Positions 1-64,000 of a stretch of 64,000 nucleotides of DNA are shown one piece after another. Each line of letters starts with the position of its first letter. Position 1 is the first letter of the stretch. Source of the stretch: Agelas oroides (lineage: Eukaryota > Porifera > Demospongiae > Agelasida > Agelasidae); assembly GCA_949130485.1 (NCBI GenBank), contig OX422185.1, forward strand, positions 9,796,118 to 9,860,117, read 5' to 3'. The position numbers and the translations under genes are program-made. The notes under the pieces were generated by a model. The model ran no database searches. It saw only the letters and a list, made by a program, of their open reading frames with translations, and was not told the origin of the DNA.

Positions 1-360
1 AATAATACACATTTCCAGCATTGAGGAAGGGCTCTCGTTGCTATTCAGCTCTCAAGAAAGAGTGTAAGTTGTCCCCGGCACACTGCAGCTGCTCTCTTTG
101 GTGGCATTATACGCTTCCAACTCACGGTGACACGTCACCACGTGGTCTTGTGGTCGAGCCAGCGCGGCGCTATATATATACATATAGGCAGGTAAGATCT
201 TCCGATCCACGCCTCTTTCGATCGCTTGCTGACTCTTTCGCGCGCGGCGCTAATATAAAACTACGACAAGCGAATGCTTGGGCACAATCAAAAGTTGCTC
301 GGACACGTGCCCGGGTGGGCCGGGGCTTGGCTACGACACTGCACATGACTTCCACAGTTG
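1..360. other. Left edge, no gene recognised
   Basis: I see no recognisable gene here. There is a TA-rich stretch near 170-186 and a GC-rich stretch near 235-335, followed at about 361 by the first 72-bp minisatellite unit. Open readings on both strands are short and show no family motif. A promoter or first exon is possible but unsupported. Confidence 0.4.
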
Positions 361-3300
361 TGAAAACTGCTTTCTAAATCTTTCCTCGCACATTAACAGG
401 CTTGCACGAGCTTCACAGGACCTATGCTGTGGTTAAAACGGCTGTGTCAGACATTTCACGCACATGAACAGGCTTGTACGAGCCTCACTGGACCTCAACA
501 GTGGTGAAAACTGCTTTCTATATCTTTCCAGGCACTTAAACAGGTCTGCACGTGCTTCACAGCACCTAAACGGCTGTTTAAATAGTGATGACACACCTTT
601 ACGGCAATTAAATAGGCTTGTACGAGCTTCACAGCACCGGTACAGTGGTGAAAACTGCTTTCTAGATCTTTCCTGGCACGTAAACAGGCTTGCACGAACT
701 CACAGGACCTCCACAGTGGTGAAAACTTCTTTCTAGGCCTTTCCTAGCCCATAAACAGGCTTGCACGAAACTCACAGGACTTCCACAGTGGTGAAAACTG
801 CTTTCTAGGTCTTTCCTGGCTCTTAAACTTGCTTGAAGGAGCTTCACAGGACCTATACTGTGGTTAAAACGGCTGTTTCAGACGTTTCACGCTCATCAAC
901 AGGCTTGTACGAGCCTCACAGGACCTCAACAGTGGTTAAAACTGCTTTCTATATCTTTTCAGGCACTTAAACAGGCCTGCACGTGCTTCACAGCATGTTT
1001 ACGGCGGTTAATACGGCGATGTCACACCTTTCCCGCACTTAAACTGGCTTGTACGAGCTTCACTGTGGTGAAAACTGCGTTCTAGATCTTTCCTGGCACA
1101 TAATGAGCATTGCAAGAGCCTCGCACCACCTCCACGGTGGTGAAAACCGCTTTCTAGATCTTTCCTGGCATATGAACAGGCTTCCACGAGCTCCACAAGA
1201 CCTATACTGTGGTTAAAACGTCTGTTTCCGACATTTCACACACATAAAGAGGCTTGCACGAACCTCACAGGACCTCAACAGTGGTTAAAACTGCTTTCTA
1301 GATCTTTCCTGCCACATATACAGGCTTGCACGAGCCTCACAGGAACCCCACAATGGTGAAAACTGCTTTGTAGGTCTTTCCTGTCTCTTAAACTGGCTTG
1401 CACCTGCGTCACAGGACTTCCACAGTGGTGAAAACTGCTTTCTAGCTCTTTCCTTCACTGGAGATATACTGTGGTTAAAACGGCTTTGGCAGACATTTCA
1501 CACACATAAATAGGCTTGCACGAGCCTCACAGGACCTAAACAGTGGTGTAAACTGCTTTCTAGACCGTTCCTGGCACATAAACAGGCTTGCACGAGCGTC
1601 ACAGGACCTCCACATTGGTGAAAACTGCTTTCTAGGTCTTTCCTGGCATATAAACCGGCTTGCACGAGCCTAACAGGACATCAACAGTGGTGAAAACTGC
1701 TTTCTAGGTCTTTCTTGTCTCTTAAACTGGCTTGCACGTGCTTAACTGGACTTCCACAGTGGTGAAAACTGCTTTCTAGCTCTTTCCTTCACAGGACATA
1801 TACTGTGGTTAAAACGACTTTGTCAGACATTTCACACACATAAATAGGCTTGCACGAGCCTCACAGGACCTCAACAATGGTGTAAACTGCTTTCTAGATC
1901 TTTCCTGACACTTAAACAGGCCTTTACGTGCTTCACAGGACTTCCATAGGGGTGAAAACTGCTTTCTAGCTCTTTCCTGACACTTAAACAGGCTTGCCCG
2001 AGCTTCACAGGACCTATACTGTGGTTAAAACGGCTTTGTCAGACATTTCACGCACATAAGCAGGCTTGCACGAGCCTCACAGGACATCAACCGTGGTTAA
2101 AACTGCTTTCTAGATCTTTCCAGGCACTTAAAGAGGCCTGCACGTGCTTCACAGCACCTCCTCGGCTGTTAAAACGGCTTTATCAGGTCTTTACCGCATA
2201 TAATCCGTGGATGTTGACAGTCGGCCTATGCCGCCCTCAGAGGATGAATCTTGTGGTGCCAGTATTGAAGCTCACACCATCCCAGCTGATACAGTGGGTG
2301 TTGTTGACGCTCTTGTAATTCCTGGTAACCTTTCTCCTGCTCAACCTGTCATTACTAGCCAGCTATCAGACTCGGATAGTTCTGGAACTCTGTTAAAGTC
2401 TAGCCAGTGACAGTACTGCTATACCTTTGCCCCAACCAAAGTTCGGTTTAGTTACTAAACTGGCACAAACACCTGGTCATTTCATCTGATTCGAAGGAAG
2501 ACATGGAGAGACATATAACCCATGCTATTCTAATGTCTTAATACCAGTCTTACATCATGGTGCTGTGTGTGGAGGGGTTGATAAATGTGATCTGTGTCAT
2601 TTTCACCTAGAGGGAAACTGTCGACGAGGTAGTCGCTGCACCTATGCACAAAGCTGGGCAGAGAGAATTGAATGGACTTGTCCTATATGTACAGTTGATG
2701 GGAAGTTGGATTGTGATCAGAAGTGGCAACATATACTGAAGTGTAGACGTGTTGGAGTATATACCGTACTTGATGGTCTAACTGTTGGAGAGTTTCTGAA
2801 ATCTCATGTTACTTAATTTTGTTCTAGATACATAGTTTGTAAATACATTGTGCCTCCTGGTGGCGTGTTTGAAATAATAAACAGGCTTGCACGAGCTTCA
2901 CTGGACCTCCACAGTCGTGAAAACTGCTTTCTAGCTCTTTCCTGGCACATAAACACGAGCATCGCAGGACCTCCACAGTAGTGAAAACTGCATTTTAGGT
3001 CTTTCCTGGCTCTTCAATTGGCTTGCACGTGCTTCACTGGACTTCCAGGCACTTAAACAGGCCTGCACATGCTTCACAGCACTTCCACGGCAGTTAAAAC
3101 GGCGATGTCACACCTTTCCCGCACTTAAACAGACTGTATGAGCTTCACAGGACCTGCACAGTGGTGAAAACTACTTTCTAGATCGTTCCTGGCACATAAA
3201 CAGGCTTGCACGAGCGTCACAGGACCTCCACAGTGGTGAAAACTGCTTTCTAGGTCTTTCCTGGCACATAAACAGGCTTGCACGAGCCTAACAGGACATC

Positions 3301-3395
3301 AACAGTGCTTCACTGGACTTTCAGGAAACAGCTTTCTAGCTCTTTCCTGACACTTAAACAGGCTTGCACGAGCTTCACAGGGCATATACTGTGGT
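361..3395 (-). repeat. 72-bp minisatellite array, left arm
   Basis: Degenerate tandem units of about 72 bp. The period was measured between the CCTGGCACATAAACAGGC boxes at 3188 and 3260. Read on the minus strand, a unit runs from GATCTAGAAAGCAGTTTTCACC through a box like GAAGCTCGTGCAAGCC to GTGCCAGGAAA. A second unit type carries GCCGTTTTAAC and CACGTGC boxes. The array is interrupted at about 2190-2880 by unrelated coding-like sequence. Because 72 is divisible by three, open reading frames of 60-100 codons appear in several frames; I regard these as by-products. Confidence 0.9.
2190..2880 (+). pseudogene. Degraded CCCH zinc-finger protein remnant
   Basis: A non-satellite island inside the minisatellite. 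The reading frame open from about 2538 to the stop at 2814-2816 encodes a Cys/His-rich C-terminus: CHFHLEGNC, then RRGSRC, TYAQ, then W-x-CPIC and a later H-x3-C. The spacing Cys-x7-Cys-x5-Cys-x3 is that of a CCCH finger, but the final His position is Gln (CAA). Upstream, coding-like sequence at 2207-2410 ends in a stop, and the best frame changes more than once before 2538, so the whole is frameshifted. An AATAAA-like signal near 2873 ends the island. It could be a processed pseudogene or a captured last exon. The CTYA-S-W context recalls the fingers of HELZ2-type proteins, which is only a resemblance. Confidence 0.5.
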
Positions 3396-3399
3396 TAAG

Positions 3400-6300
3400 A
3401 GGCAGGAAAGATCTACAAACCTGTTTTCATCACTGTGGAAGTTCTGTCAAGCTGGTGGAAGCCCGTTTATGTGCTGGACGAGACCTCGTAAAGCCGTTAT
3501 AACCGCTGAGGAGGTGCTGTGGCGCACGTGCAAGCCTGTTGAAGTCCCAGGAAAGATCACGAGAGCAGTTTTTATCGCTGTGGAGGTCCTGTCAAGCTCG
3601 TGATCGCCTTTTTAAGTGCGGAAGATGTCTGAAAAAGCCGTTTGAACCACCGTGGAGGTGCTGTGAAGCACGTGCAAGCCTGTTTATGTGCCAGGAAAGA
3701 TTAGAAAAGCGTTTTTAACTGCTGTGGATTTACTGTGAAGCTCGTGCAAGCCCGTTTATGTGCGGGAATGACCGGATAAAGCCGTTATAATCGCAGATGA
3801 GGTGCTGTGAAACACGTGCAAGCCTGTTCAAGTGCCAGGAAAGATCACGAAAGCAGTTTTTACCGGTGTGGAGGTCCTGTGACGCTCGTGATTGCCTTTT
3901 TAAGTGCGGAAAGGGTGCGAAAAGGCGGTTTGAACCGCCGAGGACGTGCTATGAAGCACGTGCAAACCGGTAAATGTTCCAGGAAAGAGCTAGAAAGCAG
4001 TTTTTACCAATGTGGAGGTGCTGTGAAGCTCGTGCAAGCCTGATTAAGTGCGGGAAACGTCTGACAAAGCCGTTTTATCCGCCGAGGAGGTGCGGTGGAG
4101 CACGTGGAGGCCTATTTATGTGCCAAGAAAGATCGACAAAGCGATTTTCACAACTGTGGAGGTCCTATGAAGCTCGTGCAAGCCTGTTTATGTGCGGAAA
4201 AGACCTAACAGGACTTCCACAGCTGTGAAAACTGCTTTCTAGGTATTTACTAGGGCTTAAACAGGCTTAAACGAGGTTCACAACACCTCCACGGTTGTGA
4301 AAACAGCTTTCTAGATCTTTCCTGGCACATAAACAGGCTTGCACATGCTTCACAGCACCTTCGCGGCGATTAAAACGGTTTGTCAGAAGCACGTGCAAGC
4401 CTGTTTATGTGCGAGAAAGACCTGATAAAGCCATTATAACCGCCGGGGAGGTGCTGTGAAGCACGTGCAAGCCTGTTTAAGTGCCAGGAAGGATCTAGAA
4501 AGCGGCTTTCACTACTGTGGAGGTGTTGTGAAGCTCGTACAAGCCTATTCAAGTGGGGGAAACGTCTGATAAAGCCGTTGTAACCGCCGAGGAGGTGCTG
4601 TGAAGCACGTGCAGGCCTGTTTAATTGCCAGGAAATCTTGAGAAAGCGGTTTTCACCACTGTGGAGTTCCATTGAAGCTCGTGCAAGCCTGTTGAAGAGC
4701 TAGGAAAGACCTAGAAGGCAGTTTTCACCCCTGTGGAGGTCTTGTGAGGCTCATGCAAGCGTGTTTGTGTGTGGGAAAGACCTAATGAAGACGTTATAAC
4801 CTCCGAGGAGGTGCTGTGAAACACATGCAAGCCTGTTTATGTGCCAGGAGAGATCAAGAAATCGTTTCTAACTGCTGTGGAGCTCCTGTGAAGCTCGTGG
4901 AAGCCCATTTATGTGCGGGAATGACGTGATAAAGCCGTTGTAACTGCCGAGTTGGTGCTGTGACGCACGTGCAAGCCTGTTCAAGTGGCAGGAAAGATCA
5001 CTAAAGCTGTTTTAAGTGCGGTAGGGGTCTGAAAAAGGCGTTTGAACAGCCGTGGAGGTGCTGTGCAGCAGGTGAAGCCTGTTTATGTGCCAGGAAAGCA
5101 CTAGAAAGCGGTTTTTATCGCTGTGGAGGTCCTGTGAAGCTCGTGCAAGCCTGATTAAGTGCGGGAAACGTCTGATAAAGCCGTTTTAACGGCGCTGTGA
5201 AGCACGTGGACGCCTATTTAAGTGCCAAGAAAATCGACAAAGCGGTTTTCACCCCTGTTGAGGTCCTATGAAGCTCATGCAAGCCTGTTTATGTGCGGAA
5301 AGGACATGACAAAGCCGTTTTAACTGCCGAGGAGGTGCTGTGAAGCACGTGCAAGCCTGTTTAAGTCCACGTAAATTTAGAAAGCAGTTTTCACAGCTGT
5401 GGAAGTCCTGTGTAGCACATGCAAGCCTGTTTATGTGCGGGAAAGTCCTGATAAAGCCGTTATAACTGCCGACGGTGTGATGTGAAGCACGTGCAAGCAT
5501 GTTTAAGTGCCAGGAAGGTTCTAGAAAGTGGCTTTCACTACTGTGGAGGTGTTGTGAAGCTCGTATAAGCCTATTCCAGTGCGGGAAACGACTGACAAAG
5601 CCGTTTTAACCGCCGAGGAGGTGCTGTGAAGCACGTGCAGGCCTGTTTAGTTGCCAGGAAATCTTGAGAATGCGGTTTTCACCACTGTGGTGTTCCATTG
5701 AAGCTCGTGCAAGCCTGTTGAAGAGCCAGGAAAGACCTTGAAGGCAATTTTCACCCCTGTGGAGGTCTTGTGAGGCTCATGCAAGCCTGTTCCAATGCGG
5801 GAAATGTCTGAAAAAGCCGTTTTTAACCGCCGATGTGGTGCTTTGAAGCACGTGAAGGCCTGTTTAAGTGCCAGTAAATATCTAGAAAGCAGTTTTCACA
5901 GCTGCGGAAGTCCTGTGAAGCTCGTTGAAGCCTGTTTATGTGCCGGAAAGACCTAATGAAGCCGTTATAACCGCCGAGGTGGTGCTGTGAAACACGTGCA
6001 AGCCTGTTTATGTGCCAGGAGAGATCAAGAAAACGTTTCTAACTGCTGTGGAGTTCCTGTGAAGCTCGTGCAAGCCAGTTTATGTGCGGGAATGACGTGA
6101 TAAAGCCGTTGTAACTGCCGAGTTGGTGCTGTGAAGCGTGTGCAAGCCTGTTCAAGTGGCAGGAAAGATCACTAAAGCTGTTTTAAGTGCGGTAGGGGTC
6201 TGAAAAAGCCGTTTGAACAGCCGTGGAGGTGCTGTGCAGCAGGTGAAGCCTGTTTATGTGCCAGGAAAGCGCTAGAAAGGTCCTGTGAAGCTCGTGCAAG

Positions 6301-7360
6301 CCTGATTAAGTGCGGGAAACGTCTGACAAAGCCGTTTTAACGGTCGAGGAGGTGCTGTGAAGCACGTGGAGGCCTATTTAAGTGCCAAGAAAATCGACAA
6401 AGCGGTTGTCACCCCTGTTGAAGTCCTATGAAGCTCATGCAAGCCTGTTTATGTGCGGAAAAGACCTGACAAAGCCGTTTTAAACGCCGAGGAGGAAGCA
6501 CGTGCAAGCCTGTTTAAGTCCAAGTAAATCTAGAAAGTAGTTTTCACAGCTGTGGAAGTTTTGTGTAGCACGTGCAAGCCTGTTTATGTGCGGGAAAGTC
6601 CTGATAAAGCCGTTATAACTGCCGACGGTGTGATGTGAAGCACGTGCAAGCATGCTAGAAAGTGGCTTTAACTACTGTGGAGGTGTTGTGAAGCTCGTAC
6701 AAGCGTGTTTAAATTAAGTGCGGGAAACGTCTGACAAAGCCGTTTTAACCGCCGAGAAGAATTGCCAGGAAATCTTGAGAAAGCGGTTTTCACCACTGTG
6801 GATGTCCTGTAAGGCTCGTACAAGCCTGTTGAAATGCGGGAAGAGTATGAAAAAGCCGTTTTAACTGCCGATGAGGTGCTGTGAAGCACGTGAAGGCCTG
6901 TTTAAGTGCCAGTAAATATCTAGAAAGCAGTTTTTACCGCTGTGAAATTCCTGTGAAACTCGTCCAAGCCTGTTTATGTGCTGGAAAGACTTGATAAAGC
7001 CGTTATAACCCCGGAGGTGGTGCAGTGAAGCTCGTGAAAGCCTGTTTATGTGCCAGGAGCGATCTAGAAAGCAGTGTTTCACAGTTCCTGTGAAGCTCGT
7101 ACAACCGTGTTTAAGTGCGGGAATGGTGTGACATCGGCTTTTTAACCCCCGTGGAGGTGCTGTGAAGTACGTGCAGGCCTGTGTAAGTGCCTGGAAAGAT
7201 CTAGAAAGTAGTTTTCACCACCGTTGAGGGCCTGTGAAGCTCGTGCAAGCATGTTTAAGTGTCAGGAAAGAGCCAGAAGGAATTCCTTGTAGCCAGTTAG
7301 AAGCCAGGAGAGACCTAGAAAGCAGTTTTCACCACTGTGGAAGTCCTGTGAGGCTAATAA
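3400..7360 (+). repeat. 72-bp minisatellite array, right arm (opposite orientation)
   Basis: The same 72-bp family as the left arm but in reverse orientation, the switch falling near 3400-3410. Two unit types are interspersed. One contains AGATCTAGAAAGCAG and CTCGTGCAAGC. The other contains GCCGTTTTAACSGCCG, GTGCTGTGAAGCAC and CACGTGCAAGC. A short stretch at about 4205-4385 is flipped back to the left-arm orientation. Units are more diverged than in the arrays further right, which suggests an older array. Confidence 0.9.
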
Positions 7361-7553
7361 ACGCACCCCTCGCACATGTGTGCCATTGGTTTCTGAGGAC
7401 GGTCACCATGCTAGCGCTAAGAGAGTTTGTGTTGTATGGCTGGAAGCTGCTCGTACTACTAGTAACCGTCACCTTTTCACTCGTACCTACCCTTATCCAG
7501 CCGTCATTGATGACTCCTTGCTTTCCGAAGAAATAAACTCCACCCTCGAATAG
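7357..7553 (+). other. Coding-like stretch at array end, unidentified
   Basis: After the last minisatellite unit one plus-strand frame stays open for about 65 codons to the TAG at 7551-7553. Its composition is more protein-like than the surrounding repeat reading (it contains HHASAKRVCVVWLEAA and IDDSLLSEE). It has no start codon, no recognised domain and no clear splice sites. The end overlaps a sequence shared with the MITE at 27131. It may be an exon remnant or chance. Confidence 0.2.
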
Positions 7554-7620
7554 TAGCCGCACAAAACGAGCAGCAAAATGAAAAAGCCGTGGCGTCTGAT
7601 CGAAGAAATACGGTAACTGC
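7530..7620. repeat. Truncated relative of the 27131 MITE
   Basis: Shares AAACTCCACCCTCGAATAG and the terminal GAAGAAATACGGTAA with the element at 27131-27509. The opposite terminus is missing, so this is a solo end or a deleted copy. Confidence 0.5.
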
Positions 7621-9995
7621 AAGAATTACTCTTGGAGCTGTGTTGAGATGCAAACCAGCGCGAGAAAAATCCATTATGTGATACGGTGGTAAGGCACATA
7701 CATGACGTGTTCCCAGTACACATTAGACGGAGAAGTGTTGCGTAGTCGTCCGAAGTTGCTTGTGGTCAAATGGTTATAGCTTGGTGTTAAAGTTATGTTG
7801 AGTGACAGGGAATTGACTGGGAATGGACCATGGAGATCGATAGAAACTGCCATGTAAGCTCCCATGTAAACAGGAAATATTATGTCATCACTTTTATATC
7901 ATTATTAAATTATTCAGTGTAAATGTCATGTTGTTTACAACAAAAATTGATAGTGATCGCGTACACAAAGAATAGCCTCTTCCAAATCAATTCATCGTTT
8001 CTCATCCCTAAGCAGAAAACTAGATGTGGGTTGGCCAAGAACGATGTCATTCCTGTGTAAATAATGTACAATACTGACTTTGTCATTTATACACTCGGAT
8101 GAGGCACAGTAAACAAAACATTTCTTTGGTCTTCAGCTCTCAGCCCAAAACAACGGACATGCATGTAGGTCACCTTTTGGGGGGTCAAAGGTCACAAATG
8201 TAGTTCTGAACATGCACTAAATGATAAATTTCCAAATGGTAAACAATTGATGCAGGTAGAAAAGAATGGGCGGTAAGAAACAATGACCTACAAATCTAAA
8301 ATAAAAACAAGGAGTTGCACCTCTCCTTGTGAACGATGGGATATCCATCACAATTTTGGTTATCAAGAACTGCAATGTTTCCAAGTTCTGTGCAAGGTCA
8401 CAATGGCTAACTGCTTCAAAAGACTTCAGCACAAACCCTCGGTGTTTCTGCTACTAAGCATGGCTCTCAGGTCTCAACTGTACTGGATTGGGTAGTTTGT
8501 TGTGTAGGTTGAGTTCGTTCCTGAGAGTTTCTAGGTTGCTGAAACGTCGTGCTGGCTAGAAAAGTCTATATTTGCATCATCATAATTTGTCCCTGGCAGA
8601 TTATGTGGTGGAGACAACAGGACTGTGCTGGCAAATGCTTCCCATTCTTGCTCACCTGGATACAGTTCACTGAAATCACACAGCTATTGGTTGAATTCTT
8701 TGTTGTTAAAGATCACCTGAGGGATGGCATCCTTTTCATCCTTGACGATCAATCTCTCACAACTGACAAAGGTCTAAGTATGCAGAGGGCGTGGCACGGC
8801 GAGTGCACGTTCCAGAGGATGTTCCGTCCTATTTAGTACTAAATTAATGATGTATGATGACGCATGCGGCTTTCACCCGGCACCTTACGCGACCGTTTCT
8901 GGAAGGTTCTCGTAAAGTGCAGACAGAATGTCGCTAATAAATTATTCATAAGTCGTTATTTTAACCCCGTACATCCTTGTATTAGCCTCGTTCCCAGGCC
9001 CTGCCCAGCTTTCCGTCGCTTGCAGTACGGAAAAGTGGTAGAGGGTCTGGAATAAGTCATCACGTGAGTGACGTAGGGGTAGAGAGAAGGGTAGAGAGGA
9101 CTTAATTGAGCGTAGGCGGATCGTCAATGTGCCCAGAATCTCGTTATGTACAGACTTGCTCATGAGAAAAAAAATTACGGGTTTACCCCAAATTTAGATT
9201 TTAACCCTCCCTTTACGAGATTGAATTTCTGCCTACAAGCATGCATTCAGCACGTCAAGGGAAAAGAGAACAAGTAAGCATGGTATCAGTATAGTATTAA
9301 AGCTAGTCAGTATTGAATATCAGAGAAGGGATGCATTTCTGGCAGCTGTGTAGGAGAAAACAGACTTAACATCTCAGAGCAGCCCTCACAACCTATGAAT
9401 CAAGGTGATCAGTAAGGAGGCCTAACTTTTGTGTACTCATGGGCAGCTAAAAGTCTTGAATTGTATTTTCTATTTCTATCCATGATTGATCAACACTCTT
9501 GTGTTTGGTGCATAATTAGCAAACCTGCTGTGCACTATGTTGCTGTACACTGCAATCTAACTATGCACCAAGGGTCAAACATTTTTGAAATTGTCGACGC
9601 TGTGTGTTGAAATCAGGCTTAAAAATGAAGCTATTTTATGTCTGTTCAATGTGTTCATGCTCCTATGCTAGAGGCAAATATTTAGTCTTGGACTGATATA
9701 TTTTCGGACCTCAGACTTCAAAGGTCTAAGCACGGTAGCAACTGTGCCAGTAGCCACTGGGCCTGGTAACAAGGCTACTGTGCCAGATCGTCAGAGCAAC
9801 AAGACATGCTCGAGTTGGGATAGTTTTCAATACCCGAAACTATGTAGTAAGCAGGGATAGAAAATCATGTCCAAACATACATTGTAAAACAACGCATAAC
9901 TTCTTTGCTGCCTCCCCCGAAAAGGAAAGACTAAAATACTTGCCCTTCCATTGGCCTCGACTATGAGCCCATACCATGCTGCAGCAGTTGTCAAA
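7621..9995. other. Single-copy region without clear gene
   Basis: No gene could be supported apart from one minus-strand coding-like stretch at 8531-8773. Near 8985-9055 there is a partial copy of the TAGCCTCGTTCCCAGGCC hairpin-repeat family. Other readings are short and AT-rich. Confidence 0.4.
8531..8773 (-). pseudogene. Unidentified coding-like reading with one stop
   Basis: On the minus strand one frame runs about 80 codons broken by a single TAG near the middle. The composition looks like protein (VKDEKDAIPQVIFNNKEF before the stop; CDFSELYPGEQEWEAFAS after it). I do not recognise the family and see no flanking splice signals that clearly fit. A decayed exon or transposon fragment is possible, and chance cannot be excluded. 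Confidence 0.25.
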
Positions 9996-12515
9996 TTTGG
10001 CTGCAGGCCTATTTAAGTGCGTGGAAAGATCTAGAACGCAGTTTTCACCACTTTTGAGGTCCTCTGAGGCTCGTGGAAGCCTGTTTCTTAACCAGGAAAG
10101 ATCTAGAAAGCAGTTTTCACCACAGCGGAGGTCCTGTGAGGCTCATGCAAGCCTGTTTAAGTGCCTGGAAAGATCTAGAAAGCGGTTTTCACCACTGTTG
10201 AGGTCCTGTGAGGCTCGTGCAAGCCTGTTTATGTGCGTGAAAGGTCTGAGACATCCGTTTTAACCACAGTATAGCTCCTGTGAATCTCGAGCAAGCCTGT
10301 TGAAGTGTCAGGAAAGAGCTAGAAAGCAGTTTTCACCACTGTGGAGGTCATGTGACAGGCAGTCTGTGTGCCAGGAAATATCTAGAAAGCAGTTTTCACC
10401 ACTGTGCAGTTCTTGTGAAGCTCGTACCAGCCTGTTCAAGTGCGGGAAAGGTGTGATATCGTTTTAACGGCCGTGGAGGTACTGTGAAGCACATGCAGGC
10501 CTGCTTAAGTGCCTGGAAAGATCTAGAACGCAGTTTTCACCACTGTTGAGGTCCTCTGAGGCTCGTGGAACCCTGTTTATTAGCCAGGAAAGACCTAGAA
10601 TGCGGTTTTCACCACAGTGGATGTCCTGTGAGGCTCGTGCAAGCCTGTTTAAGTGCCCGGAAAGATCTAGAAAGCAGTTTTCACCACTGTTGAGGTCCTG
10701 TGAGGCTCGTGCAAGCCTGTTTATGTGCGTGAAAGGTCTGACACATCCGTTTTAACCACAGTATAACTCCTGAGAAGCTCGTGCAAACCTGTCTATGCAC
10801 TAGGAAAGACCTAGAAAGCAGTTTTCACCTCTGTGGAGGTCATGTGAAGCTCATGCGAGCCTGTCTATGTGACAGGAAAGATCTAGAAATCAGTTTTCAC
10901 CACTGTGCAGGTCTTGTGAAGCTCGTACAAGCCTGTTTAACTGCGGAAAAGGTGTTGCATCGCCGTTTAAACGGTCGTGGAGATGCTGTGAAGCACGTGC
11001 AGGCCTGTTTAAGTGCGTGGAAAGATCTAGAACGCAGTTTTCACCACTTTTGAGGTCCTCTGAGGCTCGTGGAAGCCTGTTTCTTAACCAGGAAAGATCT
11101 AGAAAGCAGTTTTTACCACAGCCGAGGTCCTGTGAGGCTCATGCAAGCCTGTTTAAGTGCCTGGAAAGATCTAGAAAGCGGTTTTCACCACTGTTGGGGT
11201 CCTGTGAGGCTCGTGCAAGCCTGTTTATGTGCGTGAAAGGTCTGACACATCCGTTTTAACCACAGTATAGCTCCTGTGAAGCTCGAGCAAGCCTGTTGAA
11301 GTGTCAGGAAAGAGCTAGAAAGCAGTTTCCACCACTGTGGAAGTCCTGTGATGCAGGTGCAAGCCAGTTTAAGAGACAGGAAAGACCTACAAAGCAGTTT
11401 TCACCACTGTGGAGGTCCTGTAAGGCTCATGCAAGCCTGTTTTTGTGCCAAGAAAGATCTAGAAAGCAGTTTTCACCACTGTGGAGGTCATGTGAAGCTC
11501 GTGCAAGGCAATCTATGTGCCAGGAAATATCTAGAAAGCAGTTTGCACCACTGTGCAGTTCTTGTGAAGCTCGTACAAGCCTGTTTAAGTGCAGGAAAGG
11601 TGTGATATCGCCGTTTTAACGGCCGTGGAGGTACTGTGAAGCACATGCAGGCCTGTTGAAGTGCCTGGAAAGATCTAGAACGCAGTTTTCACCACTGTTG
11701 AGGTCCTCTGAGGCTCGTGGAACCCTGTTTATTAGCCAGGAAAGACCTAGAATGCGGTTTTCACCACAGTGGATGTCCTGTGAGGCTCGTGCAAGCCTGT
11801 TTAAGTGCCCAGAAAGATCTAGAAAGCAGTTTTCACCACTGTTGAGGTCCTGTGAGGCTCGTGGAAGCCTGTTTATGTGCGTGAAAGGTCTGACACATCC
11901 GTTTTAACCACAGTATAGCTCCTGTGAAGCTCGAGCAAACCTGTTGAAGTGTCAGGAAAGAGCTGGAAAGCAGTTTCCACCACTGTGGAAGTCCTGTGAC
12001 GCAGGTGCAAGCCAGTTTAAGAGACAGGAAAGACCTAGAAAGCAGTTTTCACCACTGTGGAGGTCCTGTAAGGATCATGCAAGCCTGTTTTTGTGCCAAG
12101 AAAGATCTAGAAAGCAGTTTTTCTCCACTGTGGAGGTCATGTGAAGCTCGTGCAAGGCAGTCTATGTGCCAGGAAATATCTAGAAAGCAGTTTTCACCAC
12201 TGTGCAGTTCCTGTGAAGCTCGTGCAAGCCTGTTTAAGTGCGGGAAAGGTGTGATATCGCCGTTTTAACGGCCGTGGAGGTACTGTGAAGCACATGCAGG
12301 CCGGTTTAAGTGCCTGGAAAGATCTAGAACGCAGTTTTCACCACTGTTGAGGTCCTCTGAGGCTCGTGCAAGCCTGTTTATGTGCCTGGAAAGATCTAAA
12401 AAGCAGCTTTCACCACAGTGGAGGTCCTGTGAGGCTCGCGCAAGCCTGTTTATGTGCGTCAAATGTCTGACACATCCGCAGTATAGCTCCTCTGAAGCTC
12501 GTGTAAGCCTGCTCC
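9996..12515 (+). repeat. 72-bp minisatellite array with higher-order structure
   Basis: About 35 units of the same family, less diverged than the left arrays. A marker unit containing ACATCCG(TTTTAAC) occurs at 10251, 10743, 11247, 11895 and 12472. The gaps are 492, 504, 648 and 577 bases, that is about 7, exactly 7, exactly 9 and about 8 units of 72. This is a higher-order repeat that has expanded in blocks. Open frames of 70-107 codons in two registers are by-products of the unit length. Confidence 0.92.
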
Positions 12516-12900
12516 AAGTTTGTTACCAACGAGAGCCTTGGCCTCCGCACTACCAGGGGCAGTAGCAACCTGTACCTAAAGAGACCAACTACTAACTTTT
12601 ATCGCAACTCCTTTGAATATCAGGGTGCTTTTGACTGGAATCACCTTCCAAATAATATCAAGACTATTCGCTCAGAAACTGCCTTTAAAAGTTATGTACA
12701 GAATGTTTTTTTGGTCAGCTGTTAGAGCTCTAATTTTGGATATTTTTCCTTTTCCCTCTTTTTGTGTGTACGTTTTGTCTTCTGTTTTTTATATCCTTTT
12801 ATCTTTTGCTTTGTATTAGGACCTCCGGGAAGACCGGCTATATGAGCTGATGGAGTATTCCTATTCAAAATAAAAGTTTATCTATCTATCTATCTATCTA
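12516..12900 (+). mobile_element. LINE-type retrotransposon, 3' end only
   Basis: A reading frame ending at the TAG at 12723-12725 has the typical C-terminus of a LINE ORF2 protein: a basic LRTTRGSSN segment, then FYRNSFEYQGAFDWNHLP, then an F-K-x-Y stretch. A T-rich 3' untranslated region follows, and the copy ends in (TATC)n at about 12877-12900. The upstream part (endonuclease, most of reverse transcriptase) is absent, as expected from 5' truncation on insertion. The copy sits inside the 72-bp minisatellite, which resumes at 12901. Confidence 0.75.
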
Positions 12901-13262
12901 TTGCCAGGAAAGATCTAGAAATCATTTGTCACCACAGTGCAGTTCCTGTGAAGCTCTTACAAGCCTGTTTAAGTGCGGGAAAGGTGTGACATCGCCATTT
13001 AAACGGCCGTGGAGGTGCTGTGAAGCACGTGCAAGCCTGTTTAAGTGCAAGGAAAGATATAGAAAGCAGTTTTTACCACAGTGGAGGTCCTGCTGAGGCT
13101 AGTGCAAGCCTGTTTAAGTGCCTGGAAAGATATAGAAAGCAGTTTTCACTACTGTTGAGGTCCTGTGAGGCTCGTGCAAGCTTGTTTATGTGCGGGAAAG
13201 GTGTGACATCGCCGTTTTAACGGCCGTGGAGATGCTGTGAAGCACGTGCAGGCCTGTTAAGG
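12901..13262 (+). repeat. 72-bp minisatellite, short block
   Basis: Five units continuing the array after the LINE insertion, with both unit types (AGATCTAGAAATC and GCCGTTTTAACGGCCG). It ends abruptly at about 13262. Confidence 0.85.
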
Positions 13263-14245
13263 TGGCGGCGGAAGTCACTCGGCGGAGGTTAACGAAAATA
13301 TAAACCTGGGTTACAGTCAGGACCAGCGTTACTCCTAGTTTCAGGGTTAGGGTTTGGTTTAGGGCAATCTTGCTTTGCCTAATTTTAAAAAAGGGTTTTA
13401 GTAGCTTATTAATATATTCATGAGCCAAAATTGCCACTCGATGGACGCATCTACATGCTCACTGTAGGTAGCGTCCTACCCACCAAATGTATCTCAAATC
13501 AGTCTGTGCCAGCTTTTGTTCAGAGCTACTCCCAAAGTCAGGCTAGACTCATGTTTGTCACTACTCTTGGAATGGACAACTTTGACTGCTCCAAAATGAA
13601 TGCACATTTCAAAAAATTCACAGCTTGTCTACGGGAGGGGCTCATTCACGAGTGCAAGCAAGCATTACTAGCCCCACCTCTCCCCCTTATGTCGCTAAAC
13701 AACTCACGGTTCTGTTCCACACACAACTCCTCTTCAGCTTTCCTGTCAACGGCAACGTAATACCAACGATATATTGCGCATTCTAGTTAAAGCCCAGCCC
13801 AGCACTCGAAGCACCGGGTCACGATCACCTACTAGGCTTGGCATACGATCGCAAGACCTGGGCCTGCCCAATGAGTACAGTCTTGGCCACTGTGACCTTT
13901 CTGCTGCTTCTAGACACAAGCTTGCTTTCACAAGCAGGCACTACGCACTACTCACAGCTACTGACACTACAGCACTCTACTAAACTCCTTTATTTTTAAT
14001 TATTTTTTAAGCCGATCTGAGCTTACCTTCAAAGTTCCGACCAGGTTCCGCCAGGCCACATCTTAACTAACTTAATTATAAACTGATTATTGGATGCCAA
14101 TGCCGACAGGAAATGGGGAAAATCCCCAATTTTTCGGACAGTGAACGGATGAAGACTCCCAAAACGGACTATTCGCTACAATTTTAACAAGACAAAGAAG
14201 TCTATCAGCTTGGATTCCAGGTTTGTTGACCTTGAAAATGCAGGA
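13263..14245. other. Non-repeat insert between arrays
   Basis: Single-copy sequence with two plus-strand open frames, 13431-13760 (109 codons) and 13774-13983 (69 codons). Neither has a recognisable domain. They may be fragments of one decayed gene or transposon, because both have protein-like composition and lie close together, but nothing decides this. Confidence 0.35.
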
Positions 14246-16775
14246 TTCCCTGCCACCTTAAGTGCCTGGAAAGATCTAGAACGCAGTTTTCACCACTGTT
14301 GTGGTCATCTGAGGCTCGTTGAAGCCTGTCTATTAGCCAGGAAAGACCTGCAGTGCAGTTTTCACCGCTGTGGAGGTCCTATGAGTCCCGTGCAAGCCTC
14401 TCTATGTGCCAGGAACGATCTAGAAAGCAGTTTTCACCACAGTATAGGTCCTGTGATGCTCGTGCAAGCCTGTTTAAGTGTCAGGAAAGAGCTAGAAAGC
14501 AGTTTTCACCACTGTGGAAGTCCTGTGACGCAGGTGCAAGCCAGTTTAAGAGACAGGAAGGTCCTAGAAAGCAGTTTTCACTATTGTGGAGGTCCTGTGA
14601 GGCTCATGCAAGCCTGTTTATGTTCCAGGAAAGATCTACAAAGCAGTTTTCACATCTGTGGAGGTCATGTGAAGCTCGTGCAAGCCTGTTTATTTGCCAG
14701 GAAAGATCTAGAAAGCAGTTTTCACCTCTGTGGAGGTCATGTGAGGCTCGTGCAAGACTGTTTAAGTGCCTGGAAGGATCTAGAAAGCAGTTTTCACCAC
14801 TGTTGTGGTCATCTGAGGCTCGTGGAACCCTGTTTATTAGCCAGGAAAGACCTAGAATGCGGATTTCACCACAGTGGAGGTCCTGTGAGGCTCGTGCAAG
14901 CCTGTTTAAATGCCTGGAAAGATCTAGAAAGCAGTTTTCACCACTGTTGAGGTCCTGTGGGGCTCGTGCAAGCCTGTTTAGGTGCGTGAAAAGTCTGACA
15001 CATCCGTTTTAACAACAGTATAACTCCTGTGAAGCTCGTGCAAGCCTGTTTAAGTTTGGGAAAAGTGTGACATCGCCGTTTTAACGGCCGTGGAGATGCT
15101 GTGAAGCACGTGCAGGCCAGTTTAAGTGCGTGGAAAGATCTAGAACGCCACTGTTGAGGTCCTCTGAGGCTCGTGGAAGCCTGTTTATTAGCCAGGAAAG
15201 ATCTAGAAAGCAGTTTTCACCACAGCGGAGGTCCTGTGAGGCTCGTGCAAGCGTGTTTAAGTGCCTGGAAAGATCTAGAAAGCAGTTTTCACCACGGTTA
15301 AGGTCCTGTGAGGCTCGTGTAAGCCGGTTTATGTGCGTGAAAGGTCTGACACATCCGTTTTAACCACAGTATAGCTCCTGTGAAGCTCGTGCAAGCCTGT
15401 TGAAGTGTCAGGAAAGAGCTAGAAAGCAGTTTTCACCACTGTGGAAGTCCTGTGACGCAGGTGTAAGCCAGTTTAAGAGACAGGAAAGACCTAGAAAGCA
15501 GTTTTCACCACTGTGGAAGCCCTGTGACGCAGGTTCAAGCCAGTTTAAGAGCCAGGAAAGACCTAGAAAGCAGTTTTCACCACTGTGGAGGTCCTGTGAG
15601 GCTCGTGCAAGCCTGCTTATGTGCCAGTAAAGATCTCGAAAGCAGTTTCACCTCTGGAGGTCATGTGAAGCTCGTACAAGCCTGTTTATGTGCCAGGAAA
15701 GATCTAGAAAGCAGTTTTCACCTCTGTGGAAGTCATGTGAAGCTCGTGCAAGCCTGTCTATGTGCCAGGAAAGTTCTAGAAAGCAGTTTTCACCACTGTG
15801 CAGTTCCTGTGAAGTTCGTACAAGCCTGTTTCAGTGGGGGAAAGGTGTGACATCGCCGTTTTAACGGCCGTGGAGGTGCTGTGAAGCACGTGCAGGCCTG
15901 TTTAAGTGCCTGGAAAGATCTAGAACGCAGTTTTCACCACTGTTGAGATCCTCTGAGGCTCGTGGAAGCCTGTTTATGTGCGTGGAAGGTCTGACACATC
16001 CGTTTTAACCACAGTATAGCTCCTGTGAAGCTCGTGCAAACCAGTTTAAGTGTCAGGAAAGAGCTAGAAAGCAGTTTTCACCACTGTGGAAGTCCTGTGC
16101 TGCAGGTGCAAGCCAGTTCAAGAGACAGGAAAGACCTAGAAAGCAGTTTTCACCACTGTGGACATCCTGTGAGGCTCGTCCAAGCCTGTTTATGAGCCAG
16201 GAAAGATCTAGAAAGCAATTTTCACCACTGTGGAGGTCATGTGAAGCTCGAACAAGCCTGTTTAACTGCGGAAAAGGTGTTACATCGCCGTTTTAACAGC
16301 CGTGGAGATGCTGTGAAGCACGTGCAGGCCTGTTTAAGTGCCTGGAAGGATCAAGAACGCAGTTTTCACCACTGTTGAGGTCCTGTGAGGCTCGTGCAAG
16401 CCTGTTTATGTGCTTGAAATGTCGGACACATCCGTTTTAACCACAGTATAGCTCCAGTGAAGCTCTTGCAAGCCTGTCTATGTGCCCGGAAAGATCTAGA
16501 AAGCAGTTTTCATCACTGTGCAGTTCCTGTGAAGCTCGTACAAGCGTGTTTAAGTGCGGGAAAGGTGTGACATCGCCGTTTTAACGGCCGTGGACGTTGT
16601 GTGAAGCACGTGCAGGCATGTTTGAGTGCCTGGAAAAGATCTAGAACGCAGTTTTCACCACTGTTGAGGTCCTCTGAGGCTCGTGGAACCCTGTTTATTA
16701 GCCAGGAAAGACCTAGAATGCGGTTTTCACCATATTGGAGGTCCTGTGAGGCTCGTGCAAGCCTCTTTAAAGTGC
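14246..16775 (+). repeat. 72-bp minisatellite array, rightmost block
   Basis: About 35 units in the same orientation as the 10-kb block. Here two frames stay open for a long way: 14210-14950 (246 codons) and 14353-15012 (219 codons) overlap in different frames. Each repeats a 24-residue period, KDLESSFHHCGG-like in one frame and RSRKQFSPLWRSCEA-like in the other. Double openness is what a 72-bp unit with no stop in two frames produces, and frames close at the GTTTTAAC units. I do not call a gene. Confidence 0.92.
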
Positions 16776-17134
16776 ATGGAACCGACTATAGTATACCCCT
16801 AGGCGCACCGTTATTATAGCAAAGCACACGCCATAACTAGCGTAAAGATGCCGTTACTAGGATTAGTACGCCGTTACCAAGAGAAGCACGCTCCCATTTA
16901 AAGCCCGCCGACCGCGCTCACACACAAACTACTAATATACTCACCGCGAGCAGTTGCTACAGCACAGACCCGAATGTCCAGCGAAAGAATCTTCGGTACA
17001 GAAACGCCTACCGCCGAACAAAGCCTCCCAGACGCCCCACCAAGACGAGACGACGAGTCTACAACAATCAGTGCGTTGGCTCGCTAGTTAATGTTGTGAT
17101 AACTAACTCAACCCATTGAGCCCCACCCCCAATT
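16776..17134. other. Spacer without gene
   Basis: The minisatellite stops at about 16775. The following 360 bases show only short readings and no recognised repeat. Confidence 0.4.
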
Positions 17135-17500
17135 TGCTTAGTAATAAATATTCATAGCTCTGTGAATGCCAACCGAGAGCTGGGCTCCTCACTCAAAGCA
17201 AGCCTTAGGCGGGGAGTGGTCCCGCCCTTTCTGTAGTAGGCCATGGGTCAGGAGTTCAAAGGGACCGAAACCCGTGGTCATGCAAGGACCGGAAAGGGTA
17301 CTCCCCTGAAGACCAGTGATAACTTACTTTGCCATAACTGCCCCACCCATTTGAGCCATAAATGCCCCACCCCCATATTCCATCATGTTTTAAACTTCAC
17401 ACTTGATATATGTGTGGAAATTTTAACATCATGACATCGATGTGCCAGCGGTGTTGGTGCTCCCCTACTCGACACACAACTTCTCCAGTATAAACGATGC
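17135..17500 (+). repeat. Dispersed repeat family A, copy 1
   Basis: Nearly the same sequence recurs inverted at about 41335-41825, and in a diverged form at 50955-51265. Shared boxes are GGCGGGGAGTGGTCCCGCCC, GGAGTTCAAAGGGACCG, GCCCCACCCATTTGAGCC and GTGTTGGTGCTCCCC. No protein is encoded. It is most likely a non-autonomous element. The GGAGTTCAAAGGGACC box faintly resembles a tRNA B box, but I see no A box. Confidence 0.7.
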
Positions 17501-17649
17501 CTGCCACTGATCATGCTTGTGTAGACGATGACGAGGGAGCGACGAAGGTATTCAGCTCTTCGCTTGCAGGAGTTGTGCATGCGGTTGTCCATTCAAGCTA
17601 AACGCTGCGGCATGTAAATGACGAAATCTTTCCTTTTGAAGTTCACCGA

Positions 17650-17940
17650 TATATAGATAGATAGATAAAATTTAATTTTTACCAGGAAATGTCCCATCAG
17701 CCATGGGGCTGGTCCACCTGGGAGTCCTGAACATATACAGTCACACAGTATTAGCTATTTTGAGTACAAAAAAGTAAATAAATTATTACGTGATAAAAAG
17801 AGTAGCTACAATTATCATTATCAGTCCTAAGTTTAGTTCTGAAAACAGCAGATGATCTCAGGGTCCTAATCTCTGATGGAAGGCTGTTCCACTCTTGGCT
17901 CCCCGATCGCCTCGAATGAAGGAATGCACACCGTTACCGT
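17650..17940 (-). mobile_element. LINE-type retrotransposon, 3' end only
   Basis: On the minus strand a frame reads SRRSGSQEWNSLPSEIRTLR and then a short basic tail. This is the W-N-S-L-P motif typical of LINE ORF2 C-termini and homologous to the copy at 12516. The 3' end has the same (TATC)n tail, seen on the plus strand as GATAGATAGATA at about 17654-17667. A 5'-truncated copy of a related family. Confidence 0.7.
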
Positions 17941-18135
17941 CAAAGCGATATTGTTTTTGACTTCAAAACCGCCCGTATGTGTCCCACAGGGAGTATAACC
18001 ATGCAGTGCGGCCTTTCAGCAGGTAAACAGAAATTGACCGTAAGCTTAATTTTAGTGTAGCGGAGTAGTATGCAGGTTACCAAGGGAACTTGGCGCATGC
18101 GCGAACAGTGTGTACCCCTGGGAACGAGGCTAATA
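17941..18135. repeat. Dispersed repeat family B, copy
   Basis: Shares a long block with 44745-45000 and 45230-45520: a CGATATTGTTTTTGAC-like box, CAGCAGGTAAACAGAAATT, ATGCAGGTTACCAAGGGAAC, then GCGCATGCGCGAACAGTGTGT and GGGAACGAGGCTA at the end. No coding capacity is seen. Confidence 0.65.
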
Positions 18136-18439
18136 GGAATGGGTGACTAGAGTAAGAGCGTGTAACTCTGTAAAATTTGAACTGGACTGAATTTACCTCC
18201 AGTACTAAAAATACTAACATGTACTGTGCATGGTGCATAGACTTAAGCCATTGTTGTGACTGGGTGTTCTATTTGTAGTAGGGTTCAATAATTTTACCTG
18301 ACTATGTGCTTCTATTATGCTCTTACTCAAGCTGCCCGTTCTTATGCGCTCTTGCTACAGTGCGTTACTAAAATGCATACAACAAGTACCTGAGAGTGAT
18401 AAAGAGAAAAGCAATCTTCTGTAGGTGATTGAGCTCTCT

Positions 18440-18870
18440 GTTATCTTGTTGGGTAGGGTGAAACTCCTGTAAAGAGTGGTTTAATCTCAGAGCTGTATAG
18501 TGGTTGTTGGAAAGGCTAGCAAGTGGATGCATGCCTGATGGTGCCTGGGGTAAAAGTGGTGGTGCATGAGCGTGACAGGAGTCACTTGTTTGTTTGCTGA
18601 TTTGGACTCAGTAAGTGACCTTGACCTTCTGGAAACCTTTTTGTGCTCAGGGCTGGTTGTGGTTTGTGTAGGAGATGATTCAGGCGTTGGTCATTCATGA
18701 CGCTTCTGAGGCACTAACCTACCATTAACAACAGAGGTGCACATGTCACTTGTCTCTAGACTGCTACCCATTAGGGAACACACGTAACTTAAGTCTTGTC
18801 CAATGTCCTCCCGGTCCTCATCCATGGTCTCAGTTTCCTTTGCAGTGAGAGGACTTACAAAGACTGTAGC
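18440..18870 (-). other. Coding-like minus-strand stretch with one in-frame TGA
   Basis: One minus-strand frame runs for more than 130 codons with a single TGA. It contains TMDEDREDIGQDLSYVCSLM, then after the TGA a Ser/Arg/Thr-rich stretch (HKKVSRRSRSLTESKS). A possible acceptor, CTCTCACTGCAAAG, precedes GAA ACT GAG in phase 0. It is on the strand and downstream side of the receptor gene, so a cytoplasmic-tail exon ending at the TGA is conceivable, but it lies 13 kb away with nothing placed between. Chance or a pseudogene are equally possible. Confidence 0.25.
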
Positions 18871-18899
18871 CCTATGAAATCCTCTGAGGCTTGCTGAGA

Positions 18900-21690
18900 C
18901 GATCCAGGACCTATTGAGACATCTTGGACTTTTCTAAATTTCCCTAGAACCCATTCCGACAATACAAAGGATCTTCTAGGATACTCTGAAACCACACTTA
19001 AACCCCTTCAGTACCCTCTAAAGTATCATACAGGATCTCAGGTCTACAGAAGACCCTCTGGGGCTCAATGAGACAAAATCCAATATGGGAAATCAATTTC
19101 ATCTACAAACTGCTCCTTGACAATATCAACCATTACTGGACCAGTATAAGGTTTTGTAAAACAGCTAGGACATGTCCCTGTGTTACTTGTACTGCTGCTT
19201 ATAACTGCACAATCGTGCTGGATCACATGTATAGCTCCCAGCTACACTGTTGTAGACTTGTACATCTCATGTCAATTAAAAGTTAACCATCACTTATCCA
19301 GGTAACTAGTGAGAAACATTATAGTTCAGATATGACGAAACAGGCCTAAATACAATACTGCTTGAAGTGTTAACGTAACTATATGGACTTTTTATATGGT
19401 GTTCAATACATTAACAAACCCAGCAACACTGTCCTGTGATGTTCCACTGTAACTCCGCTCAAATGTGCGAAGGCAATACTCTGTTGTAACATTTTGTTGA
19501 TCTGTAAAGTGTAAAGATTCATTAAAATGACTTGCCCCATCCTCACCGTAGACTCAAAATATTGTAGAAAGAAAGGTAGTGAGTGAATAAACTCATTCCT
19601 TACCACATTTCTTCGAATGTTAACCGACAATCTCCAAACCCAGTAGCAACGATTTTAATGTCTTTGCTACAATTTTTGCCATTGTATACAAAGTGTCACA
19701 TAGCATGCACATAAGAGATAATGGCTTAAAATATTTTTTCATGCAAGGCAAGCGCTAACGGGCTCTCATAACTCAAGTACAAAGAACTGAGTATGGTTCC
19801 TTTCAAAATGGAAGGTGCACCTGGTACACATTGTTTGCACATATGCAAAGTTCCCTTGGAAACCTGCACTCTAGCCTGTTACACCAAAACAACATTACAC
19901 TGCAGGGTTATGCTTCCTATGAAGCATACTTGAGGTCAGAACTATTATCACTTTGAATGCAAAAGTCTCCATTGTCTGGTTACACTAACCCTAATCTGTC
20001 TGTTGACTTTTCAACCTGATAAATGCATGCCATCAACTGTGCTCTGTGGGAAAGATGATGAGAAACCACTCAGCTATTTTCTTGTGAGAATTTTCAATCA
20101 TTTGTCAGTTTTTCGTATATCCTATGACATCTGCACCTTTGAAGTTGGCTGATTGCCTGAAACAAAGTTGATTTTACACAAGTTTGTGATGACCAACAAA
20201 AAGTGGGGAGTCTGTACATGTACAGTGTGTACCAGAGCTGTTCTTGGGGATCTAAGTAAGAGGCAAGCATAAAGGAAAAAAGGGTTAAAGGTTAATGTCC
20301 TTGCGCAAGTGCCTGTCTCAAAGCTTCTAAATTCACAATGCTTTGTGCTTTTGTCCATTACTTTATGGCTCACCATTGTACAATGTGCATTGAGCTAGGG
20401 CTTTATTGAACCTCAAGAACTGATGTAATTGCCAGGCCAGTTGAAGCAACAAACACCATATCTAAGCACTTGTTCATCACTGGCATGGTGCACTTAACCC
20501 AGGAGTAAAGTTTTGTTCACCAACAACCATTCTTTTACCAGCTACACCACCCTCACCCCTCACAATGACTCTCCAAGCGATTTCCCTGCTTAAGTGAGAT
20601 AACAGGTTCAATTTGCTAATATTAAAAAAAACATTGCTATTGCACTGAGTGCAACTACAGTGCATCATGTGTGGAGTGTAAACCAGTTAAAGGTGCACTT
20701 TGCTACTAATGACAGATAAAGTCATGTCCTTGAGAGTAAAACTTGTTTTGAGCAACTATTGTTGGTTTGCACCAGTACTGTAACAAAAGATCAGCTTGCA
20801 GTAGTAGTCAAGCAAGTATTAACACTAAGTCATCAACACAAGCACTCTTTAGCCAGGACAACACTAATCTATACGTTCTGTGTGGTGCATTTTACACTTG
20901 AAATGTGGAATTGAAGTGTTGTAGCTAGTGCCTTGGTACAAAACTTCAATCCTTCTCTTCATGAAATTAACTGTATCTTAGCTATAGCTGATGTATACAT
21001 TCTGCACACTCTAGGAATCTGTGGAATCCTGGAATTACGAAGTGCTTTTTCGGAACCCTAATGATGCGCAGCAATCTTGAGAGTTCTTGTCAATCCAAGA
21101 TTGAGTAGAGAAATTGTGCAATCTCAAGACTGTGCAATTACTGTACTCAATCTAGAAACTCACTGTAGAAACAGTTTGATGTCAAATTGCTTCCTATATA
21201 TGGCCTGACGGTTTGGCTTGCTTGTCATTCTATCTCACACTGAGGGAAAGGCTTTCTGTGACTTTTGATACTCGCAATCCTGAGCTGCTAAAGTGTCCCC
21301 TACTCTTGTACAAATTGCTCTTACACATTCTCTATTTTGTCAATCACATGCAAGTTGTAGCATGTGCACAGCGCGATCAAGGGATTGTGCAATCTTCAGA
21401 TTGGTGTGCAGTAAAAGGATTAAAAAAATGTGCAGCACAACTCTAGGACTGTGCGAATTCCTAAGTTGCGCTGAACATATATATCAGTATGCATAATACA
21501 TACTTAAGTTAGTTTTGGCCTGAAAAAGGGAGCTCCAATATTGAGGGTGAGATTGAAATACAATCAGATGTACAAAAAGCCTTGTAGCTTTTTGTGACAG
21601 CTTTACACCTTCTCTTGGGAAATCAACTAACCTATTTATTAGCCCTTTAAATATATTCCCTAAAGGTCTTGTTTAGACTAGTCCCCCCTT
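18900..21690. other. Long region without recognisable gene
   Basis: Only short readings without motifs. 18870-19085 is weakly repetitive (GAGGCTTGCTGAGAC at the start, GGGGCTCAATGAGAC at the end). 21060-21460 repeats a loose TTGTGCAATCT motif several times. I see no RNA gene or promoter. Confidence 0.4.
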
Positions 21691-21699
21691 CTTTCACCT

Positions 21700-22085
21700 G
21701 CATTTCCACTTCTGCCAGGAGTTAGCCCGAGAAACTTGACCCACAGCTTCCTTCGGAAGTTCTTTGCAGGTTCATGACCCTGACCACACCCACACATTAC
21801 CGAGCTATCAATAGTCAGGGCCCTCCAACCAGAGAACGCTCCTCCAGACTGAAAGCTGCCTAAAAAGCCAGAAATGGAGTCCCTACAAGGTGAAAGGACT
21901 GTCCAGCGCTGACCAGGCCTTTTCTATAGACAGCTGCAACAGCCGCCATGCACTGTCACCCAGAGCGGTGCACCCACCCACCTCCCCCTGTCCCACCCTT
22001 TCTGCTAGCGCAGAACCTATCTTCAAAACGGATTGTGCCAACGGATAACATGCGGCTGAATTTCGATAACGACTATAGTCGTCAT
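21700..22085. repeat. Dispersed repeat family C, copy
   Basis: Ends with CACCTCCCCCTGTCCCACCC, TTTCTGCTAGCGCA and TCAAAACGGATTGTGCCAAC, which recur at about 34786-34880, 48030-48115 and 63560-63650. In the last two places this block follows the element at 47194 and 62744, so it may be one part of a longer composite element. Confidence 0.6.
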
Positions 22086-22158
22086 TCGTAGTTAAAGGGT
22101 TAACTGTTCAATGGGCAAAGTAACATGCACACTCCCTAGTCAAGAATGGCTATGGTGT

Positions 22159-22256
22159 CCACTGCTGGGTCTGGTGAAATTTTATATGGTCGGTCCAACA
22201 CCTAACAGTTTAGGTGTTGGACCGACCATATAAAATTTCACCAGACCCAGCAGTGG
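22159..22256. repeat. Perfect palindrome, 47-bp arms, 4-base loop
   Basis: Arm 22159-22205 is the exact reverse complement of 22210-22256, with only CAGT between. This is a strong hairpin or cruciform former. The right arm ends inside the terminal CAGTGG of the hAT-like element that begins at 22251, so the inverted duplication includes the transposon end. Confidence 0.95.
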
Positions 22257-22636
22257 CGGATTTAGGGGGGGGGGGGGGGGGGGGTAAGGGGGGTGCAAAT
22301 GCATCCCCCTTTGGTGGCTAGTAGTGTATTTTTGCGTACATAACTGCACGAGTCCATCAAATGATTATGCAGCAGTGACATGCAGCAACAACAACCAGGC
22401 ACAGTTACACACTCACGTATCAGTTCCTTACTGAGATATTCAGTTCGGACTTCCAGGTATTTTAGAACAACTCACTAGCTAGCTACCAGTACTCAATACT
22501 CAGATCAGACAATAATTACGTGTGCCACGAATGCATTCACGTAACCAGAAGTGGGCGTGGCAACCCAAAAATTTTCAGGTGCGCTTCGCGCGCCAGTGGC
22601 TGAACCCCCCTTTCTAAATTTCTAAATCCACCACTG
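22251..22636. mobile_element. hAT-like MITE with poly(G) tract
   Basis: Termini are CAGTGGCGGATTTAG on the left and, inverted, CAGTGGTGGATTTAG on the right. CAGTGGCGGAT-type ends are typical of hAT MITEs. Five bases, CCCAG, flank both sides, where 8 would be expected of hAT, so the target duplication is uncertain. A run of about 19 G near 22266-22284 and a GC-rich GCGCTTCGCGCG box lie inside. No transposase. Confidence 0.7.
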
Positions 22637-23035
22637 CCCAGTCCTTAAAAGTATGAGCAGGTTCAGGTCATCACAACAAAAATTGGAACCTTCTAGAAGA
22701 AAGCATGTGTGAGCAAGAGATCCGTGAAGGTCAGCCACACACAGCAATTTTGGGCACAAAGTAGGCAAAATGTAGACATTACCAATGGTGGCCTTTTATA
22801 CTTAGTATGCTGAAGTAGGATAGATTGCTTGAATATTTTATGTACTTATTTTCTTGATTACTTTACAGCCAGCTGTCATTCACTATTTGGCTGCACTAAT
22901 TTCTGTATAATCTGTTTCATACTTAGATCATTCCTTTCTGTAGCAGCTCCTTCCAGCTGTTGCTGCCTTATTCGGTATTTGTGCACCCTGGTTGCTTGCA
23001 TCATCTGATTGCCTTATCATCCTGGTCATCTCTCA

Positions 23036-24033
23036 TTCCCAGGCGCTCTAAAAATTGGACGGAGCACCTGGCACACACATGCGTCTCCCCAGGTTTTTCT
23101 GGGGAACTTGAAGACTACTGTATACGTCTCCGTGTTGCACAATCGTATATCATTGGATCACTAGTCTCATTCCCAGACCGCATTTTCCGTGCCTGCCGGA
23201 AAAATGGGTCTGGTCAACTGCCTATTCCATTTTCATTCAAGTGCGACGGGATGTGTTCTTTTCTAATTTAAAGATTGATGTCATCGAAGATTGTATTCCA
23301 CATTGCGTGCCAACAATGAACAAGCGAAATGGACATGGATCGGGCAACCAAAGCTGCCGCATATAGACTAGGCTATTCTACCTATCAAAAGGAGCATGAT
23401 TAGACTGTCTCGGAGTTCGCTGTTTACTAGAGCACTTTTGAACTCACAATCCATTTGACGTGACGTCACGGTGGTTTCAAAATATTGGAACTAAAACAGT
23501 ATAGGCATTTTACCAGACTATTTTCCTGCTCGGTGAAAAGTAGTCTGGGCACGAGACTATTCGATCACTAGAGTTGTCACACGTAATGGTAGTGAGTTCC
23601 GGGAAAGAAGTTGCGTTCAACCAAGCCGTATCGTACGCTTCGGTAAGGTCGGAAAGCCAGGAATGGTGCTGAAGGATGAACAAATGCTGGAAGCTGATCG
23701 TCTTTCGTCACTGCTACCAGAATTGTCTGTTCCAGGCGACTTGGGAGATCTTCCAGCTCACCTTGAATAGTGAACAACCCACTAGCGTGTCTTACATCCA
23801 CTTCGGAAAGGCAGAAACGGTACAGCAAAGTTGTCGCCATCGCGCGTTGCCGACTATGTTCTACACTCGTGCCAGTTGTATATTTACCGAATATTTCTCC
23901 GTGTTACTATCTGTAAGCTCAACTTACGTTTCACGATAAATTTTAGGGAAAGTATTATGGAATTCTTCGCGCATGCGCAAACAGTGTGTACCAGGTGCTC
24001 CCTCCGATTTTTTGAGCGCTTGGGAACCAGGCT
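23036..24033. mobile_element. ~1-kb TIR element, non-coding
   Basis: The left end (CCCAGGCGCTCTAAAAATTG, then GGAGCACCTGGCACACAC) and the right end (inverted: CCCAAGCGCTCAAAAAATCG, then GGAGCACCTGGTACACAC) form inverted termini of about 50 bases. The right terminus shares GCGCATGCGCAAACAGTGTG with family B, so the two are related. Internal readings are short and do not look like a transposase. Confidence 0.65.
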
Positions 24034-24419
24034 ACTTATATACTTAGATCATTTCTTTCAGTTCAATCGGTTTTATTTAAGTACTAGGTTTCCTATCTTT
24101 TGCTACAGCCTAATTTGAGCCCATTGGTGGACATTGTACAGCTTATGATTTTAGGCCATTCTTTACATCACCCCCACAAACCCACAAACTTGGAACAGAT
24201 CCAAAGTTCGAACTTGCCCTAGAGCCGCATAGGAGCTGCATACTGAAGATGAATGATAGTGGATGCTACACATTTGCTAAAAGTGTCATAGCTAGTGGCA
24301 AGTAATTTGTTGTGGTCTAGTAAGCTATATTTTCATCACATGACAACCACATATCCATATGGCATGATAATTGGCTGTGAGAGCACCTCTGGGCTGGCCT
24401 AAGCCAACCGAAGCCTTAA

Positions 24420-25116
24420 GGTTACTGGATACAGTTTATCCATTAATATTCATAAACAATATTACCTTCCCATTTCTCCGTGCAGGAACCAGTTACAGCA
24501 CGCAATAGAAACGACATATAACAGTACTATGAGTGCCTTTTAACCAATATAGTATTAATTGTTATGTACAGCGTACTAAGGCGAGTGGCGACGACAAAGT
24601 TCGTGACTTTTGGCGTCAGATTTTGTCTTCAGAGAGGATGGCAGGTACAACTTTTCAACACCTACGGGTAAAACTCAACTTACTTGAGGGCGGCTTGGAG
24701 CAACTTCGTCGCTGTGTGCCAGGGGAAGTGAGTGACACGCGTTTCTATCCAAAACCCAGGTGGTTTTCGACCGATCAAGCGACTAAATCTAGGCGTATAT
24801 CAAAAACGGTAAGTCGTCTCAGCGAAAACTCTTCGAGCCGCCCTGTGCCTGTCTTCGTAGAATTCAAATACAGTGTAATACACGGTAAGATGTTCTTCCC
24901 ACAGGAAATAACTGACGCCGAATTCAGTACTTCGTACGCGGATTGTTAACCGCAGGCACTGCTATCAAATTGCATGCTCCGCCCACCCAACCGGCACAGC
25001 TATTACAGGCTAATGCAACTTTTTTAGCGGTATAGTTAAACGGATGCATGTCTGGATCCTGCACGGAGAAAAGAGGAAGGTAATATTTTTTCATAAGCAA
25101 ACTGTATCCCGTAACC
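24420..25116. mobile_element. TTAA-flanked TIR element
   Basis: Inverted termini of about 70 bases: GGTTACTGGATACAGTTTAT on the left, and inverted GGTTACGGGATACAGTTTGC on the right. Both continue through AATATTACCTTCC and TTCTCCGTGCAGGA. The copy is flanked by TTAA at 24416-24419 and 25117-25120, the target signature of piggyBac-type elements. The termini begin GG rather than the CCC-type of canonical piggyBac, so I assign only the target preference. Confidence 0.75.
24533..24949 (+). CDS. Hypothetical 138-aa protein inside TTAA element
   Basis: An ATG-to-stop frame of 138 codons fills most of the interior of the TTAA-flanked element. The product is basic and mixed in composition (KVRDFWRQILSSERMAG near residue 22; KSRRISKTVSRLSENSSSRP near residue 85). 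No DDE triad, zinc finger or membrane segment is visible. It is far too short for a piggyBac transposase of around 500-600 residues. It could be a deleted transposase remnant, a captured host exon, or a chance frame. The match between frame length and element interior is the only positive evidence. Confidence 0.35.
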   Translation: MPFNQYSINCYVQRTKASGDDKVRDFWRQILSSERMAGTTFQHLRVKLNLLEGGLEQLRRCVPGEVSDTRFYPKPRWFSTDQATKSRRISKTVSRLSENSSSRPVPVFVEFKYSVIHGKMFFPQEITDAEFSTSYADC

Positions 25117-25120
25117 TTAA

Positions 25121-26320
25121 GTTCACTGACAAAGTAGATGTTATATCTCCTACTTTGATCCAGTCTTGACTTATGTGGGATAGAATTGTTTCCTAAACTC
25201 CTAAGCAGAGGGAGTATGCGGTCACTTAATAGCCACAAATAACTGATATTCCAAGTTCAAGAAGCATGAATACAAGCTATGAGAACAACTTTATGGATGA
25301 AGCTATGATGGGTGCAATGTGTCCAGCCTAGTTATCCACTACCTAAGTAAACCATGTGACTAGCACTGCCCAAGGATAGAGTTTTCTCTTCACTACTCTT
25401 GCAGAAATCATACTCTAGTGACTTAACTTCTGATAATGAATTCATTGGCCATCCAATGTTCTAAATGAAAAAGGCATCTGAACTGATACACAACAATTTT
25501 GAATTCATTTCTTTGGCAAACTTCATGAGGGGGTGTAGATAGCCGAGTATGAGATCAGCTTGTTCATAATGCACAATGGTATATATATGCCTATATATCC
25601 ATGGTAACTGTACAAGTAACATAACAGTTAGCGGTAGCAGTAAAATTACCATGGAATTCCAAAGTAATTGAGCACGCATGCAAATGGTTCTCTAACTTCT
25701 TTGACCTCCTGTTAACTCATGCCTGTAATGAGGCTAAACTAGCTTTAGTTACAGTACACTTTCCTTCTAGACACAAGTGTTCTACTGACAATGTAGTAGT
25801 AACTATATAGTCACCTTGGTTATCTTCCATAGCTTCGACTCCATCTGCTAACTCAGAAGTTCTCTGCAGTGAAGAAAATGATTAATACTGTAAACTCGGA
25901 AGCATAAGTGCCAGTAATAGTATTTCAAAATTGCGCATTTTTGCGATGTCAATCACTTAGGGTACTTATAATCATTGGCTACCATACTATGGGGCTAAAG
26001 TAGACTGCTTGACTAGTCTGTGCTTACGAACCGACCTACTGCCGTCTGCTGTTAATCTTTGGCATCTCTTGTTGACCGAAAACGGCCACAAGACCAACCT
26101 CCAAAAGTGCTACACGCAGCTCGTCACACAACGTTGTCGGTATCCCGATTGTAGCCAGCTTCCATGAAGTAGTATCCTTCTATTGTTGCCCAAGCTCCAG
26201 AGTTGCTGCTGCTGCTCCTGGGACAGCTAAAGTTAGCAACTGCTATCTACGTTTGGTCTTCGATGAAACTCTGCCCACAGGGCCGGTTACTGGCTGATTG
26301 CATGGGTAGTAATATTTATA
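25121..26320. other. Spacer without recognised feature
   Basis: No gene or repeat identified; readings are below 75 codons and lack motifs. Confidence 0.4.
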
Positions 26321-26321
26321 A

Positions 26322-27052
26322 ATTTGTCATTTCTTGCTGTGTTGTCTCCAAACAAGTTGAAGTCTGCACAATATTGGTATCAGTAGAATCTACAGGCCCT
26401 TGGCTACATGCTGGTACTTGTCTGGTGTTTGTGCGTTATGTAGTTCGAGATATATCTGTATTCCATGTTACTTTCCGTAAAATACGCTACTTGATTTATG
26501 TGCAGTATAAATAGGTGAGTTCGAATGATATCGTGCAATATCTCAAGAACTACATAATGCACTAACACCTGACAAGTACCAGCATGTAGCCAAGGGTCTG
26601 TAGATTCTACTGATACCAATATTGTGGAGACTTCAACTTGTTTGGAGACAACAGAGTAAGAAACGGCAAATTTCACGGTTTGATTATCGATCAGATGACC
26701 CCGGTCCATGTTCAGCCGCACCCCCGAGTGCTCAAAGCAGCTACTGCGAAAAAAAACTGATTGCGAAATGGGGGGGTCTTGGGGCATCGTATCCATGCTA
26801 AAACCTCTCAAAAAGCAGCTTCAGAGAAGGCACTAACAATGGTGTCTGAAAATAGATACACTTATCCGATGATTGATGTTTTTCGGACAGTCATTTTATC
26901 GCTCCTAGCTTCAACTGGAAACAATGTGCAGGTGTCATTTTTGGTACACCAGGTACTGTGTACCTCAGCTACAGGCTCGTGGTATCGCCGAGTGTTTACA
27001 CAGTTTTCTCTCCACGTTTGAGTGCCCGATTATACCTGTCGCCCGATGACTT
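26322..27052. mobile_element. Partial copy of the giant foldback element
   Basis: Homologous to the 1.1-kb foldback at 37618-38738. The right arm is almost complete (ending GATTATACCTGTCGCCCGAT), while the left arm keeps only its inner part (26322-26510). The two arm remnants still face each other, for example TTGTTTGGAGACAACA near 26640 versus TTGTCTCCAAACAA near 26342. More diverged than the 37-kb copy, hence older. Confidence 0.8.
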
Positions 27053-27130
27053 ACCATTGTTGGTGTCTCTGTTGTGTGCAGCTCATTGCTTCTTGATGGT
27101 CCCACTTAGTCCCTTTGAATAAAGGATGAA

Positions 27131-27509
27131 TACTGTATTTCCTCGATTTCTTTCCACCCTCGAATAGATCCTGCACTACACGCATGAGTGCTGCTAAGCA
27201 AAATTAACCCCGCCCTCGAATAGTTCCCGCACTGTTACGCAGCCACACTCATTGTGGGCAATGAGGATGACTTGGATGACTTAGATCGCTTGTCTAGCCG
27301 GTCTGTACTCACGTACTGTACTGCACTGTACGTACCTAGTATTTGTGCCGTGCAAAGACGTCAGTCGTGTGCCTTTCGATGGCGCACGCACGACTGGAGT
27401 GCACGCCGGACTAGGCTGAGATAATTGAACCCGCCCTCGTATTGTACCCGCAGGTAAGTACAGTCTGAAATTAATAGTATCCGTGGGAAGAAATCGAGGA
27501 AATACGGTA
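27131..27509. mobile_element. TA-flanked MITE
   Basis: Termini CTGTATTTCCTCGATTTCT and, inverted, CCGTATTTCCTCGATTTCT, flanked by TA on both sides (27131-27132, 27508-27509), as expected of Tc1/mariner-type target duplication. The CCACCCTCGAATAG subterminal box recurs inside and also in the solo end at 7530-7620. No coding capacity. Confidence 0.8.
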
Positions 27510-28128
27510 AGTTCTTTGATTTCCCACTATATCACCAGATGGAATGTTTGGGGATTGACCATTAGACAGCAAGTTACATCCTGAACTTGGACCCAGGACT
27601 CACGGCAGCTAGAAGAGGTCTCTATCAGACAACATTTCTGTTACCTCAATTCAAGACTACGGTATATTAATACATTATGTAGTAAGCCACATTTTGTATT
27701 ATTGCACCAATGAAGGTCCTTCAATCAAAAAATTTGAACAAATCATTACAGCTACTGACTGGCTAGTTATTAAAAATGGGCAAGTTTATTGAATTCAACT
27801 ATAGTCTGGAATGTAGGCTTGTAAATCAACATTGGAATGGCATCATGACATGTTTCATTTTGTGGTTAAGCAATACAAACTTTAACTCATTGCACAGGTG
27901 GAAGGCATTGTTGCCCCATAATAAAAATTCTGTGTATTTTAGAGGCCACTTCAGTGGCTTGCAAGGTACCTACAGTAGGAAATATGTTGGGAACAGAGGG
28001 TGTTCAGATAACTGAAATGTTTGGATAACTGAAATATGATCCTAGCCCACATGACGCAAACTGTACACAGAGTGAGCAGCAGTGCTAGCACTGAGTTGTT
28101 GACATGCCTCTGTCACCGGTGTGATATA
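27510..28128. other. Spacer without recognised feature
   Basis: AT-rich sequence with short readings only. The motif TGGATAACTGAAAT occurs near 28020, and a similar box (TGGATAACTGATGT) occurs near 28930. Confidence 0.35.
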
Positions 28129-28683
28129 CCGTCATTATACTAATAGAACAGTAGGAAATTAAACAATTTCAAATCTGGCTTCTGCTAGATTAGATTCACA
28201 AAAACTTCCAGGAACCCAATTTCTTCTGCTGGATTAGATCTACTACTGTAATGGAAGCACATTTTCCAAGAAAAGCACTAGCCACGCACTGAGGCCTCTT
28301 GCCCATGGGAGTGTTGCTTGCAGTACTAATTTACCATAGGCTTTCCCAGAAGTGTATAGGCTCTGGGAACTTTGATTATTGGTCTGTCTGCCAGCAACTA
28401 TTGTCAGTTCTTGTTTTAATAAGAACACAAGGTAAGCCTCAATCTGCAGTGACTTCACAGTGTTGTTTAGATAAGAACTTCCTGGTGCACTAAACAGACT
28501 CGTTATGCCCATGACTTCACCGTTTTCTTATGCTAAGAACACTTCGTGGTGTCTACTACTGGCTCTTCTGCTAAATTGATTCACTCAATAATACTACCTT
28601 CCGCATAATTGGATTAGCAAAAATCGCAACAATTGAATTTCTTCCGCTGGATTGGATCGACCGTTCTATTAGAATAATGACAG
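28129..28683. mobile_element. TA-flanked MITE
   Basis: Left end CCGTCATTATACTAATAGAA and right end (inverted) CTGTCATTATTCTAATAGAA form TIRs of about 22 bases, with TA at 28127-28128 and 28684-28685. The internal box CTGCTGGATTAGAT is repeated near both ends. No transposase. Confidence 0.8.
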
Positions 28684-28689
28684 TATCCC

Positions 28690-31600
28690 TGATTTTAATG
28701 AGTTTCCTGCACATGCAGTAGCGGTACCCAGTCTCTTTCTTTGACAGTTACTCTTTCCTTTGTTGCGAAGCCTGCCTTGCCTGTAGAAGTTATCGTTTTG
28801 TCTTCAGCTGCCATCTAATGGGTGGAGTGAGCCCCAAAACCCTTAATATCAGCCATTTGAATAGCTAAAGCCAACTTCCTGTCGACAAAACTAGCTGGAA
28901 AGTGGGTGTAGCTTGGCTAAAAGCATTTGGATAACTGATGTATTCAAGTTTGGGTAAGTGACTTCCTATTGAGCTTCCAGAAGCTAAGAAGCCTACAAAG
29001 ACTAGGATGTATGACCTGATTCATAATAAGACTAGGTAAAACCTTTTGACTGATCTCATCATGCTAGGAAGTGGCAGTACTTGAGCACAGTGAGCAAACA
29101 GCCATTAGCTTTCACATTAGTTAAAAATTTGATGTATCTTGCCAAGTGCCTTAGCATGAGGTTACTAATTTGCAGTGTCTGTTCTTAGGTTGGTGGGGTA
29201 TGGCTCACATAAATATGCACTAACATCCATCATGCTTAGCAATGCAAACCTCCACTATGCTTAGGAATACTAACAACTTCAGGCTTAGGATTTCAATTCA
29301 GGGTGCAGCTAGCACATGCCAGTGCCAACAAAGCAAAGACAGAGAGCTAGGTAGAGTGAATAGATTACAGAAGCTCAAAAAAGTGGAGTGTGAAAGGCTA
29401 GCAGAGTGCAGTGAATGCCTTGTAGCACTAAGGAAGGAAAGACAGGCAGAGTGAAGTTAAAAGACAGAGATGGTGAAGCTGTTAATGCCATGCAATTTTG
29501 GTGCTAGGCAAAATATGCAACACCTCGCTAATTCGGCAAACTTCTAAAGCATGCTTTGCCACCCTTTCTGTATGCTATGACTCTGTCCTTCTCTTTATGC
29601 TATGACTCTTCTCCTTCTCGGTTTTTGACCACAATCGTGTATGCACCTTTCGTGTGCAAGGTTTACTCTGTGTATTATAGCTTGGAAATCATTTGATTTT
29701 TAGTGGCAGTATTAAACCAGGAAAGATTTTGATGCAACATTTTATGCGTGTAATGACAGCGAACGTGAACGCTACATGTGAGTGATTTATCAGCGGATGA
29801 GCGCTTTTGCCAAAGGTTTGCCACGTTTGGGGCTACATTAATGTGACAATCCATCACTTGTGTGAGGGGAGATGAGTGAAAACAGGTAGCCAATGATGAT
29901 AGCATTGAATTGACACAGTGAAAGGAACATGCTACATAGCACTGTAGCTACACGCTCACTTGTATACAGGCATAACTGGTGCATTTGTTGCTCACAGTAC
30001 TTTTTTACCAATATACGTTAGTTCAGCCTAGTCGCACAATATCTACACAAAATTTCGCCACTGACAATGTCTTGAAACTTGCTAGCATGCTGGTTACTAG
30101 ACATTGTAATGCTAATAACGTGTTATCTATAAAATATTTCTTTGTGCAATGAGTTGAGTGACACAATGCTGTATCACAACTCACATCATTAAACTCATAC
30201 TACTTTCAATAACAGGCGATAAAATACAATGTGCCATGTTCTTATGAAATTGGGACTCTTAATGACATTTCAATAGAGCTCAGTATTGTGGTCATACTAG
30301 CTGATTAGAAATCGGTGCACATAAGTACGATCTAATGTAAAGTGAACAGTGATGCCAACGTACATTGGAAATGTCTTTGATAATATCTTTTCTCTCCATT
30401 CCAGCCACAGGTACAAAGCACTTGAAACATCTTAGAGTTTCACGTACCTAAATAGAGATGAAAATCATAGTGCAAATCAGGCAAGTGATCAGTGAAAGGA
30501 GGTAGCCAATGATGATAGCATTGAATCAAGGAGACTATGCAGAGAAGCTTACTAAACATTGGGAGAATTTAGCATCATAAATCGCTATACAAATAAAGTA
30601 GTTTGAACTCACAATGTATAGCAAAATGTCCCAGCACATGTATTGTCATTGTTGTAGAGGCTCATTGATACATGCATATGTAACTCAAAATCAATCAACT
30701 TTAATTTTGCAAAATATCAAATGCTCTGTTTATGGACCTTCTTCTGCTGAACTGACACTAACAGGAAAGAACTGGAAGTAGAGTGTCTAATGGTGTACAA
30801 TAAGACCGAGGAAAAATCGATGATTGAAAAGGTGGGGGAGTCAAATGTCTATGTTCAGGGATGGCGACCATACACAATTTAGTGAGAGGGCAAAGTCAAA
30901 ACGAATGGTTGGTACTCTGGTCTGTACGTGTATGGCCTCCAAGTCCCTCCTCTTCCTCTAGTGGGGTTCTTGCTCTGGGATCCGTGCTGGTTCCCAGTCC
31001 ATTCTGTGGTACTGACTGTCACCTCTCCTTACAGATGTATTTTCTGTAAGTTCCTCCCTTGACAGTGGCCTCTCCCTAAACTCCTTACAGTTGCCATTCC
31101 TGAACCTGTATGTCATAAGCCACTCTATGTATTTTCAGTTCTTTCCTGTATGTACCAGTTCAGTTGAAGGTCCATAGACTGAGTTGTTCTAAACTGATGT
31201 GAGGTATTGCTGCAACAGATTGTTCTGAAGAAAACACTAAACATTAACAGGCTTCTGGTGGGCATGAATATCAATGTAAATTTATCACGTTTCTGTAGCT
31301 ATAAGTATAAGCATGTTTTTGACCATCTACTGTAAGAACAGCTGCAGCCATTTCCAGCATAACGCATCTTTCATGCACATCAACTTGCACTACAGACTCA
31401 GTACTGCTCAGAGCCTTCTACATTCTGACAATTGATAGATTCCATGCTCAGAAGCATAATAATTGCAGCTGTTCACAACGTAACTCACTCTCCGTGCACA
31501 TCAACCTGCACTACAGACCCAGAACTGCTCACTCCACAGCTTTCCAGATACAAGACATTTTGTATTGACCATGCTCAACAATCCTCCTGTGTACCCAAGT

Positions 31601-32099
31601 TACAAACACAAACATAGTTGCCAAAATGGCACAAGATGTGGGAACGGTGTAAAAGTATTGTGGTGTTAGCTTTTCGGATGCATATGAGATATTGTCTGGA
31701 GCTGGTATAATAACTAAGTAGTACTTGTACACTGCGGGTTTACAAGAAAACTAACGGTCGTTGTACATAAGGCTTGCAACACATACAACTACTCAATTCA
31801 GGTAGGACAATAAGGACACTAGTAACAATATGCTTGTTTCCCGTGCACGAAAGCCTACTCTTCATACAAGAACAATCAGGACCTTGTGACACTATTATGA
31901 GATCGTTGTTTAGTAATAGATGAGCAGCCTTAACCATGACAGTTTCAACTAATTTTGAAGTTGTAAGACCAAACAGTTTTTACTTAATAACACATTCACA
32001 TCCAGCCTTCGATTCTCAACATAGTGATATTTTTAGATATCACATCATTATCAGCAGTTGGGTTGCCAATGCGGCTTGCCAATGAAATTTTGGTAACAA
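28690..32099. other. Region downstream of receptor gene, no gene called
   Basis: No convincing coding sequence. A 36-base direct repeat (GGTAGCCAATGATGATAGCA...) occurs at about 29885 and 30502, and a duplicated block of about 70 bases at 31340-31412 and 31468-31535 (CACATCAACTTGCACTACAG and CACATCAACCTGCACTACAG). If the receptor is spliced beyond helix 7, its tail exons should lie here or further left; I could not identify any. Confidence 0.35.
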
Positions 32100-32150
32100 T
32101 TATCTAACCTTTTCATTTCGAAGGACATGGAAGACAAAGATAAAAAATCC
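32100..32150 (-). CDS. Receptor exon 15 (end of helix 7, stop)
   Basis: The acceptor GTGACAAA...CACCCATCCAG leaves a 91-bp intron after exon 14. Encodes GFFIFVFHVLRNEK, then V-R-stop (TAA at 32102-32100). Either the receptor ends here with almost no cytoplasmic tail, or the GTTAGA after AAG (32108-32103) acts as a weak donor in phase 0 to tail exons I could not identify. Adhesion GPCR genes often have an intron at this place. Confidence 0.82.
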   Translation of the reverse strand, partial: GFFIFVFHVLRNEKVR

Positions 32151-35100
32151 CTGGATGGGTGACAAAATGCAAGAGTAAAAACATGCAGCAACTATTAGGC
32201 ATTTCTGAACCCAGCATGTTAGTTTTGCACATGAAGTATACCTGTAATGAATTGCATACAGTGAACAGCCATGCAAACACAGTGGTGTTTTCATTGACAG
32301 CCAACAGCCCAAACACCCAGGTGATTCCAAGAAGTGGCAGCAGGATTACTGTACTCTTCACTGCAGTTCTGGGTAGAAGAGCATCATGTTGTATGTTACT
32401 ACAAGATCAAAATTTTCTCCAAAGCAACTGAGAAGGGCTGATGTATGGCAGAAAAAAATTGGTGGATATTTCTAGCAAGGATAGGTTGAAATCATTAGCT
32501 AGTGACATTTGTTAGAACACAACAATCTGCAAGCATGTGGGGAACGTTCAGCAGTTAATCATTAATTGCTACTGACGCATATGCCATTTGACTTTGATAT
32601 TGTGATGTCACTTGGTTCAATGGAGAAAGAGCTGCATTTATAAAAAAAAACAAGAGCAAAAAAGCACAGGGTAGCTACTGTGGTTACAATATTACCCTAA
32701 GAAAGTTCACTATTGAGTGGGCATGGTTAGTCACAAACATGGCTAAAAGCAACCGAGTTACTAGTGCCAAGGGGAGGGAAATCCACTGCCTGGTATACAT
32801 TGTGTATGCACGTGTGTCAATTTCCAACAATTCTTGGGAAACTGTATCAACACTGGCTAGCTGATAAAATCATCTGAGAGATGCCAGTCACTAACCACGG
32901 TCTGTGAAAATGATAATGACAAAGCGCTGAGCTCTTCACTTCCACAAGTTAAACATACATCCATTGCAGCAAAACACCATGCCAAGTGAATGATGCAATC
33001 TGTCCTTCCGATGGCTCTGAATGAGCCAATACAGACATTATCGAAGTTAAAATGATAGCAGTTCTGACTTCAATATGACCTGAATGCCTGAATGTGTCAA
33101 TACAAAGGGAGCACAAGTTTTTCCATGGCCTTTCCACAGGTAAATTAAAATTTGCTGTAACTTCTCCCGTATGTGATTAGAGTCCCCCTGGGTGATAGTG
33201 TTGGATAACAGCAGAAGTCAAGAAATATACGACACTAACTCTTGTAGAATTATACATTCATGTAAAGAGTTAATAGTCATTAGTACAGCCAGCCAAGACA
33301 GTCACCATGTGCACGGAATGTCAGGGGTGGATCCAGGATTTTGAAAAGGGGGAGCTGGTACATGGTAAGCTTAGGCGGGCCGATATTGCGCGTGCAGGGG
33401 CGGGGGGGGGGGGGGGTTGTGATGAACATGCTCCAGACCTGACAGTCAGACCTTAACCTGGTCAAAGTCATTGAGAGAGAAAGGTGAGAAATAAAGACAA
33501 GAAAGAAAGAGGGACAGTGACTCAGGGAGGGACTCGAACCCGCGACCTGGCAAATGGCTCTAACAAACTGAGCTACAGAGTCACTCGGCATTCCAGTGGC
33601 TGAGTTTGAGTACTTAAGGCTGAGCTGCCAGGGATCCAGCTGAAGCAGATACCAAGCTGGCATGTTCGATGGGTGGGTGCGACGAGCGCGAAGCGTGAGG
33701 TGCAGGATCGGTTGTTAACATGCTCCAGACCTGACAGTCAGACCTTAACCTGGTCAAAGTCATTGAGAGAGAAAGGTGAGAAATAAAGACAAGAAAGAAA
33801 GAGGGACAGTGACTCAGGGAGGGACTCGAACCCGCGACCTGGCAAATGGCTCTAACAAACTGAGCTACAGAGTCACTCGGCATTCCAGTGGCTGAGTTTG
33901 AGTACTTAAGGCTGAGCTGCCAGGGATCCAGCTGAAGCAGATACCAAGCTGGCATGTTCGATGGGTGGGTGCGACGAGCGCGAAGCGTGAGGTGCAGGAT
34001 CGGTTGTTAACATGCTCCAGACATGACAGTCAGACCTTAACCTGGTCAAAGTCATTGAGAGAGAAAGAAGACAAGAAAGAAAGAGGGAAAAAAAGACAGC
34101 GACTCAGGGAGGGACTCGAACCAGTGAGCTGGCAAATGGCCTGCCATGCTCTAACCAAGTAAGCTACCGAGTCACTCGGCAACTCAGTGGCTGAGCTCGG
34201 GTACTTTTTGAAAAAGCTGTTTCTGTGTTTGGAAACTCGTAAAAGGACGAAATAATGGTACCAAGTCGAACGTGAATGAGTCATTAAAAACCCAAAGCTA
34301 GTGTTTGAACGCGTACGTCTACAACATTTTTGGTCATCCCGCACGAAGTGCGGAAGCTCCGAATATTGAAACCCCTTGAAACAGCTATTTCTGAACTTGG
34401 ACCCTCATCACAGGGCTCAACATGGTGCTTAACGTCCATGAGACGTCACATCTAATACCTTCGGCATCGTTCACTATCAATGACAATATAAAATGTGCCG
34501 TGCCACCTTGGAGAAGTCTAAAGAGGGGGAAGAAGACGTATCCCGAAGTCGAAATATTGACATGCAAGAGCGGATCCAGGGTGGGGGCCGAGCGCGAAGC
34601 GCGAGGCGGAGAGATGCTTCTGATGCTAGTGGGAGGCTGGCGAGCTTCAGCGTTGAGGAGCGAGGAAGCAGGGCGCTTCCGCGAAGTAGCTGGCATGTCC
34701 ATCGTTGCTGCGGGCGGTCCACGTTCGCGGTAGACACTTTAACAGTAGACAGCCGAGTGGCTTAAATAAACTTAATCTGGTGACAATGTCCACCCACCTC
34801 CCCCTGTCCCACCCTGTTTGCTAGTGCAAATCCATCTTCAAAACGGATTGCACCAACTGAGAACATGTGGCCAAAATCAAACGATACCAAATGGTGTCAG
34901 AGTGATTCTCTAAGACTTAAGTAACAATATTGTAATTCCAGTATAAAAATAATAAATATTAACTTACTTGACCAGCTGTACATTTTTCACATGAGGTTCT
35001 GCTCCACCAAGTTTCTTTGCTCTGACAAGACTCACAATTGTTAAAACTAGTACAGTTGTGTTGATCTGCAAAACGTAAAGTGTAAAGATTAGTAATACAA

Positions 35101-38100
35101 CAGAGGTCTATACAGAAATACACAAACTTTCTTTGCCAAAGTAAATCACATTGTGCACTTACTAACCAGGATAATAAACAACATTGGTCCAACAAATGCC
35201 CATATCGTACCAGATCTTGTAGAAAGCCAACAGCTGAAAACAAAGGGGAAAATTGGGAGCATTAACAAGTATTCATGGTATGCCTTAGACTAACAGTAAA
35301 ATTGAAATTTGTATGTGCTAAGCAGATTCATTTGTGCCACAGGCATGTAAAATTTAATGAAAGTACATACTTACAAGTCATCAGTCCCATAGTCTTGGTG
35401 CCTAACTCCCACGGAAACTCCAACAACTGCAATAGGTAGACCTACGTATAGAGAAAGAAACTAAATGGAATGAAATCAACCCCAAGCTTAGGAATAAATT
35501 AACACTGCGTGAACACAAGTATTACAAAGCTTTTTCCAGTGCTGTTTTAGTAAAGAGTTTATACCCTTTGTTTAGTTATAGTTAGTGTATAGATTTGGAA
35601 AACACTTTTGGTTATAGTTTTCTACTTTTTCAACTATTTTAGTTAGTTACATTTTCAGTTTCAGTAGCTACTTTAGTTATAATTTTCGTTTTGGGCAATC
35701 CTTTTAGCTATTTGTAGCTTGAGTAACTAAATTTGTAAAAGGCCATATTAAAAGGTATTTAGTTAAAGTTAACTAAAAACAACACTGCTCTGTTCCAAGG
35801 ATTACAGCGCTGGAGAGTAAAAGAAGGAACTAAGAAAGCCTCTATGAGGTTACTTTGCAACCTAGCCACATGCAGACAGGGTACCAAGCTCTTGTAGCTA
35901 TTTGCTTTCAGCCGTGATCAAGCTTACGTATCTGTAGCAATGATGTCTTAGGCAATGTTCGTAACTAAGCACATGGTTTGACATCTTTAGTCACCTTTTG
36001 TTGAATGAAGGATATCTATCAGGCTATCTGTCTTCTTAGCATAGAGAGCCTGGGAATGAAGCTATGTAGAAGCGTGTTAATCACATGTGTGACATCAAGG
36101 GTAGACATGAGGTTGATACGACTGTGCATAGGTATTCACTACAGGCAGCTCAGAGCTATTGAGTGGGACAAGTACATACACTGCTATGATGGTACAAAAA
36201 CCATTTGCTACGACGGCTGTAATTTCCCAATAAAGATGGAGCAGTCTAAGTAGATCCTCAGTGTGTCAAACTGACTTGACCACAGAGATAGAAGTGGAAT
36301 TGACTAATGGATGAGAGGACTAATAGCACGCTGAAAGATAGATAATTTTGATATGGCACTAAACCTAGCTACCTCACATGGCTAATTTCTACAGATCAAT
36401 AATACCCCAATGTAATGTTACCTGTGATATGTCAACTAATTAAGTCATGCCTCAATACATCTGAGTATGTTCATTTCTGTACCACCAACAAGTAGTGCTT
36501 ATTCTTGGAGGAAATTGGCACTTCAGGAATATCATATGCTATCATTTTCCAAGGGCGCCCAATTGGGATGTTCGCCAGTGGTGCATGCTGTGGAGATAGC
36601 ACTTCTGATTTACGTCTGCCGCAATGCCGATCCAGTATGCTTTTTGGCAGATTTGATGCAGGATTTTTTTCAGCACCTTGATGACCAGCACTGGGGGCAT
36701 CATGATTGCTGCAGAGAGCTTTGTAGCAAAAGCTAGTGGGAAGAATCAGAACCAACACTAAATCTAAAGAAGGATCCGGAGTGTAGTGCCTGCAGAGTAC
36801 ATCCTTGACAATCTTGAGCTGTGACCACAGATGGTGATAACGCAGCAAAGGATGTCTGTTCCATTCTAGTGTTTGCAGTCTTGGTTTGGGTATGGAGCAG
36901 GCGTGTAGAAGTTTTGAGGTGACTGCATCTGCCTCTTGAGCTTTACGGAGCTCTTCAATGGAGTAATGTGGCATGACGACGGTGGCAGCACCCAATTTGT
37001 CACCCAAAGATGTGCAACGAGAAAGTGCATCTGCATTAGTGTTGAGTGATCTATTTCAGTGTATAATTTTAAAATCATATTCCTTTATGGCTAATGCCCA
37101 CCAGCACAGGATGCCCTATGTGTTGCGAGGACTACCACTCGTAGCAAACTACATAGATGACACCCTGGTTCACTCAGCAAATGAAGATGGACACAAACAC
37201 CATCTTTGCGAAGTCTTCCAACAACTGAAGACTGCTGTGCTGACCTTGACATGTCTTCTCTGGTTCAGGTCTGGCTAGTCTTCCAAAACACAACAGCTGT
37301 CTGACAATTTTGGGGCCTTGCCTTGTACTACAGGCGGCATGTTCATCATTTCTCTGAAATTGCTGCACCGCTGCATGCCCTAACACAAAAAGGAGTTCCA
37401 TTGCCTTGAAAGGCCGCTTGACACCAGCACCAGTTTTGGCCTATCCGTGGTTTGACCACAATGCAGGTACATTCCAGTTGCAAACAAATGCTAGTGCAGT
37501 TGGCTTGGGCACTGTGTTAGAACAGAATGGCCGTCCAGTGGCTTATGCAAGTCATTCACTTATATCGCCAGAGAAACAAGACGCTGTCATACACAAAGGG
37601 AGTGTCTTGCAATAGTAGAGTAAGTTAGCAATCATCGGACGACAGGTATATTCGGACACTCAAACGCGGAGGGAAAACTCGGCGATACCACAAGACTGTA
37701 GCTGAGGTACGTGGTACCTGGTGTACCAAAAATGACGCCCGCGCATTGTTTCCTGTTGGCGCTAGAAGCGATAAAATGGCCATCCGAAAAACATCAATAT
37801 TCGGAAAAGTGTATGTATTTTCAGACACTGTTGTTTGTGCCTTCTCTGAAGCTGCTTTTGGAGAGATTTTAGCATCGATACGATGCCCCAAGACCTCCCC
37901 AATTCGCAATATATTTTGGTAGCGGTAGCTGCTTTGAACACTCAGGGGCGCAGCTGAACATGGACCAGTCCGATTTGATCGATATCGGACGGTGAAATTT
38001 GTCATTTCTTGCTGTGTTGTCTCCAAACAAGTTGAAGTCTCCACCATATTAGCATCAGTAGAATCTACAGGCTCTTGGCTACATGCTGGTATTTGTCCGG

Positions 38101-41100
38101 TGTTTGTGCGTTGAGTAGTTCTCGAGATATTGCACGATATCGTTTGAACTCACCTATTTATGCTGCACATAAATCAACCAGCGTAGTTTATGGAAAGAAA
38201 CATGAAATATATTTATATCTCGAGAACTACTCAACGCACAAACTCTGGACAAGTACCAGCATGTAGCCAAGAGCCTGTAGATTCTACTGATGCTAATATG
38301 GTGGAGACTTCAACTTGTTTGGAGACAACACAGCAAGAAATGACAAATTTCACCGTCCGATATCAATCGAATCGGACTGGTCCATGTTCAGCTGCGCCCC
38401 TGAGTGTTCAAAGCAGCTACCGCTACCAAAATATATTGCAAATTGGGGAGGTCTTGGGGCATCGTATCGATGCTAAAATCTCTCCAAAAGCAGCTTCAGA
38501 GAAGGCACAAACAACAGTGTCTGAAAATACATACACTTTTCCGAATATTGATGTTTTTCGGACGGCCATTTTATCGCTTCTAGTGCCAACAGGAAACAAT
38601 GCGCGGGCGTCATTTTTGGTACACCAGGTACCACGTACCTCAGCTACAGTCTTGTGGTATCGCCGAATGTTTACGCAGTTTTCCCTCCGCGTTTAAGTGT
38701 CCGAATATACCTGTCGTCCGATGATTGCTAACTTACTCTATTTGCCCTCAAGCAATTCCTACACTATCTATTGGGTGGCCATTTCGAAATCCTGACAGAT
38801 CATGCCCCACTGCAGTGGCTATCTGCACAAAAGATGGAGTCCATCATGCATTGAAAAGAGATAGGAGCTCCTGCCATACCAAAAGGCATTCTGCAAAACT
38901 GGAACAGACCCATTCCTCGCCCAAGACAAAATGCTGTTTTCTTGCGATGGTCTGGATGAACTGGCATCTGGCAGTACCCACTGTGAAGATCCAGTTTAGA
39001 GAAAATTGTTGCATGCGAAAGCGGGTTCTGAGCTTTGTCTGGCAATGGCAGTGGATAGGCATCTTTCTTTGTCATTTTGTGTAATGACCTATAATTGATG
39101 CAAATGTGCAGGTCACCCTGATTTCTTTGGTACGAACACTGTTGGTGCCATCCAAGAGTTGCTGCTTTCTTTACTAATGCCCCGATCCAGCATGTCTTGA
39201 AGCTGGGATTCCACGTTTCGCGGTAGCAAGCTGGAATTTGATGACGTGGAAGCTTGACAGGAATTCCTATGGTGGGAATGAAATGTTGTGCCACATCTGT
39301 TGACCCAGGAATACTCTGAAACAGCTCTTTATATTCATGTACTACTTCTGCTAGACCAGGACTTGCACATTCAGGATGGTCAATGTCTGGTGGCTCCTTG
39401 AATTTTGGAACCATACATTCTTCCACAGCGTCCCTGGTCAACTCGTCAATTGCTGTTATCATGCATGCCTTTGCTTGCAGCTTGATACACAGGACGCAAT
39501 TGTTCAGTTTCTATGCTTTCCTCCAAATGGGTTGTTGAGGCTACATATGTCAGGGCATCTGATTGCCACAGGTGCTGGAGTGAAATCTAACACAAGGCCA
39601 TTGTCATGGAGAAAATCAACACTCAGAACAGCAGGGGCTGCAAGCCTTTCACAAAATTATGGAGGACTTCATGCACACCTGATTGGACTGGAACTTGAAT
39701 ATGATCCACCATTGGTAGCTGTCCTCCAGATGTGGTCACCAGTTGCACTCATTTCACTGTTGGGACTCGCTCGACGTGACTTGCATACCCATCCAGCACC
39801 TAATGTGTGACCAGTGATACGGATGATCCCAAACCATGCAACTTCATCTCCACTGCGACACTGCTGATCTTCCCGAAAGTAACTGACATCATGGACTTGA
39901 CGCTACTGCTGTGATTATGCTAACATCAGGAAGAGGGCTCACTGTTGCCAGGGGCGCCTGCTGCACTTGACAGATGCCCCTTGGTTGTTTCCATGACGAC
40001 AATTCACTGTGATGTGTCCTAGCTGACTGCATGAAAAACAGCAATCACGGAATGGGCAGTCTCTCTGAAGGTGCCTGGTACGTCTACACTGGTAACACCG
40101 TCTCTTCATAACTTCAGTCAAGGGTCACAGTGCATCCCAGGAGTTGTTACACAGACTCAGGGTCCAGTGTCGTATATGATGATGCTAGACAATGGTCAAG
40201 CTGAACGACGGGATGTAGATCATCTTCAGGTGTCGTTCACTCATGAGAACCCAGTTACAGTTTCAGAGCTTGATGAGGATGATCTAATTTCTGTTCAGAC
40301 TACCATTGACAGTGACAGTGCATTCACTGTTTCAGGTCCTGCATGATCTCATAATGGTAGCACATCACCTGGATCAACCAGGCATCATACATTGTTCTGA
40401 ATGCAACCAGAAACCACTCGATTGATATGTAGGTAGGCTGATCTGTTTTCTAGTTTGTAGTTTTAATTAGTGGTGGATGAATATAGTATGTATGCGTATG
40501 TTGTAGCTCATTGTATGTAGTGTTATGCAACATACAATGTACCACATGAGCTGGTATCACAATCACTTTTCCTTGCCTTGTGCTATCGAACTAACCACTC
40601 TATGCATCCAATGGCATCCGCAACTACCTATACAGCTTGTTCACTGTCCTATACATGAGTTATAAGGAAAGACGAAGTCTGTTGTTCTCTAAGTTGTAGT
40701 TGGGCAAGCCTGCATGAGCAAGAGTCTGCAAATAGATACTATAGGCAGTCAAGTTGCTATTCGGAGTGCAAAACTTTCATAAATATTAGAGAGCCTACAA
40801 AATACAATCTGTCTAGGCCTTGCACTGACAGCAAGAGATTCAGGTGATATATGACCACGACACAGTCATGACAAGCTGTACAATGTGGACAAAGATGGAA
40901 AAATGGTAGATAGGATATAGCTCTATGTTACACAGAAAGACAATTAAATGCAGCAAACATGCTGTTAGACACCCTTTTGTTGTTGCCTGGTATGCGTGGA
41001 AATTGAATCATCCTGTGTTGTACTCTCTTTGCTTCTTGAGAATCGACTGACAGAATGAGCTACCTCCACGTTCGTTACGCCATTCAGTCTTTAGAATTTA

Positions 41101-44100
41101 GCTCTGCATTGCAATTCATTCCATGTTTACATTAATCAATAGAAATGAGTTCAAAATGTATTACAAGTAGGAAAGTCCTCAATTTAGTCCATGCTGGTGA
41201 TGTCACTTCACACAAAGAAGTTGGCCCAGTCCCGACATTTGTGATATTGGTATTAATGGAGAGAGGATTCTCTGTAGAAGTTAGAAGATCTGCCTTGGAA
41301 TTATTAATACAGAAATTCTTGCTTGAACTACTGAAGTTGTATGTCGAGTGGGGGAGCACCAACACCGCTGGCACATCGATGTTCAAAATTTCACACATAC
41401 ATAAAGTGTGAAGTTAAAACATAAAGGGAGATGGGGATGGGGCATTTATGGCTTAGATGGATGGGGCATTTTATGGCTTAAATGGGTGGGTGTGGCATTT
41501 ATGGCTTAATTAAATGGGTGGGGCATTTTATGGCTTAAATGGGTGTGGTATTTATGACTTAAATGGGTGGGGCATTTATGGCTCAAATGGATGGGGCGGT
41601 TAGTTACTGTTTTTGGGAGATATGCTCAAAAAATACTGGTCTTCAGGGGAGTACCCTTTCCGGTCCTCGCATGACCACGGGTTTCGGTCCCTTTGAACTC
41701 CCGACCCGTGGCCTACTACAGAAAGGGCGGGACCACTCCCCGCCTAAGGTTTGCTTTGAGGAGCCCAGCTTTTGGTTGGCACATAGTGCTATGGGCATTC
41801 ACAGTGCTATAAATATTCAAATTCAGTTAGTTACTTGCTACCATATTTCTTTATACATTCCTGAATGCCTTTTGTAGGTAAAAATATTAATGATGCAAAT
41901 GATCAAGTATTTCTCCATATATTCATACATAGCATCAACAGCAGAAACAAGAAGCTTTTCTAGAGCTTAAGTGGAGCATTTTATGTGATTGGATAGTAGA
42001 AATTGTCTTGTCCACAAACGTTTTCTTGTTGCAAAATCAATTAGTACTGGTTTTAAAGTTTTCGTACTATGCATTTTATTTGATTAAGCATGGAGCCACC
42101 ATTGCCTGCCACCAATGGGTGGTCGCATGAGCCCATCACTGCATTTTGTGTTAAAGTAGCGTAGTTTATAGCTGCTTAATTAAGCCATCACCTTGTGGTA
42201 ACTACATGTATTAATAGTTCTACGATGAGAGAATACTGCTATGTAAATTCTTCTCTTCATCCTTGTTTCTATAGTAACACGTGGATACTATTCTCCATAT
42301 ACTGACAGGAAGTTGTAGATTCTGTTTTTTATACCACAGGAAGTTGTACAATGATCTTTTATGTTTACTACCTTGTTTACAGTTTAAACTACATTGTAAT
42401 AACAAGAAGAACCAATTGGGTTGGAGAATATAACACGTAATGCATGCTAGTCTGGGATTTGTGGTTTACAATAACCACCCTTGTCCTTGGGCTCCATCCT
42501 CGGAGTCAGGTGGTTATTGGCCATGAATCTTATAGGCTACCATGCATTATTATAAGCTTACCCCATCCCAGTATGAGGAAGTAGTACCACTTTCTTGCTC
42601 CCTGTCCAAATACCCTCACCACAAGCAAATAGAGCATGATGCCTTCAGCCAGCATCCAGCAGAACACACACAGAAAGAAGTAGTGAAGTAGGACTGCTAC
42701 TGTCGTACATAGCCACTATAAAATGGACAATTTGAAGATGGAAGACAAAAAAGTCATTTGTGTTTTTTAAATATGTAGCAACAAGTCTATCACTGTTTAT
42801 AGCCATTTCCTTGATAAAATTGTGGAACTAAGCACTGGACTTTTGTAATTAACGGGGACTTATAATTGTGGGGTGCTTATATCCATGGGTGTTAATAAAT
42901 GCGAATGGTAGCATACAGTTGTATGGAAACATATTAGCTGTGATATAAATATGCAGAAGGCTGCTGCACTACCTATTCTTGAATAAATCAGGTACTACAA
43001 AGTGTTGTCAAAAAACAACAAGAGGAAGCGCATAGGCAGAAAGAGGCCCTTTAGTGCACCAGAAAGCGTTCTTGTCAAAATGACAGTTGCGAATTCATTG
43101 GCAAAGGCATTGTAGTGCAAGCAGACCACGTTCATATCAAAACAAGCACAGACAAATGTGGCTGACAGTCTGAGAGATGATTGGGACCTGTACCTGCATT
43201 TATTCAGGGAAGTCTTGTTACTGCAAGCAGTTGAAGCAACAAATATTGAGCTTAAAAGGTCTCTGTGAGTGAATTGTGCTTTATTTTGGAAAATGTGCTT
43301 CTGTTACAATGATGGATCTATTTTAGTAGAAACATTTAATCATTGTCATTTTCATCATTTAATCATTATCAACTGTCATTTTGACAAGAATGCTTTCTGG
43401 TGGGAAAGACCTGTGTAGCTCTTTTCATTTTTATAAATCTAATCTAACAGGGGCCAGATTTGAAACCATTTAATTCACTTCATGTACTTACCCATATATC
43501 CCACCTAGTATAGTCTTGCCATACAATAGGTGGGGTTTAATTGTGATATTTACCCTCCTTGAGGGGTAGCTACAAGGGAAAGTACGGCTCATAATTCCCC
43601 CTCCATGTATTTACAGTCCACTATATTGCCATACCATAGTCCAGATTTTATACACAGTTGTGTGTAAATAATATGTACAGATGTGTTAACTGTAAAAAGT
43701 TGCACACATACAGACAATAATAACAGCAAAGGACCAATCAGGTGGGATATATAATAGTTATAGCACAGGTGGCCAGAGATTTATGGCTGTTACTGAACAA
43801 ACCTTGTCCTCGGGCTACGCCCTTGGACTTGGTCTGTTTACTGCCATAAATCTCTGCCACTGTGCTATAACTATACCGTGGACTCTGGTTAATAAGCGCA
43901 TGCACTTACAAGTGTAAGTGGTAAGCAAATATGCGCCTAATAGAGGATATGTGCTAAATAATGGATGCAATGAAAGCCACGCCCTACAGGCCGACAACCG
44001 ACATGCATGACTGTAATACGCAGCGCTATGGTACAGTAGATCGTTAGACGCGTTCACAAGGTGAGTATCGACGTAAAATCAGAAGACTCCATCCTCGTCA

Positions 44101-47100
44101 AGGAGACCATGATTCGCAGCTATTGTAGATGTGCAGGGCTCAACGCAGCCTCCGTACAGGCCCAGTATATAACTACTCTCGTAATCCGTGAGGGATATGG
44201 CTTGTGACTTTGTGTTAACCAAAAGTGGGAAAGACCTGTGTAGCTCTTTTCATGTTTGACTTCAAGATGACCATCGAGTGTATTGTGTGCTCTTAATGCC
44301 ATGATTTTCACTAGATCTCTCGCTGCCGTCGTGTACTCTATTTAATGCATATGTGCTTAATAAATGATGCCATGTACCAGGAAGGAAGCGTGTGCCTAAT
44401 AAATAATATGCGCCTAATAACCAGAGTTTATGGTAACTTAAACAGATTTTCCAATAGTAAATGTATCATACTTTAGGAAATAGCTTTATAATGGCCTTCT
44501 AAAGACAGTTTATTTACAGACAGTGCCACATATTCATTTGCCTATAGTAAACTTCTACATTGCACAATCTGTATTAGGAGGTGTGCTATATGTATGTAAA
44601 ACATAGGGAGCACCCACCAGTATCATTAGGGCAGTTAGAACGCAACAAAGTTGTACCCTATAATGTAGTGAATTTTAAAACCTACACAAGGCACTTAATG
44701 TCCTTCTCTGCCATTAACCACCATAGGACATCCACTAGTAGCCTTGTTCTCAGGCTCTTGTGTGGGGGAGGAGGAAAGAGAGCCTGGTACACACTGTTCG
44801 TGGATGTGCCAAGTTGGTAACCTGCATACTACTCCGCTGCACTAAAATTAACGGAAATCTCTGTTTACCTGCTGAAAGGCCACACTGTAGAGTTATACTG
44901 CCTGTGAGACACCTTCGGGCAGTTTTGAAGTCAGAAACAATATCGCTTTGACAGTAACTGTCTGCACTGCTTCGTTCAAGACGATCGGTAAACCTCAAAG
45001 GGAAAGATTGAGTTAGTCACGTGCTGTAGTATTTAGCTGGAAAGGAGGACGCATGGATAATTCCTGTAAGCGAAGAGCTTATTGCCTTTGTCGCTCCTTC
45101 GTCATTGTTCATGCAGAGTGTGGTCAGTGGCAGGCTCTTTCACGCGGGAGAAATTGGCATGTCTCGCAGAGGTTAGTGTAATGGAGCAGATTTTACGGAA
45201 GTTTCAAAATTCCCAGAAATCCTGGGGAACCGAGCATGCGCAAACAGTGTGTACCAGGCTCTTTTTTCTCCGTCCATGCACGAGAGCCTAGGAACGAGGC
45301 TATGTTTGCGAATGCGCCAAGTTCCCTTGGTAACCCGCACACTACTCTGCTACACTAAAATTAACGGAAATTTCTGTTTACCTTCTGAAAGGCCACACTG
45401 CAGAGTTGCCTGTGAGACAGATTTGGGCGGTTTTGACGTTAGAAACAATATCGTTTTGACGGTAACTGTCTGCACTGCTTTGTTCAAGATGATCGGTAAA
45501 CTTCAAAGGGAAAGATTGCGTCAGTCATGTGCCAAAGCATTTAGCTGGAATAGATGGACCAACGGATAGGAGAGGAGCTTATTGCCTTCATTGCTCCTTT
45601 GTCATCATCCACACACTGTGGACAGTGGGAGGCATCTTTCACACAAAGGAAGTCAGCACGTTGCGCGGAGGTTACTGTAACGGAGCATATTTTACAGAGA
45701 TTTCCAAAATTCCCAGAAATCCTGGGGGAACTGAGCATGTGCAAACAGTGTGTACCAGGTTCTTTTTTCGCCACCCACTCACGAGAGCATGGGAACGAGG
45801 ATAATCCAATAGGAGCCTTTAATAGTCTATGAATACCTTCTTTGGTCTGTACTTCCACTTCTGCTTTGAGCTAGCACTGGAAACCGAGGTTGGCGCAAAA
45901 CCTGGACTCTGGACTCTTCACTGGACTATGCACTGGACTACGGACTGAGTTTTGGACCGGTGTGGAGCTTTACAACGACCAAGAATCATTGCCCAGAGCA
46001 ACAGAAGCCTTGTATGGTTTGTACACTAGCCCATAGGTGGAGTATTTCAGACTTAGTAGTGGTAGCTAGGAAGAATGAATGGCTGCGTTGTCTGCAACTA
46101 CCTCTCAACAGTGTTAAAGACAGTAGAGTTTATAACTAGGTATACGCATGTGCATCATGTGCCTCACGCAGAGCATGTGGAACGATCGGACAAAAGGCGA
46201 AGCGTGGTTGAGATGATGTCGAGGACTTTGAGGACGTGAGTGGGACGCCATGCTGTCCTCTGCCTGTCGTGTTCACAGATCAGCGAGCGAAGTTAAAAGC
46301 CGCGTTTGTAAATGGTACCTCTAGCTGCTACATGGTTTTCATTGCCCTTGGCATCATTCCAACCTGTTTATGCAAGCTCACCTTTGTTGTATAGTCTGCC
46401 TACTACATGGCGTGCTGTTCTCTGCCTATCCCGTTCGTGGGCCGTCAGGGAGCGAAGTGACTCACTTTGTTGCTGGCGCGCAGGTCTTCTCCTTTCACTG
46501 TCGTACTGTCGTCTTTCATCACTTAAACGTTTTCTGTTACAGTACCTCTGGACGCGTTCTCCGGCCTGGCGTCGTTGTCTCTCCTCTAAGTCTTCCATCG
46601 TATTGTGAGCTCTAGCGCACCAAGAGGGGCATGTGCCGGAGGGTACGTACACTATACGTAAACTCGTATACTTACATACATACAAGCACAACCTCAGACT
46701 AAGGCCCCATAAGTGCCCGCTGCGCCCGCATGATTATGTGCCTCACGCTAAGGCGTTCAGCAATAAGCATGGTTTCTTACACCAAAAGCATACCTCATGT
46801 GAGGTTCTGCTGCTGTTGACAGAAGGACATGCCATTTGTGACAGAATTTTATCATCAACATGCTGTACTGTATTTATGCAGCCATAACCATATCCTAAAC
46901 TGTAACATAGGTGTATAGTTTATGGATGGTAACATTCTGTCAGTGTACTATACTGGATAGTGACAAAATGTAGATGTGACTTGTTAGAGACTGATGCTGT
47001 CCCACTGAGCACATTCGCATTAGCTGGTGTCCAAATAGTGTATCTTGGCATATATATCTACGTAGTAGATATTGAATTTCTTGAAATATAAATGTTAGGA

Positions 47101-50100
47101 CAATCACTGGCTCCTGAAGAACAACCATGATGAAGATCTGGGTCTTGCTGGTGCTCTTAGGTAAGAACTACTAGTGAGATGATTCGTCATCATGGGGCGA
47201 GCCTGAGCAAGCAGCAAACTGCTGATTTACTACTTTGTCATGGCACACAGCAGGATTCGTCACTGTCGACTGTTTAAGCCAAATTAAATAACGCATATAA
47301 GGGCTAAGTCCGATATAAGTATCACATATGCCAGCCATTTCTCCAGCCAAGGCAGCTAATGTGCTACACATAAGCTTTACACTGAAATCATGAGCTAAAT
47401 CTCTGGCATTTGTGAGTGCATGTTGTTTATGCATGGCCCGCCGTACCTCAGTGAAGTGACCCAGCAACCACCGTCCATATTAAATTTGTACCGCCAGTGA
47501 GCGGACTGTCTTCATCGGTAGAAACACAAACCAGTGCCACACATGCTTCTGACAATAGCCCTTAACATGCTTCACGCGCATCTTCGAGAAATATTTAAAA
47601 TTTACGGTAAGTAGTCGGTCCATAGATAGCTAGCTACATACACACACACGTGCGCAATGCAGTCACGCTAGTGTGGGGCTCGCTCAGGCTCGCCCCAATT
47701 AAACTTGGAGGTGTCTCAAACCTTGCAAAGCTGAGCCACAGTAGTGGTATTGGCTATTGCTACATGCAATGCTATGCTGCACAAAATGTTTCTTTCCTGC
47801 ATGGCCAAGGGACACAAAATACTACACTCAAGCAGCACATCAAGCTCCACATCAGTCCGAAATTCAGTCCAAAAATTAGTTCATAGTCCAGTCAAGAGTC
47901 TAGAGTCCAGGTTTTGTACCAATCTGGGAAGAGTGGTTTCTACGCCTGTTTATGACAACAAGGTCAGCCCAGTGCCGGCCAAGGCCAACCAGCTAAGGCA
48001 GCTAGCTACAATGTGCACGGCATGTTGTGAGTATTCCTGCCCACCTCTTCTTATCCCGCCTTTTTGCTGCACAAAATCTATTTTCAAAACGAATTGTGCT
48101 AACTGGTACCACGTTTAAAACATAATTGTCTTGTCAAGCCCGTAGGCAGGGAGGGTTTGAGGGGGTTTGCTTGAACACCCCTTTTGTCCTCCAAACAGTT
48201 TTATGCATCGCCTGGATATATGTTTTCAATGTCCTACCGCTACAATGTATAAACTGCTCTACCACTAGCCTCACTGCCATAGCATTGTGATAACTGCCCT
48301 CCAAACACATTGCTGCTATGCACTGTGTTTGTTTTTGAGGTTTTGAGATGCCCCTAGTCTTGCATGCTTATGCATACGTACATGCACAATCAGATATCTA
48401 GGTACCCCCCTTCTGAAAATCCTGGCTACGGGCCTGCTTGTGTATACCCTGCAACCCATTTATAAATGTACCTCTATGTTTCTTGCGGTTTCCAGTCCCG
48501 AGACAAACAGGAGAAGTGCAAGCGCAAGTGCTATGGAAAAGTTAAGGTGGATGGGAAGCAGCACACCTTTGTTGAGGTATTTGCTGTGTAAGGATAAAAT
48601 GGCATGAGCATAAATAGCAACATTTCAGAAATTATAAGAAATATAGTCATAAACCAAATGAAATCCCACTGTGAGAAGAGTGAGTCCATGTATGTCTGCT
48701 TGTTTGAGATTCCATGAGTACTACCACACCATAATCCAGAGGAAGTATGTACAAATCCAAATTGTGGTAGTTATTTGTATCTTCGGTACACATCCTGTCA
48801 AGGGTATATACTTACAAATGTTGGACATATCCTGTGACAGGTGTACCTAGAAATGCCACAGGTAAGTTTAATGCCCCTTTGATCCTACGTATACATGTAT
48901 GCACAATCATTCTTTAAGTGCTGAGGCTAATTATTTTTGCACATGGTACTGTATTATAGCTTCGGACTATTATGAGAGTTTGCATAACTGCGAATACTCT
49001 TTAAGAAGTGAAAGGTAGGGGACGTTCAGGTGTATGCTTGTATGAAGATTGACAGAGTGTAATTGCAAATGAAATTTGCCAACTAGACTACGTAATGTTA
49101 GCTACCATGATAACCCCAAAACTAGGCTTTTGAATATTGGTTTACACAGTAACATGACATTCTAGTAGTACGTACTCCCATAGATTATGTATCAAGCACC
49201 CACTCCCCTCTTTTTGCTCAAGTTTCTGCACAGGGTCGCAAAGAAATGTAGTAAGGCCCTACCTACCCCAAGGAATGACCAGTAATTTATTGTGCAATCG
49301 TCAATGGCTAAATTTTGCTAGTAATGATTTATCTCTGAATTTGAATTACATGTACCTGTCAGTGCGCATGAAAGCCTGTAGCTAAAGCCTCGATAGTACA
49401 TAGCCACTAATCAGCAAAAACTCCCCAAAAATACGCAAGTTCCAAGGGTCGTATCTAATCACTGGACTGGATTGTGGACTGGACTGCTGGACTGATGGAC
49501 TAGATTGTTGAAGAGAAAACTAAACAGCAAGAAACTGATGCTTATCACAGTGCGGAGCTCTACGACCACTCAGCGTCTTCATAGCTTCAAATTCACCCTG
49601 GTCAACAAAAGCCATTCACAACACTCTGAGGCTGCTGTCCGTTACTTAGGACGCCATTTTCTAATTTTGTACGCATGCACACACGAAGTCTCGTTCCCAG
49701 ACCAAAGACCACAGCCATTGGTCTGGAAGCGAGACTAGTACACAAGCGAAATCGCCAGCGGGCAATACGCATGGCTGGCACAGTCTTTTCCCCCTGAGGG
49801 TTATTGTCCCTATCCCTGTCCCTCTCTCCCTGTTTGTGTCACCATGTCCATGTTGCTGTCCTTTGTCACTATTCCTCTGTCCCTGTCCCTATGTCTGTCC
49901 TTGTTTCTCTGTCCCTGTCTGACTATTCCTGTCGCTGTCCCTCTGTCCCTGTCCTGTCCCTGTCCCTGTCCCTCTGCTGCATTGGGCAAGGCTTATGAAC
50001 AGCATGTAGGTAAGGCGCTGCATTCAGCTGCCTACTTGTAGCTACACTAAAAATAGCCTACTCACAGCTTTAGTGAACTGTAAAGCTAGGATTGTCAGTT

Positions 50101-53100
50101 GTCAGTATGATAGTTTTCTGTGCTGCAGCTGGTCAGTCGTCATGTGATTGACAACTGAATCATGAAATTGGTTTCACAAAGTTTGGTAGGGAGAGTGGTT
50201 TGCCCTTCATCAGGTTCTAGCAGGCTATATTACACATAATTATTACATGCCTGGAACCACTACTAAACTGTCAATGCCGTTTTAAGTTCTGGTGTTGTGG
50301 TTACACTTGAAATATTCTTCTTAGGCTTAGGTCTGACTGTAACTGATCAAAAAAGTACAGAAACAAGACTTAAAAACATTAAAAATGTAAAGAGATGTAG
50401 GAATAGCATGCCAAAAAGTATGCAAACAAGGTAGGGATAATGCATGAAAGCAAAGGTCAACATATTGGCAAAGCCCGATGCAATACTGCTAGATCATATT
50501 AGCCTTGTTCCTGAGCCGGCATGTGGGAGAAGGAAAGTGTCCTGGGGACGAGGCTAAAACCATGCCATGTACTTAAACGACACTATCATAAGTCTGCAGT
50601 CTACTCCAACTCACTGCTTAAGTTGTTGAAGAAATTCCGTATAACATAATGCTACCAAGAGGGTCATACTAGCCTTGTTCCCAGGCCACGTGGGAGAAGG
50701 AAGTGGCCTGAGAACGAGGTTCAGCCATGAATTGCCAGTAAAGGTTGTGAACTTGTGGTACGTTTTAGGAAGACCCCCATGCACTGTCTAACTGTAGTGT
50801 GAAAAAGATGTAGGGATGGGGCTTTGCCAATATGTTGACCTTTGCTTTCATGCATTATCCCTACCTTGCTTGCATACTTTTTGGCATGCCATCCCTACTT
50901 CTTTTTACATTTTTAATGTTTTTTAAGTCTTGTGTTAAATAGTTGTAAGGTATAGTTTATGGGTCCAAAATATTAAAAGGACCAAAACTCGCTGTCATGC
51001 AATGATAAAAAAGGGTAATCCCCTGAACAGCAGTGCTTTTTTTTTGGGGCATATCACTAGTAATTACATGTTTAGCTATGAATGTCCCACTCATTTGGCA
51101 GCAAGTTTTCCACACACTAACCATAACTGTCCCACCCATTTATTCATAACTAGCTCACTCCCAGAGTAACTTAACTCCACCGTTTTTAGTACCATACCAA
51201 ATTCGTGTATAGAAAATTCCACACCTATAGAAACAATAATGTGCTTGTTGGTGTTGGTGCTTCCCCATGTGACACGACAACAATACTACATGTATGAGCA
51301 ATCAATGAACCACATCTCCCTAGAAAATAATCATGCTACTTACCCAAATATCATGAAGGTAAATACTACATGTATGAGCAATCAATGAACCACATCTCCC
51401 TAAAAAATAATCATGCTACTTACCCAAATATCATGAAGGTAAATACTACATGTATGAGCAATCAATGAACCACATCTCCCTAAAAAATAATCATGCTACT
51501 TACCCAAATATCATGAAGGTAAATACTACATGTATGAGCAATCAATGAACCACATCTCCCTAGAAAATAATCATGCTACTTACCCAAATATCATGAAGGT
51601 AAAGATTGTGAGGAGCAGGCAGATAAGGGAAACACAACACCCTATGTATGTCACAATTTGTAGAGACAACTGCTCCTCTCTAGTTGTAATCTGAAATAAA
51701 GAAAGAAACAATTATAAGCAGTAAAGTTGTATCACTCCCAGGTGTGTACACAGTAATGTCACACAGCCTCATATAAAAATTTTACAACCTAGAGTTATAG
51801 TAGCATTACCTTAAGTTCCCGAGAATACACCCCCTTCAAGTAAATGCCCTCTCCCCTCTTTAACCCTCAAGTTCGTACATAGATATTTTCCCCTCGCTTA
51901 AATGCCCCATATCGAGCATCTTCTGGGCATGCTTTTAGTAAGCTCTTGGTTTTATTAGCTACTCATTGACTGTGTTTGTAAACACATACACACAAAATTA
52001 CTACAGCCTCAATCGCTGGCCATTGCTAAGGTTTTTGTTGCTTGCACTGGGAATGTGAGCTTACTGCGGGGTTGTCTCCTGTCCTCACTGACGATGCAAG
52101 TTCCTTCAATGCCTCTTGGTTTAGTGTCTACACAAGCGCTGCTAATTTCCTGTAGTACATGTTCAGCAAAGTTGCCTATCTTCCAGAAAGTCACAGCAGT
52201 GGTTGTGATTGTCAACCTCATGCACATTAAAGATTGTAAGGAACGGAAGGAGGGGGCAAACGCATGAGACGAATTGAATATTCAAGATAACACTCCCTCC
52301 CCACTTTTGCCTTAAATAGTGTGCAAAAAGGATGGGGGCATATTTTCGGGAGCTTATTAGCATATACAACAGATAATGGAAAATACTGAAAATTTGTTTC
52401 ACGCGATTCCCAAATGCCAGGCAACAAGCTGCTCTCATGTATTGCACACGGGAACTGGTGGGGGAGACTCCTCTACCATTTTAGGACTCATATTCATTTA
52501 GAATGTTTCTCTATGTGGTATGGCTGCTGACAACTGGGTCTATGTGTAGCAGTCCCTACTTTGCCTTATGGTGCTAGTGCTAAACCTCGGGTGTATGCCC
52601 TGGCAGTTATTTGTAATGATTACTATTCTAGGCAGGAAGAAGTGGGATGCAAGGGGTAGAGCCATCACCGAAGTCACCATGCGAGGAATGTGCAGGTTGC
52701 AGCTTTGTAAAGCTTTTAGTAATGGTAATGAGTAATGGTGTAAGAGATTAGTGGGTTGAAGGACAACGTTGCACCAACCTTGCTGTGGAGTAACCTACGT
52801 ATACATGCCAGATGTTTGTAGTGTAGTGAACTGCAGGTGTGTTGCAATTTAGGCGGATGTGGTAAGCTTTCGGTAGGAGTAATGATACGTAGTTGTGGTG
52901 TTGCCTCCTGCAGAGTAGTAAGGGAGCCTTCTGAAGTTGATGGCACTGGCAGCACGTTGCCATGAGATTAGATGTGCTAGCTATAGGTGCATATTTGGCT
53001 TTGTTGTGTACTGCTTGAAGTGGACTAGGGAAGGGACAACGTTTAGAGCTGTGGCTGCAGTTGGAAGCACAAGTTATTCTTCTTTGCAGGCAAGAAGAAT

Positions 53101-56100
53101 AACTTTGTACAAGTGCCATGATAGTAAGGGATTTGGAGGATTTATGACCCCAGACATCCATCACCACTAGATTTTCACACTGGAGAAGTATGCGGCATTC
53201 AAATTCCAGGTTGGTAGGAGGTGATTCAGCAACAAATGTCTGCTCTAGCTTCTTGATTGTGGTGTTACGTAGGTAGTGGTGCGAGGTCTTGGTCCCGGTG
53301 GAGAGTTTCATTAGATGGGGACAAGAGCTGGCGTTTTGTGCACTTCTTGGTTAGCCAATCAGTGAGTAGCGACAAGAGGTTGCTCAGCTTGTCATCAGGG
53401 AGGTGCAGTTACGTACCACTTGCCTTGGAATGTTAGTGATGTAAATGGTTCTTCGTCCAGTTCATTGACAGAGGGAAGTAAAAAGGGTGAATGAATGCAT
53501 ACTTGGTGGAGCCAATGGGTAGGAAGTCAACAAGGTAGTGAATCAGATCATTAGAGCAATGTTTGGTGATAGTCCAGTATAGTGCATTAGCTACAAGGGG
53601 GCCTGGTGCAGCCAAATGGGAGCTGATTGTCCATGTAAGTAGGAGATCCTCCAGTAAATTTCGAGGAGCTTCCAATCCTGTCTGTTCACTGGTAACAATC
53701 CAGGCCCAGCTATCAGCTGAATGTCATTGTTAATCGTGCTATAGTAGGGCGAATAGGACTCTTTGACAGTTCTATCATTAATGCTGCTAAGTGCTTAGCT
53801 GACAGGTGTACCCTCTTGAGCACTGGAAGTTGGGAAAGTAAGCTGTAAGTTCCTGCCAAGTGGCACTTTTAATCTCCATTCTGCAAGACTAGTGCGTGTT
53901 GGTAGGTCTGCCACGTGAGACTACTGTGTTGGAGGGTGTGGAAGTAAGTATATATGTTACTGCCTGATTTCAAACCCTCTACCAGTTTGTAAACCATCCA
54001 ACTGGATTATAAGCTGATCAGCTGAATTTAAAACTGGTCTGGTCTACACAAAGTCAGAAAATGGGTTAATAAATTGGCATACATGGTTGAAATAAAAGCT
54101 CGTAGAAAGAAGCTGCGAAACACAATCTTGTGTTGTTCATACTTGATCCCAAAGATCTGGGAACCAAACGATGCCTGGTGTAGTTACCAACACAAGTGAG
54201 CACCACTAGCATGTCTTAACTTGGAATGAGGCAAGTCATTTTTTTTGTATGTTAGTTTTAGCCATACTTGTTAGTCTCACAAGCCAGACCCAACTAACAC
54301 CATTGTGGATTGTTTGGGTCTGGCTTGCTTGCTTATATGCTTCTGTAAATCATTTGGCCAGCTTTCATGCTATTTGGGCTGCAAGCTGCTTGTTTGGCCA
54401 GCTTTCTAGCTGTCCAGCAAGCCTGTGCAGCTTTCATGTTGTTTGGGCTGCTTGTAAACCATTCAGCCAGCTTCCACGTCGTTTGGCTAGCTTTCAAACC
54501 GTAATGCAAGCCAGTCCTGAGAATGAACTGTTTCCATCAAAAGACCGATTTTCCAGAATTGCTACCCCAGTAACAGCTAGGTACTTAGGTAGGACAACGG
54601 TACTTTGTGTGAAATGTCTGGCAAGAACTGTGTTTGGCTAGACCGTCTTTGGGGAGTTGGTAAAACGTGGAATACCTGGTTTCCGAACGGCACCACTTTG
54701 ATTTGTATAATGAAAGCGGGCCAATCGGTTTAAAACTGGATGACCAGTTTATGAACCAGTGGCCTGTTTACAAACTGGTCAAGTTTGCAATCAGTTTGCA
54801 ATGTAGTTCAGACTCAGGATGAGCTATGTCAGTGGGGTATGAGGGTAGTGGCCCTCAAGTGGTGTAACTGCTGCCAGTGCTGGTTGAGGAGGGATGCTTC
54901 CCCTCACATTTGATGGACATGTGGGCGTACTTACATTGGGAGGCATATGGACAGGAAGAGTAGCTAAAGCATAGGCATGATATTGTGGCTGTCTTTGTCC
55001 TGTTGCTGGTACAATAGGAAAAGCAATTCCTGGCGGGACAGGCTACCATATATCATACTGTGACCATATTTGTGGCATTTGGAACAGAATGGCCTAGCAT
55101 GTATATATACGCCAAAGTGTCCATAGCTCCTGGTCCAGCAAGTCCAAACAGAGGCTGAAGTTGTGACTCAGCTTTAGGCTGAATGCTAGCCTTTACAGGC
55201 TTTAAAAGTGATACTGTTTTAACTGCTAATATAATGCGGTCTTGATAAGTGTTTATTTGGATTTGCCTGTTTGGGTTGTTAGTGTTCTGTTGTAAGGAGG
55301 TAGAGGGACAAAACCTGATTCTTTGGCTTGCAAAGTGGAAACCCATCACATGTACCAGTATTCTATGGCTCAAGTTATAGTGTAGTACATAACTTTTCTC
55401 TCCCTGAATGGTTCACCTGTGGCAGAGTTCTCGCTAGGCCTTTAGCGGATGGTTTTGCACCATTTGGTTAATTGCAGCACCATTTGGATGTGGCGAATTT
55501 AGGTAAGAGCACCATTTGGATCACTTCCTAAACCCTGCCCCTAGCAGTTACTATCCTGGGCTTCCACTTAACATTTCAATAGCGGTGTGCAGAGAGGGTG
55601 TTTCATACCAGTCACGTGCGCTATGCATTAATGATAATTCCAGGACTGAAAATCATCAATACAACAATTGGAAATGGTGTGCGGCAAAGATCATAATGGG
55701 TTTAGAGGGGTTTTCGTGATGCTGAAAGTGTCTCGCCAGTCAGAAGTAACATTACATGCCTTTGTGACCTCCAAATGGCATTTATGTGGCTGTTGAGAGC
55801 TAGATGAACGGCAATGATCGATCTCGACCTAATAGACAGCTTCAGTATGGTTGAAAATATCCCCCAACCCAAGTGAACCCAGCACGCTAGAAGCTTCTGA
55901 TGCCGAGAAATTGTTCTTGAAGCAATGGAATGCAGGAGGTTAGCAAGTAACTTGACAATCAGGATCACGTGTTGATGTATACGACATCACGAGTGTCGGA
56001 CCTCCTCTGGTTTCATATGTGCCTATTGTACTATGCACCATTTGGAAGTAGATTTCTAGCGAGAACCCTGACCTGTGGTCCATTGACATCCACTAGCACT

Positions 56101-59100
56101 GCAAAAGATGTAAGATGTGTTGTAGTACATGTGACACTTCTTCCGTTCTCCAAAGTAGTTTTAATACCAACAGAAGACCAGTTACTGCAGTGAACAATGC
56201 ACAAATGCTAAGTGAAGTACTTCATTAACATGCACCTACAAAAGCATCTTGATGCCTACACATTCTAGTGCAAATTGGCTGTCTCCAAAGTTGGATTAGT
56301 ATATACATAACATCAGGCTTTGTTGTGTACTAGCATTTACAAAGGAGCAAAACGTTGAAACAGCAGAATGTAAGTGTGACCAGGTATTGCGTAATCAACC
56401 ATTGACCATTGGTCCTTTTTGTATTTTAGGGTAGGGTTCTGGTTCATCCTGTCCCAGAAAATATAGACTGCCCTGTACTCGGTTTTTCAAGTCTGTTTTC
56501 AGAATAATGCTGAATGAAACAATGCATTCGCAGTGTGGTTGACACAACTTGTTTTACTTAGACACTCTAAGCCTCATTCAAAGGCAATTCGTATTTCCCG
56601 AAATGGCAGAGAACATAGAGGAGAACAAAGCGAGACAGAGCGGAACGTCACACAAAATATGGAACAGCTAGACCAGTGGTCAAATGTTGATCACGATGCA
56701 TGCGTAACCCAGCTCAGTGACACTTCTAAGCAAGTTTAGTTTGGTCTTGAAACGGCCTTGTTAGGGCACCTGCCACATTAAGATGAAGAGACAAAAATAT
56801 ATAATAGCATTACTTTTAAGGAGATTACAGCATGTTGAGGATACATATGCAGGAACTGTTCTTCTTGAACTTTCATATATGATAGGGAAAGCAGTGAATT
56901 TGCTTACCTAATAGAGAAGTTCCAGAATACACACATGGAGGTGTTGGTAAAATTATAAACCTGTGGAAGTCAACATTTACTGTTGTTTAAGTGTAGCAGT
57001 TATATATCTCTACAGCAGATTCTTAGTTACAATGTACTGCTAGGCTTACTGACTCACTGTTTCAGTGGGGGCAAAGTGCAACTGGACAGGATGAGTAGTG
57101 ATTTGCTCTTCCAAATGGGGTGCATTCTGAACTGTAGCAGTCAGAATCACTGTGTTGGCCTTGAGTTCAGTGCTGTGTGAAAATTGCAGCACAAATTTCT
57201 ATGTAGTTGAATGATACACTGTATGGGTTAGGAAACTACTCTCACTGGTCCGTACCAACATCTATACCTTGTGATAGTTTGGTCCAGATATCCTGGAAGG
57301 TTATGTATCACAGCAGAGGATATCACGGATGGACAGTCTGGGAGAGATCAAGAAATAAATTTACAAATGCCACACAACAGACGCCCACATGCATAAATAT
57401 CTACCGTTCTACCCATTGCACCACACAGCAATGGTTTTGGCTTCCTCATCATTTGCTTGAAGAGTGTGAAGAAGTTGTTGGGAGCATGGAATTCCTCAGG
57501 GAGAGTTGGAAGAGACTCTCACACTGTTCACAGCTATCTTGCCACTTTGCCAAGTATCAAGATCATAGTACGAATCCATTGTGATCAATACTGCCTCGAA
57601 GTTTTAAGTATACGGTAGTCATGCCTTAATGCACCTGAAATCCAGCGCTCTGCTCCCACTGAACAAAAGTTGTGCAAAAGTAGTAAGCAATTGGTAGAAC
57701 TTGGAATGTAACTAATGATGTTAGGTACCCAAGTTGATTCATACGCCTAATTTTTGGCTCTTAAAAAATCGGGTTGTAGTTGTACTGCGTAACTTTATTG
57801 TGGAGGTTAGGCCGAGTGAGTACATACACAGACTCGCCTAGTCGCCTCATACCACACAAAGGCCTTAGCTGATCTTAGAAGTCTGCTTGGGACAGCAACT
57901 AAAATGGTTGCATGGCTTCCACTGACTTACTAAAGTTTACACACAGTAGTAGGTGCCATGCTTCACTTGCTCCTCCATGCCACTCATTGACAAGCGTATG
58001 CAGTTTGTGTATATGCATGTGTATGTGTTACGCTGTTTCCTTATTTTCGTGCCCAGCTGTCCACGCCCCCCTGGTAGAGAACGTATGGTGGTTTGATGCA
58101 AATTTCTTGTCACTAACACCTTTCTCATCTGGAATGTGACATGAGCAATGAAACCTGAGTGCAACAATTAAGAGTTGTTATATCATAGAAGTGATTGAAG
58201 TGCAAAAAGGCCGCCTTGATTGTATTCCGAGGTTTGCAATTATTGTGCGGAAGAGAGAACTCTGTGCATCAGCACTCCCTTCTTTTAAGAACTGGGTTAC
58301 AACAAACCTACTTACAAAGTCAGGCAGTTTGCAAGTTTGTGTGAAGGAAAGGTATCAACATGCTTGATCAGAACACTGTGTAAAAAGGTGTCATCAAGAT
58401 ATGTATGATGTGCGATATTTTCTCAAAAAAAAAAAGCCTCCTCAAATAAACACTAGCGTTGCTTATACGCCAGGTGTATGTTCGGCTGTATAAAGCTTAT
58501 AAACTCCAGGTCTCAAATGAACATTGAGTTCCAGCTAAAGGTGTGGCACATTTGTCCATGTGTACATGTACAGCATAGTCCAGTGTCTTATAAGGTGCTA
58601 CAAATGCAGGCTTGGAAATACTTTGTCTCACAAGCCAGACAATTTTTGTTCCGCAGCACTGATCATTTCTAGTACCTGGCATGCTGGAAGTGATTGGTGC
58701 TGTGGAAAAAGAATTCTGGTTTGTGAGACTAGCTAGGAAACTAGTGGCCACCAAAAAAGTACTGTCAATACAAGTAGTTCCACAAATGTGGGCCCACTTT
58801 GCTTTGATGCCTGGTCTACATAGTTGAATAGAATTTGCATACATGTAGCACTTAATGTTCACAACTATTTCAGTAGTACCACCGTAAGGTGATACAATGT
58901 TTGACAGTGAGGAAAGGTTATTTAGGAGTGCATATGCAAGCCTTACCTAAGTTGTCCGGAGCAGCTTCTTCGCCAGAATAGGTATGGTCTTCACACAGCA
59001 ACTGTATTGGTATCTCCATCATGGTTGAGATATTACCTGGGACACAGAAGTTGCATGCAACAGTTATCTAATGGGGAAGCTCTCTAGCTTAGCCTCATTC

Positions 59101-62100
59101 ACAGACCTTGCCCCTGAAAACCTTGACTGTAGCCTACAAACGAAGCTAGTGAATCTACGTATATGTATGTATTTACAAAAACACTATATAACTGAGCCAA
59201 ACCAGAAACTCACTAAAAGTACGCCCAGAAGACACTTACTATAATGAGTGAAAATAAGGACTTGGGGGGGGGGGGGGGGGGGAATTAAAAGGGGGAAGGG
59301 TTTTTGGTCAAAGGGGGTGAATTATTGGGAGCTTACAGTATGAGCACAACTAGGCTTTAGTGCTGTTGTGCGGATAAAGATGCCATGCACGTAGGAGAAC
59401 TAACCAGCTTTTGGAAACCGGTAGGACCCTATGAGGAAATCCTGCAGCTGGACCCTCTCCACTGTCAGTACTGATGGGAAGGAATAAATGAGAATGAGGC
59501 TTATTAAATTGGCACATTCACAGAAAATTTAGATATTGCTCTGCAAATTTTACACTGTGAGCAGCCTGGGTTGGCTCCCATTCACAGTAGGTGCTCAAGC
59601 TCCAGGTGCTCCTTCCTGTCTTCAATTCATTCATGCTGAAAGATTCAAGTGGCTGATTGGCAACTTGTTCATCAGTACACAGCAAGTGTATGTTGATACA
59701 GTAAATTGGAGCGTTAGAGACACATAGAACGACAAACGTAACATACATGGCATTACATACGACAGTACAGACACCACCACAACCCACTGTAAACTGATTA
59801 GCAGTTGGTATGTAACTCCACAAAACAGCCCCCTTCTCTCACTCGACTACGTATCAAAGTTAGTGCATTGTTGAACCATAACTGTAGTGACTGGTTGTTG
59901 CAAAAACCCAGTAGTTTTTCATAGGGGAAGTGTTACACAGGCAAGGGTGACATACTAATCTCATCCATGAACATTTATCTGTATCTTTAAGGTTCTATAC
60001 ACTGAAAGTAGATTCAGCAGTTAACCAGAGGTGCTCAATCAGCAGATCACTTACTCCATTTTGATCATGTAGCATAGCATAGCAGGAGTTCATAAGCTGT
60101 CATAGCTATAAACTTATAGTATGAGAATACGGCAGATTGACCAAACCAGTTATGTACTGAGTATATACGGCCAAAGAGCAAGACATCAACCAGCAGCTAG
60201 CAAATCAATCTTCCCATCATACCACACAACTACACCAAGGTCTTGTTTAGTGAATGGTTTAGTTTTCTCCACTGTAAGAAGTTGAAAAGCATTGGAAATG
60301 GAGCAAAATGTCATGGATAATCTTCAGACAAAAGCAGGGGTGAGAAAACAAGGGTAAAATTGGTACTGGTAACAAAAATGAACTCTGGCAAGAAGAGCCA
60401 AATGCTAAGAAGAGTCCTCGGAAGAGAAGCAGCAGTACAGTGCACATCTGCATGTACCAAGGCTTCACTCTCAACCACAAAGCTAGCGGAAGCCTTTATA
60501 TGAGCATCCTGGCCTGTCTGCAGAACTGCCAGATAGCTCTTGTACAGTAGAAGCTCCCCCTCCAGCTCCCCCTCCTACATCTCTATCATAAATGTCTTCA
60601 TAACAGTATTAAAAATTAGCGCAAAAGCTGGTTATTGTTCATATGTGACTGTGCATTTCTGTAGAGTGCAGTAGACATGCTTGTGTTTGCATATCCCACT
60701 CCAGACTCATCCCCTACTTTTAATGATTTCTGTAAGCAAATTTGCTGTAACTTTGTGTGAGACAGTTTATCCAATGAGTGCTTAGATGAAAAGAAGCAGC
60801 AGAAAACTGGATACCTAAGCAGAAATAAAGTACTGGCTGATGGTTACTTCATGGTACAAAATGAAATGCAGTTAGCTATTGTCATCTATCTATCACAGTA
60901 GATACACAAAAATTTGCTCCTGGTCATAATTCAATGAGCTGTTACTTCTGCATACCATCGGCTAATTACGCTGAAATTTGCCCCCAATTTTCATGTGTTC
61001 CCTGGGTACCGTAGACACTGTTGCATCAGCTGTGTCTTTTTGCAGTGCATGGTCTGGTGGTGTTAAGTTGTACATGAAGTGGAGCTTGTTAGTGGGTGTG
61101 TTGGCTTGCGAAACCTAGCTGCACTATGTGGGTGTGTGTGCCATTGAGTGTGGTTGGCGGGGGACAATACCGCTGTTTCACTTTGTTGATATTGCGCACC
61201 GTTTGAGCACAGAGTCACTCAACAGTCTGCCAAAGTCCATCGTTTTCAGAGATTGTGTGTCATACCTACAGTTTTCACTGTACTCTAAATAAGCCAGATG
61301 CCTCAACCAATGGGAACTACGTAATTCATGGAAACCCTTGGGCCCTTAGTAGTGTCCTCACTACACTCGGGATGCTACAGCTTGGGTTTCTAAATTGTGT
61401 AATTCTCTTGGCATCACATCTAACTATTATGTATAGTGGAAAATTGTTGTAGGTACTGATTCTAAGGACAAAAAAAATCTTCATCAGGCTTCGACCGAAC
61501 CCCTTACATTGAGCATGGCACAAAATAGCAATTACTGAAAACATTTCTTCAACAATTTGTGGAGGGCTGGTGTACTGCAATGTAGCAAAGTGATCTTGTT
61601 CACCAAACCCTTGAGCATTGCGCACCTACGTAATAGGTCTCTAGCCTAGAATTGTAGAGACCTTGTACCATGTGTTCAGCTCTTTATTAACAGGTAACTG
61701 ATGGCAGTTGAGGGTCTTAGGGTGATTTCAGTGAATAGTAGAAGTATCAATGAAGTGATATGTATATACCCAACTACACAGTAGTTAGGCAATGAATAAC
61801 AGTATAGCCCATGGTTGGCAGTTTGGATTTGTGTGAACCAAACTTTCACAGGAAGAAATTTTGTAAGTTAATCGGCAGTTGATTGTAACAATCACAAAAT
61901 TTTGTGCTTCGTAAAAAAAACCCTTATAGACACACTGTGTACTTTTCACACTGCAAGTGAAAAAGCAGTGGTGAGGTCTGAGAACAGAAATGGGGAAGAA
62001 TTTTCAAATATGCAGTGTTTGATGGACCACATGATGCACCCCACAATTAGGCCACTCGTAAGGCAAGTGGAGGTTAGGGCATATGCCTTTAGATAGGAAT

Positions 62101-63807
62101 GCTTTTGCCATGTGCTTTACACTTAAAAACAGTAGTGTACCAGCAAAACTTATGGACACACAGTATGCTTTTATTATAAGCTGGCTATTTAAGAGCTACC
62201 AAAATGTGTCTGAGCCAGAAAGGACATTGGATGCTGTACAAATTTCAGAAAATGTGTGACAGAAGCAATACTTCCAAAGTTGTTAGATACAGTATATGGT
62301 AGTCTTCATGCCTTTAGCAACAACCGCAGAAAAGAGCTATGTTATTCTTACCCATAATGTTTTCTCCAGTGTACTGAAATGGTTCCCCATCAAGTGCTAG
62401 TGCCGTAGACAGTAGAGACTCAGTTTCTTCTAAACTCTTCAGCAGTCTGGGTCCTAGATTACTTTCCTGAAAAGAAAATTATTCACACTAATGTACAACA
62501 TCTGTACTTGATACTTTTTCAGGTGCCTGGTATTGTGTGTTGCATACACAATTTCATACCGGTTCATTGTCTGAAAGGTATGCCAGTAACAAAGATTACA
62601 TTCATTGTCTTTGCCTCAACCCAGTAAAATGTTCAGGTAGACTTCTGCTGGGGTCTAGAACTTCACTCCAGGTTTCTTCCAGTCATGCTGTGCAGATTTG
62701 CGACTTTTAAACTATATCCACTAGTCAGATGATTCATCATCATGGGGCGGGGCTGAGGCAGCAGCATACTGCTTATTTGTTACTTTTAAATGGCACACAG
62801 CAAGATTTGCTACTATCTACTATAAGCTTGACTCCATAAGTAGTAAATTCCTCACCAGAGGTAGCTAGGTATCACATTAGCCTTGTACCCAGGTCATTTA
62901 ATGAACGGCCTAGGTACAAAGCTAGGTATCACATATGCCAACAAATTGCAGCCATTTCTCCAGCCAGGGCAGCTACTGTGGCTACACATGCATGGGCTAA
63001 GCTTCATGCTCAAATCATGAGCTGAATTTCCGGTGTTTATGGGTGCTGTTTATGCATGGCCCTTACCTGAAGCTGGACTTCAACCACTGTCTGTAATTTG
63101 CACTGTTGTGAATAGCCTGCTATTGAAGGTTCATAGCTGTACAAACCAAAAAGTAAATTGCCATGCATGCTTCATCTTCAGTCATCTCTGCTTCAGGTTG
63201 CTGATGCTGCAGTCTGGCAGTAGCCTTCACCTACTGAGTAGTACACGAGGATGTGCAAGCTTCTTGAAATACCTAAATGTGCTCACTTAAAATTGATGGT
63301 ATACGGCCACAAGCAATCAAACCAACATACACACGTGCTTTTGCAATGTAGCCTTGCTAGGGTGGGGCTCGCTCAGGCTCACCCCAATTAGAGGTTTTGA
63401 CCAGTACACACTTGTTCAGACTGAAAACTGCACCAGTGCCCCTACAAGATGAGAGGAGCATTGGCTAGATAAAGGCAGCGAGAAGTGACCCACCTGGTGC
63501 TAACCAAGGCCTTTTCACAGCCAGCGACAACAGTTGCCATGTGCCAAGATACAATGTGCACAGCCTAAACCTGTCCACTTACCCCTCTCTCTCTCCCACC
63601 CTTTCTGCTAGCACACTCCAAGGTGCATTGTGTCAAGTGATCTCCTGTTAGTAACTTGTCAATGTCCTAATACTCATAGTCATGGAATAGCAAACGGTGC
63701 TTTTCACATATGCTTTATCTATTATGGTTAATACTTACCTCTTGCAGTAGTGTCCATTCATGTTGCTTTTCATCAGCAAGGACAGCATCAAACACACCTA
63801 TCAGACG
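32100..63807 (-). CDS. Adhesion G-protein-coupled receptor, 5'-partial
   Basis: Fifteen exons join in phase to give 468 codons (sum 1,407 bases including stop). All introns are GT-AG. In the assembled order: part of a GAIN domain (residues ~1-153), the GPS motif (C163, HLT at 194-196 with predicted cleavage between L195 and T196, and tethered-agonist-like TSFAVLVDV), and seven helices. Helix positions are ~219-243, 255-273, 285-314, 323-345, 363-391, 416-434 and 440-463. Family marks include GWG in helix 4, CWLS in loop 2, TWVFGLL in helix 6 and NSLQGFFIF in helix 7. The protein would sit in the plasma membrane with an extracellular adhesion region cleaved at the GPS. The N-terminal ectodomain and start codon lie beyond the right edge, so the subfamily cannot be named. 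Introns reach 9 kb and are full of transposons. Confidence 0.92.
32242..32368 (-). CDS. Receptor exon 14 (helix 6 and start of helix 7, phase 2-0)
   Basis: 127 bases, acceptor GCTCTTCTACCCAG, donor GTATACTT. Encodes TVILLPLLGITWVFGLLAV (helix 6), NENTT in loop 3, then VFAWLFTVCNSLQ. Very strong family match. Confidence 0.96.
32369..33426. other. Intron 13, proximal part
   Basis: Intronic sequence of the receptor. Near 33321 a CAGGGGTGGATCCAGG box resembles an hAT-type MITE end, and a G-run lies at about 33401-33417; no matching right end found. Otherwise no feature. Confidence 0.4.
33517..33584 (-). repeat. tRNA-like SINE head, copy 1
   Basis: On the minus strand: an A box-like TAGCTCAGTTTG, a B box GGTTCGAGTCC, and closing 7-base arms GTGACTC/GAGTCAC. 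The cloverleaf is imperfect: length 68, no proper anticodon stem, extra bases after the T arm. It is best read as a tRNA-derived SINE, not a functional tRNA gene. Confidence 0.65.
33809..33876 (-). repeat. tRNA-like SINE head, copy 2
   Basis: Identical to copy 1, 292 bases further on, as part of the tandem duplication. Confidence 0.65.
34099..34175 (-). repeat. tRNA-like SINE head, copy 3 (fuller cloverleaf)
   Basis: 77 bases. It has D-arm-like GCTTACTTGGTTAGAGC, a perfect 5-bp anticodon-type stem TGGCA/TGCCA around a 7-base loop GGCCATT, and B box GGTTCGAGTCC. The loop lacks the invariant T before the anticodon, so a functional tRNA is unlikely. This copy is closer to the tRNA ancestor than copies 1 and 2, which have lost part of the anticodon arm. 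Confidence 0.6.
34560..34785. repeat. hAT-like MITE fragment
   Basis: AGCGGATCCAGGGTGGGGGC followed by GCGCGAAGCGCGAGGCGG is the usual layout of a GGATCCAGG-type MITE end. No partner end could be located, and several open frames here on both strands are short. Confidence 0.35.
34786..34880. repeat. Dispersed repeat family C, copy
   Basis: CACCTCCCCCTGTCCCACCC, then TTTGCTAGTGCAAATCCATC and TTCAAAACGGATTGCACCAA; same block as at 21970-22060. It lies about 90 bases downstream of the donor of receptor exon 13. Confidence 0.6.
34968..35065 (-). CDS. Receptor exon 13 (end of helix 5, loop 3, phase 0-2)
   Basis: 98 bases, acceptor CTTTACGTTTTGCAG, donor GTAAGTTA. Encodes INTTVLVLTIVSLVRAKKLG and then a charged intracellular loop (GGAEPHVKNVQLVK). 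Confidence 0.88.
35167..35233 (-). CDS. Receptor exon 12 (loop 2 Cys and helix 5, phase 2-0)
   Basis: 67 bases, acceptor CCCCTTTGTTTTCAG, donor GTTAGTAA. Encodes FCWLSTRSGTIWAFVGPMLF. The CWLS box carries the loop 2 cysteine, and the W-A-F-V-G-P string is the usual start of helix 5. An overlapping GTAAGT four bases further would break the phase, so I chose GTTAGT. Confidence 0.9.
35375..35441 (-). CDS. Receptor exon 11 (helix 4, phase 1-2)
   Basis: 67 bases, acceptor TTTCTTTCTCTATACGTAG, donor GTAAGTAT. Encodes GLPIAVVGVSVGVRHQDYG, completing the GWG-x-P helix 4 motif and entering extracellular loop 2. Confidence 0.93.
35442..36470. other. Intron 10, proximal part
   Basis: Intronic sequence with a TTAGTTATAGTT-rich stretch near 35560-35770 (degenerate AGTTA repeats). 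No gene. Confidence 0.4.
36471..37078 (-). mobile_element. Ty3/gypsy-like pol: end of RNase H and integrase fragment
   Basis: A minus-strand frame of about 178 codons plus a short in-frame piece upstream. NTNADALSR marks the end of the RNase H region. The following zinc-binding segment is degraded (H-Q-G near the middle of the GH-x-G box). GRPWKMIAYDIPE matches the first catalytic Asp region of integrase. Premature stops and frame changes make it a dead copy. The rest of integrase is not found to the left. It lies in intron 10 of the receptor, same strand. Confidence 0.75.
37110..37617 (+). mobile_element. Ty3/gypsy-like RT palm (YIDD) and RNase H start, inverted segment
   Basis: Plus-strand reading with VLRGLPLVANYIDDTLVH (the RT catalytic YxDD box), the thumb region, then PVLAYPWF and an RNase H start in which the usual TDAS is TNAS. 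It continues to GRPVAYASHSLISPEK. The flanking pol parts lie on the minus strand, so this is an internal inversion. The right side is cut by the foldback insertion at 37618. Confidence 0.8.
37618..38738. mobile_element. Giant foldback (snap-back) element, 1.1 kb
   Basis: Two arms of about 510-520 bases, 37618-38131 and 38217-38738, are near-perfect reverse complements around a spacer of about 85 bases. Termini are GAGTAAGTTAGCAATCATCG and its inverse, flanked by TA at 37616-37617 and 38739-38740. Each arm carries the same open frame outward-in: 140 codons on the minus strand at 37625-38047 and 168 codons on the plus strand at 38190-38696. I do not recognise the product, and it is probably a by-product of the arms' sequence. 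The insert interrupts the RNase H reading of the host retroelement. Confidence 0.9.
38741..38845 (+). mobile_element. Ty3/gypsy-like RNase H, continuation after foldback
   Basis: The plus-strand frame resumes directly after the TA target duplication with ALKQFLHYLLGGHFEILTD and HAPLQW, the usual RNase H continuation. It ends at the inversion breakpoint near 38845. Confidence 0.8.
38846..39462 (-). mobile_element. Ty3/gypsy-like reverse transcriptase, N-terminal half
   Basis: Minus-strand frame of about 205 codons. It contains the region before RT (HFIPT, LPRHQIPACYRE), the fingers (DLHICINYRSLHKMTKKDAYP, slightly degraded), FSKLDLHSGY and the FGMAGAPISFQ box. It stops where the palm should continue, because the next part is inverted at 37110. 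In this copy the usual GG-x-VR-x-C-VDYR string is altered. Confidence 0.82.
39480..39650 (-). mobile_element. Ty3/gypsy-like protease end
   Basis: Minus-strand reading AVLSVDFLHDNGLVLDFTP resembles the ILG-x-DFL-x-x-x-x-x-x-x-DF stretch at the end of retroelement proteases, in the correct place between zinc knuckles and RT. Frames are broken on both sides. Confidence 0.5.
39939..40121 (-). mobile_element. Ty3/gypsy-like Gag zinc knuckles
   Basis: Minus-strand reading with two CCHC knuckles of exact spacing C-x2-C-x4-H-x4-C: CYQCRRTRHLQRDC and CFSCSQLGHITVNC. This marks the nucleocapsid end of Gag, 5' of protease and RT in the same orientation. Confidence 0.85.
40122..40346 (+). mobile_element. 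Integrase C-terminal tail on the opposite strand
   Basis: A plus-strand reading GPVSYMMMLDNGQAERRDVD followed by HLQ and an acidic tail is typical of the end of Ty3/gypsy pol. It abuts the Gag knuckles, which read on the minus strand. Either a second, oppositely oriented copy is joined here, or the rearrangement that inverted the RT segment also moved this end. A 3' LTR would be expected to its right; I could not delimit one. Confidence 0.55.
40347..41334. other. Intronic sequence, possible LTR remains
   Basis: No gene. The position right of the integrase tail would suit a 3' LTR, but no matching second LTR is seen. Confidence 0.3.
41335..41825 (-). repeat. Dispersed repeat family A, copy 2 (inverted)
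   Basis: Reverse complement of the 17135-17500 family: GAGCACCAACACCG, several GGGGCATTTATGGCTTAAAT blocks (locally amplified), CGGTCCCTTTGAACTCC, GGGCGGGACCACTCCCCGCC. The amplified GGGTGGGGCATTTATGGC units at 41420-41590 form a short degenerate tandem array. Confidence 0.75.
41826..42561. other. Intronic sequence near exon 10
   Basis: No gene. 42465-42535 carries a small TTGTCCTTGGGCTCCATCCT hairpin-like block related to the loop of the 43752 element. Confidence 0.4.
42562..42715 (-). CDS. Receptor exon 10 (helix 3 and start of helix 4, phase 0-1)
   Basis: 154 bases, acceptor AATTGTCCATTTTATAG, donor GTAAGCTT. Encodes WLCTTVAVLLHYFFLCVFCW and MLAEGIMLYLLVV, then KWYYFLILGWG. The LLHYFFL-x-x-F-CWML-x-EG string is diagnostic for adhesion GPCR helix 3. 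The Cys at its start normally bonds with loop 2. Confidence 0.96.
42716..43750. other. Intron 9, distal part
   Basis: No gene recognised; readings are short and AT-rich. Confidence 0.4.
43752..43874. mobile_element. Hairpin MITE of about 123 bp
   Basis: Arms TAGTTATAGCACAGGTGGCC (then AGAGATTTATGGC) and the inverse at 43842-43874 flank a loop containing TCCTCGGGCTACGCCCTTGG. TA lies at both ends. Entirely non-coding. Confidence 0.75.
43876..44433. mobile_element. TA-flanked MITE
   Basis: Left CCGTGGACTCTGGTTAATAA-GCGCAT and right (inverted) CCATAAACTCTGGTTATTAG-GCGCAT, with TA at 43874-43875 and 44434-44435. It immediately abuts the preceding hairpin MITE. No coding capacity. Confidence 0.78.
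44745..45800. repeat. Dispersed repeat family B, two full copies and one part copy in a row
   Basis: The block GGTAACC(T/C)GCA-ACTACTC through TTAACGGAAAT, CTGAAAGGCCACACT and GACGGTAACTGTCTGCACTG occurs at 44817-45000 and 45330-45520. The tail GCATGCGCAAACAGTGTGTA and GGAACGAGG recurs at 45236-45298 and 45735-45800. Members are in mixed order, so this looks like nested or tandem insertions of one family. Confidence 0.7.
46230..46598 (-). pseudogene. Arg/Glu-rich reading, STPR-like
   Basis: The minus-strand frame from an ATG at 46598 to 46368 encodes 76 residues. They are made of MEDLEERQRRQAGERVQRYC, then RLSDERRQYDSERRRPARQQ and a LTAHERDRQRTARH segment. The roughly 23-residue period of E-R-R-x-R blocks resembles STPR-type repeats seen at the N-termini of some Helitron-associated proteins. 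Just downstream (46230-46290) a decayed second copy of the last block is visible. A transposon remnant is likely; the assignment is tentative. Confidence 0.35.
46600..47193. other. Intronic sequence
   Basis: No gene. A minus-strand open stretch with splice-like edges at 46801-46895 was considered and rejected as a receptor exon. Confidence 0.4.
47194..47696. mobile_element. TIR element family D, copy 1
   Basis: Termini GGGGCGAGCCTGAGCAAGC (47194-47212) and its inverse (47678-47696), 19 bases with one mismatch. The interior matches the copy at 62744-63385 over most of its length (CAGCCATTTCTCCAGCCA, GGCAGCTA, GTTTATGCATGGCCC). Homology continues outward on the left (CTAGT-AGATGATTC) and, through family C, on the right to about 48115, so the mobile unit may be about 930 bases. 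Confidence 0.7.
48030..48115. repeat. Dispersed repeat family C, copy
   Basis: CTGCCCACCTCTTC, then CTGCACAAAATC and TTCAAAACGAATTGTGCTAA, diverged from the 21970 copy. It lies downstream of family D copy 1, as also happens at 63560. Confidence 0.5.
48472..48583 (-). CDS. Receptor exon 9 (helix 2, phase 2-0)
   Basis: 112 bases, acceptor TTTATCCTTACACAG, donor GTACATTT. Encodes KYLNKGVLLPIHLNFSIAL and helix 2 (ALALLLFVSGLE). The I-H-x-N box is the usual start of helix 2 in this family. The opposite strand has a deceptive cysteine-rich reading. Confidence 0.92.
48600..49686. other. Intron 8 sequence
   Basis: No gene. A GGACT-rich simple stretch lies at 49455-49510, matched by another at 45905-45955. 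Confidence 0.4.
49687..49737. mobile_element. Tiny hairpin element (51 bp)
   Basis: AGTCTCGTTCCCAGACC and its inverse GGTCTGGAAGCGAGACT, with a CAAAGACCACAGCCATT centre. A member of the TAGCCTCGTTCCCAGGCC hairpin family. Confidence 0.55.
49805..49978. repeat. Degenerate (TCCCTG)n microsatellite
   Basis: Runs of TCCCTG with single changes over about 170 bases. Two overlapping Ser/Leu or Pro/Val-rich open frames here are by-products. Confidence 0.9.
50501..50555. mobile_element. Tiny hairpin element (55 bp)
   Basis: AGCCTTGTTCCTGAGCCGGC and the inverse GTCCTGGGGACGAGGCT around GTGGGAGAAGGA. Same family as 49687 and 50671. Confidence 0.55.
50671..50721. mobile_element. Tiny hairpin element (51 bp)
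   Basis: AGCCTTGTTCCCAGGCCACG and inverse GTGGCCTGAGAACGAGGTT. It is 115 bases from the previous copy and shares the GTGGGAGAAGGA loop, so these two are close relatives. Confidence 0.55.
50955..51265. repeat. Dispersed repeat family A, diverged copy 3
   Basis: AAAGGACCAAAACTCGCTGTC-ATGCAA, GGGTAATCCCCTGAACAG, CTGTCCCACCCATTTATTCA and GTGTTGGTGCTTCCCCA match families at 17135 and 41335 with many changes. Confidence 0.6.
51281..51600. repeat. 80-bp tandem repeat, four copies, carrying a splice donor
   Basis: Units at 51281, 51361, 51441 and 51521, each 80 bases and nearly identical (AATACTACATGTATGAGCAA ... CATGCTACTTACCCAAATAT). The unit next to the exon contains the last 17 bases and donor of receptor exon 8; the other three copies carry the same GG|GTAAGTAG at 51504, 51424 and 51344. 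Only the copy continuous with the exon has the acceptor side intact. Confidence 0.96.
51584..51690 (-). CDS. Receptor exon 8 (helix 1, phase 0-2)
   Basis: 107 bases, acceptor TTTCTTTCTTTATTTCAG, donor GTAAGTAG. Encodes the linker ITTREEQLSLQ and helix 1 (IVTYIGCCVSLICLLLTIF and on to TFMIF). Its last 17 bases and donor belong to an 80-bp unit repeated four times. Confidence 0.93.
51814..52354. mobile_element. TA-flanked MITE
   Basis: Left AGTTCCCGAGAATACACCCC and right (inverted) AGCTCCCGAAAATATGCCCC, with TA at 51812-51813 and 52355-52356. It lies 124 bases upstream of the exon 8 acceptor. A related, damaged end with a long G run occurs at 59264-59340. Confidence 0.75.
52730..53700 (-). mobile_element. 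DIRS-like retrotransposon, RT and downstream remnant
   Basis: Minus-strand readings in shifting frames give IYWRISY, MDNQLPFG, VANALYWTITKHCSNDLIHY and LVDFLPIGST, then LHLPDDKLSNLLSLLTDWL and KKCTKRQLLS. This is the RT of a DIRS-type element: the PFG box, the Y-L-x-D-F catalytic box, and the CTKR-x-LLS box typical of this group. The catalytic box reads YLVDF, so one Asp is lost. Several stops and frameshifts follow. The 187-codon open frame at 52748-53311 covers the RNase H to recombinase part in mixed frames. Dead copy inside intron 7 of the receptor. Confidence 0.75.
54272..54335. mobile_element. Short hairpin repeat
   Basis: GTCTCACAAGCCAGACCCAA and inverse TTGGGTCTGGCTTGC around a short centre. 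The GTCTCACAAGCCAGA terminus is shared with the 105-bp MITE at 58625-58729. Confidence 0.55.
54336..54850. other. Low-complexity intronic stretch
   Basis: Repeats of TTGGCCAGCTTTC (54350-54500) and of AAACTGG/CCAGTTT boxes (53980-54070 and 54720-54830, opposite orientations). No gene. Confidence 0.45.
54855..55373 (-). mobile_element. DIRS-like Gag-type ORF remnant
   Basis: Two minus-strand frames, 55373-55053 and 55049-54855, separated by one stop. The second ends in a Cys/His cluster: CLCFSYSSCPYASQCKYAHM, then S-I-KCEGKHP. This C-x-C / C-x-x-x-C-x-x-x-H / C-x-G-x-H layout is typical of the end of the first ORF of DIRS-type elements, which precedes RT in the same orientation, as here. An alternative is a cellular CCCH protein fragment. 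Confidence 0.55.
55423..56070. mobile_element. hAT-like element inserted at a splice donor
   Basis: 648 bases. Termini CAGAGTTCTCGCTAG and, inverted, CAGGGTTCTCGCTAG (one mismatch). A perfect 8-bp target duplication ACCTGTGG lies at 55415-55422 and 56071-56078. GCACCATTTGG occurs four times near the ends (55457, 55477, 55509, 56035), as expected of subterminal transposase-binding repeats. No transposase, so non-autonomous. The target is the exon 7/intron 7 border of the receptor: on the minus strand the duplicated octamer reads CCACAG|GT. Confidence 0.95.
56073..56184 (-). CDS. Receptor exon 7 (GPS cleavage site and tethered agonist, phase 2-0)
   Basis: 112 bases, acceptor TTGTTCACTGCAG. Encodes SNWSSVGIKTTLENGRSV, then TCTTTHLTSFAVLVDV. 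HLT is the self-cleavage triplet, and TSFAVLV is the expected tethered-agonist sequence. Two of the four usual GPS cysteines are missing (GI in place of GC, and T in place of the second C before HLT). The donor, CCACAG|GTCAGG, lies exactly at the edge of an hAT-like transposon. Confidence 0.92.
56908..56960 (-). CDS. Receptor exon 6 (first half of GPS, phase 0-2)
   Basis: 53 bases, acceptor TTGACTTCCACAG, donor GTAAGCAA. Encodes VYNFTNTSMCVFWNFSI. The C-x-F-W-N box is the start of the GPS motif. Two Asn-x-Thr/Ser sequons precede it. Confidence 0.88.
57058..57172 (-). CDS. Receptor exon 5 (GAIN beta strands, phase 2-0)
   Basis: 115 bases, acceptor AATTTTCACACAG, donor GTGAGTCA. Encodes TELKANTVILTATVQNAPHL and then a ...THPVQLHF strand, matching the beta-rich GAIN subdomain B directly before a GPS. 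Confidence 0.82.
57268..57337 (-). CDS. Receptor exon 4 (GAIN, phase 1-2)
   Basis: 70 bases, acceptor CTTGATCTCTCCCAG, donor GTATAGAT. Encodes DCPSVISSAVIHNLPGYL and then DQTIT. It was identified because it supplies exactly the phase needed between exons 3 and 5. A plus-strand open frame of 125 codons across this position is a shadow. Confidence 0.7.
57338..58946. other. Intron 3 sequence
   Basis: Apart from the 105-bp MITE at 58625-58729 no feature is supported. A splice-like 60-base piece at about 58310-58370 does not fit the receptor phase. Confidence 0.4.
58625..58729. mobile_element. Foldback MITE of 105 bp
   Basis: GTCTCACAAGCCAGA at one end and TCTGGTTTGTGAGAC at the other, with the arms continuing imperfectly to the centre (GCAGCACTGATCA versus TGATTGGTGCTGTGG). 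Non-coding; lies in intron 3 of the receptor. Confidence 0.75.
58947..59036 (-). CDS. Receptor exon 3 (GAIN, phase 1-1)
   Basis: 90 bases, acceptor TTCTGTGTCCCAG, donor GTAAGGCT. Encodes GNISTMMEIPIQLLCEDHTY followed by an acidic segment (SGEEAAPDNL). The Asn-Ile-Ser could be a glycosylation site. Phase matches both neighbours. Confidence 0.8.
59037..62351. other. Intron 2 sequence
   Basis: No gene recognised in 3.3 kb. It contains a G run of about 19 at 59264-59282 beside a damaged end of the 51814-type MITE, and a weak TAGCCTCATTC hairpin at about 59090-59150. Confidence 0.45.
62352..62466 (-). CDS. Receptor exon 2 (GAIN, phase 0-1)
   Basis: 115 bases, acceptor ATTTTCTTTTCAG, donor GTAAGAAT. 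Encodes RLLKSLEETESLLSTALAL and ends at the N-I-M typical of GAIN subdomain A before the next exon. The in-phase join with exon 1 gives a continuous LQE-ESNLGP helix. Confidence 0.85.
62744..63385. mobile_element. TIR element family D, copy 2
   Basis: Homologous to 47194-47696; terminal GGGGCGGGGCTGAGG-like end on the left and GCTCGCTCAGGCTCACCCC on the right. The interior carries an extra 47-bp hairpin insertion at 62878-62924. The family C block follows at 63560-63650, as in copy 1. Lies in intron 1 of the receptor. Confidence 0.7.
62878..62924. mobile_element. Tiny hairpin element (47 bp) with target duplication
   Basis: TAGCCTTGTACCCAGG and inverse CCTAGGTACAAAGCTA around a 15-base centre. 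It is flanked by a direct repeat GGTATCACAT (62868-62877 and 62925-62934). Family D copy 1 has GTATCACATATGCC uninterrupted at the matching place, so this is a real insertion. Confidence 0.75.
63560..63650. repeat. Dispersed repeat family C, copy
   Basis: CTCCCACCC, TTTCTGCTAGCACA and GGTGCATTGTGTCAAGTGA match the 21970 copy. It follows family D copy 2, as at 48030. Confidence 0.5.
63739..63807 (-). CDS. Receptor exon 1 in window (GAIN, phase 0-0)
   Basis: 69 bases, acceptor TTTAAATCCTGCAG, donor GTAAGTAT. It encodes RLIGVFDAVLADEKQHEW and then TLLQE, a helical stretch typical of the N-terminal GAIN subdomain. It is the most upstream exon I can place; earlier exons lie beyond base 64000. Confidence 0.8.
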
Positions 63808-64000
63808 CTGCAGGATTTAAAAAGAGAAGAGTGACAAATCTATTATGCAGTTTAACGCCAGTTAAACCAAGTTAACCCTTTAAATCCTATAGTGCACTTT
63901 TGGTTACATCATACTGCGCACTGCGCACCGCACACCTGCAGGGTGACATGCACATGGTGGCTGCTAGGCTTGGCTGTCAAAATGCCATGGTGGGACTGGG
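63808..64000. other. Right edge, intron of receptor
   Basis: Sequence upstream of the first placed exon. No further receptor exon is visible before the window ends, so the 5' part of the gene lies outside. Confidence 0.5.

Follow-up and report, generated by a model that had tools for sequence, protein, structure and literature searches.

In the 64,000-nucleotide stretch of Agelas oroides DNA analysed here (the window), a MITE with a hAT-like signature sits exactly on a splice donor of an adhesion GPCR gene, namely that of the intron between the exons for the GPS motif and the first transmembrane helix (TM1). The explanation that we consider likely is that of a near-silent insertion. A ~238-bp MITE landed on this donor, and its 8-bp target-site duplication placed a complete exon end and a GT on both sides of the element; later, a second repeat inserted into the MITE. 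The rebuilt donor adjoining the exon (the near donor) would be the one normally used, the intron being lengthened by 656 bp with the protein unchanged and the insertion tolerated, and the former donor, which lies 656 bp within the present intron (the far donor), would be a spare, either silent or in low-level use. Where this old donor is used, the resulting early-stop message would probably be degraded. Near-silence is the most likely outcome because the duplication rebuilt the donor. Two points weaken this explanation: the face-value order of the divergences of the two repeats, which is reversed, and the restricted scope of the protein search that yielded a probable empty site.

The minus strand of the window encodes part of an adhesion GPCR in nine exons, from 57198 to 34968 (Table 1). 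When joined, these exons display AG/GT borders and consistent phases, and give 303 amino acids without a stop that comprise the GPS motif and TM1-TM5; the expectation of the preliminary description that use of the near donor keeps the receptor frame open is thereby borne out. The joined frame matches 7tm_2 with E=2.7e-46 (profile positions 2-188 of 250) and GPS with E=2.1e-10, and the best match of the joined protein among solved structures is ADGRD1 (E=3.6e-47). It has the defining succession of the adhesion GPCRs, i.e. a GPS motif and then a secretin-type 7TM, of which the model covers TM1-TM5. The gene model spans exons E5 to E13, with the 5' border of E5 placed by eye, and we infer that E5 lies at the position of the GAIN domain. 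The HLTS in exon 7 is presumably where receptors of this kind self-cleave. Pfam searches of the minus strand over 55900-64000 found no domain besides GPS, there just below its cut-off, and none in one plus-strand frame over 52000-64000. The open, in-phase frame of 303 residues and the strong 7tm_2, GPS and ADGRD1 scores together mean that the gene does not look dead.

Table 1. Coordinates, in positions of the window, of the receptor exons, the inserted element and the associated splice signals (a slash marks the exon-intron border).
Feature	Positions	Strand	Remarks
Exon E5	57058..57198	-	Extracellular, just before GPS; frame open and in phase, borders AG/GT; no separate Pfam domain
Exon E6	56908..56960	-	First part of GPS motif (CVFWNFSI); GPS match on joined protein
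Exon E7	56073..56184	-	Remainder of GPS motif with HLTS; terminal CCACAG; PF01825 E=5.1e-07 on exon frame
Exon E8	51584..51690	-	TM1
Exon E9	48472..48583	-	TM2
Exon E10	42562..42715	-	TM3; PF00002 E=5.4e-14
Exon E11	35375..35441	-	TM4
Exon E12	35167..35233	-	TM5, first part
Exon E13	34968..35065	-	End of TM5 and loop after TM5
Whole element, 648 bp	55423..56070		15-bp inverted ends with one mismatch
Target-site duplication, intron-side copy ACCTGTGG	55415..55422		Perfect 8 bp
Target-site duplication, exon-side copy ACCTGTGG	56071..56078		Perfect 8 bp
Outer ~238-bp MITE, left arm	55423..55608		93% to L013 over 187 bp
Outer MITE, right arm	56019..56070		
Nested repeat, inserted later; 401 of ~418 bp, lacking its left end	55609..56009		Between GTTTCATAC (55600-55608) and GTTTCATAT (56010-56018)
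Near donor GT (CAG/GTCAGG)	56071..56072	-	GT from target duplication, CAGG from element; U1 duplex -7.4 kcal/mol
Far donor GT (CAG/GTGAAC)	55415..55416	-	Probable ancestral context; U1 duplex -8.4 kcal/mol; P0001 reads GPQVNH
In-frame TAG met without near-donor splicing	56031..56033	-	Read-through

The two copies of ACCTGTGG flanking the element are identical at all eight positions and comprise the six terminal bases of the GPS exon followed by the donor GT, reading CCACAG/GT on the gene strand; both the perfect duplication and the placement of the insertion exactly on the donor had been noticed in the preliminary description and are upheld. The terminal inverted repeats, CAGAGTTCTCGCTAG (55423-55437) and CTAGCGAGAACCCTG (56056-56070), are complementary at 14 of their 15 positions. 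An origin of the element as a single unit was considered and ruled out: the other full copies are 170-313 bp long and its middle 401 bp are a different repeat. It is this second repeat inside the MITE that makes the receptor-gene copy longer than its kin. The nested repeat shows a 9-bp duplication of its own, in which GTTTCATAC of the MITE has been copied with a match of 8/9.

Full copies of the MITE were taken from loci L009-L058 as elements of 150-700 bp with three or fewer mismatches per end, which gave 24 distinct elements: that of the receptor gene and 23 others of 170-313 bp. An exact 8-bp duplication flanks 11 of these 23, and 16 have one with at most a single mismatch, as against 0/23 exact in a shifted control; hence, the duplication at the receptor is not a matter of chance. 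A clear duplication is absent (two or more mismatches) in the other seven. Three 234-bp copies (L029, L030 and L031), which lie ~21-26 kb apart near the start of contig C1, have no target duplications and are alike in their flanks; a larger repeated segment, copied as a whole, may account for them. The end sequence CAGRGTTCTCGCTAG has 190 exact matches in the genome, as against a single one for the same letters in backward order. CAG ends are characteristic of hAT elements, and 8-bp target duplications are a feature of hAT MITEs. The outer MITE has such a hAT-like signature and resembles hAT MITEs in its 8-bp duplications, CAG-type inverted ends, size of ~238 bp and many copies, its superfamily being assigned by this signature alone; the receptor-gene copy differs from them in holding the nested repeat. 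Thus, the earlier designation as a hAT-like transposon stands for the 8-bp duplication, the CAG ends and the non-autonomous nature of the element, but what it treated as one transposon is a MITE plus a second repeat.

The family of the nested repeat is represented by seven other copies of 417-418 bp with the ends CAGAGGAGGT. Their 9-bp duplications are exact in four and have one mismatch in a fifth; of the remaining two, one instead shows an exact pair of 8 bp and the other no duplication. At least 39 other matches to this repeat exist in the genome, 40 of 588 candidates having been scored. A 9-bp target duplication points to MULEs, and the nested repeat is MULE-like by this duplication signature alone. 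Since it inserted inside the MITE, the outer MITE must be the older of the two. The K2P divergence from the family majority is 3.9% for the left outer arm (28 copies) and 3.5% for the other outer arm (18 other copies), and the nested repeat is at 6.0% from the majority of its seven other copies, which are the best matches and themselves average 1.8% from that majority. Taken at face value, these divergences (6.0% for the nested repeat over 3.9% and 3.5% for the MITE) are ordered opposite to what the nesting requires, though they come from small samples and provide no clock.

The GPS-TM1 junction has a phase-0 intron in all ten pairs of paralogous exons that we examined by eye in three-frame translations. 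These pairs were picked from 67 genome matches as those with both exons matched side by side; the paralogues L066 and L068 are near-copies, and the ten are accordingly not all independent. The paralogue exons end one to three codons further on at this junction than exon 7 of the receptor. A closer relative emerged when the exon-7 frame was compared with 5.8 billion proteins, in a search that sees only relatives of similar length sharing exact words with the query and that gave one candidate and one match. This protein, P0001, is identical to the exon-7 frame at 42 of 46 residues and ends in ...VDVNGPQVNH. The exon of the receptor here reads ...NGPQVRV, and GTGAACCAT (VNH) is found only beyond the element. 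In an uninterrupted orthologue, exon 7 would lead straight into GTGAACCAT with the frame ...NGPQVNH, and the empty site would read CCACAGGTGAAC; the chance of N and H together after a GT is calculated at about once in a thousand. P0001 is, therefore, likely to represent the empty site, in the form of a protein record only, and its terminal GPQVNH agrees with the earlier proposal that the GTGAAC context is the ancestral one, which it probably is.

The search for an empty site that the preliminary description had suggested thus yielded a likely case in a relative and none in the same assembly (G000), where the flank 56071-56400 matches only itself as regards a second allele without the element. 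The next best identity of a GPS exon among the matches of the own genome is 69%, so that P0001 does not stem from a second copy seen in this genome. Searches of genome contigs and viral contigs for the DNA of the source of P0001 found no relative. A protein search with the TM3 exon returned 29 relatives, and the protein database accordingly does hold related genes; only one relative gave the exon-7 frame.

On the minus strand the exon end reads ...GGACCACAG/GTCAGGGTTCTC with its GT at 56072, i.e. the exon has retained a donor GT followed by the transposon end (GTCAGG), as originally described, with the element contributing CAGG at positions +3 to +6 of the near donor. The other copy of the duplication reads CCACAG/GTGAACC with its GT at 55416, 656 bp past the near donor. 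By the free energies of their U1 duplexes (Table 1) the two pair about equally well, the far one slightly better. Neither lies outside the range spanned by 28 reference donors, extracted by script from a single gene family (8 from the receptor gene and 20 from the ten paralogues), 16 of which are weaker than either. At the GPS-TM1 junction itself, 8 of the 10 paralogue donors, seven of which likewise have a C at +3, are weaker than both the near and the far donor. The near and far donors are also the two best GTs in the stretch that begins in the middle of exon 7 and ends shortly beyond the far site, and 0/179 other GTs in intron 7 score as well as either. All four U1 loci inspected carry the usual ACTTACCTG. 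The assembly has 19 matches to the U1 snRNA, 17 of them above the Rfam cut-off and 12 of these 17 in one cluster (C14:5.55-5.63 Mb). Sequence alone does not choose between the donors; that the receptor frame is open points to at least frequent use of the near donor. As the far donor pairs slightly better, the case for use of the near one is built on the frame, which it keeps open, and on the length of the exon (112 nt with the near donor versus 768 nt with the far one).

Without splicing at 56072 the frame would gain VRVLARNLLPNGA and then run into a TAG (56033-56031), 13 codons into the element. This matches the earlier predictions that the far donor entails an in-frame TAG within ~14 codons and a receptor truncated before TM1. 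The stop would lie 614 nt before the junction of the far-donor message. By the 50-55-nt rule, messages with such early stops decay, although the host animal may differ; given the distance of the stop from the far junction, the far-donor message is expected to decay, and decay or non-use of the far donor appears likelier than a soluble receptor made from it. The preliminary description went further and saw here a switch between membrane and soluble forms, in which the two donors would be used in different cells, the far form being a secreted GPS ectodomain without the 7TM region. U1 pairing makes both donors plausible for such use, and for human and mouse adhesion GPCR transcripts two reports describe soluble N termini arising by alternative splicing or premature stops (PMC11039983, PMC6667449); hence, the idea is not far-fetched in kind. 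The predicted far-donor product is similar to these N termini, as portrayed there, in being an ectodomain without 7TM, but they were inferred from RNA, whereas here there is a potential in DNA only, which a transposon would have brought about. Against the switch stand the expected decay, the size of the far exon, the presence of GPS as the only Pfam domain in 55900-64000 and the fact that secretion of the product is an assumption. The AATAAA motifs at 55257 and 51956 in the scanned stretch are likewise of little help to it, two in 4.5 kb being about what chance gives by a rough estimate. Further, at ~5% divergence the 16 duplicated bases would all be unchanged with a calculated probability of ~0.44, and the two perfect copies, including the unchanged far donor, thus carry no signal of selection. 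We regard a regulated switch as quite improbable, and this part of the preliminary description is not supported. A dial by unproductive splicing, whereby the far donor would be measurably used and decay of the long form would lower the output of the receptor, is consistent with the comparable scores of the donors and with an early stop far upstream of the far junction; we deem it unlikely, if distinctly less so than the switch.

The region that follows TM1 bears on two further readings. At the end of exon 8 and after it (51282-51603) there are four copies of an 80-bp unit with 99% matches, each of which contains the 20 terminal bases of the TM1 exon together with the donor of that exon, TATTTGG/GTAAGTAG (GTAAGT), resulting in four identical exon 8 donors at 51583, 51503, 51423 and 51343. 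Use of any but the first of these is predicted to lead at once to GGG TAA, cutting the receptor after TM1. Two adjacent introns of the gene hence have donors multiplied by two different routes, which may be a coincidence. This repetition of the exon 8 donor, along with the long introns that hold repeats, could be expected of a decaying pseudogene for which the insertion is irrelevant; the AG/GT borders and consistent phases of the nine exons, the absence of a stop from them and the strong 7tm_2 and GPS scores speak against this, and we give it very little credence. We are equally sceptical of the most far-reaching proposal, that one transposition provided a choice between the full receptor and a secreted GPS ectodomain and, in conjunction with the TM1 donor array, between soluble, single-helix-anchored and full forms.

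The near-silent insertion on a pre-existing donor, which remains our preferred explanation, can be compared with the Introners, described as intron-making, DNA-transposon-like elements whose target duplication supplies a splice site (PMC9860276). The element in the receptor is like them, as so described, in being DNA-transposon-like and in having a target duplication that supplies a splice site; however, Introners create new introns, whereas this element is located at a donor that was already there, which it has duplicated, and makes an old intron longer. It has not itself created a new intron in an exon, since the intron pre-exists in all ten paralogue pairs and in P0001. We found no paper on a transposon-copied splice donor in the literature searched, which misses most subscription journals and so gives only a weak indication that none exists, and none in the same literature on soluble adhesion GPCRs in sponges. 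An event of this kind need not be rare: a random 8-bp target would cover a donor GT in ~0.4-0.5% of insertions if there are 150,000-200,000 introns, a number that is a guess, and with at least ~100 copies about one donor hit is therefore expected, if tolerated. The interest of the case is in its neat mechanism and its probable before-state rather than in its improbability.

What the locus offers is a clean natural case in which a gene has apparently survived a transposon on a splice donor: the exon end and the GT are restored by the duplication, and the terminal CAGG of the element completes the rebuilt donor. The probable empty site in a relative allows a comparison of the states before and after, in which the choice of donor following the insertion is measurable. 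If the far donor is used, the transposon would have equipped a signalling receptor, in one step, with an isoform that is soluble or prone to decay.
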